Below the pieces are notes generated by a model. That model was given only the letters and a program-made list of their open reading frames with translations, was not told where the DNA came from and ran no database searches. From NCBI GenBank assembly GCA_027484055.1, contig JAIXQH010000010.1:62001-126000 (forward strand): a DNA stretch of 64,000 nt. The letters are read 5' to 3'. Source of the stretch: Verrucomicrobiaceae bacterium (GTDB taxonomy: Bacteria; Verrucomicrobiota; Verrucomicrobiia; Verrucomicrobiales; Akkermansiaceae). How positions within the stretch are numbered: the first letter of the stretch is position 1; each line of letters opens with the position of its first letter. Positions 1 to 64,000 of the stretch are shown here, in pieces. The translations under genes were made by a program, and so were the position numbers.

Positions 1-81
1 TGAAATCCCAATAGCTGATTGGTATTTGATTCATGTGAGACATCCTAATGAGCTTTATGAAGCGTAGCAAGTGATTTTTGC

Positions 82-112
82 AAAAAAAAACCAGCCGTTT
101 TCACGACTGGCC
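82..112 (-). terminator. Rho-independent terminator of the metK-ahcY unit
   Basis: Read on the minus strand, the hairpin CCAGTCGTGAAAACGGCTGG is followed by a run of nine T. It lies about 30 bases past the ahcY stop codon and would end the minus-strand metK-S23-ahcY transcription unit. The remaining bases 1-81 show no gene. Confidence 0.85.
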
Positions 113-141
113 TTCTGAGGGATAAAATCGCTACTTAGAAC

Positions 142-1554
142 TCAATAGCGGTATTGCTCGCCCTTAAACGGACCTTCGACGGGGACGTTGATGTAGTCTG
201 CTTGCTCCTTTGTGAGGGTCGTGAGCTTGGCCCCGACTTTGGCGAGGTGGAGACGGGCGACTTCTTCGTCGAGGTGCTTTGGCAGCACGGTGACTTGGCC
301 CGGCTTGTTGGTGTCGCGGTTTTTCCAGAGGTCGATCTGCGCGAGCACTTGGTTGGTGAAGCTGCTGGACATCACATAACTTGGGTGGCCGGTGCCGCAG
401 CCGAGGTTCACCAGGCGGCCTTCGGCGAGCATGTAGATGCTGTTGCCGGTGGGGAAGGTGTACTTGTCCACCTGTGCCTTGATGTTGGTGCGGATGACGC
501 CAGGAGCTTCGTTGAGCTTGTCGATCTGGATTTCATTGTCGAAGTGACCGATGTTACAAACGATGGCTTGGTCACGCATCTTCTCCATGTGCTCGAGGCG
601 GATGATGTCGAAGTTTCCAGTGGTGGTGACGTAGATGTCACCCCAGCCGAGGGTGTCTTCGAGGGTGAGGACGCGGAAGCCTTCCATGGCAGCTTGTAGG
701 GCGCAGATCGGATCGACTTCGGTGACGACGACTTGGGCACCTTGGCCGCGAAGGGCTTGGGCACAGCCTTTTCCGACATCGCCATAGCCGCAGACGACGC
801 CGACCTTGCCGGAGATCATCACGTCGGTGGCGCGCTTGATGCCGTCCACCAGTGACTCGCGGCAACCGTAGAGGTTGTCGAACTTGGACTTGGTGACGGA
901 GTCGTTCACGTTGATGGCAGGGACGAGCAGTGTGCCAGCCTTGGCCATTTGATAGAGACGATGCACACCGGTGGTGGTCTCTTCGGAGACGCCCTTCCAG
1001 TCCTTCACGATTTTCGCGAAGATACCGGGCTGTTTCGCATGGACGTCCTTGAGCAGGTCTTTGATCACCTGTTCCTCGTGGTTGCCGGACGGGGTGTTGA
1101 CCCAGTCGGAACCATTCTCCAGCTCGAAGCCTTTGTGAATGAGGAGGGTCGCGTCGCCGCCGTCATCGACGATGAGCTGAGGTCCAAGACCCTCTGGATT
1201 GACGAGGGCCTTCCAAGTGCACCACCAATACTCTTCAAGGGTTTCACCTTTCCAAGCGTAAACCGGGATTTCACGAGCGGCGATGGCGGCTGCAGCGTGG
1301 TCTTGGGTGGAGAAAATGTTGCAGCTGACCCAGCGGACTTCTGCGCCGAGATCGACGAGAGTCTCGATGAGGACGGCCGTTTGAATCGTCATGTGCAACG
1401 AGCCCATGATGCGAACGCCTTGGAGCGGCTTTTCGACGCCATACTTCTCACGGGTGGCCATGAGACCGGGCATTTCGTGCTCGGCGATTTCGATTTCCTT
1501 GCGACCGAAGTCGGCGAGGCCGAGGTCTCTTACTTTAAAGTCTGTGAAGCTCAT
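142..1554 (-). CDS. ahcY: Adenosylhomocysteinase (SAH hydrolase)
   Basis: A 470-residue enzyme that splits S-adenosylhomocysteine to adenosine and homocysteine with a tightly bound NAD; cytosolic, methyl-cycle recycling. The NAD-binding Rossmann motif [10 protein letters not shown] and the typical [10 protein letters not shown] segment are present, and the protein ends in the family-typical KxxxYRY-like tail (GEQYRY). The open frame extends 23 codons further upstream, but that extension is low-complexity and lies in the repeat-bearing spacer, so I place the start at [10 protein letters not shown]. It is downstream of metK on the same strand, separated by an S23-type gene, and a strong terminator follows. 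A SahR-like regulator gene diverges from metK, so co-regulation by SAH is plausible. Length and motifs are normal for the family. Confidence 0.97.
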
Positions 1555-1599
1555 GATAGGTGGTTTCTTTGTTTGATTTTGATGGTGAGATTTAGATGC

Positions 1600-1626
1600 A
1601 AGACTCGAAGACTCAAGACACAAGAG
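1600..1626. repeat. AAGACNN heptamer direct repeats, left flank of S23 gene
   Basis: On the plus strand three AAGAC cores occur at 7-8 base spacing (AAGACTCG, AAGACTC, AAGACAC) followed by a degenerate AAGAG. They are inverted relative to the GTCTTNN run on the other side of the neighbouring S23 gene. Confidence 0.7.
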
Positions 1627-1632
1627 GAAGAA

Positions 1633-2019
1633 CTAGAAGAAGAGAGATAGGAGGGAGTTGATGATGCCGCTTCCGCCGATGCGTTTGCGAAGTCCCTCGA
1701 TCATTGATGAGATTTCTTTGGCTTCTTGGATCAGAGGGTTCGCTGCCTCGGGCGAAAAGATACCAGCTCTCACTCCGATGTAGAGTTGGGTCCGAAGTTC
1801 GCCAGCGGAGCCCTTTGCGATAGCCAAGAACCTGCGAAACTCCCTGTCGCTCTCGCGCTCGGCTCCCTCGGCGATGTTGGAAGGAACCGAGATGCAACAA
1901 CGCGCCATCTGATCTCTCAATGCGTAGAGTTTGATGCCATCCACCAATTCAAGGATAGAAACTGCCAAGCGCGAACCACGCTTCCAAACTTCTAGTTCCT
2001 CGAATTGATGCAATGACAT
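1633..2019 (-). CDS. Four-helix-bundle protein (S23/IVP family)
   Basis: A 128-residue protein of the four-helix-bundle family first known from 23S rRNA intervening sequences; related folds include the bAvd accessory proteins of diversity-generating retroelements. The family signature is clear: an N-terminal FEELEVWKRG, then SVPSNIAEGAER near residue 50 and FRRFLAIAKGSAGELRTQL. No biochemical role is established for most members. It sits between metK and ahcY on the same strand, with short heptamer arrays in inverted orientation on both sides (1600-1626 and 2022-2055). This looks like a cassette inserted into a methyl-cycle operon. The start at MSLHQFEELE is the only good one. Confident for the family, no function assigned. 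Confidence 0.9.
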   Translation of the reverse strand: MSLHQFEELEVWKRGSRLAVSILELVDGIKLYALRDQMARCCISVPSNIAEGAERESDREFRRFLAIAKGSAGELRTQLYIGVRAGIFSPEAANPLIQEAKEISSMIEGLRKRIGGSGIINSLLSLFF

Positions 2020-2021
2020 CT

Positions 2022-2055
2022 TGTCTTAAGTCTTACGTCTTGTTGTCTTCCGTCT
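2022..2055. repeat. GTCTTNN heptamer direct repeats, right flank of S23 gene
   Basis: On the plus strand GTCTT recurs at 7-8 base spacing (GTCTTAA, GTCTTAC, GTCTTGTT, GTCTTCC, then GTCTAAG). It is immediately upstream of the S23 start codon and is the reverse complement pattern of the AAGACNN run on the other side. Confidence 0.75.
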
Positions 2056-2062
2056 AAGCCGA

Positions 2063-3277
2063 TTAGCCAATCGCCTTGAGAAGAGCGGTGACCTTGTCGG
2101 TGGTTTCCCAAGTGAGATCCTCGTCGGTTTTACCGAAATGTCCGTAGTTGGTGGACTTCGAGTAAATCGGGCGGAGGAGGTTGAGTTGCTTGACGATATC
2201 GGCAGGCTTGAAGGAGAAAACTGCGAGGATGGCGGCGAGGATGTCGGCGTCTGGCTTGGTGCCGGTGCCGAAGGTGTCCACGTGGACGCTCACTGGCAGT
2301 GGGTGACCGATGGCGTAGGCAAACTGGACTTCGCAGCGGGAAGCGAGGCCGGCGGCGACGACATTTTTCGCAACCCAGCGGCCCATGTAGGCAGCGGAGC
2401 GGTCAACCTTGGATGGGTCCTTGCCGGAGAAAGCACCGCCGCCGTGACGGCCCATGCCGCCGTAAGTATCGACGATGATTTTCCGCCCGGTGAGGCCGGA
2501 GTCGCCTTGAGGGCCGCCGATGACAAACTTACCGGTCGGATTGATCAGATACTCGGTGTCCTTGGTGAGCATTTCCTTAGGCAGGACTTTCTTGATGACT
2601 TGCTCGATGCAGAATTTTTCGATTTCGGCATGCTCGACGTCAGCAGCGTGCTGGGTGGAGATGACCACGTTGACGATGCGGGTCGGCTTATTGTCGACGT
2701 ATTCCACGGAAACTTGTGATTTGGCGTCAGGGCGGAGCCATTTCGCGACCTTACCGGCTTTGCGGATGCGGGTGAGCTCACGGCCAAGGCGGTGGGCGAA
2801 CATGACCGGTGCAGGCATGAGCTCCGGCGTCTCATCACAGGCATAGCCGAACATGATTCCTTGGTCACCAGCGCCTTGTTCCTTGTGCTTTTTCCCTTCT
2901 GCGGCAGCGGCATCCACGCCTTGGGCGATGTCTGGGCTTTGCGCGGTGAGGTAGTTGTTGATGAAAAGGGTGTCGGCGTGGAAGACGTCGTCGGAATTGG
3001 TGTAGCCGATGCCACGAACGGCATCGCGGATGACCTTGCCGATGTTGATCACTTCGTCGAGCGGCTTGGTAGTGCCTTTCTTTTTGTTTTGAAGGGACGG
3101 AATGGTGATTTCACCACCGACCACGACGATGTTGCTCTTTACGAAGGTCTCGCAAGCCACGCGGCTCTTCGGATCGAGGGTGAGGCAGGCATCGAGAATG
3201 GCATCGGAAATGGTGTCTGCCACTTTGTCTGGATGACCTTCGCCGACGGATTCTGAGGAAAAAATGTAGGTGCTCAT
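2063..3277 (-). CDS. metK: S-adenosylmethionine synthetase
   Basis: A 404-residue enzyme making SAM from methionine and ATP. It contains the hallmark [10 protein letters not shown] at the N-terminus (methionine/ATP binding), [12 protein letters not shown], and the glycine-rich loop [15 protein letters not shown]. The start at [14 protein letters not shown] is chosen because the family begins there; the open frame runs 26 codons further into the divergent promoter region. It is the first gene of a minus-strand set with the S23 gene and ahcY. The gene diverges from an ArsR-methyltransferase fusion, and a short inverted repeat lies between the two starts, so metK is likely under that regulator. 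Length and motifs are standard. Confidence 0.97.
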
Positions 3278-3292
3278 GTGCTTTTTTATTTT

Positions 3293-3314
3293 CGTATCGT
3301 CAAATCGTGATGCG
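3293..3314. promoter_or_regulatory. Inverted repeat, candidate operator between metK and the ArsR-like gene
   Basis: The sequence CGTATC-N10-GATGCG is an imperfect dyad with five of six positions paired. It lies 16 bases upstream of the metK start and about 20 bases upstream of the divergent regulator's start. Position and symmetry suit an ArsR-family dimer site. The assignment is an inference from position, not a match to a known consensus. Confidence 0.35.
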
Positions 3315-3333
3315 TAGATGTATTGTGCCGCCC

Positions 3334-4254
3334 ATGGCGTCAATGCTGAAATCACTCAAGCTTCTATCTGATCCCACGCGTTTGCGGATTTTGATGCTCT
3401 TGGAGGCAGAAGCGCTGTCAGTGGCGGAGTTGCAGGAGATCTTGGGCATGGGCCAAAGCAGGATTTCCACGCAGCTTTCCCAGCTGAAGCTCGAAGGGTT
3501 AGTCGGTGACGAGCGGAGTGGGAAAAACAACATTTACACCTGCACAGCAGCTGCGGACCTCATGGAAGTCGCCCGTCTGGCGGCGGCAGAAGTGGCGGAA
3601 GTGATCGAGGACGAAGTCGCGCTGAAGCATGTATTAAAGAAACGTAAAGATCGCTCACGTGCCTATTTTGACGAGTTGGCAGGGAAATTTGGTAAGGACT
3701 ACGTGCCGGGTCGTTCCTGGAAGGCGCTCGCTGAAGCACTTATTAAGGTACTGAATTACCGAGTCGTGGCAGACCTTGGAGCGGGTGAGGGGACTTTGGC
3801 TCAGCTGCTCGCTCAGCGGGCGGAGAAAGTGATCGCCGTGGACCTCTCGCCAAAAATGGTCGAGTTCGGGCAAAATCTGGCCGTTCAAAATGGACTCACC
3901 AATTTAGAATACCGGATCGGAGACATCGAGGCTCCTCCGATCGAGCGGGAGAGTCTCGACTTGGCGATCCTGAGTCAGGCACTTCATCATGCCGAGCGTC
4001 CGCAGCGTGCGCTGGATGCGGCCTATCACCTCCTGAAGCCCGGGGGACGTTTGATCGTCTTGGATTTATTACAGCATCATTTCGAAGAGGCACGCGAACT
4101 CTATGCCGACCGTTGGCTTGGATTTTCTGAGAGCGACTTGGCGGGGATGCTGGCGCAAGCTGGCTTCACGGAGTTAGAAGTCGTCGTGGCCGATCGGGAG
4201 GTGATGGCGCCGAAGTTCCAAACGTTACTGGGGATCGGCGTGAGGCCGGAATAG
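3334..4254 (+). CDS. ArsR-family regulator fused to a SAM-dependent methyltransferase domain (SahR-like)
   Basis: A 306-residue protein. Residues 1-85 form an ArsR winged helix ([20 protein letters not shown], then [20 protein letters not shown] at the recognition helix). Residues ~120-300 form a class I methyltransferase with motif [17 protein letters not shown], the acidic IAVDLSP strand end, and [23 protein letters not shown]. Proteobacterial SahR regulators have this same fusion; they sense SAH and repress methionine-cycle genes such as ahcY and metK. Here the gene diverges from metK with ahcY downstream, so the same job is likely. No cysteine metal site of classical ArsR is evident. GTG and ATG codons upstream of 3334 exist but would overlap the candidate operator; ATG 3343 is an alternative start. 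Confidence 0.85.
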
Positions 4255-4324
4255 CCGTCGCTGGTGGGGAAAATTCTTGGAATTGTCCGTTGCCAGCTGG
4301 GTATTTCGGGGGTATTCAGCGGGC

Positions 4325-4753
4325 ATGTCTATCGTAGCTGAAGAATCTGCCGTGATTGAGAAAACCAAAGAGCTGTGCGCGCAAATCGCGACAGATCCTT
4401 CATTTCTCAGTCTTCAAGCGAGTGTCGAGCGTTTCCTGAACGACGATTCCGCCCGTCTGCAATACCAGAGTGTGCACGAGCGTGGCGAGGAGCTGCATCA
4501 CAAGCAGCGCGCAGGTGTGGAGCTCGGAGCGACGGAGATCCGTGAGTTCGAGGCGGCTCGCGAGGCCTTGTTTGAGAACGAAGTGGCCCGTGATTTCCTA
4601 TCGGCGCAGCGGGAGTTGGAAAATTTACAGAAGGAAATCGGTAAGTATGTCGGTGCCACAATCGAGCTGGGCCGGGTGCCTACGGCTGATGACCTTGCTG
4701 AAAAAAGCGGTGGTTGCTGCGGCGGTGGTGGTGGAGGCGGCTGCGGTTGCTGA
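4325..4753 (+). CDS. YlbF/YheA-family protein with a Cys/Gly-rich C-terminal tail
   Basis: A 142-residue helical protein of the YlbF/YmcA (DUF964) family. It has the expected long helices with a conserved FLNDDSARLQYQ and FEAAREALFENEVARDFLSA. In Bacillus, relatives form the Y-complex with YaaT that affects RNA turnover and carries iron-sulfur clusters. The last 15 residues, SGGCCGGGGGGGCGC, hold four cysteines in a glycine run and could bind metal or a cluster; this tail is not in the classical Bacillus proteins as I know them. The start at MSIVAEESAV is preferred over an upstream in-frame ATG. A bidirectional terminator follows. Function in this lineage is unknown. Confidence 0.8.
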   Translation: MSIVAEESAVIEKTKELCAQIATDPSFLSLQASVERFLNDDSARLQYQSVHERGEELHHKQRAGVELGATEIREFEAAREALFENEVARDFLSAQRELENLQKEIGKYVGATIELGRVPTADDLAEKSGGCCGGGGGGGCGC

Positions 4754-4772
4754 TAGGATTCGATTTAAACTG

Positions 4773-4806
4773 AAAAAGCCCGCCATCTAGGATGGTGGGC
4801 TTTTTT
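4773..4806. terminator. Bidirectional terminator between ylbF-like and ridA-like genes
   Basis: An 11-bp stem AGCCCGCCATC/GATGGTGGGCT with a three-base loop is flanked by A4-5 on the left and T6 on the right. It can end both the plus-strand YlbF-family gene and the minus-strand RidA gene, which converge here. Confidence 0.9.
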
Positions 4807-4827
4807 GTGAGTGCGGGGTGGCCGAAC

Positions 4828-5286
4828 TCAGCCTTCGATTTCGACGATGAGATTGATTTCCACGGCGACATTGAGCGGGAGCGCGGCGGCTCCAAGAGCG
4901 GTGCGGGAGTGCTTGCCCTTTTCCCCGAAGATTTCGACGAGCAGCTCGGAGGCTCCGTTGATGACTTGCGGGTGGCCGTAGAAGTCGGGCTGGGAGTTTA
5001 CAAAGCCGGTGAGGGAAACGATCTGCTTCACTTGGTCGAGCGAACCGATAGCGTCTTGGATGACGGCGAGGCGGTTCAGAATGATCATGCGGGCACCGGC
5101 TTGCGCTTGCTCGATGGTGACGTCGCTCGGGACCTTGCCGATGACTTTGGTGTCCCCGTCGATGGGCAGGCCGCCGGAAAGGAAGAGTAGATTTCCGCTG
5201 CGGACCCAGTTGACGTAAGCGGCGACGGGGGTAGGGACGGCGGGCAGGCTGAGGCCGAGGGCGTGAATTTTTTCGAGGATGGTCAT
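4828..5286 (-). CDS. RidA/YjgF-family protein (2-iminoacid deaminase-like)
   Basis: A 152-residue RidA-superfamily protein. The ~150-residue length and the LFLSGGLPID segment fit the longer YjgF/UK114-like subgroup. The C-terminal segment HSRTALGAAALPLNVAVEI carries the arginine that, in active RidA proteins, contacts the carboxylate of the imine substrate. Such proteins quench reactive enamine/imine intermediates released by PLP enzymes. It is 12 bases upstream of an M23 peptidase gene's stop, so the peptidase gene may be cotranscribed ahead of it. The terminator on its 3' side is shared with the convergent YlbF-like gene. Specific substrate unknown. Confidence 0.9.
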   Translation of the reverse strand: MTILEKIHALGLSLPAVPTPVAAYVNWVRSGNLLFLSGGLPIDGDTKVIGKVPSDVTIEQAQAGARMIILNRLAVIQDAIGSLDQVKQIVSLTGFVNSQPDFYGHPQVINGASELLVEIFGEKGKHSRTALGAAALPLNVAVEINLIVEIEG

Positions 5287-5298
5287 GTGGAGGTGGGA

Positions 5299-6324
5299 TT
5301 ATGGGGTGATGGGGAAATCGTCAGTCAAGAGGGCAACGAGTTGTTTGCCGGAGTTAGTGAGGGTGGCTTTATTGCCTTCACCCGTGACGAGCCCTCGGGT
5401 GAGGTAGCTGTGAGGGATGGTGGACGGGCGGATGGAGGTGACCGTAGCGGAGCTGACCGTGCGGGTGCTAGGATTGAAAGCAAGCGGTTGGCCTGTGGCA
5501 CTGAAGCTGATTTCCCAGGCGGGAGCATTTTCGAGCGGGCTCTGGGTGAGCCATGGGTAGCGTTTTAAGAAATCTGGCACGCCGTGAGAGGGGAGTGTGA
5601 CCTTGAAATACACGGGCGTGGAAGCGACGAATTGACTGAATTGGAGCTCGGGGTTGGCCTTATGGGCGATGAAGAATCGCGCGACGTCGGTGCCGGATAG
5701 GTTCATGCCGTTGAAGATGCCGTGGTAGTTGGTGCTGCCACCGAATTTTTTATGCCAATCCTCGTAGCGGGTGCTCATGAGGAGGCCGAGTTCCAGATGG
5801 CAGTGAGCGCGGGTCCGATCAATGCCAGCGCCGGTGTATCCCATTTTCCCAAGCACCGTACCGGGCACCACCGGATTGCCGATTTTACACGAAATATCGG
5901 CCAAGTGGGCATAAAGCGAATAGACGGAGGTGTTCTCCCAGCGGTGCTCGATGACGACGTATTTCCCGTAGTTACTGCGCCCAGCGATGAGGCTGGTGTG
6001 CACGACGCGACCCGCAGCGATGCTCGTCACGAGGTCGATGGGATTGTAGGCGGTGTCGCGCCGCAGCGGGGAAATGTCGATGCCTTCGTGGAACTTGGTG
6101 CAGTGAGTCTCGCCTTGGATGCGGACCATATTGCGGACGAGGCCGTAGGAACCTGCTTCCCAAGGCTTGCTCGTTTGTCCCTCGAAGGTCCGATCTACAT
6201 ACATGTAGAATTTGTCGAACTCCCCGGTGAAGAGGTTTTGATTTTCAGTGGGTAAGCGAATTTCAAGCGGCGTGGCTTGTGCCATGGCAAGCAGGCCGAG
6301 AAGCAGGGCAGAGATACGAAACAT
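5299..6324 (-). CDS. M23-family (LytM-type) metallopeptidase, secreted
   Basis: A 341-residue protein with an N-terminal signal peptide (MFRISALLLGLLAMAQA). The M23 core spans residues ~60-190, with zinc ligands in CTKFHEGIDI (HxxxD) and AHCHLELGL (HxH). Such enzymes cut peptide cross-bridges of peptidoglycan, or act as LytM regulators when ligands are lost; here the ligands are present, so activity is expected in the periplasm. The C-terminal ~140 residues have no domain I recognise. It lies in a minus-strand run between a small secreted protein (13-base gap) and the RidA gene (12-base gap). Confidence 0.88.
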   Translation of the reverse strand: MFRISALLLGLLAMAQATPLEIRLPTENQNLFTGEFDKFYMYVDRTFEGQTSKPWEAGSYGLVRNMVRIQGETHCTKFHEGIDISPLRRDTAYNPIDLVTSIAAGRVVHTSLIAGRSNYGKYVVIEHRWENTSVYSLYAHLADISCKIGNPVVPGTVLGKMGYTGAGIDRTRAHCHLELGLLMSTRYEDWHKKFGGSTNYHGIFNGMNLSGTDVARFFIAHKANPELQFSQFVASTPVYFKVTLPSHGVPDFLKRYPWLTQSPLENAPAWEISFSATGQPLAFNPSTRTVSSATVTSIRPSTIPHSYLTRGLVTGEGNKATLTNSGKQLVALLTDDFPITP

Positions 6325-6337
6325 CAGTGGAGAAAAT

Positions 6338-6829
6338 CTATTTTTTCTTCTTTTTTCCCTCTTCGCCGATGCGTGGCAGCTCTTCGTCGAATATCGCGAT
6401 GTCAGCCAGTGTGACGCCTTTCCAGATCACCAGGACCCCGTCGGTCACTTGTTTATCGATGAGCACCCCATCCACCACGCGGCCGTTGATCTGGGCGAGC
6501 AGCCATTTTCCCTGATTGAGATTGGTCAGGGCGTCTAGGCGATTTGATGCGTTGCCTTTCAACTTCAGCAGCAGGCCGTAGTCCCCCCCGAATTCGGATG
6601 GAAATGGGCTGAATGACACCACATCCTTGGTAATGAAGTCGGGTGAGCGGCGGAAATAGCGAGTCTGGCCGTTGGTCATTTGAGGGAAAATCATTTTTGG
6701 ATTATCCGAGGCTTCGGTCTGCATGTGGAAGGAGACGGAGGCTTTGTTTTCCTTTTTGCCACCAGCGAATGCGGTGCCGATTAGGCACAAGGCACTGAGG
6801 ATGATCAGCCATGCGATGGGTTTCTTCAT
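6338..6829 (-). CDS. Small secreted protein resembling the SecD P1 head subdomain
   Basis: A 163-residue protein with a signal peptide (MKKPIAWLIILSALCLIGTAF-like) and a poly-Lys C-terminus. Residues ~95-155 read LTNLNQGKWLLAQINGRVVD, then DKQVTDGVLVIWKG and LADIAIF. This resembles the P1 head pattern of SecD (N-x-GK-xLAixlDG-xVxxxPxi-x-IxxG-xvIxG-xT). SecD P1 interacts with translocating proteins, but this gene has no membrane domain, so a role in export is only a guess. First gene of a minus-strand set with the M23 peptidase and RidA genes, divergent from obgE. Otherwise unrecognised. Confidence 0.6.
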   Translation of the reverse strand: MKKPIAWLIILSALCLIGTAFAGGKKENKASVSFHMQTEASDNPKMIFPQMTNGQTRYFRRSPDFITKDVVSFSPFPSEFGGDYGLLLKLKGNASNRLDALTNLNQGKWLLAQINGRVVDGVLIDKQVTDGVLVIWKGVTLADIAIFDEELPRIGEEGKKKKK

Positions 6830-6949
6830 GCCCGGATTGAATCACATCTAGACCCCTGAGGAAGGAAAAATACGGGGTAAACTGGCGCAAATGCCGATGC
6901 TTTTTAGCATTGCCGTTGACCCGGGTTCTGTGGCTAGCGAGTCTCATCC

Positions 6950-8002
6950 ATGTTTATTGATCACATCCGCATCTTCGGAAAAGCTGGCGACGGCGGAAAT
7001 GGCGTTGTCTCTTGGCGGCGCGAAAAATTTGTGCCCCGCGGTGGACCCGACGGTGGAGACGGCGGCGCTGGTGGCGACATCATCCTCGTCGTGGATGCTT
7101 CTACGGATAATCTCAGAGCTTATCACTACGACCCGAAACTCATCGCCGAGGACGGGAAAAACGGCGCAGGTGGACGGAAAACCGGCAAGAGTGGCAAGCG
7201 CGTCATTGGTAAAGTCCCGCCCGGCACGGTGGTGTATCGCTCCAATGCCGTGACGGTCCAAGAGGCGGTCGAATTCGAGCGCAGCGATGAAGGCATCGAC
7301 CTCGAACCCATCGCCGACCTCACGGAAATCGGCCAGGAATTCGTGCTCTGCAAGGGCGGCGAGCCGGGTGCAGGAAACTGGAATTTTAAAACCGCGACGA
7401 ACCGCACCCCCGTGGAGCACACGTTGGGCACTCCTGGTGAGCAGTCTGTCTTCTACTTAGAGCTCCGCCGTATCGCGGACGCAGGGCTCGTTGGTTTCCC
7501 GAATGCGGGGAAATCCACTCTCCTCGGTCAGCTTTCCCACGCCAAGCCTAAGGTGGCCTCTTACCCATTCACCACGCTCCAGCCCGTCGTCGGCGTCGTG
7601 GAGTTTCCGAGTTATCGGCGCTGCACGATCGCGGACATCCCGGGATTGATCGAAGGGGCTCATGAAAACAGAGGGCTCGGGCACGAGTTTCTGCGTCACA
7701 TCACGCGCTGCCGGGTGCTGCTATTCGTCATCGACATGGCGGGTAGTGAAGGCCGCGATCCAATTTCAGACTTGGAGATCCTTCGGCGTGAAATTAAAGA
7801 ATACGACGATGAACTGGCACGCTTCCCTTGGAAAATCATCGCCAACAAGATGGATCTCGAGGGAGCAGCTGAAAATCTCGAAAACTTCCGCAGCCGATTC
7901 CCTAAAATCGACATCATCCCCATTTCTGCCGACACTGGACTTGGGCTCGACGATCTGAAGCAAGTGCTCGACAACGAAATCGGCCACCGCAGCGACAAAT
8001 AA
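6950..8002 (+). CDS. obgE: Obg-family GTPase (CgtA)
   Basis: A 350-residue GTPase involved in 50S ribosome assembly and stress control. Residues 1-158 form the glycine-rich Obg fold (GDGGNGVVSWRREKFVPRGG and GGDGGAGGDII). The G domain follows, with G1 GFPNAGKST, G3 DIPGLIEGAHENRGLGHEFL and G4 NKMD. The protein stops after the G domain without the C-terminal OCT domain found in some Gram-positives, which is normal for many phyla. No Shine-Dalgarno sequence is visible before the ATG. A gamma-glutamylcyclotransferase-like gene follows 8 bases downstream, suggesting cotranscription. Confidence 0.97.
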   Translation: MFIDHIRIFGKAGDGGNGVVSWRREKFVPRGGPDGGDGGAGGDIILVVDASTDNLRAYHYDPKLIAEDGKNGAGGRKTGKSGKRVIGKVPPGTVVYRSNAVTVQEAVEFERSDEGIDLEPIADLTEIGQEFVLCKGGEPGAGNWNFKTATNRTPVEHTLGTPGEQSVFYLELRRIADAGLVGFPNAGKSTLLGQLSHAKPKVASYPFTTLQPVVGVVEFPSYRRCTIADIPGLIEGAHENRGLGHEFLRHITRCRVLLFVIDMAGSEGRDPISDLEILRREIKEYDDELARFPWKIIANKMDLEGAAENLENFRSRFPKIDIIPISADTGLGLDDLKQVLDNEIGHRSDK

Positions 8003-8010
8003 ACCGCCCA

Positions 8011-8400
8011 ATGCACTCCAGCCCTGAAGTCGTCTTTGTCTATGGAACCCTCCGGCGCGGCGGCTCCAATCATTTCCGGATGGCCGGGGCCGAGTTCATT
8101 TCCTCCGGCACCATCATGGGCAGGATGTATCGGATCGACTGGTATCCAGGCCTTGTTCTCGATCCCACGGGCGATGAAATCCATGGCGAGGCCTACGCGG
8201 TCTGGCCGCAGCAGCTCGCTGCGCTAGACGCCTTCGAGGGGCTTTCAGCCGGGGAGATCGAGGGTAGTGAATACCGCCGTGTCCAAACGACGGTCGTCCA
8301 AAAAGATAGCCAAACGCTTGCCGCCTGGGTCTGGGAATGGCTCGGGGCCACCGAAGAATCTCAACGGATTTCGGATGGAGATTGGCTGAAAAATGAATGA
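8011..8400 (+). CDS. Gamma-glutamylcyclotransferase-like (GGCT/AIG2-like) protein
   Basis: A 129-residue protein of the AIG2/GGCT fold. The substrate-binding loop VFVYGTLRRGGSNH is diagnostic, and LDAFEGL followed by YRRVQTTV matches the conserved second half with the catalytic glutamate region. Family members make 5-oxoproline from gamma-glutamyl groups, or act as gamma-glutamylamine cyclotransferases or repair enzymes; the exact substrate cannot be told. Lies 8 bases after obgE and 6 bases before a small unknown gene. Confidence 0.88.
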   Translation: MHSSPEVVFVYGTLRRGGSNHFRMAGAEFISSGTIMGRMYRIDWYPGLVLDPTGDEIHGEAYAVWPQQLAALDAFEGLSAGEIEGSEYRRVQTTVVQKDSQTLAAWVWEWLGATEESQRISDGDWLKNE

Positions 8401-8406
8401 ATCTGG

Positions 8407-8790
8407 GTGAAACATCGTGAGATCATATCCGCCATTGAGTGGGCTAAGAGAGTGAACGGCTCCTGGCTCGTTCGCAGTAATCTCAAAGAGCATGCCGCCG
8501 AGTGGATCGACTACCTAGCAGCGCTTGCTGACGGGCGGCTCGAGAAATCCTGCCTGCTCGCACGGCAGTTCTGTGACTTGCGTCGCCCTGACGACGATCC
8601 TAAACCCTGGTTCTATGCCGGGCTTTTTCGCCTTGCGACGGCGGCTGAGGCTGGACAATTCCTCAGCACCCACCGAGTCACCAAGGCCACGGTCCCCAGC
8701 ATGCTGGAAGATCCCGATGTCCAACTCTGGTTGGACCGAGTCGGCCCCGAGACACACGAACTGATGGCTCGCTTGCGAAGCGCACGCTAG
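8407..8790 (+). CDS. Conserved-looking hypothetical protein, 127 aa
   Basis: A predicted soluble, helical protein with a GTG start six bases after the cyclotransferase-like stop, so probably in the obgE operon. It is rich in Trp, Arg and Leu, with no signal peptide or membrane segment. I do not recognise a family. The frame is supported by tight spacing and coding-like composition; its stop overlaps the convergent neighbour by four bases. Confidence 0.6.
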   Translation: MKHREIISAIEWAKRVNGSWLVRSNLKEHAAEWIDYLAALADGRLEKSCLLARQFCDLRRPDDDPKPWFYAGLFRLATAAEAGQFLSTHRVTKATVPSMLEDPDVQLWLDRVGPETHELMARLRSAR

Positions 8791-9095
8791 GCCATCGCTG
8801 AAAACGGCGAGCTCACCCAGAATTCATAATGGAGCGGGAGTCCTTCACAGAGGATGAAATGGTCCACCTTTAATGTCTCACCGCTCGCAAGTGACAAGCG
8901 CTCTGCCAGGGTCAGCGGGAGGGGACCAGACGGCCAGAAAATCCCAACCCCTAGCAGTAGTGGTAAGACGGCCCGGCCGGTCGCCAGAGTCCGGTTGTTT
9001 CGATCGAGCACATAAACAGCGACCTTTTCCGGCTCAGGCGTCTCGTCCAGCATCCGGTGCAGGGATTCGGGTAGAGGATGGGGATGGGTCTTCAT
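8787..9095 (-). CDS. Hypothetical protein, 102 aa
   Basis: A 102-residue protein beginning MKTHPHPLPESLHRMLDETP. It has an internal region of beta-strand character (VAVYVLDRNNRTLATGRAVL). No membrane segment or known motif is recognised. It converges on the preceding gene with a four-base overlap of stop codons. Coding status is moderately supported by composition and by filling an otherwise empty stretch. Confidence 0.5.
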   Translation of the reverse strand: MKTHPHPLPESLHRMLDETPEPEKVAVYVLDRNNRTLATGRAVLPLLLGVGIFWPSGPLPLTLAERLSLASGETLKVDHFILCEGLPLHYEFWVSSPFSAMA

Positions 9096-9248
9096 GGCTT
9101 TTAAGAGAAACCTCCTTGCTAGCTTGGAGTGGGAAATTGTCGAGGTGGAACCTATCTAATCTCCTTAGAATCAACAATTCCCAACACCTGCCAAGTCGCA
9201 GCGGCGGAGGATTTACTTCTGAAGACCGAAGCAATTTACAAATCACCG

Positions 9249-9283
9249 CAAAAAAAGAAGGCGAAGGAATTTCTTCCTTCGCC
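9249..9283 (-). terminator. Terminator downstream of tRNA-Leu
   Basis: Perfect 10-bp stem GGCGAAGGAA/TTCCTTCGCC with a four-base loop, followed on the minus strand by a T-rich run. It is about 30 bases past the 3' end of the minus-strand tRNA-Leu. Confidence 0.85.
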
Positions 9284-9311
9284 ATTCATGACCCAAAGAT
9301 AACCATAAAAA

Positions 9312-9396
9312 TGGTGCTCGAAAGAGGACTCGAACCTCCACAGGTTTCCCTACTAGATCCTTAGTCTAGCGCGTCTACCAATTCCGCCATCCGAGC
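9312..9396 (-). tRNA. tRNA-Leu, anticodon AAG
   Basis: An 85-nt class II tRNA on the minus strand with encoded CCA. The acceptor stem is GCTCGGA/TTCGAGC, and the D-arm contains AATTGGTAGA. The anticodon stem is CTAGA/TCTAG around loop CTAAGGA, giving anticodon AAG. It has a long variable arm and T-loop GGTTCGAGTCC. An A34 leucine tRNA decodes CUN codons after deamination to inosine; most bacteria use GAG for this box instead. A terminator follows. Confidence 0.93.
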
Positions 9397-9539
9397 ATAT
9401 CCGGTTGGGTGGACGCATTTGGTAAGGGCCAGATTCGGCCTTAGCAAGAGAATCTTTGCGAAAACTTTCTGTCACGCACTCAAACTGCTTAGGACTTGCT
9501 ACAGAGCTTTCTACGGAAAGCATTGAGCCGTTCATTGCC

Positions 9540-10607
9540 ATGGAATCTATACGCGTCGAGTCAGTTATTAAAACCTTTGGAAGCACCCGCGCTCTCGACG
9601 GGATTAGCCTCTGTATCGAGCCAGGAGAGTTGTTTTTCTTATTAGGCGGCTCCGGCTGTGGGAAGACCACTTTGCTCCGATGCATTGCCGGTCTCGAGAC
9701 ACCCACCAGTGGCGCGATTTTCTTTGGCGAGCGCGAGGTCACCAAGATGCCACCTCACAAGCGCGAGGCAGCCATGGTCTTTCAGAGCTACGCCCTCTGG
9801 CCGCATCTATCAGTCGGCCAGAACATCAGCTTCGGCCTCGAAGAGCGGCGCGTGCCCAAGCCAGAAATCAAGCGTCGGGTCGAAGAAGCCCTGGAAATGG
9901 TCAAACTTCCGGGCTACGGTGACCGCTCCATCGACCAGATGTCCGGTGGTCAGCAGCAGCGAGTCTCGCTCGCCCGGGCACTCGTCGTGAAGCCGAAGTG
10001 CCTGTTGCTGGACGAGCCGCTCTCGAACCTAGACGCCCAGCTCCGGGTCGAGATGCGCCGGGAAATCCGCAGAATCGTCAAAGAAAATGGCCTCACCGGT
10101 ATTTACGTCACTCACGACCAAGAAGAAGCGCTCACGATGGCCGACCGCATGGCCGTACTGACCCGGGGTAACATCGGCCAGATCGGCACCCCAGAGCAGA
10201 TTTACCGCGCCCCACTCACCGGTTACGTGGCCAACTTCATCGGTGAGACCAATCTCATTTCCGGAACAGTCATCCGCAGGGAAGACGGCTTCGCCACGGT
10301 CACGACGCCAGCAGGCGAACTCACCGGCCGCATCACCGCCACCGACTGGTCACCTCAGACAGGCGAGGCGGTGCAAGTTTCCATCCGCCCTGAGGCTTGG
10401 CGTCTGCTGCCGCAAGCGGGGGATAACTCCGTCACCGGTCACATCGACGAGCGCTCCTACCTCGGTCAGCGCATCCAGTATTGGGTGGCCACCGCCGCCG
10501 GGCGGCAGCAAGTCGTAGAACTCAATCCCCACCTGATCCACGAGCCGAGCGCTGAAACGATCAGCCTCCACGTCCGCCGCGAAGACGTCGTCATCTTAAA
10601 ATCCTAA
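9540..10607 (+). CDS. ABC importer ATP-binding protein (FbpC/PotA type)
   Basis: A 355-residue ATPase. Walker A is GGSGCGKTT, the Q-loop lies in MVFQSYALWPH, the signature is MSGGQQQRVSLARAL, Walker B is CLLLDEPLSNLD and the switch histidine is in YVTHDQEEAL. A C-terminal TOBE-like region spans residues ~245-355. This is the CUT1/FbpC/PotA class that drives binding-protein-dependent import; partner genes point to a Fe3+-type system. The start at MESIRVESV is chosen over an upstream in-frame codon because alignment to the family begins there. It is first in a three-gene operon: 10 bases to the binding protein, which overlaps the permease gene. No Fur-box-like sequence was noticed upstream. Confidence 0.92.
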   Translation: MESIRVESVIKTFGSTRALDGISLCIEPGELFFLLGGSGCGKTTLLRCIAGLETPTSGAIFFGEREVTKMPPHKREAAMVFQSYALWPHLSVGQNISFGLEERRVPKPEIKRRVEEALEMVKLPGYGDRSIDQMSGGQQQRVSLARALVVKPKCLLLDEPLSNLDAQLRVEMRREIRRIVKENGLTGIYVTHDQEEALTMADRMAVLTRGNIGQIGTPEQIYRAPLTGYVANFIGETNLISGTVIRREDGFATVTTPAGELTGRITATDWSPQTGEAVQVSIRPEAWRLLPQAGDNSVTGHIDERSYLGQRIQYWVATAAGRQQVVELNPHLIHEPSAETISLHVRREDVVILKS

Positions 10608-10617
10608 GTCCCCCGAA

Positions 10618-12066
10618 ATGAAATCGAGAGCATGGATTATCTTCGGCCTGCTGGCACTCATCATCGCACTGCCTATGGCCATGCGCCGGAAAACGGTCAC
10701 CAAGACCTCGGAAACGGCGGATGACCGACTCGTCATTCTCAGTCCGCACAATGAGACGATCCGCCAAGAGTTCGGTGAAGCTTTCGCCGAGTATTGGGAA
10801 AAGACCACAGGTCGCTCGATCTATATCGATTGGCGCACCCCCGGCGGCACCTCAGAAATCCGCATGGTGCTGGATGCAGGATTCAAAGCTGCCGACGACA
10901 TCAAAAAGCCAGGCATCGGCGTGGACATCTTCTTCGGCGGGGGGGAGCCCGACTTTACCAGCCAAGCGAAAAAAGGCCGCCTCATCCCACTGCGTGTTTT
11001 CACTTCCCAACCCGAGCTTTTCGTCGAAGGCGGCCCCATTCCCGAGCTCTTCACCGGAGAACGATACTACCCGAAAGATTACGTGTGGGTCGGCACCTGC
11101 ATGTCTCAGCTCGGGATTTGTTACAATCCCGACGTGCTCGCACGCTTGAAAATCCCGGTGCCCACCACTTGGAATGATCTTGGCGATCCCCGCTACGCAG
11201 GCAACATCGCCCTCGCCGATCCCACCAAGACCGGCTCAGTTGCCCGTGCCTTCGAGCTACTGGTCCAAGCAGAGATGCAGCGCAGTGCTGACCTCAGCGC
11301 CGGCTGGACCGCAGGTCTTCAACTCATCCAACGCATGTCGGCGAATTCCCGCTACTTCACGGATGGCTCAGCGAAAGTCCCCCAAGACGTCGGTCAGGGA
11401 AATGCCGCGGCTGGCATGTGCATCGACTTCTATGGGCGCTCATTTGCCCAAGAACTCACCACCCAGTCGGGTGCACCTCGTCTCATCTGGATCGCCCCGG
11501 ACCACGGCACCACCCTCAGCGGTGATCCCATCGGTATCTTAAAAGGCAGTGAAAACGAAGCCGTCGCCCAAAGCTTCGTCGAATTCATTCTCAGCCGCCG
11601 CGCCCAGACCCTCTGGTTTGGCAAGGTCGGTAGCCCGGACGGCCCGAAAGAGCGCACCCTTCACCGCTTGCCCATCCGGCGGGATCTCTACACGCCTGAG
11701 ATCTTGGCGAATACCACCATGCCGAGCGCCCATCCCTACGCGGATCCCGGGAATTTCACCTACCAACGCGAGCTCACCGGTGCCGCCTTCAACACCCTCC
11801 GCCAACTCGTGAAAATCATCTGCATCGACTCCCATGAGGAAATGAAATCCGCTTGGCACGCCCTCTGTGACGCCGGAATGCCGGCCGACGCACTCGCCAT
11901 TTTCTCCGATGTTTCGAGCGTCAACTACGCCATCTGCGGCAAGGGTGACCCCATTCTCGATGGCCCAGACGCCCTCAAAGCCGCCGAGCGCGCCACCGAA
12001 CTCGGTGAAGTCTTCCGCGCGAACTACCGCAAAGCCGAAGCCCTTGCCAAATCCCACCGACCATGA
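10618..12066 (+). CDS. ABC importer substrate-binding protein (FbpA-like, extended)
   Basis: A 482-residue periplasmic binding protein, exported or anchored by an N-terminal hydrophobic segment (residues 5-22) with no lipobox. The core resembles Fe3+/2-aminoethylphosphonate-type binding proteins (SPHNETIRQEFGEAFAEYW; YNPDVLARLKIPVPTTWNDL; ADPTKTGSVARAFELL). The protein is about 130 residues longer than typical FbpA, with an extra C-terminal helical part. The ligand cannot be fixed from sequence; iron, another metal-chelate or a phosphonate are options. Its stop overlaps the permease start by four bases (ATGA). Confidence 0.85.
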   Translation: MKSRAWIIFGLLALIIALPMAMRRKTVTKTSETADDRLVILSPHNETIRQEFGEAFAEYWEKTTGRSIYIDWRTPGGTSEIRMVLDAGFKAADDIKKPGIGVDIFFGGGEPDFTSQAKKGRLIPLRVFTSQPELFVEGGPIPELFTGERYYPKDYVWVGTCMSQLGICYNPDVLARLKIPVPTTWNDLGDPRYAGNIALADPTKTGSVARAFELLVQAEMQRSADLSAGWTAGLQLIQRMSANSRYFTDGSAKVPQDVGQGNAAAGMCIDFYGRSFAQELTTQSGAPRLIWIAPDHGTTLSGDPIGILKGSENEAVAQSFVEFILSRRAQTLWFGKVGSPDGPKERTLHRLPIRRDLYTPEILANTTMPSAHPYADPGNFTYQRELTGAAFNTLRQLVKIICIDSHEEMKSAWHALCDAGMPADALAIFSDVSSVNYAICGKGDPILDGPDALKAAERATELGEVFRANYRKAEALAKSHRP

Positions 12067-13769
12067 AACGCGGCACTGCCATCACCATTTCCATTATCGT
12101 CAGCGTGCTCTTCGCGGTCTTTTTCATCTATCCCGCCGGGATGGTCGTGAAGCAGGCATTTGAAGTGACTCGGCCGGATGGCTCGTCCCATTTCACCTTC
12201 GAGTTCTTTTCCGCCGTCTTCGGAAATCCTATTTACCGCGAGGGTCTCTGGAACGCTTTCACTCTAGGTATCGTCAGCACCTTCGCCACCCTCGCCATCG
12301 CCTTCCCACTGGCCCTCATCGGCCATCGCTACGAGTTCCCCGGGAAATCGATCCTCGGCGTCCTGGTCCTGGCACCCATGATCCTACCGCCCTTCGTCGG
12401 TGCGGTGGGTGTGAAACAAATGCTCGGTGTGAATGGAAGTTTCAACGCCTTCCTCATCGACTGTGGCCTTATGCAAGCCGCGCTGCCCTTTGATTGGTTG
12501 GCCAACGGACGCTTCACCGGAATCGTCCTGATGAATGCGCTCCATCTCTATCCCATTCTCTACATGAACATCGCAGCGGCCTTGGCGAATCTCGACCCCG
12601 CCATGGAGCAAGCGGCGGAAAATCTCGGCTGCCCGCCGTGGAAACGCTTCTTCCGCATTACCCTGCCACTCGCCATGCCCGGGGTCTTCGCCGGGGCGTC
12701 CATCGTCTTCATCTGGGCCTTCACCGAGCTGGGCGTGCCGCTGGTCTTCGACTTCGCCCGCGTCGCGCCGGTGCAGATTTTCGATGGTCTCAAGGGTCTC
12801 GATAAAAATCCCATCCCCTACGCGCTCACCGCCATCCTGCTCGTCGTCGCCGCCGGGGTCTTCGCCATTTCCAAGTTTGTGATGGGCCGTTCACCACTCG
12901 GCACCGCCCCCCGGCCCAAGGCCCGCTCGGCAGCGCTCGTCCTCAGCCCTTTGAAATCGGCGGCCTGTAGCGGCTTCTTTCTGGCGATTTTCCTCGTCGC
13001 TTCCATTCCGCACCTCGGCGTCATTTTGCTATCCCTCGCGGGGCGCTGGTATGGCACCGTCATCCCAGATGTTTTCACCCTCAGGCACTACACCGAGGCG
13101 CTCGGAAATGGGCTCGTCGTGCCCTCCATCCAGAACAGCCTGATGTATGCAGGCTGCGCCACTCTGCTAGCACTCGCCATCGGCCTAGCCGTCGCCTGGG
13201 TCGTCGTCCGCTCGGATTTGAAATTCCGGAATACACTCGACGCGATCGTCATGCTCCCCCTCGCCGTGCCCGGCTTGGTGATGGCCTTCGGCTACCTTGC
13301 GCTGTCCCAAGAAGGGAAAGCCTTCCATTTCCTGGTCGGTGCCGGTGGCAGTCCTTTCCTGCTGATCGTCGTCGCCTACGCCTTCCGTCGGCTGCCTTAC
13401 ATCGTCCGCTCCGCCGTGGCCGGGCTGCAACAGAGCAATCCTGTGCTCGAAGAAGCGGCGAATTCGCTCGGCGCGACGCCACTCCGCACGCTGCGGCGCG
13501 TGGCCATCCCACTCATCGGTGCGAATCTCGCCGCGGGCTCGATCCTCGCTTTCGCCTTCGCCATGCTCGAAGTGAGCGACAGTCTCATCCTTGCCCAGCA
13601 AGCCCAGCACTACCCGATTACCAAGGCCATTTACACCCTGCTCGGAACCTTGGGGAACGGCACGGAACTCGCCGCCGCCCTCGGCGTCTGGGCCATGGTT
13701 TTCCTCTCCGTCGCCATCATGGGAGCTGCCGTGCTCGGCGGGAAACGCGGTGGCCTCTTCAAGGTATGA
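12063..13769 (+). CDS. ABC importer permease, two fused membrane domains (FbpB-like)
   Basis: A 568-residue membrane protein with about twelve transmembrane helices in two homologous halves. Each half ends in an EAA loop that docks to the ATPase (AAENLGCPPWKRFFRITLPL and AANSLGATPLRTLRRVAIPL). This duplicated arrangement is typical of Fe3+/thiamine-type importers such as FbpB and ThiP. Translation is probably coupled to the binding-protein gene through the ATGA overlap. It ends the operon; malQ begins about 50 bases later. Confidence 0.92.
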   Translation: MKRGTAITISIIVSVLFAVFFIYPAGMVVKQAFEVTRPDGSSHFTFEFFSAVFGNPIYREGLWNAFTLGIVSTFATLAIAFPLALIGHRYEFPGKSILGVLVLAPMILPPFVGAVGVKQMLGVNGSFNAFLIDCGLMQAALPFDWLANGRFTGIVLMNALHLYPILYMNIAAALANLDPAMEQAAENLGCPPWKRFFRITLPLAMPGVFAGASIVFIWAFTELGVPLVFDFARVAPVQIFDGLKGLDKNPIPYALTAILLVVAAGVFAISKFVMGRSPLGTAPRPKARSAALVLSPLKSAACSGFFLAIFLVASIPHLGVILLSLAGRWYGTVIPDVFTLRHYTEALGNGLVVPSIQNSLMYAGCATLLALAIGLAVAWVVVRSDLKFRNTLDAIVMLPLAVPGLVMAFGYLALSQEGKAFHFLVGAGGSPFLLIVVAYAFRRLPYIVRSAVAGLQQSNPVLEEAANSLGATPLRTLRRVAIPLIGANLAAGSILAFAFAMLEVSDSLILAQQAQHYPITKAIYTLLGTLGNGTELAAALGVWAMVFLSVAIMGAAVLGGKRGGLFKV

Positions 13770-13820
13770 GCATGGTTTCCTTGCCTGCATTTGAAGATTT
13801 ACCCAAATCTGAGCCCTGCC

Positions 13821-15566
13821 ATGATCACGCACGTGGAAGATTCTGAAAAACGTGTGGCAGGGATCATGATTCCTGTGTTTTCGACCCGGCGGGAGGGTGA
13901 TCTTGGGATCGGTGATACCTTGGGGCTGAGGGACTGGATCGACTGGGCAGCGCAACATCAGGTGGGAATTCTGCAACTGCTGCCGATTCATGAAAACGGC
14001 CCAGAAGAGAGTCCCTACAGCGGCATCTCAGCGACGGCATTGGACCCGATTTATCTCGCATGCGAAGTGGCGGAAATCCCAGGGCTGACCGAGGAGGCCA
14101 TTTCCGAGGCCCGGGAATCTCTCAAATCCGTGCTGGCTGCGCCGCTAGTGGATTATCCAGCGGTGCGCGCTGCGAAGCGTGGCTTACTCGAGGTGGCGTG
14201 GGCGCGCTTCGAGACGCTATCTGTCGAGCTGCGTGTGGAGTTTGAAGAATTTCAGCAGGCGGAGGCGGATTGGCTAGAGGACTACACCTTGTTCCGGTTT
14301 CTCATGGAGCATCATGGCGAAGAAAAAACCTGGGACCAATGGCCGCGTTCTTGCATGACTCACTCACTGGCAAGGGACTACGTGACGGAGCTCCGTGCGC
14401 AAGATGAAGCTTGGGTGCAGGGTCGGCTCGGCTACTTCGCATTTGTGCAGTGGCTCTGTTTCCGCCAATGGCTGGCGCTGCGGACGCACGCAAATGAGAG
14501 GGGCGTGAAATTGATGGGAGATGTGCCGATCGGGGTCAGTTTCCACTCCTGCGATGTGTTTTTCGCACCGGAAGAATTTCACCTCGACTGGTACGGTGGC
14601 TCACCGCCGGAGGGGATGGGCCAGAGCGATCCCTTTTTCCAGCAATGGGGACAAAATTGGGGGATTCCACTTTATCGCTGGGATCACATGGAGACGGATG
14701 GCTTCGGCTGGTGGCAGCGCCGCATCGAGCGCTTGACGCGGATCTTCCAAGTCTTCCGGCTCGACCACATCTTGGGATTCTACCGGATCTATGCCTTCCC
14801 TTGGCGCCCCGAGCGGAATCAAGAATTCCTTGGCCTAAGCCACGAGCAGGCCGCATCCCTGACGGGTGGCCGCCTCCCGCGCTGGGATGCGCGACCGGAT
14901 GATTATGCAGAAAATAAAGCGGCTAACCGCGCGGACGGTGACCTGCGGCTAAGGGCAATTGTGAAAGCCGCCGCCGGGGCGGAAATCATCGCCGAGGATT
15001 TGGGCTGGGTGCCAGAATACGTGCGCCCCCATCTCGCAGAACTCGGTATCGCGGGGTTTCGCATCCCTCACTGGGATTGCAACGAGCAGGGGCATCCGAC
15101 GCCTGGCAGCGCATTTCCTGACAACACCTTCGCGACCTACTCGACGCATGATCACGATCCCGTGAATGCGATTTGGCGGGGCTGCCTCGGTGTGATTGAC
15201 CGTCATCTAAAGAATCCAGATGAGCAAACCAACTGGTCGGTAAAAGGTGCGGAATCCACTTTGAGAATCCTCTCCGAGTTTGCCGAAATCCCACTTCCCG
15301 AGGAGGGCAGGGGATGGCCTGACTACTCAGAAGGGATCCAGCTGCGATTGCTCAAGGCCTTGCTTGCCTCGAACTCACGGTATGCGGTGCTGATGGTAAC
15401 GGAACTGTTCGATTTAAACGAGCGCATCAATCACCCAGGGACAACGGGTGGGATCAATTGGCGCTATCGGCTGCCCTGGACGATTCGCCAGATCCAAGAG
15501 GATTCGCGCTTGCGGGGGTGTGGCGAGAAATTGGCAGCGCTCATCAGCATCACCCGCCGCAGCTAA
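13821..15566 (+). CDS. malQ: 4-alpha-glucanotransferase (amylomaltase, GH77)
   Basis: About 581 residues. GH77 enzymes transfer alpha-1,4-glucan segments in glycogen/maltodextrin metabolism in the cytosol. Signature parts: GDLGIGDTLGLRDWIDWA near the N-terminus, MGDVPIGVSF, the nucleophile region VFRLDHILGFYRIY, the acid/base region IIAEDLGWVPEYV, and the third carboxylate in YSTHDHDPV. An in-frame TTG at 13791 would add ten residues; I prefer ATG 13821. Immediately upstream of uvrB but unrelated in function; no other glycogen genes are nearby. Confidence 0.93.
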   Translation: MITHVEDSEKRVAGIMIPVFSTRREGDLGIGDTLGLRDWIDWAAQHQVGILQLLPIHENGPEESPYSGISATALDPIYLACEVAEIPGLTEEAISEARESLKSVLAAPLVDYPAVRAAKRGLLEVAWARFETLSVELRVEFEEFQQAEADWLEDYTLFRFLMEHHGEEKTWDQWPRSCMTHSLARDYVTELRAQDEAWVQGRLGYFAFVQWLCFRQWLALRTHANERGVKLMGDVPIGVSFHSCDVFFAPEEFHLDWYGGSPPEGMGQSDPFFQQWGQNWGIPLYRWDHMETDGFGWWQRRIERLTRIFQVFRLDHILGFYRIYAFPWRPERNQEFLGLSHEQAASLTGGRLPRWDARPDDYAENKAANRADGDLRLRAIVKAAAGAEIIAEDLGWVPEYVRPHLAELGIAGFRIPHWDCNEQGHPTPGSAFPDNTFATYSTHDHDPVNAIWRGCLGVIDRHLKNPDEQTNWSVKGAESTLRILSEFAEIPLPEEGRGWPDYSEGIQLRLLKALLASNSRYAVLMVTELFDLNERINHPGTTGGINWRYRLPWTIRQIQEDSRLRGCGEKLAALISITRRS

Positions 15567-15612
15567 GCGGCCCTTGCAGGGGGCTGCGTGCGAGTTTAAG
15601 ACTCGCCGCACG

Positions 15613-17796
15613 ATGCCTTTCCGACTTGTGAGTGACTACCAGCCTGAGGGAGATCAGGCGCAGGCGATTGCGAAATTGACGAAATCCCTGAAAGCGGGGA
15701 ATGCCCACCAAACGCTGCTCGGGGTGACTGGCTCTGGTAAGACTTTCACGATGGCGAACCTGATTAAAAATCACGGTAAACCAACGCTCATCATGAGTCA
15801 TAACAAGACTCTGGCGGCGCAGCTCTACTCGGAATTTAAGAACTTTTTCCCACACAATGCGGTCGAGTATTTTGTCTCCTATTTCGATTATTACCAGCCA
15901 GAGGCCTATATCCCTCGGAGTGACACCTACATCGAGAAAGACTCATCGATCAATGACGAGATCGAGCGGCTGCGGCTCAGCACGATGGGCTCACTGCTGA
16001 CTCGCGAGGATACGATTGTCGTGGCGTCCGTGTCTTGCATCTACGGCTTAGGCTCTCCCGAGGACTACTCGAACATGATGGTCCCAGTCTGGGTGGGGCA
16101 GAAGCTGACGCGGGAGGAATTTCTCAATTCACTTGTGGGCATGTTGTTCGAGCGGAATGACATCGCCTTCGGTCGGGGGAAATTCCGCGTGCGTGGGGAT
16201 GTGGTCGAGGTGCATCCGGCCTATTTGGACGAGACGGCGATCCGGGTGGAGTTTTTTGACGATGAAGTGGAGCGAGTGACCAGTATTCACACCCTCACGG
16301 GGCACACGATCGAACGCTTGGAGACGCACACTTTTTTCCCCGCGAAGCAATTTGTCACGCCAGGGGACAAGATGAAGCATGCGATGGTGGCGATCCGCGC
16401 TGAGGCGAATGCACAAGTGGCGAAGTTTGAGAAAGAGTCGAAACTCATCGAAGCCCAGCGCTTGCGGATGCGCACCGACTACGACCTTGAAATGATGGCC
16501 GAGATGGGATTCTGCCAAGGGATCGAGAACTACTCGCGCCACATCACGGGCCGGGAAAAAGGCGCACGGCCCTACACCCTGCTCGACTTTTTTCCTCGGG
16601 ATTTCCTGCTGCTAGTCGATGAAAGTCATGCAACGATCCCGCAAGTGGGTGGGATGTATGAGGGGGATAAAAGCCGCAAGACCGTCTTGGTCGATCATGG
16701 ATTCCGTCTGCCAAGCGCACTCGACAATCGGCCACTACGCTTCGAAGAATTCATGGAAATGACCGGCCAGCGCGTCTATGTCTCCGCGACACCCGGTGCC
16801 TTCGAGATCGTGAACTCGCGTCCGGAAAATAAAGGATTCATCGCGGTTAAAGAAAAAGATGCAAACGGGAAAAGCATCGCCCTCTTCGACCTCAAAAAAG
16901 CACGCGTCAAGCCCAGTGGAAACGAGGAGCCCGTGGATCACTTTGACCCTACCAGACGCGGCACCGCTCTGGTCGTTGAGCAGATCATCCGACCTACCGG
17001 GTTGCTAGATCCGGTGCTAATTCTGCGACCCTTGAAGGGCCAAATCGACGAGACCATCGAGCTCTGTCGTCAACGAGTGGAGCGAAATGAGCGAGTGCTC
17101 GTGACCACGCTTACCAAGCGCACCGCTGAGGACTTAAGTGAGTATTTACAAGGCACAGGACTTAAAGTGCGTTACTTACACTCAGACATCGACGCCGTGG
17201 AACGCGTGGAAATCCTCCGCCAACTCCGGGCCGCCACGTTTGACATCCTCATCGGCATCAATTTGCTGCGGGAAGGCTTAGACCTACCCGAAGTCTCACT
17301 CGTTTGCATTCTCGATGCGGATAAAGAGGGCTTTCTCCGCAACGAAACCTCCATGATTCAGACCGCTGGCCGTGCAGCCCGTCACATCGCCGGGGAATGC
17401 GTGCTGTTTTGCGATAAAATCACCGATTCGATCCAAGCCCTCATCGACGTGACGGACTACCGCCGCGCTCGTCAACAAGCGCATAATGAGAAACACGGCA
17501 TCACTCCCCAAAGCGTGAAGCGCGCCTTGCAAACCAGCCTGCACACCGCTGAAAAAGGCCGAGAATACGCGGAAAATCTCAATAGCTCCCTCGTCGCCGA
17601 GGATGTCCAGACTTACGACAAGCTGCGTGTCATCGCCGAGTTAGAAGAGGAAATGCGAGACGCTTCCTCGCGCTTGGAATTCGAACGCGCTGCCCATTTG
17701 CGTGATCAGTTAGCGGCTCTCAAAAATGACACACCGAGCCCAGCCATGAAACCGGTAAAATACCCAAGTGGGAAAAAAACTCGCGGGAGAAAGTAA
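15613..17796 (+). CDS. uvrB: UvrABC system protein B
   Basis: A 727-residue damage-recognition helicase of nucleotide excision repair. Walker A is LLGVTGSGKTFTMAN, the beta-hairpin region reads YFDYYQPEAYIPRSDTYIEK, helicase motifs include LLVDESHATIPQV and INLLREGLDLPEV, and the C-terminal UVR domain (LEFERAAHLRDQLAAL) contacts UvrC. Slightly longer than E. coli UvrB because of a charged insertion around residues 415-445 (KDANGKSIALFDLKKARVKP). The upstream extension of the frame overlaps malQ and is rejected; MPFRLVSDYQPEGDQ is the family start. Confidence 0.97.
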   Translation: MPFRLVSDYQPEGDQAQAIAKLTKSLKAGNAHQTLLGVTGSGKTFTMANLIKNHGKPTLIMSHNKTLAAQLYSEFKNFFPHNAVEYFVSYFDYYQPEAYIPRSDTYIEKDSSINDEIERLRLSTMGSLLTREDTIVVASVSCIYGLGSPEDYSNMMVPVWVGQKLTREEFLNSLVGMLFERNDIAFGRGKFRVRGDVVEVHPAYLDETAIRVEFFDDEVERVTSIHTLTGHTIERLETHTFFPAKQFVTPGDKMKHAMVAIRAEANAQVAKFEKESKLIEAQRLRMRTDYDLEMMAEMGFCQGIENYSRHITGREKGARPYTLLDFFPRDFLLLVDESHATIPQVGGMYEGDKSRKTVLVDHGFRLPSALDNRPLRFEEFMEMTGQRVYVSATPGAFEIVNSRPENKGFIAVKEKDANGKSIALFDLKKARVKPSGNEEPVDHFDPTRRGTALVVEQIIRPTGLLDPVLILRPLKGQIDETIELCRQRVERNERVLVTTLTKRTAEDLSEYLQGTGLKVRYLHSDIDAVERVEILRQLRAATFDILIGINLLREGLDLPEVSLVCILDADKEGFLRNETSMIQTAGRAARHIAGECVLFCDKITDSIQALIDVTDYRRARQQAHNEKHGITPQSVKRALQTSLHTAEKGREYAENLNSSLVAEDVQTYDKLRVIAELEEEMRDASSRLEFERAAHLRDQLAALKNDTPSPAMKPVKYPSGKKTRGRK

Positions 17797-17840
17797 CTAT
17801 CCACTTGACGGCCCCTGTTCATTTATGGTCATTTGAACAC

Positions 17841-18110
17841 ATGATTCCACCCACGCTAGATCGTCCCTACCTCGCGGCATGGTTGCGGCGCACCGGTCGC
17901 CAATTTGCCGCGAGCGGACGACTCACGGAGACGGCCATGGTCTTAGCCCTCACAGAGGGTGGCTCGGTGGATGAGTGGAGGCGGCGACTGCGTCTATTTC
18001 TCGAAGGTCGAGAGTGCCCATCGTTAGATTTGTTGACAAAAATTGATCTTTTTTTAGCCGGATCGAAGAAAATCAAACAGGCAAGTGTTTCACAAACCGA
18101 GTTTTTCTAA
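17841..18110 (+). CDS. Small hypothetical protein, 89 aa, possible helix-turn-helix
   Basis: A small basic protein starting MIPPTLDRPYLAAWLRRTGR. The region with EGGSVDEWRRRLRLFLEGRE and CPSLDLLTKIDLFL has the spacing of a short helix-turn-helix fold, but no family is certain. It begins 44 bases after uvrB on the same strand; ATG 17841 is preferred to an upstream non-ATG start at 17805. Role unknown. Confidence 0.5.
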   Translation: MIPPTLDRPYLAAWLRRTGRQFAASGRLTETAMVLALTEGGSVDEWRRRLRLFLEGRECPSLDLLTKIDLFLAGSKKIKQASVSQTEFF

Positions 18111-18303
18111 AGTTATCAGCACTGCACTTTTCTGATTTCTCTGAGACTTTATTCTTGGCATACTATTTTGGGTTTATTAATTTTTTTGGACGATTTTGTT
18201 ACCAAAAAACAGTCGCCTACGTAAAAAAGCTTGGGGGCATAAACTACAGATTGATTCATTAGCCGTGGTCTAAAGCTTGCAGTTACGTCCCCCCCAGACA
18301 CAA

Positions 18304-18693
18304 ATGCACCGATTTCGCTCTCACTCTATCATCATTCGATTCCGGATCGTTTCACTGCTGATCTTCATTAAGCTATTGATGATTCCGACGTCGTTCGGGA
18401 TTATTTTTTATGCGCTTTACGAGAATAACAAGGAACTGCTCCTCCAAGGCGTAGCAGCGGTAGGATTAACGGTGACGATTGCGGTGACTCAGTGGGTTCT
18501 AGCCGCCCGGACCCGCTGCCCATTATGCCTAACACCGGTGCTCGCGCGGAAAGCTTGCTCGAAAAATCGAAACGCACGCACACTCTTCGGTAGCTACCGC
18601 ATTCGCGTTGCAGCGGGGGTCTTGTTTAAAGGCTCATTTCGCTGTCCTTATTGCAACGAGCCTACCGCGATGCAAGTCAGAGATAGGCGCTAA
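18304..18693 (+). CDS. Small membrane protein with C-terminal zinc ribbon
   Basis: About 129 residues: two transmembrane helices (residues ~15-40 and ~45-68), then a cytoplasmic tail with two CxxC knuckles, RCPLCLTPVL and FRCPYCNEP, that form a likely zinc ribbon. I know no function. ATG 18304 is chosen; an upstream TTG adds nine residues. It is preceded by an AT-rich 165-190-base spacer with no gene (18111-18303) and followed by about 210 bases without a gene before the SNF2 helicase. Confidence 0.65.
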   Translation: MHRFRSHSIIIRFRIVSLLIFIKLLMIPTSFGIIFYALYENNKELLLQGVAAVGLTVTIAVTQWVLAARTRCPLCLTPVLARKACSKNRNARTLFGSYRIRVAAGVLFKGSFRCPYCNEPTAMQVRDRR

Positions 18694-18903
18694 CCGTGCT
18701 CTTCCCACCCAGGCGAGTTTGAAATCCTTGCATCTCTAGGATCTTTCGAAGAATTCGTTACTTAGATCATGAAAATCATGCACTTTTAAGGTTTTTATTG
18801 CGCCCACGGATATTTTTGGCTTAAGCTTGCGTCCCGGCACTGCGTGGCAAAATTCGTTGTCTTGCGCGGAAATAATCGGGAAAATTCTTCAATTCCAGAC
18901 GCG

Positions 18904-21900
18904 ATGAATCCAGACAGAGCAACCCTCAATTTCCTCAACAGCTTTCCCGAGGAAGCCAGAAAAAGGGGTGAAATGCTTCAAAAAGACGGTGCCGTAACCC
19001 AAATTTTCGGGAATCACCTTTTCATCCAAGGCCGCGTCGAAGACGAGAGCGGCATTTTCCGTACCAGCCTCCGCCTCCAAGGGAATCGCTGGTTCGGTTC
19101 TTGCACCGCAGAGAACGAACTCATCGCCGGAGCCTGCCAATACGCCACCATGATGGAGCGCATGCACCGTGGGGAAGACCTTCCCGAATCGCCCAATGAA
19201 TTCGACGACACCCCGGTGCTCGACATCATCGAAGAAAAACTCGGCCGTGAACTCGACGACAAAGAAGCCGACTTCGTCACGAAAATCGAAAAGCGCTACC
19301 GGCGTTACGTCATCGAGGGGGAGCTTCATGACCACGATATGGTGCGCATCACACCGCGTTGGGAAATCACCACCTATGAGCCACTGGAACTCTGGCCCAT
19401 CCCACCGGGTGACATTCTCGAGTTCTGGAACTACATCGCCTACGCCTTTTTCAAAAAGAAACTACCCTACCCAGAATTCATGGGGGTCATCACCGACCTT
19501 GGGCACGTTCAGAAAAAAATGGCCGACTGGGAACAAGAGCGCGAAGTGGCCTCTTGGTATGAGCGCATCGAACAGGTCAACGAGCGCCCACCACAAGATC
19601 AACCGCTTCAGGTTGCATTCCGCCTCGTCGCGACGATCAACGAAGCACGTCTCGAAGTGAAGGATGCCAAGTCCGCCACTTGGATCCAGCTCCGTGAGAA
19701 AAATGACATCGAGCACTACGTCAATCTTCACCATGAAGCCGCCTTGCTCATGGACGCATCCAGTCAGACCCTCTGGGAGCATTACCTCGCCTATTTCCGG
19801 AAACACGGCGACACCACTCTGGACTTCGATCAAGAAGAGTCCTGCCGCTTCATGAACCGGGTTTTCCGCCAGCCCGCCTTGTTGGGCTACATCGTCAATC
19901 TCGACGAAAAACCTTTCCGCGTTTCCGACGAGCCACTGTCTTGGATCTGCGAAGATGAGCCTTACGATCCAAAGTCTTTCGCCCTCCAACTCGTCACCGC
20001 CTCCGGTGAAAATGTCTCCCATTCCGTCCGCCTCCTCCCGGGGCGCAAAGAGCTCTACCAATCCGACGAAACCGTTTTCCCTGGCCCACCACGCTGGCTT
20101 GAGGAAACGGACGTCATGCCGCGCTACTTGATTCCGACTCGCGTCATCGACTCGCTCGAAGGTGTTGAATTCCTCAGAAAAATTGGTGCAGCCCTCCCCG
20201 AGTCACTCGTGAAGCGCGTCGTCGATCTTGAGCTGAAGCCGAAGTTCGAAATGAAGCTCATCGCCGGACTCACCGCTGCCGAGACTGAGCACCTTGTCAT
20301 TGATGTCAACGCCATCGAAACCAAGGGCCGCCGCACTGAGCGACTCACCAAAGAAGGCTGGGAACTCGCTGAACAACAACCCGTTAAAGGCAAACAGCTC
20401 CTCCGCTTCGCCCGCGAAGAACTTTACCCGGTCCCCGCCATCCTCGATGAAATGGGCCTGAGCTATGACGAGAAACTCCTCTCGTTCAAATCCCGCATCA
20501 CCAAGCAGTTTCCCGAGAAATTCGCCGAGTGGATTAAGGCCATGCCGCCGAGCATCGAGCTCGACATCGACCTCCGCCTCCGCTCGATCCTTGCCGATCC
20601 CGTCACCGCTGCCGTTCGCTTCGAAGTCGTCGGCCAAGACATTGACTGGTTTGACCTCCGCATCGTCATCGACGTGGAAGGTGCCAATCTCTCCAAAGCC
20701 CAAATCCGCCAACTCGTCGCCGCTCGCGGTGGCTACGTCCGCATGGACGACGGCACATGGATGCGCTTGGAAATCAAGCTAGACGCCGACCAGCGCGAAG
20801 CTGTCACCCGTCTCGGTCTCGATCCATTCGATCTCTCCGGCGAGACTCACCGGATGCACGCCCTCCAACTCTCCGATCCCAAGGCAGCTGAGGTCTTCGA
20901 TCCGAAAGCCTGGGAACGCATCAAAAACCGCGCCAACGACATCCAGCTCGAGGTCAATCCCGACCTACCCGAAGGCCTCAACGCCACCCTCCGCCCCTAC
21001 CAGGTGGATGGCTTCAAATTCCTCGCCTACCTCTGCGTCAACAACTTCGGCGGCATCCTCGCCGACGACATGGGACTCGGAAAAACCATCCAGTCGCTCA
21101 CCTACCTGCTTTGGCTCTTCGAAGAGCACCGGAAAACAGGCGGCATGAAAAAGCCTGCACTCGTCGTCTGTCCCAAGTCCGTGCTCGACGTCTGGTATAG
21201 TGAAGCCGGGAAGTTCACCCCGCAACTCACCGTCAAGATCCTCAAAAATCGCGACGACATCGATGTTCACCACATCCAGAACAACATCGACATCCTCGTC
21301 CTCAACTACGCCCAACTCCGCGTTTGTGGTGAGGAACTCAACGGCATCAAATGGCTCACCACCATCCTCGACGAGGGCCAGCAGATCAAAAATCCCGACT
21401 CCAAGGCCGCCAAGTGCGCCCGCGAGCTGGATTCGCAAAACCGCCTCGTCCTCACCGGAACGCCTATCGAAAACCGCCTGCTCGACATGTGGTCCCTCAT
21501 GGCTTTCGCGATGCCAGGTGTGCTCGGCAGTCGTGCTTATTTCAAGAAGCGCTTCGACAAGCGGAAAGACCCACTCAGCCAGAGTCGTCTCGCCTCCCGC
21601 CTCCGGCCCTTCCTCCTCCGCCGCACCAAGCTCCAAGTCGCCCAAGACTTGCCACCACGGACCGAAGAAGAAGTTTACTCGAAAATGGAAGGCGTCCAGA
21701 TCGAGCTCTACAAAAACGAACTCAAACGGATTCAAAAAGCCTTGCTCGGCCTCGATTCCGACGAGGCGGTGAAGAAAAACTCCTTCGCCATCCTCCAAGG
21801 CCTCATGCGCCTTCGCCAGATTTGCTGTCACCCGGGCCTCATCGATCCGAAGTATCTCAAAGAGGAATCCGCAAAAATGGAGTCTCTCTTCTACCTGCTC

Positions 21901-22401
21901 GACCAGCTCCACGAAGAAGGCCACAAGGTGCTCGTTTTCTCCCAGTTCGTTTCCATGCTCGACCTCATCAAGGCTCGCTTGGAACTGAACAACCGTCCCT
22001 ACAACTACCTCACCGGTCAGACCAAGGACCGCAAAGGCGAAATCGAGCGTTTCCAAACGACCAAGGAACCTTCCGTCTTCATGCTTTCACTTAAAGCCGG
22101 TGGCGCTGGACTCAACCTCACCTCGGCCTCGTACGTCATCCTCTACGACCCATGGTGGAACCCGGCGGTGGAAAACCAAGCCATCGACCGAACCCACCGG
22201 ATCGGCCAGAAAAACAAGGTCATCGCCTATCGACTTCTCACACGTGACACCGTGGAGGAAAAAATCCGGATTCTTCAGCATCAGAAAACCCAACTCGTCA
22301 CCAACGTGCTTGGAGATGAAGGGTTTGCCTCGAATCTCGGCTTGGATGACCTCCAGTTCATCCTCACGCACACCATCGACGAAGAGGACGAGCAGAAGTA
22401 A
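18904..22401 (+). CDS. SNF2-family DEAD/DEAH helicase, large
   Basis: About 1165 residues. The N-terminal ~680 residues are of uncertain fold; an early stretch (GIFRTSLRLQGNRWFGSCTA) resembles the SWIM-like region of bacterial SNF2 proteins but lacks a full Cys/His set. The ATPase core starts near residue 690: Walker A DDMGLGKTIQSL, motif II DEGQQIKN, motif III VLTGTPIENRLLDMW. The second RecA lobe has VLVFSQFVSMLDLI, LSLKAGGAGLNLT and QAIDRTHRIGQ. Such proteins remodel protein-nucleic acid complexes, for example by recycling RNA polymerase (RapA-like). A GTG at 18844 gives a 20-residue extension; MNPDRATLNFLN is the preferred start. No partner genes. Confidence 0.9.
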   Translation: MNPDRATLNFLNSFPEEARKRGEMLQKDGAVTQIFGNHLFIQGRVEDESGIFRTSLRLQGNRWFGSCTAENELIAGACQYATMMERMHRGEDLPESPNEFDDTPVLDIIEEKLGRELDDKEADFVTKIEKRYRRYVIEGELHDHDMVRITPRWEITTYEPLELWPIPPGDILEFWNYIAYAFFKKKLPYPEFMGVITDLGHVQKKMADWEQEREVASWYERIEQVNERPPQDQPLQVAFRLVATINEARLEVKDAKSATWIQLREKNDIEHYVNLHHEAALLMDASSQTLWEHYLAYFRKHGDTTLDFDQEESCRFMNRVFRQPALLGYIVNLDEKPFRVSDEPLSWICEDEPYDPKSFALQLVTASGENVSHSVRLLPGRKELYQSDETVFPGPPRWLEETDVMPRYLIPTRVIDSLEGVEFLRKIGAALPESLVKRVVDLELKPKFEMKLIAGLTAAETEHLVIDVNAIETKGRRTERLTKEGWELAEQQPVKGKQLLRFAREELYPVPAILDEMGLSYDEKLLSFKSRITKQFPEKFAEWIKAMPPSIELDIDLRLRSILADPVTAAVRFEVVGQDIDWFDLRIVIDVEGANLSKAQIRQLVAARGGYVRMDDGTWMRLEIKLDADQREAVTRLGLDPFDLSGETHRMHALQLSDPKAAEVFDPKAWERIKNRANDIQLEVNPDLPEGLNATLRPYQVDGFKFLAYLCVNNFGGILADDMGLGKTIQSLTYLLWLFEEHRKTGGMKKPALVVCPKSVLDVWYSEAGKFTPQLTVKILKNRDDIDVHHIQNNIDILVLNYAQLRVCGEELNGIKWLTTILDEGQQIKNPDSKAAKCARELDSQNRLVLTGTPIENRLLDMWSLMAFAMPGVLGSRAYFKKRFDKRKDPLSQSRLASRLRPFLLRRTKLQVAQDLPPRTEEEVYSKMEGVQIELYKNELKRIQKALLGLDSDEAVKKNSFAILQGLMRLRQICCHPGLIDPKYLKEESAKMESLFYLLDQLHEEGHKVLVFSQFVSMLDLIKARLELNNRPYNYLTGQTKDRKGEIERFQTTKEPSVFMLSLKAGGAGLNLTSASYVILYDPWWNPAVENQAIDRTHRIGQKNKVIAYRLLTRDTVEEKIRILQHQKTQLVTNVLGDEGFASNLGLDDLQFILTHTIDEEDEQK

Positions 22402-22403
22402 AA

Positions 22404-22706
22404 TCACTGCGCAGCAGGGCTGCTGGCTTTCAATCGGTCAGCTGCCTCCTGCGCCGCCTTCGCGGCTTCATCAAGTGCTTTGGCGCCATCCTGTTTGAGT
22501 TTCTCAACATGGTCCTTGGCCTCAAGTTTCGCTTGGTCAGCCATTTCCTTCACGCCCTCGGCGAGTTTCTCAGCACCTGCGTTCATTTTTTGGCGGGCAG
22601 ACTCTTTGGCAATGTCCATGTGCTCGTTGGCTTTCTGTTTGACTTCGTCGCATGCAAGGAGACTTAAAGGCAGAACCAAGCCAGATAACAAATAGGGTGT
22701 TTTCAT
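22404..22706 (-). CDS. Small lipoprotein with coiled-coil/apolipoprotein-like repeats
   Basis: A 100-residue protein with a lipoprotein signal (lipobox LLAC, cysteine at about residue 19). The mature part is Ala/Lys/Glu-rich and entirely helical, with 11-residue-like periodicity (AKESARQKMNAGAEKLAEGV; AKLEAKDHVEKLKQDGAKAL), as in LEA or apolipoprotein-like helices. Probably outer-membrane-anchored; function unknown. Its stop lies two bases from the convergent SNF2 stop. An upstream ATG would add nine residues and break the signal peptide. Confidence 0.75.
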   Translation of the reverse strand: MKTPYLLSGLVLPLSLLACDEVKQKANEHMDIAKESARQKMNAGAEKLAEGVKEMADQAKLEAKDHVEKLKQDGAKALDEAAKAAQEAADRLKASSPAAQ

Positions 22707-22767
22707 AGGAGCCGACCCTGTGAAAGCACACAAAATTCGTCACTTCTAAAAAAGGCGTTTAATTCCA

Positions 22768-23862
22768 TCACACCAGCTCCGCCGCGATCGGATCAACCAA
22801 GGCACGCCCATGATGGATCAGCGTGAGTTGATTTCCACGGATACTTGCCAGGCCTTCTACGACCAGGTGCACTGCACGCTCGCGTGAATCAGCAGAGAGT
22901 AAATCGAGCGAAATTCCATCCCGCGTGCGCAGGCCCAGGGCGATGCGCTCCAGTCGGCTGGCCTCTGCATCCAGCGTCTCCGATTCGCTCAATGCGTGCC
23001 CAAGAGATTGAACCTGGGCCACATAGCGCGCAGTGTCCGGGATGTTTTTCCAACGGACTCCCGCCAAGGTGGAAACGGCTGAGGGGCCGAGTCCAAGGTA
23101 ATCCTCACCGCGCCAGTAGCCGTGGTTGTGCGATGAATGATGGCCGGGCCGTGCGTAGTTCGAGGTCTCGTAGTGGTCAAAACCCGCATCGCTTAGCAGC
23201 TCGTCGGCGAGGTGGAAAAACTCCGCATCATGATCTTCATTTTCCCGCATTTCCCCGCGCCGTAGCGATTCGAAAAACGCAGTGTCTTCTTCGTAGGTGA
23301 GATTGTAGGCGGAAATGTGATCCGGCTTGAGCGAGATGGCATGGCGCAGTGTCGCCTCCCAATCCGCCTTCGATTGCCCAGGGATGGAAAACATCAGGTC
23401 GATATTGACCGAGGGCATCCCCGCCTCCCGCAACAAGCTGACGGACTCACTCGCCTGCGCGACGCTGTGCTCTCGTCCCAGAATTTCCAACACATGGGGC
23501 GTGAATGACTGGATTCCCAACGAAACGCGCGTCACACCGAGTTCGCGAAACAGCCGGGCCTTCGCCGCATCAAACGTCGCCGGATTTGCCTCCAGTGTCA
23601 CCTCGTCCAGCGTCGCGAAGTCGATGCTTTCACGCAGCGCCCCGAACAGCCGCGTGAGATGACTTGGCGACAACATGCTCGGCGTCCCGCCCCCCAGATA
23701 CAGCGTCCGCGGCCGCTCGTTGACGCTCGGGAGTCGATGCCGCAGTTCCAGCACCAGCGCATCAATGAAGGCACCGATCGGAGTCGTGCCAGGCGTGTGC
23801 TTATAAAACGAGCAATACGGGCAAACCCGATGACAGAAGGGGATATGAAGGTAAATCAGCAA
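22768..23862 (-). CDS. hemW: HemW-family radical SAM protein (heme chaperone)
   Basis: A 364-residue radical SAM protein. The cluster motif CHRVCPYCSFYK (CxxxCxxC followed by aromatic residues) begins at residue ~11, with the glycine-rich YLGGGTPSML and LGIQSFTPHVLEILGR downstream. It is the short HemW type (formerly annotated as oxygen-independent coproporphyrinogen oxidase) without the HemN N-terminal extension; HemW binds heme and delivers it to respiratory proteins. Diverges from a membrane-SRPBCC gene. Family assignment is secure; the enzymatic versus chaperone role follows current understanding of HemW. Confidence 0.92.
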   Translation of the reverse strand: MLIYLHIPFCHRVCPYCSFYKHTPGTTPIGAFIDALVLELRHRLPSVNERPRTLYLGGGTPSMLSPSHLTRLFGALRESIDFATLDEVTLEANPATFDAAKARLFRELGVTRVSLGIQSFTPHVLEILGREHSVAQASESVSLLREAGMPSVNIDLMFSIPGQSKADWEATLRHAISLKPDHISAYNLTYEEDTAFFESLRRGEMRENEDHDAEFFHLADELLSDAGFDHYETSNYARPGHHSSHNHGYWRGEDYLGLGPSAVSTLAGVRWKNIPDTARYVAQVQSLGHALSESETLDAEASRLERIALGLRTRDGISLDLLSADSRERAVHLVVEGLASIRGNQLTLIHHGRALVDPIAAELV

Positions 23863-23935
23863 GCCGCTGAGGTAACAGACAATTTTCCCTGTGGAAAGGC
23901 TGGGAATGGAAACGTGCGCGCCCTATATTGCCTCT

Positions 23936-24922
23936 ATGAAAACTGCGAATCGATCAGGACATGCAAAGCCCCTGAGCAGGTATTGGATTTATTTCATCGT
24001 ATCAATGTTTGGCACCGTAGCAGTCGCAATAGCGACATCCGAGTTCAAACACTACGGTTTTGCGCTATTTCTAGGAGTGCCGCTCACGATGGGAATGTTG
24101 AGCGCTTTTCTCTATCAGCACGATCGCACCTGGCAATGGAGAGAGGTTGGAATTATTACCCTGATCTGCATGATCTGGAGCACCTTGGCGTTGTTGCTGT
24201 GTAAGCTTGAAGGCATGATCTGCATTATTATGGCGGGCACTTTAGTCGCGAGCATGGTATTTGTAGGAGTCGTCATCTCATGGAGCATTGGCGCGTTGGT
24301 CCGTCGGAAAAAACGGCAAAATCAGCTCCATTGCTTTGCGTTGATCTGCCTGCCGCTATTGATGAAATTTGAGTCAAGTAACCCAGCGTCCGCTCCTGTT
24401 ATTGAGCACACCACAGTGATGGATATAGACGCCACTCCGAATGAAGTTTGGAAATACATCCCTTCATTTTCCGAGATTAAAAGCCCGCCGGAGAGTTGGC
24501 TGGCGAAACATATGGCTTATCCCATCTGCTGCGAAATCGATGGGACCGGAATCGGTGCTACAAGGCGCTGTGTCCTTTCTACTGGGGTGATGCCCGAAGT
24601 CGTAAGTCACTGGGAACCTGAAAAGCGGCTCGAATTTGTGGTCATCGAAACGCCACCCACGATGGTAGAGCAAAACCCATTCGGGCATGTGGATGCCGAG
24701 CATTTGGATGGCTACTTCGAGGCTCAACGCGGTCGATTCGTCCTGACAGCATTGCCAAATGGGAGAACCCGCGTAGAAGGCACGACTTGGTTTTTCCAAA
24801 ATATTTGGCCTCAGTGGTATTGGAGACCTATCGCACTCAATTCGGTGTCGAAGGTGCATTGCCGAGTGTTAGAGCATATCAAGTTCCTTTCGGAACGGGA
24901 CGCCCGGGATAGATCCAAGTGA
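23936..24922 (+). CDS. Membrane protein with C-terminal SRPBCC-like domain
   Basis: A 328-residue protein. Residues ~15-150 contain four or five transmembrane helices. The remainder is a soluble SRPBCC/START-like fold with the usual opening strand and helix (TTVMDIDATPNEVWKYI), a central MPEVVSHWEPEKRLEF and the terminal helix carrying CRVLEHIKFL. SRPBCC domains bind hydrophobic ligands; the fusion to a multi-pass membrane domain suggests a sensor or a lipid-related role, but nothing more can be said. The start at MKTANRSGHA is chosen over an upstream in-frame codon. No operon partners. Confidence 0.7.
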   Translation: MKTANRSGHAKPLSRYWIYFIVSMFGTVAVAIATSEFKHYGFALFLGVPLTMGMLSAFLYQHDRTWQWREVGIITLICMIWSTLALLLCKLEGMICIIMAGTLVASMVFVGVVISWSIGALVRRKKRQNQLHCFALICLPLLMKFESSNPASAPVIEHTTVMDIDATPNEVWKYIPSFSEIKSPPESWLAKHMAYPICCEIDGTGIGATRRCVLSTGVMPEVVSHWEPEKRLEFVVIETPPTMVEQNPFGHVDAEHLDGYFEAQRGRFVLTALPNGRTRVEGTTWFFQNIWPQWYWRPIALNSVSKVHCRVLEHIKFLSERDARDRSK

Positions 24923-24936
24923 ATATAAGTAGCAGC

Positions 24937-25710
24937 TCAGACTTTTGGTCCAGAGATTCTGGCAACATATTGAGTCACAGCCTTGCGGATGCCATCTGCA
25001 AGATCTGCCTCCGGCTTGGCAAAGGGTGGCACGAACCAAGGGTAGGAGCCGAGTAGATCGGTGATGACGGCGATTTCTCCGTCGCAGGTGTTTTCACCAC
25101 AACCAATGCCGATGGTGGGCACGCTGAGCGAGGCTGAGAGTTGGCGGGCGGTCTCTGGGATGATCGACTCGAAGACGATTGCGAAGACGCCGGCGTCGAT
25201 GAGGGCTTGTGCGCCTTCGCGGATGGCTTCGGTCTGCTCGGGGGTTTTGCCTTTTTTATGGTAGCCACCCTCTTCGAGCACGCGCTGCGGGAGCATGCCG
25301 AGGTGGCCCATGACGGGGATGCCGGCTTGGGTGATGGCTCGGACTTTTTCGGCTTGGCGGATGCCACCTTCGAGCTTCACGGCCTCAGCTCCAGCTGCGA
25401 CGAGCTCTCTGGCCGTGGCCAGTGCTTGCGCCGGGCTGGCGTAGGTGTGGATGGGTAAATCTCCGACGATGAGCGCACGTGGCTTGGCGCGCGCCACGGC
25501 GGAAATGTGGTGGAGCATGTGGGCCAAGGTCACATGAGTCGTGTCGGGAAACCCTAGAACGACCATGCCGAGCGAATCTCCGACGAGTAGGACATCCACG
25601 CCGCCCTCGTCGAGCAGGCGTGCGCTTGGGTAGTCATAGGCCGTGAGAGCCGCAAGCGGGCGGCCGCCTTTTCGAACTCGGATGGATTCGGATTTTTGAT
25701 GGGCGGTCAC
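24937..25710 (-). CDS. panB: 3-methyl-2-oxobutanoate hydroxymethyltransferase
   Basis: A 257-residue enzyme that makes ketopantoate from 3-methyl-2-oxobutanoate and 5,10-methylene-THF, the first pantothenate step. Motifs: ALTAYDYPSARLLDEGGVDV, the metal-binding LLVGDSLGMVVLG, VGDLPIHTY, KLEGG, VMGHLGMLPQ and FAIVFESIIPE with the catalytic glutamate, then GIGCGENTCDGEIAVITDLL. Length is typical. No other pan gene is adjacent. Confidence 0.96.
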   Translation of the reverse strand: MTAHQKSESIRVRKGGRPLAALTAYDYPSARLLDEGGVDVLLVGDSLGMVVLGFPDTTHVTLAHMLHHISAVARAKPRALIVGDLPIHTYASPAQALATARELVAAGAEAVKLEGGIRQAEKVRAITQAGIPVMGHLGMLPQRVLEEGGYHKKGKTPEQTEAIREGAQALIDAGVFAIVFESIIPETARQLSASLSVPTIGIGCGENTCDGEIAVITDLLGSYPWFVPPFAKPEADLADGIRKAVTQYVARISGPKV

Positions 25711-25749
25711 TTGAGAACAATGAATGGGGCCGTCATAAGCACTTGAAAC

Positions 25750-25775
25750 TAAAAAGCCCCCGCAGGGCGGAGGCT
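25750..25775 (-). terminator. Terminator of tRNA-Glu
   Basis: Minus-strand stem AGCCTCCGC/GCGGGGGCT with a short loop, followed by five T. It is about 10 bases past the tRNA 3' end. Confidence 0.85.
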
Positions 25776-25784
25776 AAATAATAA

Positions 25785-25859
25785 TGGCGACCCGTAAGGG
25801 AGTCGAACCCTTCTTGCCAGGATGAAAACCTGGAGTCCTAACCGATAGACGAACGGGTC
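25785..25859 (-). tRNA. tRNA-Glu, anticodon TTC
   Basis: A 75-nt tRNA with encoded CCA. The acceptor is GACCCGT/ACGGGTC, the anticodon stem CCAGG/CCTGG surrounds loop TTTTCAT (anticodon TTC), and the T-arm is AGGGTTCGACTCCCT. The bases from here to the transketolase start (25860-26072) show no gene. Confidence 0.96.
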
Positions 25860-26072
25860 GTAAGTCGCGGCGGGCGAAAAGAAACGCACTCGGCGAGGCA
25901 TTGCAAGAAATTTAAGGCAAAAATTTCGTGAGTGTCGCAATCATGGGGGAAATGAGTCATATTTGTGAGGAATGGCGGCTTAAACTTGAATGCTGGCTTG
26001 TCAAATGAATCGAGGTTTCTAGGGTTTGCGGACCCATGTCCGACTATGTCACGAGGAACTGGGATTCTTCTC

Positions 26073-28049
26073 ATGAATACGACTTTGCTTGCACAAGCTG
26101 CCAATGAAGCCCGTGGCCTCGCCATGGATGCCGTCCACGCCTGTAACTCCGGCCACCTTGGGCTACCCCTGGGCTGTGCCGATATCGGTGCCGTGCTGTT
26201 TGGTGAATCCTTGCGCTACTACCCGGATGCGCCGAAGTGGTTGAACCGTGACCGCTTCGTGCTCTCCGCCGGGCATGGCTCGATGTTCATCTACAGCTGG
26301 CTGCACATGGCCGGCTATGCGGTGTCTCGCGAGGATGTGAAAAATTTCCGCGTGCTGCACTCGATCACTCCGGGGCACCCTGAGTTCCACGAGACTCCAG
26401 GGGTGGAGGCGACCACCGGCCCACTCGGCCAAGGCGTGGGAAATGCAGTGGGCTACGCGCTCTCTGCGAAACGGGCTGCGGCGAAATTCAACACCCCTGA
26501 GCACACGATTTTCGACCAACACGTCTTCGCCATTCTCGGCGACGGCTGCTTACAAGAGGGTGTGGCCAAGGAGGCAATCGCCTTCGCCGGTCACGTCGGC
26601 TTGGACAATCTGGTGCTGATTTATGATTCCAACGACGTCACGCTCGACGCCATGGCTGTGCTCACGCAGGGCGAAGATGCAGAGCAGTATTTCACGTCAC
26701 AGCGCTGGGATGCCGTCACCATCGACGGTCACGACTTGCATGCCATCGCCGCAGCTGTGGCAAAGGCGAAGGCTGACAAAAATGGTCGGCCCAAGGTCAT
26801 CATCGCCAAGACCCTGATTTGCAAAGGTATCCCTGAAGTGGCTGGCACGGCAAAAGGCCACGGCGAGGGCGGTGCGAAATTCATCGATGCAGCGCGCGCA
26901 GGCTTGGGGCTCCCGGCCGATGAGCATTTCTACATTTCCCAGCAGACCTTGGACTTCTTCGCGGAGAAAAAAGCCGCTTCCAAGTTGGTTTTCGAAGCAT
27001 GGCAGGATGTGTATGACGCGTGGTCCACGGCGAACCCAGACTTGGCCGCCGAGCTGAGTGATTGTATCGGCCAAAGCGTGCCTCTGGATCTCAGCGCTCG
27101 GATTCCAGCCTTCCCGGCTGAGTATAAAGATGCGACCCGCTCCGCAGGTGCCACGGTGATCAATGCGGTGGCCAAGGCGATGCCGCAGTTCCTCACAGGC
27201 AGTGCGGACCTTTTCGGCTCCACCAAGAACTACCTCAAGGACGGGGGCGACTTTTCTGCAACCAACCCGCTCGGGCGCAACATCTGGTTCGGTATTCGCG
27301 AGCATGCGATGGGTGCCATTTGCAACGGCATCGCTTACGACGGCCTGTTCCGCGCGAGTGGCGCGACCTTCCTTGTCTTCGCCGACTACCTGCGTGGCTC
27401 GATCCGTCTCGCGGCGCTCTCAAACTTGCCAGTGACTTACATTTTCACCCATGACTCGGTCGGTGTCGGTGAAGACGGCCCGACTCACCAACCGGTGGAA
27501 ACCGTGAGTGGTCTGCGGGTTATTCCAAATCTTGACGTCATCCGCCCGGGCGATGCCGAGGAAACGGCCGGTGCCTTCGTCGCCGCGATGTCGCGGACGG
27601 ATGGTCCGACGGCCTTGATCCTGACGCGCCAAGCGATCCCCTTGATGAATGATCTCAGCGTGGAATTCCGCCGGGATGGGGTGCTGCGTGGTGGCTACAT
27701 CGCCAAGAAAGAGACCGCTGAGCTGACGATGATTCTGATGGGCACGGGTTCTGAGCTCCAACATGTCATGGCCGCAGCGGCAGAGCTGGGCGCTGGGGTG
27801 CGGGTGGTTTCCATGCCTTGCTTCGAGCGTTTCGAGCGGCAAAGCGCGGAATACCGTGAGAGTGTGTTACCAAAGTCGTGCACCAAGCGGATCTCGATCG
27901 AAGCGGGGGTCACGGGCCTCTGGTGGAAATATGTCGGCACGGAGGGCAAGGCTCTCGGAATCGACCGCTTCGGCATGAGTGCGCCGGGTGACACGGTGAT
28001 GAAAGAACTTGGGATGACCAAGGATCACGTGCTGGCTGCTGCGAAGTAG
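26073..28049 (+). CDS. tkt: Transketolase
   Basis: A 658-residue TPP enzyme of the pentose phosphate pathway. Motifs: [38 protein letters not shown], the TPP motif [19 protein letters not shown]...NDVTLD, and, in the pyrimidine domain, [20 protein letters not shown] and [15 protein letters not shown]. The start at [14 protein letters not shown] is preferred; upstream in-frame codons add a non-homologous 36 residues. A strong terminator follows, so it is probably monocistronic. Confidence 0.96.
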
Positions 28050-28069
28050 TCGGTCGCAACTTTGCGGAA

Positions 28070-28107
28070 AGCCAACGGGAGGGAATCACTCTCGTTGGCT
28101 TTTTTTA
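28070..28107 (+). terminator. Terminator of tkt
   Basis: A 12-bp stem AGCCAACGGGAG/CTCTCGTTGGCT (one G-T pair) with a seven-base loop, followed by a run of T, 21 bases after the tkt stop. Confidence 0.9.
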
Positions 28108-28127
28108 TGGCGATGCACTGCGGTTTT

Positions 28128-29426
28128 CTAAGCGAAGGGATCTGGCTTAGGTACCGGGCAGCCAGCGAGTGTCCAATGGTAAATCTGAACCAGTTGGCGA
28201 GCTTTCGCCTGCCAGGTGTAGTGGTCGCGGACGTAGCGTTGGGCCAGCAATCCGGTTTGGTGGACTTTCTCTGGATCGGCAGCAGCTTGGCTCAGGGCTT
28301 GGTGAAATGAGGCGATGATTTGCTCACGGGTGCCGATGGGGACGATGGTGCCGCCGCCGTCTGGGATGAGTTCGGCAGGGCCGCCGTAGTCGAGCACGAT
28401 GGGGGCCAAGCCGAGGGCCATGGCTTCCAAGACGACGCCGCCGCCGAATTCACGGACGCTGGGAAAAGCGAAGACCTGAGCGGTGCTGAGGTGACCACGG
28501 ACCTTTTCATGGGCGACCCAGCCGGCGAAGCTGACGCTGTCCTGAATCTTCTCCTTGGCGACGAGTTCTTTAAGCGCAGGGAGTTGTGGGCCGTCGCCGA
28601 TGATTTCTAGGGTGATGGTCCCGCTCCGCAGCAGGGGGGCGGCGGCTTCGATGAGCATGTCGGCACCTTTGTATGGAACGAGACGGCCGAGGAAGGCGAT
28701 GCGGAGTGGTTTACCTGGGCTGGGAGGCGAGGGGGGCTGGTCGATTTCAGGAAAACGCGCGGGATCGATGGCGTTTTCTGGAAGCCAGACGGATTTGAGG
28801 TCGAGCGCCTTCTCGTTGCCGCTGACTTCATGGTAGGTGTGGCGCGAGGCGAGAATGAGGGTCGAGGCGAGCTCACGAGTGGCGTGCAGGCCGGGAAGGA
28901 GGCGGTGAAGATCTCGGAAGTATCCGAGCCACTCGCGCTCCGCGAGACGGACGCTATCAAAACCAGCGGGCCAGGGGATACCTCCATTGATGGGGCCTAA
29001 GAGGAGAGGGATGCCGATCTTTGAAAGTCGCTTCGCCAAGTAGCTGGGTGTGGTGGGGCTGAGCGGGGTGATGCGGTGAACGAGGTCGTAATCTCCATTT
29101 TTCAGAGCCTTACCGAACTGAAGCCAGATTTTCCGTTCGAAGAGGGGGTAGGCGAGGGTGGTCAGCGCGGAATGAATGGTCCATCCAAGACTGGTGCCAC
29201 CACGAAGAAGGGTGGCGATGCGGAAGGCGATGCGCTGGGCGGGATTGGTAACAGCGGTGAAGGTGTCTGGTGAAACCCCGAATTTGAGAAGTGATGATTC
29301 GTTTCGGCTCTCAGTGATCAGGTGGGCGTCGCAGACTTGGGCGAGAGCTTGGCTCAGTGAGTAGCCGATGAGGGCGACACTGGTGAGCTCAGGATTGGCC
29401 GCTTCTGCAATCACGAGAACCCGCAA
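28128..29426 (-). CDS. Family 4 glycosyltransferase
   Basis: A GT-B glycosyltransferase of about 432 residues. The C-terminal lobe has IAFLGRLVPYKGADMLIEA, LEIIGDGPQLPALKEL and the EX7E-type PSVREFGGGVVLEAMALGLA that holds the nucleotide sugar. It likely adds a sugar to an envelope polysaccharide, given the downstream export genes. The start is uncertain: recognisable homology begins at RVLVIAEAANPE, and no ATG lies between it and the upstream Hpt gene, so I mark a TTG at 29426. An ATG at 29594 would overlap the Hpt gene by ~89 bases. Last gene of the exosortase-kinase run. Confidence 0.85.
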   Translation of the reverse strand: MRVLVIAEAANPELTSVALIGYSLSQALAQVCDAHLITESRNESSLLKFGVSPDTFTAVTNPAQRIAFRIATLLRGGTSLGWTIHSALTTLAYPLFERKIWLQFGKALKNGDYDLVHRITPLSPTTPSYLAKRLSKIGIPLLLGPINGGIPWPAGFDSVRLAEREWLGYFRDLHRLLPGLHATRELASTLILASRHTYHEVSGNEKALDLKSVWLPENAIDPARFPEIDQPPSPPSPGKPLRIAFLGRLVPYKGADMLIEAAAPLLRSGTITLEIIGDGPQLPALKELVAKEKIQDSVSFAGWVAHEKVRGHLSTAQVFAFPSVREFGGGVVLEAMALGLAPIVLDYGGPAELIPDGGGTIVPIGTREQIIASFHQALSQAAADPEKVHQTGLLAQRYVRDHYTWQAKARQLVQIYHWTLAGCPVPKPDPFA

Positions 29427-29505
29427 GGGTCTCTGTGGGGAAGCGGCTGGAGTGGTGACTGGAGAGCTGATGAGCGTGGAGACTTGGATTAACGATTGCT
29501 GAAGG

Positions 29506-29889
29506 CTAGTGGGCCGGGGCGAAATTGGGCACGGATTTCTCCCAACTCCGGATGGCGGCGAGGCTTTGATCCCAGAGGGATTGAAGCTCGCCATGGATGG
29601 CTGCGGCTTGGGGGGGGGTGAGGGATGCGCTTTCCTCAAGCACTTTGAGGCGGGCGGTCATGGCGATGCAGCCGAAGTAGGAGAGCATGCCACGCAGCGA
29701 GTGAGAGCGGGCGCGGAGATCGACTAAATTCCCCTGCTGAATGGCAGCTTGGATTGAGACGAGGTGGCTGGCGACGTCTTGAATCACGTCACCGAGCAGG
29801 TCGATGTAGTCGGTGTAACCGATGGTGATGAACGAGTTGAGCTGACTGATGTCGAGCAAGGATTCTGAGCTTGGGCGGGAGGTGTCCAT
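29506..29889 (-). CDS. Histidine phosphotransfer (Hpt) domain protein
   Basis: A 127-residue single Hpt domain, all helical, with the phospho-accepting histidine in LRARSHSLRGMLSYFGC. It is 16 bases downstream of the hybrid histidine kinase gene, which has two receiver domains but no Hpt domain of its own, so the two very likely form one phosphorelay. No output response regulator is seen nearby. Confidence 0.9.
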   Translation of the reverse strand: MDTSRPSSESLLDISQLNSFITIGYTDYIDLLGDVIQDVASHLVSIQAAIQQGNLVDLRARSHSLRGMLSYFGCIAMTARLKVLEESASLTPPQAAAIHGELQSLWDQSLAAIRSWEKSVPNFAPAH

Positions 29890-29905
29890 GGCGGGGAGTG
29901 TGGTC

Positions 29906-32900
29906 TTAGGAATGGTTTGCTGTCTGGCGGGAGATAAAGGATGAGATCATGTCGCGGAGGTGGTTCAGGGTAATCGGCTTAGAAAGGTAGGCGTCCATGC
30001 CGGCTGAGGTGGCGGAGTCTCGATCTTCTTGGAAGGCGTTGGCGGTGAGGGCGACGATGAAAGGTCTTTTTCTGAGATGAGGCAGGGCACGGATGGTGCG
30101 GCTGGCTTCTAGGCCATCCATGACCGGCATTTGGATGTCGAGGAAAATAACGTCATAGGCAGAAGCGGCAACTGCATTTACAGCTTCTTGGCCATTTGCG
30201 ACGATGAAAGGCTCGATGCCGAGGCGGCGGAGCAGGAGACGGATGACTTTTTGATTGTTCGGGTTGTCTTCCGCGACGAGGACTTTCAGCTCGGTGAGTC
30301 GGGCGGATTCGATTTCGTCCGTGGGCGGGGTGATTTTCGTGGTCTCGACCACGGTTCCGGGGAATAGCCGGGTGAGGATGCTCTGAATGGCAGAGGGCCA
30401 GATGGGCTTAGAGCCGACTTCATCGAAGAGGGCGCGGGTCTCATTGGAGTAGTTGGCTTCCGAGCTGAGGAGGCTGAAGCGGGTGTTGGCCGCAAGCGGC
30501 AGTGCGCGCAGATGTTTCGTGAGCTCGATGCCGTCCATGTCGGGCATGTGCTGGTCCACGATGACGAGATCGTAGGGGCCTGATTGATCCCAGAGTTGGA
30601 GCGCTTGAGCGCCGCTTTCTGCGGTTTGGCAAGAGAGTCCCCAACTGGCGAGCATTTCTTCGAGAATGCGGCGGTTCATGGGGTTGTCATCGACCACGAG
30701 GATTTTGAGCTGGAGGCCAGCGGGAAAATTCGCGGTGGGTGAGATGGCGACTGGGGATGTGCTTGAGGGGCTGACGAATATTTCGGCAAGGAACGTAGAG
30801 CCTTTACCGAGTTGACTCTTGATGGTGATGTCGCCGCCCATGAGTTCGGCGAGGCGTTTGCTGATGGCCAGTCCGAGGCCCGAGCCGCCGAAGCGGCGGG
30901 TGGTGGAGGAGTCTTGTTGGACGAATGCGTTGAAGAGGCGCTTGATGGTGCTGGGGTCGATGCCGATGCCCGAGTCATTAACCTCGAAGGTGATGTGCCA
31001 CTGGCCAGCCGAGTTTAGTTTTCCATCGACGATAAGGCTGACAAAGCCGGCGGGGGTAAATTTGACGGCGTTGCTGAGGAGATTGACGAGGATTTGACGG
31101 ATGCGGGCACGGTCGCCGACGACTTGGGCGGGGAGGTGTGGGGCGAGTCGGGCGATGAGTTCGATGTGTTTTCCCATGGCACCGAGGCGCACGACATCGA
31201 AGGCTTCACGGCAGAGATCGGGGAGGTGGAAGGGGGATGAATCTAGGTCGATATTTCCGCTCTCGATGCGGGAGTAGTCGAGGATGTCATTGATGAGTTC
31301 GAGCAGGAAGTTGCTCGAATTGAGGATGGTCTCGGCGTAGTCCTTTTGTTGGATGTTGAGGTTGGTCGTTTCGAGAAGGGAAGCCATGCCGATGACCGCG
31401 TTGAGCGGGGTGCGGATTTCATGGCTCATGGTGGCGAGGAAGGTGCTTTTCGCGCGGTTCGCCTTTTCCGCGACGATGGCGGCATTATGGGATTCGTCGC
31501 GCGCGAGGATGAGGGCGTCAGACTCGTTTTGGGCGACTTGGCGCAGGCCGAAGTTCGCAGCGGCGGAGCGGAGGATGGAGATTTCCCAAGGCTGCCAGAT
31601 GCGGTCTTCGAGGTAAGCATCGAGCCCAAGGAAGCCCCAGAGGCGATTCGCGGCAAAGATGGGAACGATGACCAGTGAACGGACGCCGCGGGGTTTTAGG
31701 ATTTGTTGTTCGGACTCGGGAAGGAACTCGACGACGCCGCTGATTTCATGGCCGGCGAGAAGTTCGTTAAACCAGCGTCCTAGACCGGATTCATGGAAAG
31801 GGAGGTTTTGGGCATTGGGCTGCGAGAGTCTCTGATCGGCAGGGTTGGCGGTCCACTCGGCGATTTGGCTCATGCAGGGGGTGCTGAGGATCGGATGTTG
31901 GTGGACTTGGAAAATATAGGAGCGGTCCACATTCGCGGCACGGCCGAGTGAGGCGAGAATTTCAGACCAGAGCGCCGGTCCGATGCGTTTGGAGAGCAGC
32001 GTGGTGCTGATGGAAGCGACGGCTTCGAGCAGGTTACTCGAGCGTCGGGTCTGGGTGGTGTCACGCTGGACGGCCATGAAGCCGGTGAGTGTGCCGTATT
32101 TATCGGTGAGCGGTTGGCACTCGATATGGACGAGGTAGCGCCGACCATTTTTGGCGATATTGACGATTTCCGCTTCAAATCCCAATCCGCGTTGGATGCG
32201 CTCACGAATGTGGGCACGTTGTTCTAGGTTATCGCCTGGCCGTTGGAGGAAATTACCGGGGATTTTTCCAATGACTTCGTCCTTGGTGTAACCACTCATT
32301 TTGGTGAAGCCTTCGTTGACCCACTCGATGTGGCCGACGCTATCCGTGATGACGACGGCATTGTCCGTGCGCTTGGCGACGAGAGCGAGGCGGTTCGCCT
32401 CAGCGCGGCTGCGGATCAGGTCCAGCTCTGCTTCTTTGGAGGCAGTGAGATCCACGATTGAAAGGATGGACCCGGTGTTTTTGGGGGAGTCCGAGAGGGG
32501 TGCACGGAAGACTTGAACGGGGATTAATTTGCGGTCTGGCCGCGTGAGGATGGACTCGAAGCCGATGTTTGGGTCTAGCGAATGACTTGGATGGGCGATG
32601 AGGGCTGAGAGTGGCTGTCCTACGAGATTTTCGGGTTTGTAGTGAGAAAGATTTACGAAGGCTGGGTTGGCGTAGGTGATGAGTCCTTCGCTGGTGATCA
32701 CGGCTAGGCCGTTCGGCACGGATTCCATCACGTGTTGTGCGAACTGGCGCTGCTTGTCGGTTTCGAGACGCGTGCGGTGGCGATCGTCGATGTTGAGGAT
32801 CGTGCCCACGAGGCGGGTGGGTTCATTTGACTGAGGCTTCACGATTTTCCCCCGGAGCATGAACCACAACCACTGGCCATTGGCAGAGCGAAGACGGATT

Positions 32901-34477
32901 TCATACTCTGAGAATGCATCATGTCCGAGCGTGGTAGAACGGATGAGAGGGACCAATTGGGGGCGATCCTCGGGATGGACGAGTTTCCAAACTTTACGAA
33001 ATGAAGGGGAGCGCTTGCCAGTTTGCCAGCCCAGTACGGCGGAGATCCGCTCGCCAATGTTGATTTTAAAGGGCTTGGGGAAGCATTCCCAAGTATCGAG
33101 GTCGGCGGCGGTCATGGCGTCTGTCAAACGCTCGGACAGGCTTTCGAGATGACGTGCGGTCTCCACCGCTGCCAGATGAAAGGCAAACAATGCGATCAAT
33201 AGGAGCGCAACTGACATGACGACGACCATTGAGGCGAGGCGCCGTCCTGCGAGTGATTGTAGCCAAACCTTGGCCGGGTAATCGACCGCTAGGAGTGAAA
33301 TGACCTGTTGATTTCCATCAAAAATCGGGACGACGGCACTGAACCAAACGCCCCATTCGTCTGCGTAAGGCCCCAGAAATGAAGGGCGGCCTGCGAGTGC
33401 AGGTAGCCATTTTTCTGGCTGGGCCTTTACGGGTGATCCGGGCGGGGAGAATGTTTTTGTTTGGGTGGGCTCTTCGGCATCGACCAAGAAAACGAGCTCG
33501 CCGTTGCGCTTGCCTAGGAGGTAGGTGAAGCGACATCCAGGTAATGCTTTGTGAATGTCGAGCAACTTGGAGCGGACGTAGTTGTAGTTGGGAGTTTGAA
33601 CTTCCTCAGGCAAGCCTCGAACTTTACCGATTTGGTAGGTATCTAGATTATCCGCACCCAGTTGAAGGGCGCTGAGTAAGGTGGTCGTTTGCCTGTTTTG
33701 TGCTTGGTTGCCCAGCCAGTGAGTCAGCGCTGCACCGTTGAGAATGGTAAAAAATGCAGCGGTAAGGACGACGCTGGTTCCGATTCGCCTCCTTCTCCGG
33801 AGCGCGGGTGAAAATTCCGAACGGTGTGCTTGGTAAATGACGGACCACAGCCGGAAACAGAAAATGAAACTACAAAAAGCAGCTGTCGCTAGCGCGATTA
33901 AGGCGATGGTCCGCTCTGTGGAATTGGCTTGGCCTCCTGCATCATAAGCAATGGCCACCGCCTGCGGGTAGAGGCAGACGGCGGTGATGATGGTGAGAAG
34001 GGCCGCAGAACACATCCGCGAGAGGGTGGGAAAATTCCCGAGGTTCGCTGGGAATAACCTCCGGCTGAATCGATCCACTCGCCAGCCGGTGGCAAATGAG
34101 ACGACTAAAATCGGAATGATGAAAAAGGGTGAGCTGAGGCTGATTTGGCTGGCCCAGAGGGCAAAGCCGAAGAGGGCGAGGATCGAGATCCATTTGATCA
34201 AGAACGGAGCCTTTTGACCCTGCATCAATGGCGAGAGGAAGAACCCAAATAGTGCAGCGACAAACACCGAGCCAAGAACGGCGCTGACCAAGCGGTCGGC
34301 TTCTCCTAGGTCGAAGGCAAACGCCACGAGGCTAAACCAGATTTTTAAACACAGACTAACGAGTGCGAACGAAAAGAGCGCCCAGCGTGAGAGGCTTTTG
34401 TCCTCTTGATACAAGAAGAAACAAGCCACTCCCGAGGCAATAAGGAATAGTCCGGTTAAAAATATGAGATAATCCAT
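29906..34477 (-). CDS. Hybrid sensor histidine kinase, multi-PAS, GAF, two receivers
   Basis: A 1523-residue protein. Order: five to seven transmembrane helices (1-240); an extracytoplasmic sensor (~250-425) ending in a TM helix near 430; PAS (~450-560), PAS (~580-690) and PAS (~705-830); GAF (~835-1000). Then HisKA with MSHEIRTPLNAVIGM (His ~1018), HATPase with VNDSGIGIDP and RRFGGSGLGLAISKRLAELM, receiver 1 with VIVDQHMPDMDG (Asp ~1307) and receiver 2 with VIFLDIQMPVMDG (Asp ~1446) plus the C-terminal lysine in YLSKPI. Receiver 1 has a weaker C-terminal half (SKPIWPSAI). Lies between the exosortase genes and an Hpt gene; a role in controlling envelope polysaccharide or sorting is inferred from position. 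Confidence 0.92.
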   Translation of the reverse strand: MDYLIFLTGLFLIASGVACFFLYQEDKSLSRWALFSFALVSLCLKIWFSLVAFAFDLGEADRLVSAVLGSVFVAALFGFFLSPLMQGQKAPFLIKWISILALFGFALWASQISLSSPFFIIPILVVSFATGWRVDRFSRRLFPANLGNFPTLSRMCSAALLTIITAVCLYPQAVAIAYDAGGQANSTERTIALIALATAAFCSFIFCFRLWSVIYQAHRSEFSPALRRRRRIGTSVVLTAAFFTILNGAALTHWLGNQAQNRQTTTLLSALQLGADNLDTYQIGKVRGLPEEVQTPNYNYVRSKLLDIHKALPGCRFTYLLGKRNGELVFLVDAEEPTQTKTFSPPGSPVKAQPEKWLPALAGRPSFLGPYADEWGVWFSAVVPIFDGNQQVISLLAVDYPAKVWLQSLAGRRLASMVVVMSVALLLIALFAFHLAAVETARHLESLSERLTDAMTAADLDTWECFPKPFKINIGERISAVLGWQTGKRSPSFRKVWKLVHPEDRPQLVPLIRSTTLGHDAFSEYEIRLRSANGQWLWFMLRGKIVKPQSNEPTRLVGTILNIDDRHRTRLETDKQRQFAQHVMESVPNGLAVITSEGLITYANPAFVNLSHYKPENLVGQPLSALIAHPSHSLDPNIGFESILTRPDRKLIPVQVFRAPLSDSPKNTGSILSIVDLTASKEAELDLIRSRAEANRLALVAKRTDNAVVITDSVGHIEWVNEGFTKMSGYTKDEVIGKIPGNFLQRPGDNLEQRAHIRERIQRGLGFEAEIVNIAKNGRRYLVHIECQPLTDKYGTLTGFMAVQRDTTQTRRSSNLLEAVASISTTLLSKRIGPALWSEILASLGRAANVDRSYIFQVHQHPILSTPCMSQIAEWTANPADQRLSQPNAQNLPFHESGLGRWFNELLAGHEISGVVEFLPESEQQILKPRGVRSLVIVPIFAANRLWGFLGLDAYLEDRIWQPWEISILRSAAANFGLRQVAQNESDALILARDESHNAAIVAEKANRAKSTFLATMSHEIRTPLNAVIGMASLLETTNLNIQQKDYAETILNSSNFLLELINDILDYSRIESGNIDLDSSPFHLPDLCREAFDVVRLGAMGKHIELIARLAPHLPAQVVGDRARIRQILVNLLSNAVKFTPAGFVSLIVDGKLNSAGQWHITFEVNDSGIGIDPSTIKRLFNAFVQQDSSTTRRFGGSGLGLAISKRLAELMGGDITIKSQLGKGSTFLAEIFVSPSSTSPVAISPTANFPAGLQLKILVVDDNPMNRRILEEMLASWGLSCQTAESGAQALQLWDQSGPYDLVIVDQHMPDMDGIELTKHLRALPLAANTRFSLLSSEANYSNETRALFDEVGSKPIWPSAIQSILTRLFPGTVVETTKITPPTDEIESARLTELKVLVAEDNPNNQKVIRLLLRRLGIEPFIVANGQEAVNAVAASAYDVIFLDIQMPVMDGLEASRTIRALPHLRKRPFIVALTANAFQEDRDSATSAGMDAYLSKPITLNHLRDMISSFISRQTANHS

Positions 34478-34508
34478 AAATGAGTGGCGAACTAAACGTG
34501 CAGCGGGT

Positions 34509-35093
34509 TCATCGGAAGCCTAAAGCAGGCAGTAGAATTTGGCGAACTCGATTCCAGTCAATGGGCTCATCAGAAATCCGCCGAAGCGTCACCAAAACTG
34601 GCTCTGCGCCACTCTTCCCAAGCGTGACACGTCGCGAACTGGTCGCCAACCAATATTCAATGGGGGAGGTGAATTGATGGTCGCCATCGTCAAAGAACCA
34701 GAGCGCCTCGCTGCGTTGGCTACCCCTTACCAAGGACACCCAGTTCGCTTCCCCGGAACTCAGCTTGACCGAATCTTTCGTTTGAATGCTCCAGCCAGCG
34801 CCGGAGAAGCAGTAACTCGGATCATGGACGGCGTGACGATTTTTAGTCCCATCCACCACCGTGAGCATCAGCTGGCCACCACCGCGGATGGCGATCAGGT
34901 ACTGCACGGCGCGGGCGTTTCCTAGAAATGCTTGATCGTCTGCGGAAAGTTGTATGGGTTGAGATTCGAAGTCGTGTCCGGACTTAGGAATCGCCCCAAG
35001 ACGGCCCTCTGCCGAGGGCATTGGAATCAGCGGCCAGACGATGGTAACAATGACCGCGAGCACAAGGGCACACCAGAGTAAGATTCGTTTCAT
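34509..35093 (-). CDS. EpsI-like exosortase-associated protein (DUF3485)
   Basis: A 194-residue protein with one N-terminal transmembrane helix and a periplasmic domain. The segment HAVHDPSYCFSGAGWSI matches the conserved H-x-P-x-x-CF-x-x-x-GW motif of EpsI/DUF3485 proteins that accompany exosortases in polysaccharide loci. Five bases after the preceding membrane-protein gene and 32 bases before the histidine kinase gene. Exact activity is unknown for the family. Confidence 0.82.
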   Translation of the reverse strand: MKRILLWCALVLAVIVTIVWPLIPMPSAEGRLGAIPKSGHDFESQPIQLSADDQAFLGNARAVQYLIAIRGGGQLMLTVVDGTKNRHAVHDPSYCFSGAGWSIQTKDSVKLSSGEANWVSLVRGSQRSEALWFFDDGDHQFTSPIEYWLATSSRRVTLGKSGAEPVLVTLRRISDEPIDWNRVRQILLPALGFR

Positions 35094-35097
35094 GGGT

Positions 35098-35607
35098 TTA
35101 CAGGGTGGAAATAGGGCGTTTTGCGATCGATAGGGTGAGCATGACGAGAGCGATGGAGAAGAGACTCGCGGCCACTGGCCGCTCCCATCCCATAATTCCG
35201 CCTGTTTTGAAATGACTCAGAAACCAGCCAGAGGCGGGTAACCACGAGGCGGCCCCGATGAGTGCTAGGATGCCTGTGTAACGCAATCCACAGAACCCAG
35301 GGATGGCCGCAGCAAGTGAAAGGTGATAGAGAATGCGGAAATCACTCATGGATCCCAGCACGCAGAATAACAGAGCAAGGGCGATCCAGAAATGGCAATG
35401 CGGCTTGGACGGCGAGCGCAGCCATCCAAAAAAATAGACCTGTGGTGCTAACCAGATCAGGAAGGCAAGGGGCAGCCCCCGCGCATAGAGATCATTTCCA
35501 GAAGCAGCGATGAGTGTCGGAACAGCAAGCCAAGCGACCAGACATACCGTCGCTAAAGGTAAAAGAATGCTGGAACGCTCAGTGGCGGGGACAGGCGGTG
35601 GACTCAT
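35098..35607 (-). CDS. Exosortase-locus membrane protein
   Basis: A 169-residue protein with about five transmembrane helices and no recognised motif. It overlaps the exosortase stop by four bases (ATGA) and is five bases from the EpsI-like gene, so it belongs to the same operon. It may be an accessory membrane subunit of the sorting system; this is inferred from context only. Confidence 0.65.
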   Translation of the reverse strand: MSPPPVPATERSSILLPLATVCLVAWLAVPTLIAASGNDLYARGLPLAFLIWLAPQVYFFGWLRSPSKPHCHFWIALALLFCVLGSMSDFRILYHLSLAAAIPGFCGLRYTGILALIGAASWLPASGWFLSHFKTGGIMGWERPVAASLFSIALVMLTLSIAKRPISTL

Positions 35608-36428
35608 GATGATTTAACAGTTTGGGATAAAATCGTAGGCGAAGGAACTAATAAAAAGCAGAGCGCCTTGGTGATGACCAAGACGATCGCCAAGACGGCC
35701 AATCCGGTAAGTCCGTGCAGCGAGCCGCTGGCGAGCTCCACGTCGAAGGAAAGTGCGATACCGGATAAAACGAGGATTCTCAAAAAATTCGCAACCCACG
35801 CCACGGCTGGCAAGCAGGCGAGTAATAAGATGAAACGGCGTTTCGAAGGGATTTCATAGGCACCAATCGCGACCCCCGTCAGCAGCGTGAGCTGTAGTAG
35901 ATTCCAGCCAGCGCAGGCCGCTTCAATCTCGATCGGGATGCCTAAGACCTTGAGATTGGTGGCGTCGCGAGTCGTCGTGATCTGCAGAAAGTTAAAGCAA
36001 TGCTCGACGACGAATGCCGAAGAAAGTCTGAACGCATAGCCGATTTGATCCCACTCCAGCACGAGCCAAGGAAATGAAAGTAATAGCAACCAGCCGAGAC
36101 GATTGCGGCGGAGTTGAGGGGTGAAACAGCAGGTGCCCCAAATCATGACCAACGACGTGAATGAAAAGGACAATAGAGTGATGCTACCGATCATCCAAGC
36201 GGCCAAGAAACCGATGAGACTCAGCCCGAGAATGAGTTTCTGTTTCTGTGAGACTTGCGCCGGTCTTGGCTGCCATGGAAGGCCTAACGCAAAGGCGATG
36301 GGTATCCCAAGAGCTAAGGGCAGAGTGTCCGCAAGGGTGAGCGTCCAGCGAAGATCTCTGGCCCAAATCGCCACAGCGCCGAGCGCCAAGACGAGTCCAT
36401 AAAGCCAACGCTGCTGGGCGGAATTCAT
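35604..36428 (-). CDS. Exosortase (transpeptidase-like membrane protease)
   Basis: A 274-residue protein with about eight transmembrane helices. The three catalytic residues of exosortases are visible: Cys in IEAACAGWNLLQLTLL (~172), Arg in NFLRILVLSG (~216) and His in SGSLHGLTG (~235). Exosortases cleave C-terminal PEP-CTERM-like signals and attach the proteins to envelope material, usually with linked polysaccharide genes as here. The start at MNSAQQRWLY overlaps the TPR gene stop by four bases; a longer frame of 31 residues exists but lies inside that gene. The subtype cannot be told, and I see no protein in this window with a clear cognate sorting tail. Confidence 0.88.
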   Translation of the reverse strand: MNSAQQRWLYGLVLALGAVAIWARDLRWTLTLADTLPLALGIPIAFALGLPWQPRPAQVSQKQKLILGLSLIGFLAAWMIGSITLLSFSFTSLVMIWGTCCFTPQLRRNRLGWLLLLSFPWLVLEWDQIGYAFRLSSAFVVEHCFNFLQITTTRDATNLKVLGIPIEIEAACAGWNLLQLTLLTGVAIGAYEIPSKRRFILLLACLPAVAWVANFLRILVLSGIALSFDVELASGSLHGLTGLAVLAIVLVITKALCFLLVPSPTILSQTVKSS

Positions 36429-38386
36429 GGCTTTTTGAGCTTCTTCGCTTCTTCGATCTTGAGGATATTTTTTCGGAAATCTGGCTGATCCGGGAAGCGA
36501 CGCGCTAGAATCCCAGTCCACTTCAGAGCTTGATCGTAGTCGCCGAGGGAGTAGGCCTCCTTCGACATGAAAATCATCCCGTCGGCTGATAAGTCTCCAA
36601 GTTCTTGGTAGATTCTCAGCGTCTCAGCACGCGAGCCTTCGGCGAGGGCGATGCGGGCAAGAATTTCTTTTCCCGATGTGGTGGCGGTGAGTGCAGGCAC
36701 CTTCAGCAAAACCTCTCGGGCTTTCGCGGGCTGGCCGCGGTCGAGTTCGGTTAGTGCTAGTGTCCATGCAGCACGCGAGGCGAGCTCTGAATTTTCCGAG
36801 GCGATTTTGTTGAGTATTTCTAGCCCTTGGTCAGTGGCACCGGATGTGAGTAGGATTTCTCCCAAAAATAATTCGGAAGCGGGACTGCGTTTGGAAAGCG
36901 ACTGCAACCATTGTTTGGCTGGGACTTTCCCATCCCGGAGTTGAAGCGACTTGGCATAGCCATAATCGAACCATGCCGGCGGATTCGTCACTGCGAGCTT
37001 GTCGCCCCCGCCGATGATGACTGCGGCGCCCGACCAGCTCGAAGAAAAGAGAATGGAAACCAATGCTTCCGGTTGGGCTAACCAGGTTTCAAAAAGCTGG
37101 TTTTCTTCAGGACTGAGAGAGCGGTTTGCCCATTTGGCATATTCAAAAACGAAAGGATGCGCGTCCTTGTCTGTGATGGGTAGGTCCCGTCCTGCGAGAC
37201 TCAGGCGGGGGTCGATGTTTTCTCGTGCATTGAGGTGAGAGAGGATTTTGAGGGCAAGTCCGGGATTCAGATCATCTGCTTCTTTGTTGAAACCGGTTTC
37301 AATTTTTTTTCTAGCACCCGCGAAGTCCTTGCTCCGAAGACTTTCGAGCAGTCGCATCCAGGTGACTTCCGGGCGATTGGTCCCACCGCGAATGCCGGAA
37401 ATGGCTCCGTCGAGCGAGGCATTCCAAAACACACCATCCGGAAGTTTGCTGACGGCAGAGACCCATTCGCGCCAGCCTTCTTGGCGACACGGTGGCAGCG
37501 GCTTGCTCAAGCGGTGTCCTGAAACGCTAGACCAGAACCAACTTTTCAGTGCGTAAACGCCTAGGCTGGTGTCTTCCGCTGCGTCACGCCAGGTTTCTGC
37601 GGCGGCTGAGATATCTTCGGTGCGGAGGTAGAAATTCGCTAGAATATCGCGGTAGAGAGGGTTCGTGCGCTCGCACAGTACGGCTGCCACGTAGTCGAGC
37701 CTCGCATTCGCTATGCGGCCTGCGGATTCTTGGATTTGGGCGCGGAAGGCTAAGATGTCGGCATTGCGCGGGTCGGATTTTAAGCCTTGATCCAGACTCG
37801 CCATGGCTTTCCAAGGTTCCTTCGCTTCTAGGAGTGCGATGCGGATGTAGCGCTGGGCATCGTCAGTTCCAGTCAGGGTCGCGGATCTGAGGAGAGTGAG
37901 TGCTTCCTCGGGTAATTTTCTCGCAAGCAGGGCATCGGCCTGAAGCAGCAGCCACTGGCCTGGGAATGCGGCCTTATCTTTCCACTTTAAGGGGAAGGCG
38001 TCGTAAGCGCTGAGGTCTCTTCTTTGGAGGGCGTCGCGTGCGAGTTTTAAGTCTGCGGATTCGAGTAGGTGCGGGTCTAAGGTCGCAGCTTGGGGATCAC
38101 TTAAGGCCATGCGGATCACGCTGGTGTCACGGATGGAGATGGCTTTTTCCAGCTCTGCGACGCGCACACTTTTTTCTTTCTCAGCGCGCAAGGTGGGATC
38201 GTAAATGCCTGATAATGCAGACCTTGCGGCAACGAAGTCGCCAGCTGCTAGGCCCATTTCGATTGCAGCGGTGGATTGCTTGCTGCGCTTCGTTAACACG
38301 GATTGTCTCCAGAACCAGAAGCCGAGGGCTAGACCCCCAATTACTAGGGGTGTAACAATGAAAATGATTCGGAGCTTTCTAGTCAC
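36425..38386 (-). CDS. TPR-type protein of the exosortase locus
   Basis: A 653-residue protein: one N-terminal membrane anchor (residues 6-27) followed by a helical solenoid with TPR-like units (for example EEALTLLRSATLTGTDDAQR; KAMASLDQGLKSDPRNADIL). It faces the periplasm. TPR proteins are common partners of exosortase/EPS loci. First gene of the operon TPR-exosortase-membrane protein-EpsI. The 177 bases upstream (38387-38563) separate it from a divergent polymerase gene and hold the likely promoters; no clear -10/-35 pair was picked out. Confidence 0.75.
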   Translation of the reverse strand: MTRKLRIIFIVTPLVIGGLALGFWFWRQSVLTKRSKQSTAAIEMGLAAGDFVAARSALSGIYDPTLRAEKEKSVRVAELEKAISIRDTSVIRMALSDPQAATLDPHLLESADLKLARDALQRRDLSAYDAFPLKWKDKAAFPGQWLLLQADALLARKLPEEALTLLRSATLTGTDDAQRYIRIALLEAKEPWKAMASLDQGLKSDPRNADILAFRAQIQESAGRIANARLDYVAAVLCERTNPLYRDILANFYLRTEDISAAAETWRDAAEDTSLGVYALKSWFWSSVSGHRLSKPLPPCRQEGWREWVSAVSKLPDGVFWNASLDGAISGIRGGTNRPEVTWMRLLESLRSKDFAGARKKIETGFNKEADDLNPGLALKILSHLNARENIDPRLSLAGRDLPITDKDAHPFVFEYAKWANRSLSPEENQLFETWLAQPEALVSILFSSSWSGAAVIIGGGDKLAVTNPPAWFDYGYAKSLQLRDGKVPAKQWLQSLSKRSPASELFLGEILLTSGATDQGLEILNKIASENSELASRAAWTLALTELDRGQPAKAREVLLKVPALTATTSGKEILARIALAEGSRAETLRIYQELGDLSADGMIFMSKEAYSLGDYDQALKWTGILARRFPDQPDFRKNILKIEEAKKLKKP

Positions 38387-38563
38387 CTCGATACTTTAGC
38401 TATGTTGACTATGCGAGTCTACCAAAATATTCAGGGGCTCAGGATGCGGCGGAAATTGGAGGGATCCGTGAATGAGAGGAGGTGAAATTTAACAATTCGT
38501 GCGTTTTTGGAGAACAGGCTGGCAAGTTGGGATTGAAGGTGTCTTGGTCTTTCAAGATCTCAA

Positions 38564-39949
38564 ATGGATATTGCGAAGACGATTTTAAAGGTTCTGGTGA
38601 TCGCCTTTGTGTATCTCGGAATCGCGCCCCTGCTGGGTTACTATTTGAACGGTAAGGACTTCGCGAGGCGCGTGACGCTCGGTTTCATGGCGTGGTGGTT
38701 GGTGCGTCCGCCTTCGGATTTCACGCTGATGCTTTACTCGATTGAAAAATTTCGAGGGCACGCGAGAGGGTTTGAGTTCAATTATATTGAGGCGATAGCA
38801 ATCGGCTTGGCACTGGCAGCTCTCTTGGAAAAACGGAAAGACTTCCGGTTTCTTCCTCCTGGGCTGTGGGTTTGGTTTTTATTCATCGGCGTGGGGCTGC
38901 TGTCTGTTCCTGGAGCGATTAATCCGCTCTATGCCTTAATGCCGGCTTTCAAGTTTGCGAAAATGGGTTTTGTGTTTGTGGGTTTGTTTTCTGCGATCCA
39001 TGACGAAAGAGATCTCAAGGCAATTATGCGCGGGTTCGCGATTGCGCTCATCGTACAGGTCATCTACTGCTTATGGGGCAGGTATGTCGTGGGTGGGTTC
39101 CGAGTGTTGGGGTGGTTTGAGCACCCGAATCCTATGGCGATGTGGTCCTACATGGTGGCTTTCCCGATTTTGGGACTCGCAATTTCAAAGGAGACCTCGC
39201 AGCGGGACATGCTGTTGTTTTTCGCCGCCTTCGGATCGGCTGGGTTGGTGGTCGTTCTATCGGTTTCGCGAGCCTCACTAGCGGCTTTCGGGGTGGGGGC
39301 CATGCTGGTCATGTTTGGGTCATTTGTGCAGGGGTTTACCGTGAGAAGGGTTATCTTAGGGATCTTCGCCGCAGTAGGGGGAGCGGTGGTGTTAGCCGTC
39401 GCCGCAGATACCTTCATGGCACGGATGGGTGGGGATGATTCCCCGAAGAATGATTTACGCTATGGGCTCAATCTCCAAGCGGCGGCAATGTGTCGTGACC
39501 ATCCTTTGGTAGGAATCGGCTGGAACAATTTTGGCTTGGCGAACAGTAGGCCGCTGGGCGAGAAGTATTCTAAAATTATTGAGAATTGGGAAGCCGCTAG
39601 AGGATCGAAAATTTATGCAAAAAACTTCATGGCAAATCCGCTCACGGAGAGCTTGTATTGGCTCATCTTAGCCGAAAATGGCAAGATCGCCTTCGGTGTT
39701 TTTTTTCTATTTGCCGGAACGACGATTTGGTTCGGCTTCCGCACGACAATTGCGTTTTGGAAAACGTCGTTGGGTCTTGCTTTACTGGGGGTGACTGTGG
39801 CGCTGGGGGTGACTTACGTCCACATGCAAGTCGAGCGGGTGCTGGTTCAGACGAAAAATCTGACCACATGGATCATGTTTTGCGCGATTCTTTCGCGAGC
39901 AGAATGGTGGCGGCGGGCCGAAAAAGCGAGGAAGCGTGAACTTCGCTAA
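38564..39949 (+). CDS. O-antigen ligase/polymerase-like membrane protein
   Basis: A 461-residue protein with ten to twelve transmembrane helices and the Wzy/WaaL-type layout: a conserved GWFEHPNPMAMW before mid-protein, SRASLAAFGVGAML, and a large loop with HPLVGIGWNNFGL near residues 315-330. These proteins polymerise or transfer lipid-linked polysaccharide at the outer face of the inner membrane. It is the only plus-strand gene of the cluster, diverging from the exosortase operon and converging on the SLBB export genes. Confidence 0.85.
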   Translation: MDIAKTILKVLVIAFVYLGIAPLLGYYLNGKDFARRVTLGFMAWWLVRPPSDFTLMLYSIEKFRGHARGFEFNYIEAIAIGLALAALLEKRKDFRFLPPGLWVWFLFIGVGLLSVPGAINPLYALMPAFKFAKMGFVFVGLFSAIHDERDLKAIMRGFAIALIVQVIYCLWGRYVVGGFRVLGWFEHPNPMAMWSYMVAFPILGLAISKETSQRDMLLFFAAFGSAGLVVVLSVSRASLAAFGVGAMLVMFGSFVQGFTVRRVILGIFAAVGGAVVLAVAADTFMARMGGDDSPKNDLRYGLNLQAAAMCRDHPLVGIGWNNFGLANSRPLGEKYSKIIENWEAARGSKIYAKNFMANPLTESLYWLILAENGKIAFGVFFLFAGTTIWFGFRTTIAFWKTSLGLALLGVTVALGVTYVHMQVERVLVQTKNLTTWIMFCAILSRAEWWRRAEKARKRELR

Positions 39950-39956
39950 GCCATCA

Positions 39957-41036
39957 CTAGGGGGCAGTAGTTAGAGGGATCGTGATGACTGGTGCCTGAT
40001 TGTTGCCACCTAGGCGGGAACCTTCAGTCGCTGCGACGCTGCGTGCGGCGTCGGTGAAGATGGTTTTCACGGTGCTCTCAAGTAAACCGAGTGGGCGATT
40101 GGGAATCCAGACGATGTCACCGGGTTGGAGAAGGACATTGGTTTCTTTCCCGATGAGGATGGATTTTAAATTAACGATTGAGGCACTCGGTTTATCCAAG
40201 GTGCCACGAACGATGACGACTTGATCCAGATAAGCATTTTTAGCTGGGCCTCGACCCTGGGCGATGCAGTCAATGAGTGTGAGTGAATCTTTGTAACCGA
40301 CCGCTTGTGGGGCTGCGACCGCACCGAGTAGCAGCACGTTAAAGGAAGTGGAGGAGGGGAGATAGATGAGGTCGTTGTTCCTAAGATAAATATTCTGGGT
40401 CGTATCGCCCCCACGAATGAGTCGGTCGAAGTTGATGGGTAGGATGTCACCGTCGCGGATCACGACGCTATTTGATAGGTCGGCAAGTTCTTGGGTGGTG
40501 CCGGACATGCGTGAAGTGAAGAGTCCACCTGATTCAGAGATGGCTTCGAGAAGAGTGGTGGGCTGGCGAAGAGGAAAGATGCCCGGTTTGAACACTCGGC
40601 CTAGGATCCAGTAGCGGCGTGAACGCACTTCGACGAGGCTTACATTGACCAAGGGGTTCGTGTAGTCGGGCTTCAGTGCTTCGGTTAGTTTTTTAACAAA
40701 CTCGGCTTGCATCAGTCCTTCAGCGCGGACGCCTCCAGCGAGGTTGTAATAGACCATCCCGTCGGGCATTACGAAGGTGCGGGCAAGTGTGCCGGGCACC
40801 TCTGCGATTTCTATTTCGATCACGTCTCCTGGCCCAAGTATGTAGGGCTCTGACGGTGGAATGAGGAGCTGAGGATTTAACTCACGCTTGATGGTGACAT
40901 TCTTAAAGTTGAGATTCTTGACCGTCTGATCCGTCGTCCGTGCGTCAAACTCGGCCTTTGGGATCCACTGTTGGCACGAACTTGTGACGAGCACTAGAAG
41001 TGTCGTAACAAGTGGATATGGAATTTTACGAAACAT
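39957..41036 (-). CDS. Polysaccharide export lipoprotein (Wza-like, SLBB)
   Basis: A 359-residue protein with a lipoprotein signal (lipobox region VLVTSSCQQW). The polysaccharide export domain begins with LGPGDVIEIEIAEVPGTL and contains SGGLFTSRMSGTTQ in an SLBB unit; a second soluble ligand-binding beta-grasp unit follows (YLPSSTSFNVLLLGAVAAPQ). Likely an outer-membrane export channel. It shares one base with the preceding, related export gene; two paralogues in tandem may form a mixed or two-part channel. Confidence 0.88.
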   Translation of the reverse strand: MFRKIPYPLVTTLLVLVTSSCQQWIPKAEFDARTTDQTVKNLNFKNVTIKRELNPQLLIPPSEPYILGPGDVIEIEIAEVPGTLARTFVMPDGMVYYNLAGGVRAEGLMQAEFVKKLTEALKPDYTNPLVNVSLVEVRSRRYWILGRVFKPGIFPLRQPTTLLEAISESGGLFTSRMSGTTQELADLSNSVVIRDGDILPINFDRLIRGGDTTQNIYLRNNDLIYLPSSTSFNVLLLGAVAAPQAVGYKDSLTLIDCIAQGRGPAKNAYLDQVVIVRGTLDKPSASIVNLKSILIGKETNVLLQPGDIVWIPNRPLGLLESTVKTIFTDAARSVAATEGSRLGGNNQAPVITIPLTTAP

Positions 41037-42049
41037 CAGGGTGGGTTAATGAAGGGGCCGACGTTCTGGCTTACCCAGCTTGCGGTGGCGCTTGTGACGA
41101 AGGCTGACAGAGCAATCTTTGTAATCTCTTGAACTTCTGACCACGGGGTATCTGCAACAAAGACGATGTCTTTTGGCTGGAGTTTGAAGTCGTTTTCTTT
41201 AGCCGCGAGGATTTCTTTTACGTTAACTATGAACGTTTCGGGCTTGCTGACGCTGCCTCGGATGACGAGCACGCGGTCTTTCCATGCGCGTTCCGAGAAG
41301 CCGCCCCGACGAGTGATCGCGGAGACGACCGATGAATCAGGGCTCAGACCTTGGACTCCTGGGTTGGCCACGGAACCAAGGACGTAGTAGTCGTTGCTGA
41401 TATTTGAGGCGATGTAGATGAAGTCATTTGGCTCGATTTCGATATTCTGAGACATATCTCCGTCGTTTAGAAGCCGCCTAAAATCGACCGTGAGGCGCTT
41501 GCCATTTCGTGTGATGAAGGAGCGATCTAAATCGGCAAGTTCGACGGTATTTGACTCGAAAAGACCTGTTTCTAAGCCACCGGCATTCGCGACAGCTTCG
41601 ACGAGTGTGATGGGGCGTTCCAAAGTAACCACGCCGCGGATGACGACTTTACCGAGGATGGTAAATCGCTTGGAGGCGACTTCTTGTGGTGTGATGATGA
41701 CTCTAGGTGAGCGGAAATGACTGCTGAGTGCCTTCTCAAGCACAAGGCGGGCTTCGTCGAGAGTCAGGCCGGTGAGTTTGATATTCTGAGCTTGAAGGAA
41801 ACTAACGGTGCCATCCGGTGAGATTCGGAAATAGGTGCGATCCAGCTCTGGGCGTCCGAAAAGAGAAAAATTAACCACATCTCCAGGTCCTAGCTCGTAG
41901 CGGTTGCGCCATGAGACGGGAGCAGTTGGGCCTTTGTTGCCGGTGACGATCTCGCTTGGGGGAGGGGACTGTTTGGATGTTTGCTCTTGTCCGTCAAGCG
42001 GGAGCCAGAGGGTGAGGTGAAGAAATAGAAGGTAGCAGATGCGTTTCAT
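41036..42049 (-). CDS. Polysaccharide export protein, second SLBB paralogue
   Basis: A 337-residue protein with a cleavable signal peptide (MKRICYLLFLHLTLWLPLDG) but no clear lipobox. It carries the same export domain (ELGPGDVVNFSLFGRPELDR) and SLBB units (VEAVANAGGLETGL; YIASNISNDYYVLGSVANPG). Sits between the Wzz-like gene (12 bases upstream) and the lipoprotein paralogue. Together they form the export part of the EPS cluster. Confidence 0.87.
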   Translation of the reverse strand: MKRICYLLFLHLTLWLPLDGQEQTSKQSPPPSEIVTGNKGPTAPVSWRNRYELGPGDVVNFSLFGRPELDRTYFRISPDGTVSFLQAQNIKLTGLTLDEARLVLEKALSSHFRSPRVIITPQEVASKRFTILGKVVIRGVVTLERPITLVEAVANAGGLETGLFESNTVELADLDRSFITRNGKRLTVDFRRLLNDGDMSQNIEIEPNDFIYIASNISNDYYVLGSVANPGVQGLSPDSSVVSAITRRGGFSERAWKDRVLVIRGSVSKPETFIVNVKEILAAKENDFKLQPKDIVFVADTPWSEVQEITKIALSAFVTSATASWVSQNVGPFINPP

Positions 42050-42061
42050 TTCAACAGTTGG

Positions 42062-43948
42062 TCAAGAAAAGTGCTTGGTGAGAAAATGCGATACAACATC
42101 GGCAGATTTTCTGATTTGGCCTTCGGCGCTCTCCATCCAAGCGATGGTTCCTGCACAGGCCGGGAGGTAGGCCGCTGTGATGGTTCGGGATTTGGCGGCG
42201 AGCGTTATGGATTTTTTAGTTCCAGAGACGACGGCGATCCACTGGTTCGTGCTGGCGAGTAGATCGCGCGCAGGGCCTTGTGGAAGACCAGATGCGCGAA
42301 TGACGCCGCTTGCTGCGAGTTCAGTCTGCCATTCGAGGCTGTTCGCTTGGCTGGAGTCATTCCAGAGTTGATCGGGGGTTAGATCGTGGACGGTGAACCG
42401 GTTCCCACTATCTGCCATAGCGGCGTCGCTGAGAAGGGTCCAGAATTGGCGTTCGTTTTCTGGCTCAAGAGCCGAGGTCCAGAATAGAATTTTTTCAGAA
42501 GTGCGGAGCCTTGGTGCGAGGTATGTGATCCAGAAGTGCTCGGTGGCTTGCTGCGCGGCGAGGCCTGAGCTTGCGGGTATGGCGGTGATCAGCGGAGCTG
42601 TGGTTGCGATGCAGCATTCGAGAGTGGAGCGTCGCTGACTCCGGTGACTGAGTAGTAGAGTCAGGATGGTTGTGATTCCTCCACCCATTAGTGCGCCTGC
42701 GACACCACAGATGGCAGGTTTTGATACTAGGGAAGAGGGAGTGATGCTTCGGATATCGGGTGCTTGGAAAACTTGCCAATAACCAGGAGCGCCTGAAGCG
42801 AAAATTTCTGCTTCCTTCAAGCGGTTGGTCATCATGGATAATCCTTCGCTAATGGCGTTTCGCTTAGTTTTTAGAGCCTCATAGGCACCGATGATTCCAG
42901 GAAACTCGCTGATGCGCGCAGTGGTGCTAGTCCTGAGTTTTTCGAGTGAAGCAATTTGGCTGTTGGCTTCAAAAAGCTGATCTTGAAGCGCCAAGATATT
43001 CAGAAAAATCTGATTTCCAAGTGGGGTGCCGGTGTAAGAATCCAAATTGGTTTCTTCTTGTTTCCGAGCAGCGAGTAAATCCACCTGTTTGCTGAGATAC
43101 TCGATGCTCTGGAGCTTGGTCTGGACGAGTGGATTCGCGTCGGTGTAGGTGGCCCTTAAATTGGCGAGTTCTTCGTTGGCTGTTTTTAACTGAAGCTCGA
43201 TGGGGCTTTGGCGTTGGATCTGTGACGTTAGGCTCTTTAATTGACTGCTTTTGGAGGCTGCGGTGGCGCGTGCTGTCTCAAGTTGAAGCTCAATGAGGGA
43301 CAGTTTTGAAAGTGCCGCGGAAACCTGAGACTCACCGCCGAAGTAGTCCTTTTCTTTCGAGAAATTGAGGATCTCCGTATTGGTCGCGCTGGTTTGATTC
43401 TCCAGTTCGGTGACCTCTTTTTGTAAGATCAGCCTCACTCCGTGCGCTTCCGTGCGTTGCAATTGCTGAGTGTAAGATTCGATCTCTTCTGCCCAAATGC
43501 CACTGAATCGAACCGCGTCCTCCGGACTGATGGGTGAGTGATAGGTGATGTAGAAAATGTCAGTACCTTCTAACTGAGTGGCCTGCACGAGTGATTTCGC
43601 CCTATTTGGATCAATCCCGTTTTGAGCCCGCTTCATGGCCTTATCGAGAGGCTCGGAGGCGAGTAAAGTTGCGAGAAGCGTCGCGTCATTCAGATCGACC
43701 GGACGGTAAGCCTGCCCCACATCCGAGGCTTGGACGGTCTGTGGCACGCGCCGCTTGATCAATGAGACGGTGACAGAAAAACTCTGGTGGGTGATCTTGA
43801 TTCCAAATAGGACTCCAATGCTTCCCAATAACAAGACGCCAGCTAGGATCCATGGCCAGCGAGATAGAACTCCTCCGAGCAGCCTGACGGGATCGAAGGG
43901 AATGGGAAAACGAAACTTGGCACGCCCCAGAGCTGCTGCAGCGCTCAT
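42062..43948 (-). CDS. Wzz/GumC chain-length protein with degenerate BY-kinase-like domain
   Basis: A 628-residue protein. Two transmembrane helices (residues ~32-55 and ~415-440) flank a long periplasmic coiled coil, typical of polysaccharide co-polymerases. The cytoplasmic end (~440-628) lines up with bacterial tyrosine kinases, but where Walker A should be it reads ILFWTSALEPENERQFW, without GK[S/T]. No Walker A' or terminal tyrosine cluster is visible. I infer a non-catalytic pseudokinase domain. First gene of a three-gene minus-strand operon with the two export proteins. Confidence 0.82.
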   Translation of the reverse strand: MSAAAALGRAKFRFPIPFDPVRLLGGVLSRWPWILAGVLLLGSIGVLFGIKITHQSFSVTVSLIKRRVPQTVQASDVGQAYRPVDLNDATLLATLLASEPLDKAMKRAQNGIDPNRAKSLVQATQLEGTDIFYITYHSPISPEDAVRFSGIWAEEIESYTQQLQRTEAHGVRLILQKEVTELENQTSATNTEILNFSKEKDYFGGESQVSAALSKLSLIELQLETARATAASKSSQLKSLTSQIQRQSPIELQLKTANEELANLRATYTDANPLVQTKLQSIEYLSKQVDLLAARKQEETNLDSYTGTPLGNQIFLNILALQDQLFEANSQIASLEKLRTSTTARISEFPGIIGAYEALKTKRNAISEGLSMMTNRLKEAEIFASGAPGYWQVFQAPDIRSITPSSLVSKPAICGVAGALMGGGITTILTLLLSHRSQRRSTLECCIATTAPLITAIPASSGLAAQQATEHFWITYLAPRLRTSEKILFWTSALEPENERQFWTLLSDAAMADSGNRFTVHDLTPDQLWNDSSQANSLEWQTELAASGVIRASGLPQGPARDLLASTNQWIAVVSGTKKSITLAAKSRTITAAYLPACAGTIAWMESAEGQIRKSADVVSHFLTKHFS

Positions 43949-44106
43949 CTCTGGCGTAGATGAGTGAGCTGTGCCCTGGGGGGCATCGAAGGGGAGATGT
44001 TCCTCGGTCGTTTGGATAAGTTAAGTATTTAAGGATTTGGCCCTCAGTTGGCAAGCGTGAAAACGCTGGGAAGTGAGGATAGGCTGAGGGGCGGATTCAG
44101 CACTGC

Positions 44107-45192
44107 TTACTTGAAAAGCCCCAGAACCGGTCGGTGGTCGGATGCGTTTTCCCAGTCTGAGTCGTCGATGATTTTTGAAGCCGCGAAATCGACCTCATCC
44201 CGTAGACCTTTGCTGACCATGATGAAATCGATGCGAGAATAGATGTCGTGCAGATCCCAGTAGTAGGTCCAAGCATTTCCTTGGGCATCTTTGGCGGGAA
44301 TGGCGGTCAAGTAGTTGGGGGCTTTGGTTTTCCCGGTGAGTTCTTTGATCGCTGGAGAACCCCGGGTGTCGTTTAGGTCCCCGTAAACCACAATTCTGGC
44401 TTCTGGATTTGAGGCTAAAATGGAGTCGACGTGGAGTCGGACTAGACGAGCTTCGTTGAGCCGGATGGCTTCTTGGTCTCCTTGGTCGCTGTCTCGCTTG
44501 GATTTCAAGTGGAGGCCTAGAAAGCGGTAAGTTTTTCCATGCGCCTCGATGGATGCGTCGAGCACACCTCGGTTGATGGCGAAAGTTTGACCATTCAAGG
44601 AGTAATCGACGACGGCTGGCTTGGCCGTTGAAAGGATGGGAAAGCGAGAGACTATCCCGAGGTGGCGCACGGGGTCAGCACCACCTGTGTAATAAGAGTG
44701 GGGTAGATCAAGACCGGCGATTTTGAGTCTTTCCTGAATGTCTTTGAGGTCAGATTCTTCGCCAATTTCGCAAAGGCCGATGACGTCGGGTGAGTGGCGA
44801 ACTAAGATCTCGATGACCGCTTGCTTCTGGGCGTCTGGTTTTGATGCCCCCTTGAGGTTTTTGCCATCGACGTAGCGGTCCATGGTGAGCCAATTCTCAA
44901 CGTTGTAGGTGATGAGGCGTAGGCCACTTTGGGCAACGGGCTGGTGAATTGGGAGGACTTGAGCGTCTTTTTTTGCGGTCGGGACGACAGCTAGTGGCGT
45001 TGGAGTGGACGCGGGTGTTGGACTTGCTTGGCTCGCTTTCTCGGGTATTTCTCGGCTCGGAGTGTCCCAGTCCGGACTCTTGCTATTGCCATCGCAAGAA
45101 GTAACCGTGAGAAGAGTCTGCAAACAGAAAATGGCACCAAGTGTCCTTGGTGCCTTCTTCTTGAGCAAAGCTGAGATCGCTCCGAGAGCCAT
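44107..45192 (-). CDS. Endonuclease/exonuclease/phosphatase-family lipoprotein
   Basis: A 361-residue protein. Residues 1-33 form a signal with lipobox-like LLTVTSC; a Pro/Thr-rich linker follows to ~residue 85. The EEP fold then shows RLITYNVENWL, the metal-binding glutamate in VIGLCEIGEES, IVVYGDLNDTRGSP and the final ENASDHRPVL with the catalytic Asp-His. Family members hydrolyse phosphodiesters in DNA, lipids or nucleotides; substrate unknown here, and location would be outside the cytoplasm. Five bases downstream of tatA, so likely cotranscribed. Confidence 0.88.
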   Translation of the reverse strand: MALGAISALLKKKAPRTLGAIFCLQTLLTVTSCDGNSKSPDWDTPSREIPEKASQASPTPASTPTPLAVVPTAKKDAQVLPIHQPVAQSGLRLITYNVENWLTMDRYVDGKNLKGASKPDAQKQAVIEILVRHSPDVIGLCEIGEESDLKDIQERLKIAGLDLPHSYYTGGADPVRHLGIVSRFPILSTAKPAVVDYSLNGQTFAINRGVLDASIEAHGKTYRFLGLHLKSKRDSDQGDQEAIRLNEARLVRLHVDSILASNPEARIVVYGDLNDTRGSPAIKELTGKTKAPNYLTAIPAKDAQGNAWTYYWDLHDIYSRIDFIMVSKGLRDEVDFAASKIIDDSDWENASDHRPVLGLFK

Positions 45193-45197
45193 CAGTA

Positions 45198-45410
45198 TTA
45201 CGACTCGCGAGGCTCTTTACCCGGTGCTTCTTTGGTCCGGACTTCGGCTTCTGAGCGAGTGATTTCATGCTCGAACTCTTCCTTCGCTTTTTTGAACTCG
45301 CCCATGCTCTTGCCGACTCCGCGAGCGAGTTCTGGCAATTTTTTCGCTCCGAAGAGCAAGAGGATCACGATGAAGATCATGACCATTTCTGGCATTCCAA
45401 TAGGTCCCAT
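45198..45410 (-). CDS. tatA: Sec-independent translocase component TatA/E
   Basis: A 70-residue protein with the TatA layout: a short N-terminal transmembrane helix, the FGAKKLPELARGVGKSMGEF hinge and amphipathic helix, and a charged tail. It forms the pore-like part of twin-arginine translocation. No tatB or tatC is adjacent, which is common in this phylum. The 120 bases between it and the fumarase stop hold no gene. Confidence 0.93.
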   Translation of the reverse strand: MGPIGMPEMVMIFIVILLLFGAKKLPELARGVGKSMGEFKKAKEEFEHEITRSEAEVRTKEAPGKEPRES

Positions 45411-45530
45411 AATGTGTGTGTGTTTAGACGGCGTGAAAGTAACTGCGCTGACTGGGCTTGCAATGCATTTACCTCAGTAATGGCGAGATTACTCAGAAGC
45501 AGCGTCGCAAATCCTCAGCTGAGTCTAAAT

Positions 45531-47165
45531 TTAATGACAAACCGGACAAGTATTCAGCGAGGTGAAAAAGTCGTGGCCCTTGTTGTCCACCAAGATGAAC
45601 GCCGGGAAATTCTCTACCGTGATTTTCCAAACCGCTTCCATACCAAGCTCGGGGAAGGCGATCACCTCCTGCGATCGAATGTGATCCTGAGCGAGCAGGG
45701 CTGCAGGACCACCCGCCGATCCTAGGTAAAATCCGCCGTTTTTCTGGCACGCATCGGTCACCTGCTGGGATCGATTTCCCTTTGCCAGCATCACCATCGA
45801 GCCGCCGTGGGATTGGAAAAGGTCGACATACCCGTCCATCCGCCCCGCCGTGGTAGGGCCGAAGGAGCCGGATGGTAGACCGGCTGGCGTCTTGGCTGGG
45901 CCCGCGTAATAGACTGGGTATTTTTTGAAATAGTCGGGAAGCTCGCCGGTCTCATCCAGCATTTCCTTCAGCTTGGCGTGGGCGATGTCTCTGGCCACGA
46001 TGATCGTTCCCGTGAGTGCCAGCGCCGTCGTCACTGGGTACTTGGCCAGCGTCTTGAGCGTCTCTTCCATGCCGAGATCGAGGTCGATTGGGACTCCCTT
46101 GAATTTCCAATCCCGGTATTTTTCCGGAATGAAGCGGCCTGGATTTTTTTCGAGTTTTTCGATGAAGAGCCCATCCTTGGTGATTTTTGCCTTCGCCTGG
46201 CGATCCGCAGAGCAGGAAACGCCGATCCCCACCGGACACGAGGCTCCATGACGCGGCAGCCGTATCACCCGCACGTCCAGCGCGAAATACTTGCCGCCAA
46301 ATTGCGCACCGATCCCCACATCGTGCGCGATGGCGAGCAGCTCTTTCTCCAACTCGATGTCACGAAAGGCCCTTCCATGCTCATTTCCAGAACTCGGCAA
46401 CTCGTCATAATACCGAGTCGAAGCCATTTTCACCGTCTTCAGGCAGTTTTCCGCAGAAGTGCCGCCGATGACGAACGCGAGATGATACGGTGGGCAAGCG
46501 GCAGTGCCTAGTGACGCCATTTTTTCCCGGCAGAACTCTTTGAGCCGCTTCGGATTGAGCAGCGCTTTGGTCTCCTGGTAGAGAAATGTTTTATTCGCCG
46601 AGCCTCCGCCCTTGCTGACGAATAGGAATTTATACGCATCACCCTCCGTGGCGTAGAGATCGATCTGAGCGGGTAAATTGGTCTTCGTATTGACCTCGTC
46701 GTACATGGTTAGCGGGGCCGTTTGCGAGTAGCGCAGGTTTTCCTTGGTGTAGGTATCATAAATCCCCTTTGAGAGAAATTCCTCGTCGCAGCCGCCCGTC
46801 CACACCTGTTGGCCTTTTTTGCCAATGATCGTCGCCGTCCCCGTGTCTTGGCAAAAGGGCAGGATCCCGTGAGCGGCGATCTCGGCATTTTTCAATAACA
46901 TCAGCGCCACCATCCGGTCATTTTCAGACGCTTCTGGATCGTCGAGAATCGCCGCCACCTGTGCGAGGTGCGAGGCGCGCAGCGTGAAATTGATGCTCTT
47001 AATCGCCTCCGCCGCGAGCAGTGTCAGCGCTTCAGGGGCGATTTTTAGAATGGATTTCCCCTCAAACTCCGCCACCGAGACATGCTCGCGGGTGAGGAGC
47101 TCATACTCCGTGGAATCGGGACCGAGCGGGAAGGGGTCTTGGTAGAAAAAGGGCTTGTCGGACAT
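45531..47165 (-). CDS. fumA: Fumarate hydratase, class I ([4Fe-4S])
   Basis: A 544-residue class I fumarase, close to the length of E. coli FumA/FumB, with alpha and beta parts in one chain. Cluster-ligand regions are seen at [13 protein letters not shown] and [13 protein letters not shown], plus a cysteine in GTAACPPYH. The beta part has [20 protein letters not shown] and ends with DKGHDFF-like [14 protein letters not shown]. It interconverts fumarate and malate and is oxygen-labile. The start at [17 protein letters not shown] is preferred to an ATG four codons upstream. Divergent from gpmI. Confidence 0.93.
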
Positions 47166-47274
47166 GGCGGCGGGCATTTCTACGTCTCGTAAGCGGCAGG
47201 TGCAAATCGTTTCAGCGTCATCACACCTTTCAAGGCTTGTCGCGGCCCTGGAATGACTCTATTCCCCGCGCAAC

Positions 47275-48813
47275 ATGGACAAGAAACCAGTAGTGCTGAT
47301 CATTCGTGACGGTTGGGGCGTGAATCCCGGGGGAAAAGAAACGGCAATCAAAGATGGCAACGCCACCCTCCTCGCGAAAACCCCATTCCACGAACAACTC
47401 TTCAAATCTTACCCCAAGGGCTTCCTCAGCGCCTCGGGCCTCGATGTCGGGCTGCCTCCCGGCCAAATGGGTAACTCCGAAGTCGGCCACCTCAATCTCG
47501 GGGCCGGTCGCGTCGTTTACCAAGACCTCACTCGCATCAATCAATCCATCGCCCAAGGCACCCTCGCGTCGAATCCCATCTTCGTCGAAGCTCTCGAAAA
47601 GGCGAAAAACTCCCGCCTCCACTTCATCGGCCTCGTCTCAGACGGCGGCGTCCACAGCCACCAGGACCAGCTCATCGCCATGGTGAAAATGGCCAGTCAA
47701 GCCGGCGTCCACGACATTTTCATCCACGCTATTACCGATGGCCGCGACACCTCACCCACCGGAGGCGCAGCCTTCGTTGCTAAAGTCGAGGACGAGGCCG
47801 CCAAATGTGGTGCCCACATCGCCACCGTCATCGGTCGCTACTTCGCCATGGACCGCGACAAACGCTGGGACCGCGTGAAACTCGCTTGGGACGCCATCGT
47901 CCTCGGCAAAGGCGAACCCCGCCAAGTCCTCGCCAGTGAAGCCATCGCGGATTACTACCGCCTAGACAAATCCGACGAATTCATGCCGGCCATGGTCTTC
48001 ACCGAGCCAGACACTCAGCGCGTCCGAGATGGCGATGTCGTGCTCTTCTTCAATTTCCGCTCAGACCGCGCCCGCGAGTTGTCAGACGCCTTTCTCGATC
48101 CCGCCTTCGACGGTTTCGACCGAACCGTCACTCCGCAGGTCCACTTCGTCACCCTCACCCAGTATGACGAAACGTATCCCTGCCCGGAAATTTTTCCGCC
48201 CAGCAAGCTCGATATGGTCCTCGGCGAAACCGTCGCCGCTGCCGGAAAAACCCAGCTCCGCATCGCCGAGACCGAGAAATACCCACACGTCACCTATTTC
48301 TTCAACGGTGGCGAAGAGGTCGCCTACACCGGCGAAGATCGCGTCATCATTCCCTCGCCCAAAGACGTCGCCACCTACGACTTCAAGCCGGAAATGAGCG
48401 CCCAGCAGGTCACCGACACCGTCGTCGCCAAGCTTAAGGACTACGACCTCGTCATCCTCAACTTCGCCAATCCCGACATGGTCGGCCACACCGGCGTCGT
48501 CGAAGCTGCGGTCAAAGCCTGCGAAGTCATCGACGCCGGCGTTAAAGCCGTCGTCCAAGAAACCCTCCGCCTCGGCGGCAAGCTCCTCATCACCGCCGAC
48601 CACGGAAATTGTGAATACATGCGGAATCCCGACGGTTCGCCCAACACTGCCCACACCACCAATCTCGTCCACTGCTTCTACGTCGCCGCAGATGCCGCCG
48701 ACTACAGCGTGCGCGATGGGATCCTCGCCGATGTCGCCCCCACGCTTCTCGAAATGATGGGCCTCACCCAGCCGCCGCAAATGACCGGCACCAGCCTTCT
48801 TCTACATTCCTAA
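47275..48813 (+). CDS. gpmI: 2,3-bisphosphoglycerate-independent phosphoglycerate mutase
   Basis: A 512-residue Mn-dependent mutase of glycolysis. Motifs: IRDGWGVNP (first metal ligands), MGNSEVGHLNLGAGRVVYQD with the phosphoserine, TDGRDTSPTGG, and ITADHGNCE near the C-terminus. First of three close plus-strand genes (six bases to yjdM). This stretch to 50375 uses C-ending codons almost exclusively. Confidence 0.97.
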   Translation: MDKKPVVLIIRDGWGVNPGGKETAIKDGNATLLAKTPFHEQLFKSYPKGFLSASGLDVGLPPGQMGNSEVGHLNLGAGRVVYQDLTRINQSIAQGTLASNPIFVEALEKAKNSRLHFIGLVSDGGVHSHQDQLIAMVKMASQAGVHDIFIHAITDGRDTSPTGGAAFVAKVEDEAAKCGAHIATVIGRYFAMDRDKRWDRVKLAWDAIVLGKGEPRQVLASEAIADYYRLDKSDEFMPAMVFTEPDTQRVRDGDVVLFFNFRSDRARELSDAFLDPAFDGFDRTVTPQVHFVTLTQYDETYPCPEIFPPSKLDMVLGETVAAAGKTQLRIAETEKYPHVTYFFNGGEEVAYTGEDRVIIPSPKDVATYDFKPEMSAQQVTDTVVAKLKDYDLVILNFANPDMVGHTGVVEAAVKACEVIDAGVKAVVQETLRLGGKLLITADHGNCEYMRNPDGSPNTAHTTNLVHCFYVAADAADYSVRDGILADVAPTLLEMMGLTQPPQMTGTSLLLHS

Positions 48814-48819
48814 TTTTTC

Positions 48820-49155
48820 ATGCCCCACTCCACCTGCCCGCTGTGCGAACAGCCTGACATCCTCACGCACGCCGCCCACCACGAATGTCTCACCTGCGGC
48901 CACGAATGGCCCACCGCTGAGGCACCCGACGCCGCTCCCGCCGAGCGCATCGTGAAAGACGCCTATGGCAACGTGCTCGCCACCGGCGACATCGTCGCCA
49001 TGATTAAAGACCTCAAGCTCAAGGGCTCCTCAGACGTCCTCAAGGTCGGCACCAAGTCCAAGCCCATCCGCCTTGTGGACGGCGACCACGAGATCGATTG
49101 TAAAATGGACGGCATCTCCATCGCCCTAAAAGCCTGCTTTGTGAAAAAAATCTAG
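48820..49155 (+). CDS. yjdM: YjdM/PhnA-family zinc-ribbon protein
   Basis: A 111-residue protein. The N-terminal zinc ribbon has STCPLCEQPD and HECLTCGHEW, followed by the PhnA domain with VKDAYGNVLATGDIVAMIKD, GSSDVLKVGTKSKPIRLV and HEIDCKMDGI. Despite the old name, the family has no shown role in phosphonate use. Six bases after gpmI and 35 before the rRNA methyltransferase gene. Confidence 0.93.
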   Translation: MPHSTCPLCEQPDILTHAAHHECLTCGHEWPTAEAPDAAPAERIVKDAYGNVLATGDIVAMIKDLKLKGSSDVLKVGTKSKPIRLVDGDHEIDCKMDGISIALKACFVKKI

Positions 49156-49190
49156 CCCAGTACCCCGCTTTTAGCACAGGCTGCGCGTTC

Positions 49191-50375
49191 ATGAAAATGC
49201 ACCGCATCCTCGCCGAGGCCGCCTCCACCATCGCCAAGTCCGTCTTCCGCGAGCACAAGGTCCTCGATCACGAACTCGCCATCGCCTTCGAGGAGAACCC
49301 GAAATGGGGCAAGCGCGACCGCAGCTTCATCGCCGAGACCGTCTTCGAAGTCGCCCGCTGGCGCCGTGCCCTCAGCTTCCTCGTCGATAGCGAGGAAACC
49401 ACCGCCCTTTGCGCCGCCCAGTGGGTCCGCATGGGCTACGACCTCCCCGAATGGTGGTCCTACAACGGTAAATCTGCCGAGGAAATGAAAGCCCGCGAAG
49501 CCGAGCTCGCCGCCCAACCCCGCGCCGTCCGCGAGTCCATCCCCGACTGGCTCGACGCCGTCGGTGCCGCCGAACTCGGCGAGTCCTGGGACGCCGAACT
49601 CGCCGCTCTCAACCAGCGTGCCTCTGTCTTCCTCCGCGTCAACACCCTTCGCAGCACCCGCCCCGATGTCATCGCCTGGCTCGCCAGCTTCCACATCACC
49701 GCCACCGAAGTCCCCGGCCTCCCGGACGCCCTCGTTCTCGCCCCCGGCAAATCCCTTCCCAAGTCCCTCCGCCTCGACGGTCGTGTGGAAATCCAAGACG
49801 CCGGCTCCCAGCAAATCGCCCCCCTCGTCGATCCCCAACCCGGCGAGCGCATCATCGACGCCTGCTCCGGTGCTGGCGGAAAATCCCTCCACCTCGCCGC
49901 CCTCATGAAAGGCGACGGCCGCGTCTTCGGCATGGACATCGACTCGAAAAAACTCGTGGAACTCGACCGCCGCGCCCGCCGTGCCAACGCCCACAAATGC
50001 GTCAAGTCCAAGGAAATCACCAAGACCACCACCACCGACTTCGCGGAAGTTGCCGATCGCCTCCTCATCGACGTCCCCTGTTCCGGTCTCGGCACCCTCA
50101 AGCGCCAGCCCGACCTCAAGTGGAGGCTCAAGCCCGCCGCCATCGACCGCCTCCGCGGCATCCAGTCCGATCTTCTCGAAAACTACACCGCCATGCTCAA
50201 GCCCGGTGGCCGCCTCGTTTACGCCACCTGCTCCATCCTCCCCTCCGAGAATCGCGCCGCCATCGACAAGCTCCTCGCCCAAGGCGGCTTCACCCTCCTC
50301 GAAGAACACCCCGTCTCCCCAGCCGCCACCGGCTTCGACGGCTTCTACGCCGCCGCCCTCCTCAAAAATCCCTGA
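49191..50375 (+). CDS. RsmB/NOP-family RNA (cytosine-5) methyltransferase
   Basis: A 394-residue SAM-dependent methyltransferase. An N-terminal NusB-like helical region (1-130) precedes the catalytic domain: motif I DACSGAGGKSLHLAALM, the DMDIDS-like FGMDIDSKKL, motif IV DVPCSGLGTLKRQPDLKW and motif VI RLVYATCSILPSEN. The two cysteines of m5C methyltransferases are both present. Likely modifies 16S rRNA. It borders the accessory island: a 21-bp tandem array starts 31 bases past its stop. Confidence 0.9.
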   Translation: MKMHRILAEAASTIAKSVFREHKVLDHELAIAFEENPKWGKRDRSFIAETVFEVARWRRALSFLVDSEETTALCAAQWVRMGYDLPEWWSYNGKSAEEMKAREAELAAQPRAVRESIPDWLDAVGAAELGESWDAELAALNQRASVFLRVNTLRSTRPDVIAWLASFHITATEVPGLPDALVLAPGKSLPKSLRLDGRVEIQDAGSQQIAPLVDPQPGERIIDACSGAGGKSLHLAALMKGDGRVFGMDIDSKKLVELDRRARRANAHKCVKSKEITKTTTTDFAEVADRLLIDVPCSGLGTLKRQPDLKWRLKPAAIDRLRGIQSDLLENYTAMLKPGGRLVYATCSILPSENRAAIDKLLAQGGFTLLEEHPVSPAATGFDGFYAAALLKNP

Positions 50376-50405
50376 CCTATGGAGAAGGGGATTTCATCCC
50401 CTCGC

Positions 50406-50636
50406 TTCCCAAACGCCGTCCCACAAAAACCCAGCAGCGTTCGCCAAAAACCCGGCTCCGTCCCTTCGAAACCCGGAGGCGGCAGCCAGAAACCCGGTGT
50501 CGGCCCATCCAAACCCGGAGGCGTTAACAAAAAAACCGGCGTCGGTTGTCAATTCCCAGACGACGGCAATCCATTCCCAAGAGGCGGCAATTGATTCCCA
50601 GACGACGGCAACGAATTCCCAGGCGGCATCCCTCAC
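50406..50636. repeat. 21-bp degenerate minisatellite, 11 units (left island edge)
   Basis: Eleven 21-base units start at 50406 and every 21 bases after it. Units look like AAACCCGGAGGCGGCAGCCAG or TTCCCAGACGACGGCAATCCA, with a conserved CCCnGnnGnCG core and variable second half. Being a multiple of three, the array reads as heptapeptides in several frames (for example SKPGGGS-QKPGVGP), but no frame looks like a real gene. A related 21-bp array lies at 61746-61976. Bases 50637-50681 show no gene. Confidence 0.85.
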
Positions 50637-50681
50637 TAAACAACTTCCGTCCGTGAGTTTTTAGATGCCGGTCCACCATAA

Positions 50682-50709
50682 GGAGCGGCGACACTCCTGT
50701 CGCCATTCC
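50682..50709. repeat. REP-like palindrome
   Basis: A 7-bp perfect stem GGCGACA/TGTCGCC with a four-base loop, extended by partial pairing of the flanks GGAG/TTCC. It resembles repetitive extragenic palindromes; no T run follows, so it is unlikely to be a terminator. Confidence 0.5.
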
Positions 50710-50734
50710 AAGCCCGCACCCCCCCCCTCCGCCC

Positions 50735-50763
50735 TTGACAGTATATCCTTTAAAGTGGATACA
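50735..50763 (+). promoter_or_regulatory. vapBC promoter with overlapping dyad
   Basis: TTGACA (50735-50740), a 17-base spacer, then GATACA (50758-50763) fit a sigma-70 promoter 8 bases before the vapB start. Across the spacer GTATATCC and GTGGATAC form an imperfect dyad, a likely VapB(C) autorepression site. Confidence 0.6.
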
Positions 50764-50771
50764 AGAGCGCG

Positions 50772-50993
50772 ATGAAAACCAAGATTTTCAAAAGCGGCAA
50801 TTCCCTCGCCGTCAGGCTACCAAAAGCATTGGAACTCAGTTGCGGCCCAGTCTCCATCCACCGTGAGGGAAGCAGAATCATCATCGAGGAAGTGACGGAA
50901 AACGGCTGGCCCGCTGGATTTTTTGAAAGCATCCGCATCACCCGCAAGGACTTCGCCCGTGAGAAACCCAACTATCAGGAAAAACTGCTGTGA
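50772..50993 (+). CDS. vapB: VapB-type antitoxin (SpoVT/AbrB-like DNA-binding)
   Basis: A 73-residue antitoxin. The N-terminal swapped-hairpin DNA-binding fold is clear (MKTKIFKSGNSLAVRLPKAL, GSRIIIEEV), and the C-terminal tail (FARE KPNYQEKLL) would wrap the toxin. Its stop overlaps vapC by four bases. A good promoter with a dyad lies immediately upstream, so autoregulation is expected. Confidence 0.9.
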   Translation: MKTKIFKSGNSLAVRLPKALELSCGPVSIHREGSRIIIEEVTENGWPAGFFESIRITRKDFAREKPNYQEKLL

Positions 50994-51391
50994 AGAGGAT
51001 ACTCGATACCAATGTCTGCATCGATGTCCTGCGAGGCCGTACAAAAGTCGTAGATCGACTCGCCGCGTGTCGCCCGAAAGACTGCTTCATATCAGTCATC
51101 ACCGAGTTTGAGTTATTCCAAGGCGCGGATCGCGCCCCAGAAGCACATCGCGCGGAAGAACACGCTAAAGTCACTCGCTTCGTCGCATCCTTGCAGATTC
51201 TGCCCTTTGATTCCGCCTGCGCCCGCATCGCAGCCGGCCTCAACGCCGGACGACTCAATCAAGGAACCCCCATCAGCATCACCGATGTCTTCATCGCCGC
51301 CAGCGGCCTGTTCTATCAAAGGACCGTCGTCACGAACAACACCAAAGACTTCCGCCGCTTTGAGGGTCTCATGCTTGAAGACTGGCGCTAG
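50990..51391 (+). CDS. vapC: VapC-type PIN-domain ribonuclease toxin
   Basis: A 133-residue PIN domain. Acidic residues expected for Mg-dependent RNase activity are present: ILDTNVCIDVL (first Asp), VITEFELFQG (Glu), ISITDVFIAASGLF (Asp) and VVTNNTKDFRRF. Most VapC toxins cut initiator tRNA or rRNA. Translation is coupled to vapB. Looks intact. Bases 51392-51626 downstream have no gene. Confidence 0.92.
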   Translation: MKRILDTNVCIDVLRGRTKVVDRLAACRPKDCFISVITEFELFQGADRAPEAHRAEEHAKVTRFVASLQILPFDSACARIAAGLNAGRLNQGTPISITDVFIAASGLFYQRTVVTNNTKDFRRFEGLMLEDWR

Positions 51392-51626
51392 TTCGAGAAC
51401 CCCCAAATATATTCCAAGTTTGTTCCTATTGCCATTTCCCATGGTGGCATCAAATACCGAATCGCCACCGCCCACCTCGTCGATTCCCGACCCCGACTCA
51501 TTACTCTGCAATTTCCGCAGCAGAAAAAACCACTCTCCCGCTATCCATTCGCTTTTCTCCAATTTTATCGCTTGATTGCACCCGCCACTATTTACCCACT
51601 TTCCATTAGCGCCATTCTTGATTGAT

Positions 51627-53258
51627 ATGCTAGAACCTCCAAAAAAAGCTCCGCACCGAAATGCCCGGTGGGAAACCACAGCGCTCGGGTTGTGCTGCCT
51701 GACTTTGATCGGACTGCTGACCTTGCTTGTGGTGGCATCTGCACCCGACGGATCGTCGCAGCCCCCACCAGCTGCTCCGGCCTCCCCGGTAGGTGAAAAC
51801 ACTCTTCTCGCACAAGCACCTCCATCGGTGCCCACCAAGTCGCTACCCATGGCAACGCGTTCCAGCGCATCCCTAACGACGGTTATGAGTCGTGCCATAT
51901 TTCTCGACGGGTCGGACCTTGCCAATGCACGAGCCGGTGACTCCATGCACCTTAGGCTGACGGATGGAAGTCGCCTTGCATGGAAGGTCCGGTCAAATGA
52001 ATCCTATTCCGAGGACGGCAACAACCGCGTGCTGGTCGGTGAAACCCAAACTGGTGGTAGCTTGGGCCGAGTTATCCTCAGTCAACGCGGGGATATCCTT
52101 TACGCCAGCGTCATCGGCGCTAAAGAAGGCAATTTTCAAATGCTCAGCGATGCCACCGGGGCGATACAGGTCACGCGAGTTGTCGATGCCGAGGTGCTCG
52201 ATTGCGGCGTTGATACCGTCGCCTACAACGATCACGACGCGCTCGCCACCGCTCACGATTTGTCGAATCAAGCGACTCCGGCGTTCGCTGATTTCGATGG
52301 TGTAACAAGCACCACCGTCCAAGACATCGTAATTTTTTTCAACGACGAAGCGCGTGTGGCACTCGGAGGGCGATCCGGCACGGTGACCGACGATGCCGCA
52401 ATCCGCGCCAAGATCCAAGCCGCTGTCGTAGCCGCCAACACGGCCTACTTCGATTCGAATATTCCCCTTCAATTGAGGGCGTTGCACGTCGAACGCGTCA
52501 CCTATCCGTATCCTGTATCAGAGGACTTCAGCCGTGCGCTCAGCGAGGTTTCGACTGTGGGCGATGGTATTATCGATCAAATTCACAGCATCCGTCAGCG
52601 CTACGGAGCCGACTTCGTTTCTCTCTGGTTGGCTAACTCGGTAACCGGCGGATTAGCTAACGTCCTCACGGGTAGCACTCCCCAAAGAGCATTTAGCGTC
52701 GTGAGGGCGCAAAATACCATTGATACGTTTGTGCACGAACTCGGTCACAATCAAGGTTGCCGTCACCTGCGCACAAGCTACAGCAGCACCCCGTCGTCGT
52801 GGTTTTCTGATTCGTTTGCCCATCGTTTCACCGCTTCTGGGGCCAACTATGTCACCGTCATGGCATCCACTGGAGATGCTTCTTCATCGAATGCCACTCG
52901 CCTTCTCCGTTTTTCAGCACCCGAAATCAACTACCTAGGCGTGTCCACAGGCGTGACGGGCTCGGCCAATACCGCAGCAACCTTGCGTGCCAATCGGAAC
53001 ATAATCGCTGCGTTCCAAACCTCATTTCCGGGGCAAGCCGTAATTGAATCCACCAGCACCCCCAGTTTGTATCGGTTTCGAATCACAAACGGATTTCCCA
53101 ATCGTCGATATCGTGTGGATACTTCTGTCAATCTTCTCTCTTGGACATCTACTGGCACATTCCTAGACACCGATAGCAACGGTGCCAGCCCACTCGGCCC
53201 TCCAATCTCGGGCTCCGGCAACCAAACATTTTTCCGTCACGCCCTCCAAGATCAATAG
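51627..53258 (+). CDS. Secreted zinc metalloprotease, M12-like
   Basis: About 543 residues. An N-terminal hydrophobic segment (~25-45) acts as signal or anchor, then a proregion-like beta domain. The catalytic domain (~210-450) has the metzincin zinc motif FVHELGHNQGCRH (HExxHxxxxxH) near residue 370 and a Met-turn candidate in VTVMAST. A C-terminal beta domain (~465-543) follows. Reprolysin-like M12 proteases act outside the cell. ATG 51627 is used instead of a TTG 51 bases earlier. No partner genes; probably cargo of the island. Confidence 0.78.
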   Translation: MLEPPKKAPHRNARWETTALGLCCLTLIGLLTLLVVASAPDGSSQPPPAAPASPVGENTLLAQAPPSVPTKSLPMATRSSASLTTVMSRAIFLDGSDLANARAGDSMHLRLTDGSRLAWKVRSNESYSEDGNNRVLVGETQTGGSLGRVILSQRGDILYASVIGAKEGNFQMLSDATGAIQVTRVVDAEVLDCGVDTVAYNDHDALATAHDLSNQATPAFADFDGVTSTTVQDIVIFFNDEARVALGGRSGTVTDDAAIRAKIQAAVVAANTAYFDSNIPLQLRALHVERVTYPYPVSEDFSRALSEVSTVGDGIIDQIHSIRQRYGADFVSLWLANSVTGGLANVLTGSTPQRAFSVVRAQNTIDTFVHELGHNQGCRHLRTSYSSTPSSWFSDSFAHRFTASGANYVTVMASTGDASSSNATRLLRFSAPEINYLGVSTGVTGSANTAATLRANRNIIAAFQTSFPGQAVIESTSTPSLYRFRITNGFPNRRYRVDTSVNLLSWTSTGTFLDTDSNGASPLGPPISGSGNQTFFRHALQDQ

Positions 53259-53296
53259 GTGCCAGATTCGTTCAACGCGTCTGAATGGATTCATGG

Positions 53297-53320
53297 TTTT
53301 TAAAAGTCAGACTTTTTATT
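53297..53320. repeat. AAAAGTC-A-GACTTTT palindrome, copy 1
   Basis: Near-palindrome TTTTAAAAGTCAGACTTTTT followed by ATT. The same string occurs at 54225-54249 and 55993-56016. Here it sits just after the metalloprotease gene. The plus-strand stretch 53328-53429 that follows reads open as GAILALILQEKLGFLNVADD and onward, and could be a gene fragment, but it lacks a start and I cannot assign it. Confidence 0.6.
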
Positions 53321-53429
53321 CATCCGGGGAGCCATCCTCGCGCTCATACTACAAGAAAAACTCGGTTTCCTCAACGTAGCGGACGACTGCTACATCAAGC
53401 ATCGCGTCGGCATTGTAGCTCTACCGCAG

Positions 53430-54071
53430 CTAGCGGGATTCATTCTTTACGGTTGCCATCACACTTGCGGAGGTGAGTTTGAAATTTGTCGAAAGTCCCA
53501 CTCCCGCGCTGCGCAAACCTTTGGCGGTCCATTTGTTGCAGGTGTTCATCGCGTGATAGCGGCCAATTCCCTCGTAAAACTGGCTGTCGCCATAAAGTCC
53601 GGTCCTTAGGCTATTCACCCTGCCCTCATGATCCCGCTGGAAGCTAGAAGCAAGAAAGCGACCCAAATTATCCATCTCCTCAACGGATAGTTTTACCTCC
53701 GACATTTCACTATGAGGGAATGATTTGGAAGGCTCATCGCGAAGAGCGACGACATGGACGACTGAACCCTTGGCCCAGAATAGCGCCTGCAAAGTAATAC
53801 CGGTGGTAATTTCATTGGCCATATAAAACCCCTTGTCGCCCCAGCCGAACTCATAGGATTTTGCCTGCAAAAATCGTTTTCTTAAAAATGGCAGGCTGCG
53901 CTCGGCCCACGGAGCCGGGATGATAAGTCCCGTATGCCAACCATGGCTCACCACATGGATTGTCAGATCGCGAACCGGATACGATTGCTTCGGCAGCGGC
54001 AGTGCATGCGGAAGGGGCGAACAAGCAGGAAGCAGGAGGCCAATAGCGAGACCAACGAGTGACGTGCGCAT
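53430..54071 (-). CDS. DUF2459 (TIGR02117-type) lipoprotein
   Basis: A 213-residue lipoprotein (signal ending in GLLLPACS). The domain shows the family pattern: HVVSHGWHTGLIIP, FGWGDKGFYMA, and NTCNKWTAKGLRSAGV with a conserved Asn-Thr-Cys-Asn that resembles a thiol-hydrolase site. Function of the family is not known to me. Lies alone on the minus strand within the island, with repeats on both sides. Confidence 0.82.
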   Translation of the reverse strand: MRTSLVGLAIGLLLPACSPLPHALPLPKQSYPVRDLTIHVVSHGWHTGLIIPAPWAERSLPFLRKRFLQAKSYEFGWGDKGFYMANEITTGITLQALFWAKGSVVHVVALRDEPSKSFPHSEMSEVKLSVEEMDNLGRFLASSFQRDHEGRVNSLRTGLYGDSQFYEGIGRYHAMNTCNKWTAKGLRSAGVGLSTNFKLTSASVMATVKNESR

Positions 54072-54224
54072 AAAGTTGTGAGGAAAGATGGGATACGGTT
54101 AAAATTTTCCTTTTGTGGGCTCTTTTTTATATCTCAAGGCAGAGGGCCCCGTCAATCCTGCCTTCCGCATCACCATCGCTTTATTGCTAGGAAATTGCTT
54201 CTGGGATGAAGGCCATTTTTAAAC

Positions 54225-54249
54225 ATTTTTAAAAGTCAGACTTTTTATT
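54225..54249. repeat. AAAAGTC-A-GACTTTT palindrome, copy 2
   Basis: Second copy of the palindromic string, about 40 bases before dispersed-repeat copy A. Confidence 0.65.
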
Positions 54250-54287
54250 ACGAGTTCAGAAAAACCATCCACCCTTTTCCCCTCCCT

Positions 54288-54519
54288 CTTCCCAATAACT
54301 TTTAACAAATAACTTCTAACTCCACCTCCTCATCCCCGCCAACGCCCTCCACAAAAATGCGCCCAAGCGTCCAGCCAGCCGCCCGGTTTTCACACTAAGA
54401 CAACTGCCCAATGTCTGTTGTTTGGGACTGGCTCCGAAATATGAATACTGAAAAAACGAGGCCAAACGTTCCGATGCGCGGACTGGTACCCCGGAGAGAC
54501 CCCGGAGATGAATCAAGCC
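54288..54519. repeat. Dispersed ~200-base repeat, copy A
   Basis: Begins CTTCCCAATAACTTTTAACA and includes GGGACTGGCTCCGAAATATG and GTTCCGATGCGCGGACTG; ends in a doubled ACCCCGGAGAG-like motif. About 150 bases match copy B (56018-56215) closely; the first ~70 bases also match copy C (56748-56820). No open reading frame, so this is a MITE/REP-like element or a recombination footprint. Confidence 0.8.
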
Positions 54520-54654
54520 GCTAATTTTCGCCATGGAGATTTGATCCTTTATAACGGGAGATCCATCAGTCGGCGGGCACGTCGTGTGCTGTGATGTTTC
54601 ATTGTCGCCGCCTGCTCACGTCGCTCTATCCGCTTCCGCTCACCTCCTGCTCTT

Positions 54655-55938
54655 ATGAAATTTCCTGCCATTCTCTTCCTTATCGTTTCCAGCGTCCAAG
54701 CTGCCCCCCAAGGTGATTTCTGGATCCTCCGGGCAGACGATGAAATTGCGGCTCCACTGGTGGATGCCGTTATCACAGGTAAAGTGGCGCCAGACGTTTT
54801 CACCAGCCGGATCGCCGACTTGATTGCTGCCAAAAAAATCTCAGAAGTCGCCCGCTTCAAGGAAACTCTCGAAGGGAAAAAGATCGAGCGGAAAACAAGC
54901 ACCGGGGCCGTCTCTTCGCGAGACGGTACCGAATCCGTCGATTTCGGAGTCACCTTTGAATGCGAGGATTCCATATCGAGGGACAGCAACCATGCCGACT
55001 TTCGATTCGCCCTAGAAATCACCGATAAGTCCGAGCAGCACCGTTACAGCAGTAAATTATACGTTGGCAGCACGTTCCTGATCGGGGAAAACTGGAAGCT
55101 GATGGAAATCTGGGACGACTCAAAGGTCAGCACGATTTTCCTCGCCCGTATGACCGGCTATCCGGTCATGAAAGAGACGCGACTCGTGATGGCACCTTGC
55201 CTTCAGCTTCGGGCGGAGCTGCTAGGGGTAAAACCCGAGGACATGAAAACCTTCGGAAAATCCACGTCGGCCACCCGCGAGAAGGCGGTAGCCTGGCTGC
55301 GGAGTCGCTCGCGGCGGGTGACCGCAGCCACCCTCTCCTGGCGCTCGGGACTGTCCATCGCGCATCAGGATTTCTCGTTGGGCTTCATGGATGAGAGTCC
55401 CGGCTATCTGACCTCCGGCCTTTCTATTTCCTCGGCATGCATGATCGGCGCGGACGGCAAGGAGGTGGATCTGGACGGAGAAGCTACCTGGCAGCCGCGT
55501 GAAAAGCCGGAGGATCGAAAAAAGCCCGCCTATCGGTTCGTGATCCAGGAATCCATCGCAGATGGCCAAACCGCCTGTTTCAACGCCACCGTTCCAACTG
55601 CCTCCCAAGAATCCATCGTGCTCCTGCTCACCCCGGACATCGACGTCATTGGAAACTCCCCGCAGACCATCAGCACCTCCCGTGATCCGGAAACGGTGCC
55701 GGAGGGTAAGATGTCCTTCAATTACAGTGTCGCCCCGAAGTTCAGGCGCATCCTCATAGGTTCAGATCCAGAATACAAACAATTGCCTATCAAGACACTC
55801 TTGGAAAAGTGGGGAATCATCTTTGATGCCGGCATGTCCGCCTCCATGAATTCCTCCTGCGAGGTTTGGCTCACCCAAGACCGCGAGGGCCATCTCGCTT
55901 TCATCAAGCTGCTGAACGATCTCGGTCTTAATCCGTAA
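54655..55938 (+). CDS. Secreted protein of unknown function, 427 aa
   Basis: A signal peptide (MKFPAILFLIVSSVQAA) is followed by a ~410-residue mature protein with alternating beta-strand and charged regions. No domain is recognised. Features: GFMDESPGYLTSGLSISSAC mid-protein, and a C-terminal segment ASMNSSCEVWLTQDREGHLA like a small STN/secretin-type module (a short domain that ends in an amphipathic helix, FIKLLNDLGL). It is bracketed by copies of the dispersed repeat, so it may be island cargo. Confidence 0.65.
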   Translation: MKFPAILFLIVSSVQAAPQGDFWILRADDEIAAPLVDAVITGKVAPDVFTSRIADLIAAKKISEVARFKETLEGKKIERKTSTGAVSSRDGTESVDFGVTFECEDSISRDSNHADFRFALEITDKSEQHRYSSKLYVGSTFLIGENWKLMEIWDDSKVSTIFLARMTGYPVMKETRLVMAPCLQLRAELLGVKPEDMKTFGKSTSATREKAVAWLRSRSRRVTAATLSWRSGLSIAHQDFSLGFMDESPGYLTSGLSISSACMIGADGKEVDLDGEATWQPREKPEDRKKPAYRFVIQESIADGQTACFNATVPTASQESIVLLLTPDIDVIGNSPQTISTSRDPETVPEGKMSFNYSVAPKFRRILIGSDPEYKQLPIKTLLEKWGIIFDAGMSASMNSSCEVWLTQDREGHLAFIKLLNDLGLNP

Positions 55939-55992
55939 CGCCATCTAGTCCTGGCTGCCATGGGCTAGAGGTGTTGGCATTTTTAAAAATCA

Positions 55993-56016
55993 TTTTTTCA
56001 AGTCAGACTTTTTATT
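55993..56016. repeat. AAAAGTC-A-GACTTTT-type palindrome, copy 3
   Basis: CAAGTCAGACTTTTTATT, immediately before dispersed-repeat copy B. The left arm has diverged (TTTTTTCAAGTC). Confidence 0.6.
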
Positions 56017-56017
56017 A

Positions 56018-56215
56018 TTTTAACAAATAACTTCTAACTCTACCACCCCAACGTCCTCCACAAAATGCGTTCAAGCGTCCATCCAGCCGCCCGGCTTTCC
56101 CACGAAAACAACTGCCTGAAGTCTGTTATTTGGGACTGGCTCCGAAATATGAATACTGAAAAAACGAGGCCAATTGTTCCGATGCGCGGACTGACCCCAG
56201 AGACTGACCCCAGAG
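56018..56215. repeat. Dispersed ~200-base repeat, copy B
   Basis: Matches copy A over TAACAAATAACTTCTAACTC, GCCGCCCGG, GGGACTGGCTCCGAAATATG and GATGCGCGGACTG. It ends in a tandem GACTGACCCCAGA doublet that abuts a truncated PIN-domain reading frame at 56216. Confidence 0.8.
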
Positions 56216-56374
56216 ATCACCGGATTCGATGCCCTCCACGTCGCCGCTGCCGAGGCGGCGAAATGCGATTATCTGGTGACTACTGACGACGGACTGCTCA
56301 AAAAATCAAAGCGACATCAAAACCAACTCATGGTAAACCTGCTCAACCCCATCGACATCATCTCACTGCCATGA
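56216..56374 (+). pseudogene. PIN-domain toxin remnant (C-terminal part only)
   Basis: An open stretch of 52 codons without a start: ITGFDALHVAAAEAAKCDYL, then VTTDDGLLKK and NPIDIISLP. This is the C-terminal half of a PIN nuclease, including the conserved Asp in FDALHVA and the TTDD region. The N-terminal half is missing; repeat copy B lies directly against the break. Its stop overlaps the start of the next small gene (ATGA), as in an intact toxin-antitoxin pair. Confidence 0.75.
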
Positions 56375-56613
56375 CTCTCAGTGCCGAATTCAATCAGAAA
56401 GCCAAAGCCATTCTCATGCGCGAGCTGGGACCGGTGGACTACGCCCGCTTCATCCAGCAATACCAAGAGGGCACAGGAGACTTTACCCGCGACCGTCACC
56501 TTTTGCTAGGCGAGGAAAGTGCCCGAACCCTCCATGAACAAGCCGCCCGTCTTGCCGCAAATGGCGAACTCTCACGTCCAGCGAGCGCAAAACAGCTTTC
56601 CACAGGTGATTAA
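56371..56613 (+). CDS. Small protein paired with the PIN remnant (antitoxin-like)
   Basis: An 80-residue, mostly helical protein (MTLSAEFNQKAKAILMRELG). It overlaps the PIN remnant by four bases, so it was probably translated together with the toxin. Its size and place suggest an antitoxin or accessory protein of a former VapBC-like pair, but no DNA-binding fold is evident. The frame is intact although the toxin is truncated. Confidence 0.6.
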   Translation: MTLSAEFNQKAKAILMRELGPVDYARFIQQYQEGTGDFTRDRHLLLGEESARTLHEQAARLAANGELSRPASAKQLSTGD

Positions 56614-56747
56614 ATCAGGTTCAGCCTGCCACTTAATCCACCTCTTTCCCTAAAAAATCCAAAACTTGTCCCGGCGAAGCCATGCGAAGACGGATCAACA
56701 ATCCTGAATCTGAAATCCATCCCACTGCTCACACGGCACTTCTCCTT

Positions 56748-56820
56748 CTTCCCAATAACTTTTAACAAATAACCTCAAACTCCACCTACCCATCCCCGCC
56801 ACCGCCCTCCAACGAACAAC
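56748..56820. repeat. Dispersed repeat, partial copy C
   Basis: CTTCCCAATAACTTTTAACA and the following ~50 bases match the first part of copy A; the rest of the element is absent. It lies ~70 bases before the KAP-NACHT operon. No gene is seen in 56614-56888. Confidence 0.7.
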
Positions 56821-56888
56821 CAGAAAATCCAATCCCTACCCCACAGTCCACGCTTCCCAACGGGCGTCGCGCTTGCTAAGCATCACAG

Positions 56889-58433
56889 GTGCCTGCAAAA
56901 AAAGTAATCCTCCCCACCCCTAGGCCTTTGGAAAAGGGTATTCACAAGAAGCTCAACGACGAGCCCACCATTGATGAGGATATCTTTGATCAAGAGACCG
57001 CTGCGAATCGTCTCGCCAGCCAGCTTGCCACCGTCAGTCCTCCTGCCGTGTTTGGTCTCCATGGCGATTGGGGTTCTGGCAAGACCTCGTTTCTTAACCG
57101 TGTTCACAAGGTTCTGACCAATCAAAACCGTCTTACGCCAAACGAGAAGCATGACGAGCATCCCAACAAATTCAGGCACTGCGTTGTCGTCTGGTTCGAG
57201 GCTTGGCGCTATCAGCATGACGAGGCCCCGGTGGTCGCTCTTCTCAATGAAATACGCGCCCAGTTCACTTGGCAGGCGAAGTTCAGGAAAACACTCGATT
57301 ACGCGGGAGCCATCGCCTTCGAGGCTGGCTTACGTTCTCTTGATGGTTTGACCAGTGAGATTGCTCAAGTGGCCGCAGTCGGGAAGGCGGGGCACTTTTC
57401 GAATCTCCGCGATGCCGCCTCCGATTGGAAAAAGGAAAACCTCGCCTTCGCTCTACCCTCACAGGCTACAAGGGATTTACTCAACAAAGCCATCACGGCC
57501 ACCATTGCACCCCTCACGAAAACGGCAAAGCCTTACAACCCACGCGTGATCATCATTGTCGATGATCTAGACCGTTGCCAGCCTTACACCGCCTACAAGT
57601 TTCTCGAAGGAATCAAAATCTTTCTAGGCATACCCTCCTGCGTTTTCCTGCTGGGCATCAACCGCGAAGAGATCGTCCGTTCCGTTTCCATAGGCATGCG
57701 CCGCGAGGAGGGCGTGGACGCTCACGGTTCTCACGTTGCCGAGAAAAAGGTCGGCCTCCGTGCCCATGAATACCTTGAAAAACTCTGCGGTCACATCGAG
57801 CACCTGCCGTTCCTGACTATGGGTCAATCCGCTGAGCTTGTCTTTCACCTTCTGCGGCGCAACCACTTGGAGCAGTTTACTTCCATGTCTCAAGACAAAC
57901 AGAACATTGTCACCTTGCTTCGCGAGTCCGACGTCACGCTTCTTCCTGCAAATCCGCGCCGAATCAAGTCCTTCGTCAACTGCCTCCTTGAACTCCTCGA
58001 CAACTGTCCACCGCCCCACGCAATAGCTGCTATGCCCACAGTGGCGGAATCTGAAGAAGCAGTAAGAGCTAGCATCTTCATTCTCATTGCCAGCCTCTCA
58101 ACCTTCCACCCTGCCATTTATCGTATCCTTATTTCCGACCACACTTTCTTCGAGGTTCTTAAAAAATGGTGCCGTGCCGAAGCCGCGCTCACCACATCCG
58201 AGGGATTATTGGTCGCCAGCGCACGCCTTCCATGCACCGCTAGTGATGATTTCGAAAAACTCGAAGGCCAGTTTATCGCTAGGGAGAACGGGCAGCTAAT
58301 CGTCTTTCCTGAAATGCCACAAATGTTTCCAGACCCGGCCTCACCCGATATCTTCAGGGTCCGCCACATTCTCTTAAAGCCTTCTTTTCAAAACCTTCAA
58401 TCCACAGTAATCGCCAAGTTCCTTCCTCACTGA
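56889..58433 (+). CDS. KAP-family P-loop NTPase (soluble type)
   Basis: A 514-residue protein with a GTG start. KAP NTPase features: Walker A GLHGDWGSGKTSFLN (residues 57-70), the FEAWRYQHDEAPVVALLNEI segment typical of KAP proteins, Walker B RVIIIVDDLDRCQP (~220-232) and LLPANPRRIKSFVNCLLELL in the helical lid. Most KAP proteins have transmembrane helices inserted between the Walker motifs; here the insert (LDYAGAIAFEAGLRSLDG and on) is not convincingly hydrophobic, so it appears soluble. KAP proteins include PifA, which excludes phage T7. It ends eight bases before the NACHT-LRR gene, so the two are cotranscribed and probably work together. Confidence 0.88.
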   Translation: MPAKKVILPTPRPLEKGIHKKLNDEPTIDEDIFDQETAANRLASQLATVSPPAVFGLHGDWGSGKTSFLNRVHKVLTNQNRLTPNEKHDEHPNKFRHCVVVWFEAWRYQHDEAPVVALLNEIRAQFTWQAKFRKTLDYAGAIAFEAGLRSLDGLTSEIAQVAAVGKAGHFSNLRDAASDWKKENLAFALPSQATRDLLNKAITATIAPLTKTAKPYNPRVIIIVDDLDRCQPYTAYKFLEGIKIFLGIPSCVFLLGINREEIVRSVSIGMRREEGVDAHGSHVAEKKVGLRAHEYLEKLCGHIEHLPFLTMGQSAELVFHLLRRNHLEQFTSMSQDKQNIVTLLRESDVTLLPANPRRIKSFVNCLLELLDNCPPPHAIAAMPTVAESEEAVRASIFILIASLSTFHPAIYRILISDHTFFEVLKKWCRAEAALTTSEGLLVASARLPCTASDDFEKLEGQFIARENGQLIVFPEMPQMFPDPASPDIFRVRHILLKPSFQNLQSTVIAKFLPH

Positions 58434-58441
58434 CTCCCGCC

Positions 58442-61400
58442 ATGATCACAAAAAAAGCAGCTAAAAAAGCGGCGAAGAAAACCCCCGCAAAAAAGACCAT
58501 GAAGAAGGCCACTATAACAGCCCTAATCAAGGCCGCTACAACAGACCCAATCAAGGCCGCTCCTGTTTCACTCTGGGCGTCCCTTTCAAAAACTCCTTCC
58601 GGTCCCCCCATCAAAGCCCCCCTTGCTGCGGATCTTGGCGACTATCCCGTCTTCATCGCCTACCGGAATCTCCTCGCTGACCACTTCGGCCAGGTCAATC
58701 TCTTTGAAATGGGTGCCATGCGGGACACGCCTACTGACGTCGCTATGGCGGATCTCTTCGTTCGTCCTGCTCTTCTCACCAAGCACATCAATGCGGCGGA
58801 TGCCACTCCAGAGAGCCTTGCCGCTGGGCAGGACCTGCTGGAGGTACTCGGCAAGGAGAGGAATCTCGTAGTCCTCGGAGACCCAGGCGCAGGGAAATCG
58901 ACTCTTGTCAACTGGCTCGCCTACACCCTAGCCAATCCACGGGCCAAGGCCGTGCGCGACATCCTCGGCAGCTTGCTGCCAATCCCAGTTGTCTTAAGGG
59001 ATGTGTTTCACTCCGCTTCTCCCTCTGGGACTGCCTCTCCCAGTGCCGAGGCACTTGTCGATTTATTCCTCTCCCAGCCCTTCGCCGCGCCAATGAGGGC
59101 GGGAAATGGTGGTTCGGAGTTCCTGTTACTCGCCCTCAAGGAAGGCCGTGCTTTCCTCCTGCTTGATGGCATCGACGAGTTGCCCGACTACCAGCGCATC
59201 TGGCTCCGCAGCGCTTATCAGGATTTCACCGTGAGCTATCGAGGCCACAGCCTGCTCACCTCCCGAGTCATCGGCTACGAGGCTTGCCCGTTCGATAGGC
59301 GGACCATCGTCCGGCACGCGCAGGACTGCGACAACGAAGAAGACGTTATGCTATTTGATTTGAGTGATCGTGAGGTTGCGAAAAAACTTAGGGTCTCGGA
59401 ACTACCCGGCCAAATGCTGCGCGAAGAGCAAGGCGCCCGTCTCGTAGCCGCGACGGAAGGCACCGCCTCTGTTTACTACACCGCTCCCTTCGACGATGCT
59501 CGACTGGAGGAATTCGCCCGTCGCTGGTACAAGCTCCGCTCCCACTCCGCCAGTAAGGCCACGGATACGGCGGAAGACTTCCTCGCCGCCCTGCAGAAGT
59601 CCCCCAGCACCCATGATCTCCGGCGCTCCCCCATCCTGCTCACCTACATGGCCATCGTCTTCCGCGCCGGGGGGCACCTGCCGGATGGCCGCTCGGACCT
59701 CTACGCCAAGATCACAGAGGCCTATCTAGAAACCATCCCCACCCGGCGCAAGCTCACCATCCCCTGCCACCGGCAGGACGCCGGAGTCTGGCTAGCCCAC
59801 ATCGCCTTCCGCCTCCAGCTCCGCCGCACCGGCAGAAGTGAAAAATTGTTAGGGGAAAAGGAAGCCCCCTCCGCCATCCTCATTCCAGAGGCGGATCTTC
59901 TCGCCCTACTGGCGGAGGCCATGGCCGCACATCCGCCTTCGCCCGTCGATCCCGAGCACGAACAAGAAACCACGCTCACCCCAGAGGAACTCCTCACCTA
60001 CCTCTCCCAGCGTGCCGGCCTGCTCCTGCCCAGAGGCACCCAGAATGGTGGGGAAGCCTATGCCTTCACTCATCTCTCCTTCCAGGAATACTTCGCCGCG
60101 CAGTATCTCAATGGCCGCTTCACCTCCTACAAGGAACTCCATGATGCCGGGCATCTATCGCCAGAGCTCACCCTGCCCACCCTGCGCTCCTACATCCGAG
60201 ATCCCCGCTGGGCGGAGACGTTTCTCCTGCTCTTCGAGATCCTCTCCCTCACCTCCGGCCCCGCCATCCACCCCGCCACGCTCGCTGGCTACCTTTATGC
60301 TCCCGAGAACCAGGATAGACCCGAGCTGAACTGGTATCTCCACGCCACCTACGGCAAGGGCGGACTCTCCATCACGAGTGAGTCAGCGCAAGCCCTCGTT
60401 CTCCTCTGCAATCTCCTAAACGACGCCTACATCCGTCTCGCCCCGCTCAATGAGCCACCCCACACCCAACTGCTCCACGCCTTGGCAGATGCCGCCGTGA
60501 CTGGTGAAAGAAATAATCCATTGTTCTACGGGGATCCGGCGCTACAGGCATTCCTTAATCTCAAGTCCTGTCCCGCCGGTCGTTCGCTCTTGGGTATCCT
60601 CAGCCAAGCGGTTTTGAGAACGGGGTGTCTCAGTCTTAACCTCGCTTGCACCGAAGTGAGCGATCTAACCGCGCTCAAAAGTCTCACCCGCCTCCAATCG
60701 CTTGACCTCGGCTACACGCAGGTTAGCGACGTTACCGCGCTCAAGAGCCTCACCAGCCTCCAATCGCTTAACCTAATCGGCATGCAAGTAAGCGACCTCA
60801 CAGCGCTTAAGAGCCTCACCAGCCTACAATCGCTTAACCTCGGCGGCACGCAAGTGAGCGGCCTCACAGCGCTCAAGAGTCTCACCAGCCTCCAATCGCT
60901 TAACCTCAGCCACACCCAAGTGAGCGATATCAACGCGCTCAAGAGCCTCACCAACCTCCAATCTCTTGACCTCGACGGAACCCAAGTGACAGACCTCACC
61001 GCGCTCAAGAGCCTAACCAGCCTCCAATCTCTTGACCTAAGAAGCACGCAAGTGAGCGACATCACCGCGCTCAAGAGCCTCACCAGCCTCCAATCGCTTT
61101 CCCTAATCGGCGCGCAAGTAAGCGACATCACCGCGCTCAAGAGCCTCAACGACCTCCAATCGCTTGATCTCGACAGCACACAAGTTAGCGACCTAACGGC
61201 GCTAAAGAGTCTCACCAGCCTCCGATCGCTTGACCTACGTGACACACAAGTAAGTGACGTCACCGCGCTCAAGAGCCTCACCAGCCTCCAAGCGCTTTAC
61301 CTCAACGGCACCGAAGTGAGCGACCTCACCGCGCTCAAGAGCCTCATCAGCCTCAAAGAGCTCGACCTTCGCAGCACCCAAGTGAGTGACCTAACCGCGC

Positions 61401-61519
61401 TCCATGCGCTGAAAGACTGCCTGAAACATCTCTGGCTGGATGATAGCCCCGCAGCCCAAGATCAAGCTCAGATGGCCGGGCTGCGCAAAGCCCTGCCAGA
61501 TACCGACATTCGCGTATAG
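58442..61519 (+). CDS. NACHT NTPase with H1-like N-terminus and C-terminal LRR array
   Basis: A 1025-residue STAND NTPase. Residues 2-24 are Lys/Ala-rich (ITKKAAKKAAKKTPAKK), like histone H1 tails. Residues ~60-130 match the lead-in to bacterial NACHT domains (FEMGAMRDTPTDVAMADLFV). Walker A is VVLGDPGAGKSTLVNWLA (~142-159), Walker B AFLLLDGIDELPD (~236) with LLTSRVIGYE after it, and the winged-helix end has FTHLSFQEYFAAQYL (~540). Residues 729-992 hold twelve 22-residue leucine-rich repeats (consensus LQSLxLxxTQVSDLTALKSL plus two residues) and a diverged cap. bNACHT proteins are known anti-phage NLR relatives. The effector is not obvious; the N-terminal tail or the KAP partner are candidates. 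Confidence 0.88.
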   Translation: MITKKAAKKAAKKTPAKKTMKKATITALIKAATTDPIKAAPVSLWASLSKTPSGPPIKAPLAADLGDYPVFIAYRNLLADHFGQVNLFEMGAMRDTPTDVAMADLFVRPALLTKHINAADATPESLAAGQDLLEVLGKERNLVVLGDPGAGKSTLVNWLAYTLANPRAKAVRDILGSLLPIPVVLRDVFHSASPSGTASPSAEALVDLFLSQPFAAPMRAGNGGSEFLLLALKEGRAFLLLDGIDELPDYQRIWLRSAYQDFTVSYRGHSLLTSRVIGYEACPFDRRTIVRHAQDCDNEEDVMLFDLSDREVAKKLRVSELPGQMLREEQGARLVAATEGTASVYYTAPFDDARLEEFARRWYKLRSHSASKATDTAEDFLAALQKSPSTHDLRRSPILLTYMAIVFRAGGHLPDGRSDLYAKITEAYLETIPTRRKLTIPCHRQDAGVWLAHIAFRLQLRRTGRSEKLLGEKEAPSAILIPEADLLALLAEAMAAHPPSPVDPEHEQETTLTPEELLTYLSQRAGLLLPRGTQNGGEAYAFTHLSFQEYFAAQYLNGRFTSYKELHDAGHLSPELTLPTLRSYIRDPRWAETFLLLFEILSLTSGPAIHPATLAGYLYAPENQDRPELNWYLHATYGKGGLSITSESAQALVLLCNLLNDAYIRLAPLNEPPHTQLLHALADAAVTGERNNPLFYGDPALQAFLNLKSCPAGRSLLGILSQAVLRTGCLSLNLACTEVSDLTALKSLTRLQSLDLGYTQVSDVTALKSLTSLQSLNLIGMQVSDLTALKSLTSLQSLNLGGTQVSGLTALKSLTSLQSLNLSHTQVSDINALKSLTNLQSLDLDGTQVTDLTALKSLTSLQSLDLRSTQVSDITALKSLTSLQSLSLIGAQVSDITALKSLNDLQSLDLDSTQVSDLTALKSLTSLRSLDLRDTQVSDVTALKSLTSLQALYLNGTEVSDLTALKSLISLKELDLRSTQVSDLTALHALKDCLKHLWLDDSPAAQDQAQMAGLRKALPDTDIRV
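60626..61425 (+). repeat. 66-bp in-gene tandem repeats encoding LRRs
   Basis: Twelve 66-base units inside the NACHT gene. Many are highly similar at the DNA level (shared blocks such as CTCCAATCGCTT and GCGCTCAAGAGCCTCACCAG), which suggests recent duplication or gene conversion. Differences cluster at codons 5, 7 and 8 of each unit. Confidence 0.9.
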
Positions 61520-62415
61520 CGCTCCAATGCCGGGCTCTGAACGATGACGACACCTCCCCATTCTCTCCTCGGTCCCCGTGCTCGGCATTTGTACAGGAGC
61601 GCCGTCCGTCCCGGCTGTGTGGGATTTCGGGCAGCTGCAAGCGTCTCAAGGGGCGGGTTCCCGCATCGAAGCATTCTGCTCTCCTCCCGGCGGCGGGGAA
61701 CAGGGGGGAAGTCTCTCCGATTCGAAGCACCTCAGCTCACCCAGCGGCAGTAGTGGAGAGGCAATCGGTACGGGCGGAGATGGGATCGGTAAGCCCGGAG
61801 AGATAATCGGTACGAGCGGAGAGGGCATCGGCACATCCGGAGCGGCAATCGGTACGGGCGAAGGAATGATCGGTACGCCCGGAGAAGCAATCGGTACGGT
61901 CGGAGATTGAATCGGTACGCCCAGAGCGGCAATCGGTACGCTTGGAGGACGAATCGGAAGACGGGGAGAGGGGATCGGGACTGGCAGCGACTGCGAAAGT
62001 GGTGCTGAGGCATCGAGCCAAAGGATCATGCCGCCAGAACTGGGTGGCCTACACGCAGGCTGGCGTATGCGACGCAGGCGCGGCAATCCTCGGCCTGAAG
62101 ATCGACCGAAATAGAATGCGGCGACTCCTCACGCTTCGTGAAGGTGGAGCGATGCTTAGTTTATTTCACAAAATGGTAGTAATTGAGTGAAGTCGGGGTG
62201 GAGCTGGCTAGTTTTCCGGTTTTTGGGAAGAGAGCGAGGGGGCGATGATGGGCGGAAACGTTGATTTGATGAGGAAAGGGTGGCTTTCGCCATGGCGTGT
62301 GGGGTGGTCAAGGGGCTGAACAGGGGCAGACGACGTGGCCCCGGGCAGTCCGGGTGAATGAGAAAGCCCATGCTCCGTGGTTCCGCTTTTTTATCCACGC
62401 GGACCGCTGCGGAGA
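61520..62415. other. Gene-free right edge of the accessory island
   Basis: An 896-base stretch between the NACHT-LRR gene and the lgt stop. It contains the second 21-bp array (61746-61976). Open frames across the array on both strands (for example 61646-62086 minus, with VPIxSPx heptads) reflect the three-divisible period and look non-coding. From 62000 to 62415 I see no gene, tRNA or clear terminator. Confidence 0.65.
61746..61976. repeat. 21-bp degenerate minisatellite, 11 units (right island edge)
   Basis: Eleven 21-base units start at 61746; consensus GGTACGnnCGGAGnnnnAATC (20 of 21 positions shown; units such as GGTACGCCCGGAGAAGCAAT plus C). Shares period, unit number and a CCCGGAG-GCAATC-like core with the 50406-50636 array. 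Read forward it gives IGTxGxx heptapeptides with an internal stop. Confidence 0.85.
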
Positions 62416-63375
62416 TCAGTCCATGCGATTTTGCGCCCGCCAGGCGTGAGTGAAGAAGGCGGCGGCGAAGAAGAACATGAAGAGGGAGAAAAACTGCCCT
62501 TTGGTCATGAAACCAACCATCGCTGCGTCTGGCTCGCGGAATTGCTCGCCGATGATGCGGAACACGGCGTAAAGGCTGAAAAATAGGCCGGTGATCAGGC
62601 CTGGTGGGGCTTTTGGGAATTTCAACCTGACACACCAGAGGATCAGAAAGAGCACAAGACCCTCCAGCAGTCCTTCATAAATCTGCGACGGGTGGCGGGG
62701 TTCGAGAAACTGGCCCAAGGTTTCCGAGAGCTGAGGATTGTGGCGAGCGGCGCTGATGAGTGGGTCGAGGGTTTTAGCATCCGCCAGACTCGGCTCGATC
62801 TGGACGCAGGCTTGCCAAGCGGCAGCTTGGACATCGGCGGGTTCTTGATCGAGTGAGAGCGGGAATTTCACCGCCCACGCCACGCCATGAGCGACTCTGC
62901 CGTAGAGCTCGCCGTTGATGAAATTCGCGGCCCTGCCGAAAAATAGTCCGAGCGGTCCGACCACGCAGAGCCCATCCGCGAGTCCGGGCCATGAGAGCTT
63001 GTGTTTTTTCGCGTAGCACCACGTGAAAATCGCCAGCCCTAGAATCCCGCCGTGACTGGCCATGCCACCTTCCCAGACGCGGAAAATGAGCAGTGGATCA
63101 CTCAGGAGGCTACCCCAGCCGACTTTGGGCAAATGGTAGAAAAAGATATACCCGAGGCGTCCGCCGATGAAGACGCCGAATAGGGCGCAGGCGGCGATGA
63201 AATCTCCGGTTTGCTCGGGTTTGAGCACCCACAAGTGGCGCCGTGCGAGGTGGCGTAGCAGCAGGAAGCCGACTGCGAAGCCTAGTAAATAGGCGAGACC
63301 ATACCACCTCACCGCTAGACCACCGAAGATCGGTAGGGCGACCGGGTCCAAATTATGCACGTAATTGGCAAACAC
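62416..63375 (-). CDS. lgt: Prolipoprotein diacylglyceryl transferase
   Basis: A 319-residue inner-membrane enzyme with about seven transmembrane helices that transfers diacylglycerol to the lipobox cysteine of prolipoproteins. The signature GRAANFINGELYGR and SHGGILGL are present, and RHPSQIYEGLLEG follows. An insertion of about 40 residues between the signature and that block (AAWQACVQIEPSLADAKTLD and on) makes it longer than E. coli Lgt. It follows cysS by 45 bases on the same strand. Several lipoproteins in this window are its likely substrates. Confidence 0.95.
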   Translation of the reverse strand: MFANYVHNLDPVALPIFGGLAVRWYGLAYLLGFAVGFLLLRHLARRHLWVLKPEQTGDFIAACALFGVFIGGRLGYIFFYHLPKVGWGSLLSDPLLIFRVWEGGMASHGGILGLAIFTWCYAKKHKLSWPGLADGLCVVGPLGLFFGRAANFINGELYGRVAHGVAWAVKFPLSLDQEPADVQAAAWQACVQIEPSLADAKTLDPLISAARHNPQLSETLGQFLEPRHPSQIYEGLLEGLVLFLILWCVRLKFPKAPPGLITGLFFSLYAVFRIIGEQFREPDAAMVGFMTKGQFFSLFMFFFAAAFFTHAWRAQNRMD

Positions 63376-63420
63376 GTCGGCAGCTCACACCATCCCCACG
63401 GTGCAAGCAAGCCAGCTTGT

Positions 63421-64000
63421 TCAGGATTCCCGGGTCAGGGTGTAATGATCTTTTCCATCCTGCATCGCCCAGCCCTGTGCGGCAAGTTCGGCACGGAGGG
63501 AATCGGATTCTGCCCAGTTTTTCGCGATGCGGGCCTGCCACCGCGCATCGGCGAGGGCTTGGATCGCGGGTGGGATGATTTCCTGCACTTCTTCAGGTAA
63601 ACTAAGGCCCAAGGCACGTAGGATGCGATTGAAGCCTGCCAGCGCTGCCGCTGCATCTTCCCCGCTCAAAGTCACGGCTTCACGGAGGCCGGTGAAAAGT
63701 CCGCCGAGCGCGCCGGGCGTGTTGAGATCGTGACTGAGACTGTCCCAAGCGGCTTGGAAGGGGCCGAAGTCTGCCCGCGTGAGTCGAGTGTCCGGCGGGA
63801 TTTTCGCTGCGAGTTGGCGGGCACCTTTGGCCAATTTCGCCAAAGCCTCACGAGCACCTGCCAACGAGTCCAAGGTGAAATTCAAGGGCTTGCGGTAATG
63901 CGCGCCGATGAGCACGTAGCGCACTTCCATGGCGCTGTGGCCCTTGGCTGCGAGGTCGGCGAGGGTGTAGAGATTTCCCAAGGACTTCGACATCTTCCCG
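63421..64000 (-). CDS. cysS: Cysteinyl-tRNA synthetase, C-terminal part (cut by window end)
   Basis: The last ~193 residues of a class I synthetase. The KMSKS loop is at the very edge (KMSKSLGN), followed by the anticodon stem-binding helices with LRYVLI-like VRYVLIGAHYRKPLNFT, DLNTPGALGGLF and the C-terminal IAKNWAESDSLRAELAAQGW. This last motif is typical for CysS. The N-terminal catalytic part lies beyond the window. Confidence 0.93.
   Translation of the reverse strand, partial: GKMSKSLGNLYTLADLAAKGHSAMEVRYVLIGAHYRKPLNFTLDSLAGAREALAKLAKGARQLAAKIPPDTRLTRADFGPFQAAWDSLSHDLNTPGALGGLFTGLREAVTLSGEDAAAALAGFNRILRALGLSLPEEVQEIIPPAIQALADARWQARIAKNWAESDSLRAELAAQGWAMQDGKDHYTLTRES

Follow-up and report, generated by a model that had tools for sequence, protein, structure and literature searches.

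An exosortase operon in a Verrucomicrobiota polysaccharide export cluster and its candidate DUF4114 cargo family

The PEP-CTERM/EpsH sorting system was described in 2006 (Haft et al., PMC1569441), and a Cys, an Arg and a His residue are conserved across the exosortase family (PMC1569441). In the Aquincola floc-forming locus, overexpression of the cargo pepA increases cell-bound polymer (PMC9850573). The model of the authors of the cyanoexosortase B study ties the cargo to EPS-cell adhesion, and the targets of XrtF are given there as not yet known (PMC12188702). In addition, the DUF4114 domain of Myxococcus xanthus PilY1.1 was proposed to bind EPS with Ca2+ (PMC9109919), and LecB binds the EPS Psl (PMC6522473).

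To our knowledge, few exosortases are known with a defined cargo of predicted function. Here we describe a locus in a stretch of 64,000 nucleotides (the window, C12:62001-126000) that probably represents an accessory exosortase system of Verrucomicrobiota, lying in an EPS export cluster and serving a single kind of cargo, DUF4114 proteins with a predicted LecB-type Ca2+-lectin fold. The interest of such a system would lie in its distinct exosortase type and one-family cargo, the domain of which suggests a direct role, namely Ca2+-dependent EPS binding.

The gene run and its exosortase

An earlier note on this DNA had described a run of seven genes, coding for a TPR protein, an exosortase, a membrane protein, an EpsI-like protein, a hybrid kinase, an Hpt protein and a GT4 glycosyltransferase. 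All seven are found at the positions claimed, on the minus strand. The features are as follows, in positions of the window.

28128..29426, minus strand: GT4 glycosyltransferase, start inferred from homology (PF00534; G006 homolog)
29506..29889, minus strand: Hpt phosphotransfer protein (PF01627; homologous stretch within the kinase frame in four congeners)
29906..34477, minus strand: hybrid histidine kinase, 1523 residues (Pfam; sensor region similarity in congeners)
34509..35093, minus strand: EpsI-like protein, DUF3485-like, sub-threshold (weak profile scores, synteny and exosortase fusions in relatives)
35098..35607, minus strand: small hydrophobic membrane protein, 169 aa (orthologs between exosortase and EpsI-like genes in relatives)
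35604..36428, minus strand: exosortase (XRT), 274 aa, Cys172/Arg217/His238 (PF09721, ATGA overlap, invariant C/R/H)
36425..38386, minus strand: TPR protein, N-terminal stretch hydrophobic, resembling PrsT by position only (TPR Pfam matches; in relatives, orthologs lie immediately 5' of XRT)
38387..38563, no strand: intergenic gap, slot of the DUF4114/PEP-CTERM-like target gene in relatives, empty here
38564..39949, plus strand: Wzy-like O-antigen ligase, inverted, occupying the target slot (PF04932, 33.5 bits vs cut-off 31.7)
39957..41036, minus strand: Wza-type polysaccharide export protein 1 (PF02563 and SLBB)
41036..42049, minus strand: Wza-type polysaccharide export protein 2 (PF02563 and SLBB)
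42062..43948, minus strand: polysaccharide chain-length determinant-like protein (TIGR03007, E 2.5e-11, 42.5 bits vs cut-off 278.85)

The exosortase probably starts at 36428 rather than 36521, which gives a four-base ATGA overlap with the stop of the TPR gene. XRT and the membrane protein gene overlap by another four bases, and four bases separate the latter from the EpsI-like gene. Of the gaps claimed for the following genes (32, 16 and ~80 bases), the first is 31 bases (34478-34508), whereas the 16 bases between kinase and Hpt (29890-29905) stand, as does the third, which measures 79 bases when GT4 starts at the in-frame TTG at 29426. The terminator scan (20 sites observed, 10.8 expected) placed no minus-strand terminator-like site in any of these three gaps, and the promoter scan was uninformative (2 sites observed, 3.9 expected). 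A Pfam scan assigned no family to either the small membrane protein or the chain-length determinant-like protein. In G054 the wzy ortholog is convergent with the kinase gene, and in G049 it follows the EpsI-like gene on its 3' side.

XRT belongs to the exosortase family, with 63.1 bits against PF09721 (cut-off 25.7, longer frame scored) and 38.1 against TIGR04178 (cut-off 23). Among the matches listed, it scores below the cut-off of all named NCBIfam exosortase types, the best type being XrtA with 44.0 bits against 208, and also below that of the subfamily TIGR02602 (46.1 bits, cut-off 105.55). All 16 aligned rows share C172, R217 and H238, which we take to be the conserved Cys, Arg and His of the family. 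A PDB profile search (E up to 0.01) gave no match for the exosortase. The operon-type exosortases form one clade in just 21% of bootstraps, a grouping that is not firm, in an exosortase tree that replaces an earlier one distorted by three fragmentary rows. The genome encodes two other exosortases, the main one (C48) and C62, the position of which is unstable in the tree.

The TPR protein scores 34.7 bits against PrsT (TIGR02917), far under the cut-off of 312.2, and a classical XrtA/PrsT system for the gene run was rejected on the NCBIfam cut-offs. The EpsI-like protein also falls below the cut-offs of DUF3485 (23.3 bits vs 26.1) and TIGR02914 (20.3 vs 42.8), and its assignment draws, beside these sub-threshold scores, on synteny and on XRT-EpsI-like fusions in relatives (G582, G589 and G671, loci outside the order).

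The kinase, Hpt and GT4 genes

The hybrid kinase consists of a hydrophobic N-terminal sensor region and, by Pfam, PAS domains, a GAF domain, HisKA, HATPase_c and two receiver stretches. Its sensor region has an identity of 49-53% to those in G046, G047 and G054 and of 35% to that in G049; a fold predicted for this region from three sequences (mean pLDDT 50.1, pTM 0.40) was not used. PrsK (TIGR02916) is not among the best 25 of 162 NCBIfam matches shown. The Hpt protein scores 35.9 bits against PF01627 (cut-off 24.6) and possesses the H-S-L-R-G motif, and an Hpt-homologous stretch is fused within the kinase frame in G019, G046, G047 and G054. GT4 (PF00534, 101.5 bits) matches a glycosyltransferase adjoining the chain-length gene in G006 at 74% over 432 residues, the homology starting at residue 69 of the GT4 ORF. 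Its assignment as the EpsH equivalog NF041879, which we take to be a model of the Myxococcus-type EpsH protein, was rejected (440.2 bits vs 800).

A kinase of similar kind touches the operon at 8 of the 12 readable genus loci, a raw adjacency count that includes the window and leaves out G006, the contig of which ends inside the EpsI-like gene. It always lies on the operon's strand, 3' of the operon in seven loci (the G055 kinase is diverged) and 5' in G049; in G029 and G046 the contig ends within the kinase gene. No such kinase stands beside the operon in G002, G012, G028 and G051 (the G051 contig being readable for ~1 kb past the EpsI-like gene), nor at 17 more distant loci. G054 has kept the kinase, but of its exosortase genes only remnants are left. 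The Hpt-GT4 pair was not seen at the other loci compared, where the nearest GT4 is the one in G006; among these loci, the link of GT4 to the operon is seen in this genome only.

The loci lacking the kinase, its survival in G054 and the GT4 homolog elsewhere in the EPS cluster of G006 would all be expected if the three genes were chance neighbours, that is, a general stress/envelope phosphorelay and a displaced EPS glycosyltransferase with no common regulation. We regard this explanation as quite possible, but the contact at eight genus loci on a constant strand and the gaps on this strand, 31 and 16 bases long and free of terminator-like sites, speak against it. On the locus comparison we favor a functional kinase-operon link, because the adjacency recurs in two arrangements and the Hpt protein is fused in four congeners. 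The proposal of the earlier note that signalling, sugar assembly and sorting are one unit is only partly supported, for the kinase in part of the genus; the loci without a kinase and the Hpt-GT4 pair, seen at no other locus compared, do not agree with it. Locus comparison across the genus and distant relatives shows that the sorting operon is old and, as read from the same loci, that the kinase link is younger but recurrent. If the link is functional, the kinase run may be co-regulated with the sorting operon.

A candidate DUF4114 cargo family and its tails

In 12 of 15 relatives with fetched flanks, the gene just upstream of the TPR gene codes for a DUF4114 protein that ends in a PEP-CTERM-like tail (hereafter the target). 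Judged from this synteny, the missing target in the operon is a peculiarity of this genome, and Luteolibacter pohnpeiensis KCTC 22041 has the operon with the cargo gene in place. This strain carries a further target copy on a different contig, two exosortases, and no hybrid kinase of the window's kind next to the operon. XRT is present in 22 of 386 genomes of the order, the target in at least 21 at E <= 1e-30 (a threshold chosen after the list had been seen) and both in at least 20, corresponding to at least 20 of 22 XRT genomes vs 1 of 364 others (Fisher p 3.6e-30). The target profile (A2) had been built from proteins adjoining XRT, and the test was therefore repeated without the nine profile-building genomes, giving 11/13 vs 1/364 (p 2e-18). 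The best five or fewer candidates per genome were scored, so that some targets may be missed; within this search, two XRT genomes lack a target, G062 and G186 (cut at a contig start). The sole target-only genome at 1e-30 is G362, with a frame lacking the PEP tail. At a threshold of 1e-12, 31 of the 386 genomes match, ten of them above 1e-30. Nine of these ten match chiefly the DUF4114 domain, within frames of at least 696 aa; the tenth, G176 (4.8e-27, profile 86-276), from a genome without XRT, may be a real tailed relative.

The order target-TPR-XRT is found in 16 of the 20 order genomes with both genes, with ~2.0 kb from target to XRT, as determined from match positions, the intervening TPR gene being seen in gene maps. 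The operon is also present outside the order, where 4 of 8 genomes have this gene order; in the stretches fetched there, G669 (three tailed copies) and G714 carry the target without XRT.

The earlier note had seen no sorting-tail protein in the window and had placed the targets elsewhere. Consistent with this, whole-genome searches with PF07589 (15 matches), the target profile (5 matches in 4 genes) and a tail model (11 matches at E <= 1) gave no match within the window, and four DUF4114-family proteins with one common tail lie on contigs C51, C55, C47 and C61. Two observations weigh against a dedicated pairing: the cargo is unlinked from the exosortase in this genome, and the two other exosortases could process the same tails.

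The tail-model search is circular for these four proteins, which are rows of the model; a model of relatives only, which holds them out, gives them 42.3-46.9 bits (n=4), compared to at most 21.8 for the 15 classical PEP-CTERM tails of the genome, one of which (L039) comes from an open frame of 34 aa. By these scores, the tails of the four paralogs are distinct from the classical ones. They follow the C-terminal pattern APEPSLAxG-TM-RRR, and a PEP motif, a hydrophobic stretch and a basic end are seen directly in the four own and the relatives' tails; the signal peptides of the targets were judged by eye only. PF07589 (cut-off 20.7) matches 1 of 10 target rows at E <= 0.1 (14.1 bits) and one of the four own paralogs at E <= 1 (13.7 bits). 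With TIGR02595, 3 of 10 target rows give a match at E <= 0.1, the best having E 0.075, and all stay short of the curated cut-off. The remaining NCBIfam matches of target rows, each to a single row and with E 0.0026 at best, are weak and were put down to chance or low complexity.

DUF4114 (PF13448, cut-off 27) matches 10 of 10 target rows at E <= 0.1, the one row fully printed with 45.7 bits, and three of the four own paralogs exceed the cut-off, C47 scoring 16.6 bits. With the target model (pLDDT 70.7), the top 16 VIA rows are 13 LecB-type lectins and three thrombocorticin, with Z 6.2-7.8 (next 4.3); all are below 8, a range in which, by the tool's own warning, unrelated folds often score. Foldseek found no match at E <= 0.001 (best E 6.4e-3), and no PDB sequence matched the target at 0.01; PDB profile matches at E up to 10 were limited to XRCC1 chains, none better than E 0.5, and were taken as chance. 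Of 45 distinct target frames, a set that includes fragments such as the G054 remnant, 34 have a DxD[YFI]ND loop, which presumably corresponds to the Ca2+ loop of LecB; among the four own targets, C47 and C61 lack it. Altogether, the model suggests that the fold of the cargo resembles LecB-type Ca2+ lectins.

Alternatively, the main exosortase (C48) might process the DUF4114 proteins, and XRT might serve another unrecognised cargo or polysaccharide assembly. Three exosortases coexist in the genome, both tail classes contain PEP, and the special tail model still gives 21.8 bits to the best classical tail; moreover, three of four tails in another class (G582 and G671) read VPEPE and the fourth has no PEP, all with less basic ends, and the tailed targets of G669 have no window-type exosortase beside them. 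However, the DUF4114 protein tightly co-occurs with and adjoins the window exosortase type, and all seven searched congeners without this type (G004, G009, G018, G030, G035, G036 and G038) lack the target. Among them, G009, G018 and G038, the only three also searched for other exosortases and classical PEP-CTERM proteins, have both and still lack it, which makes processing by C48 unlikely. That XRT is a decaying orphan with its cargo gene lost and four relic paralogs is very improbable, for although the operon has no cargo gene, the Ca2+ loop is lost in half of the paralogs and G054 exemplifies operon decay, all four paralogs are open through to one common tail kind (a flagged TAA in two is the end-of-frame stop) and XRT retains C, R, H and its overlaps with the adjoining genes.

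Proposed mechanism and known systems

For an accessory system dedicated to DUF4114 cargo, we propose that the cargo would be exported by Sec and kept in the inner membrane by its C-terminal tail. XRT, with the EpsI-like and TPR proteins as helpers, would cut off this tail and hand the cargo on toward the surface, possibly together with polysaccharide via the Wza exporters. At the surface, the Ca2+-binding lectin-like domain may bind the cell's own EPS and anchor the matrix on the cell. The cargo gene would have left the operon in this genome, which carries four paralogs scattered elsewhere. Together, the hybrid kinase and the Hpt protein would form one phosphorelay that probably tunes the envelope/EPS programme in part of the genus. 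More broadly, we tentatively suggest a phylum-wide exosortase subsystem that sorts LecB-fold Ca2+ lectins and no other cargo, acts as a cell-to-matrix clamp, has a private tail code orthogonal to the general PEP-CTERM system and is gated together with EPS export by the hybrid-kinase/Hpt phosphorelay in Luteolibacter-like bacteria. With two exosortase-tail pairs that can be told apart by sequence in the same cell, tail specificity would become directly testable.

The locus shares with the PEP-CTERM/EpsH system and its PrsK-PrsR-PrsT proteins an exosortase among EPS genes, an EpsI-like partner, a TPR protein, a histidine kinase nearby and a C-terminal PEP-TM-basic tail (PMC1569441). Unlike that system, as far as the accessible text describes it, the window-type system is one operon headed, in relatives, by one cargo family; its TPR protein and exosortase are far below the PrsT and XrtA cut-offs, and its kinase is a PAS/GAF hybrid with an Hpt partner, with no PrsR-type regulator among the window proteins scanned. 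In the Aquincola pepA-prsT locus, a PEP-CTERM gene also precedes the TPR gene, as in the relatives' operon, whereas the TPR protein is classical and named PrsT, pepA transcription is RpoN1-dependent and PrsK/PrsR lie beside epsB2; the term DUF4114 does not occur in the accessible text (PMC9850573). Nostoc punctiforme likewise encodes its cyanoexosortase B in an EPS locus that includes a Wza-type exporter, but one exosortase serves many PEP-CTERM proteins there, and the accessible text describes no lectin-like cargo at an operon head (PMC12188702). PilY1.1 is pilus-associated and LecB is a small lectin, neither being described with an exosortase tail in the accessible text (PMC9109919, PMC13190605, PMC6522473). 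Nevertheless, the cargo resembles PilY1.1 in its DUF4114 domain, a Ca2+-loop-like motif and the proposed EPS binding (PMC9109919, PMC13190605), and LecB (PA-IIL) lectins, reported to bind EPS, in its predicted fold (PMC6522473).

The seven-gene run and its exosortase

The earlier note's observation, an exosortase operon continuing into kinase, Hpt and GT4 genes, was confirmed, all seven genes lying on the minus strand in the order claimed:

36425-38386, minus, TPR protein
35604-36428, minus, exosortase
35098-35607, minus, membrane protein of 169 residues
34509-35093, minus, EpsI-like protein
29906-34477, minus, hybrid kinase
29506-29889, minus, Hpt protein
28128 to about 29426, minus, GT4, its start placed at an in-frame TTG near where homology to genome G006 begins

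The TPR/exosortase and exosortase/membrane-protein junctions are 4-base overlaps each, followed by gaps of 4 bases to the EpsI-like gene, 31 to the kinase, 16 to Hpt and about 79 to GT4, if the latter starts at this TTG. A wzy-like gene in inverted orientation lies upstream of the run, as do genes for two Wza-type exporters and one chain-length-like protein, and these place it inside an exopolysaccharide cluster of this 4.4-Mb draft genome.

In Pfam, the exosortase scores 63.1 bits, above the family cut-off of 25.7, and in NCBIfam it falls below the cut-off for each named exosortase type matched. Its Cys172, Arg217 and His238 are invariant in all 16 aligned rows, its own row counted. The same genome encodes two further exosortases, on contigs C48 and C62, in addition to 15 PF07589 PEP-CTERM hits, none of them inside the window. 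Searching 99 genomes (its own and 98 relatives) gave matches at E ≤ 0.001 in 28; the 16 best, its own included, reach E ≤ 1.4e-25. Luteolibacter pohnpeiensis KCTC 22041 and Akkermansiaceae and Verrucomicrobiaceae MAGs are among the organisms with a match to this exosortase.

Elsewhere in the window, the plus strand encodes an M12B reprolysin-like metalloprotease (51576-53258) and a KAP-family P-loop NTPase followed after 8 bases by a leucine-rich-repeat NACHT protein (56889-61519). The NTPase matches PDC-S20, PifA and QatA-like entries in PADLOC, the NACHT protein has a weak match only, and the two look like a defence-type pair.

A DUF4114 family beside the exosortase

Flanks were fetched for the 15 relatives among the 16 best exosortase genomes, plus a partial match in G054. 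A gene for a protein with a PEP-TM-basic tail (for example APEPSLALGALMAGGALCGFGRRRRA) lies directly upstream of the TPR gene, on the same strand, in 12 of the 15 relatives; the exceptions are G029, whose contig is cut within the TPR gene, G049, where Hpt and kinase occupy the slot, and G062, which has no TPR gene. All 10 aligned members of this cargo carry DUF4114, none reaches the PF07589 cut-off, and they go unnamed by NCBIfam, where the best match has an E of 0.0026 in a single row.

Over 386 genomes of the order, the exosortase (E ≤ 1e-12) occurs in 22, the target (E ≤ 1e-30, a cut set once the list had been seen) in 21 and both in 20 (Fisher p 3.6e-30, or 2e-18 after removing nine sampled genomes whose proteins built the target profile). 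The exosortase is without a target in G062 and in G186, which is cut at the contig start; G362 has no exosortase and a target that shows no tail, and G176 has a weaker target match (4.8e-27) and no exosortase. In 16 of the 20 genomes holding both, exosortase and target share a contig at a distance of about 2.0 kb, and the TPR gene separates them. They are unlinked in the window's own genome, 11.6 kb apart in G049, with TPR, Hpt and kinase among the intervening genes, and on separate contigs in G029 and G352, where a TPR gene or fragment adjoins the target.

In a phylum sample of 387 genomes, the target (E ≤ 1e-25) was found in 10, eight of them outside the order. Four of these eight (G427, G550, G589, G673) repeat the order target, TPR, exosortase, EpsI-like, the last two being a single frame in G589. 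G582 and G671 have a fused exosortase-EpsI-like gene with weaker exosortase scores, then two tandem targets, and the fetched stretches of G669 and G714 hold no exosortase. The tails in G582 and G671 (loci L175 and L177; another class) are VPEPE in three of four and without PEP in one, with few basic residues at all ends.

In congeners, the Wza gene and the target are separated by a uridine-kinase-like gene (locus L051, 4668-5282; L055, 9084-9881), which is missing from the window's slot. It stands with the target between the Wza and TPR genes in G006, G046 and G054, identified by Pfam PRK in G006 and G046 (the two tested) and by homology in G054. G054 also holds an operon remnant (L064, G054:C378:14001-34000, at 9395-10916), with target, TPR, exosortase and EpsI-like all in pieces and the adjoining kinase and EPS export genes retained; its assembly is 12.6 Mb and 6% contaminated, so the remnant may be an assembly fault. 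A wzy gene lies behind the kinase in G054, and the inverted wzy gene fills the cargo slot in the window. From the gene order of G006, G046 and G054 against that of the window, we infer the cargo gene's departure from the operon and its route.

Cargo paralogs, tails and predicted fold

The earlier note had placed the sorting targets outside the window and proposed a genome search for a tail family co-occurring with the exosortase. Four tailed DUF4114-family paralogs, 45-66% identical to one another, lie on contigs C51, C55, C47 and C61. A tail model built from relatives only gives these four 42.3-46.9 bits and the 15 classical PEP-CTERM tails at most 21.8. The motif is VPEP or IPEP in 15 of 15 classical tails and APEPSLAxG in the tails of all four targets, which indicates two tail classes within one cell.

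In a Foldseek search with the AlphaFold model of the cargo (13 sequences, pLDDT 70.7, pTM 0.72), LecB/PA-IIL-type Ca2+ lectins took ranks 1, 2, 4 and 6 and Ca2+-bound thrombocorticin rank 3, with a best E of 6.4e-3 and nothing at 0.001 or better. In VIA-align, such lectins fill the top 16 rows with Z of 6.2-7.8, below 8 and thus in the range the tool calls common, the next being 4.3. The cargo has no match among PDB sequences. The comparison is no more than suggestive of a LecB-type Ca2+-lectin fold. Of 45 distinct target frames, 34 contain a DxD[YFI]ND loop, which we take to be the counterpart of LecB's Ca2+ loop; the DxDxND loop is absent from the paralogs on C47 and C61, two of the four. 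Two extra target paralogs in G019 (L143, G019:C339:15001-27059, at 8890-11602) have a similar tail and, like those on C47 and C61, are without the Ca2+ loop.

In PMC9109919, the DUF4114 domain of PilY1.1 is proposed to bind EPS with Ca2+, and PMC6522473 reports binding of LecB to the EPS Psl, together with increased retention. Within the open-licence literature, a scope that makes absence weak evidence, pairings of an exosortase with DUF4114 or with a hybrid histidine kinase were not found, and the papers listed for PEP-CTERM, lectin and LecB deal with LecB and not with PEP-CTERM.

The kinase, Hpt and GT4 genes

Twelve genus loci have a readable EpsI-like flank. A kinase of the window kind lies directly 3' of the EpsI-like gene in seven of them (the window's own, G019, G029, G046, G047, G054 and, diverged, G055), lies with its own Hpt directly 5' of the TPR gene in G049, and is absent beside the operon in G002, G012, G028 and G051. 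The kinase frame includes an Hpt-like stretch in G019, G046, G047 and G054, and these fused frames argue that kinase and Hpt would work together. The search of distant loci, in several cases over a stretch cut short by a contig end, turned up no kinase of this kind beside the operon in the fetched stretches of G062, G076, G082, G094, G122, G186, G206, G241, G352, G364 and G372 (E ≤ 1e-4) or of G427, G550, G582, G589, G671 and G673 (E ≤ 1e-10). The window GT4 is 74% identical to that beside the G006 chain-length gene, and this GT4 was not found after Hpt at the other loci compared.

The interpretation of the earlier note, that signalling, sugar assembly and sorting are made as one unit, is partly supported: the kinase adjoins the operon in 8 of 12 genus loci, but it is absent from the other four and from the fetched stretches of 17 distant loci, and the Hpt-GT4 pair did not recur in the other loci compared. 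As the kinase is recurrent within the genus and was found at none of the distant loci, the signalling link appears younger than the sorting operon, and the one-unit claim fits a late but repeated attachment of signalling to that operon. Overall, the run is best read as a conserved exosortase operon that serves one dedicated cargo, a lectin-like surface protein of the DUF4114 family, whose gene has been displaced in this genome, and to which a lineage-specific phosphorelay is attached.

Both arrangements have published precedents. Proteobacterial PrsK and PrsR are encoded near EpsH in some cases (3/13) and near EPS markers in most (12/13) (PMC1569441), a precedent for the window's kinase beside a sorting operon. 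The Aquincola PEP-CTERM gene upstream of the TPR gene prsT (PMC9850573) is a precedent for the cargo gene at the operon head.
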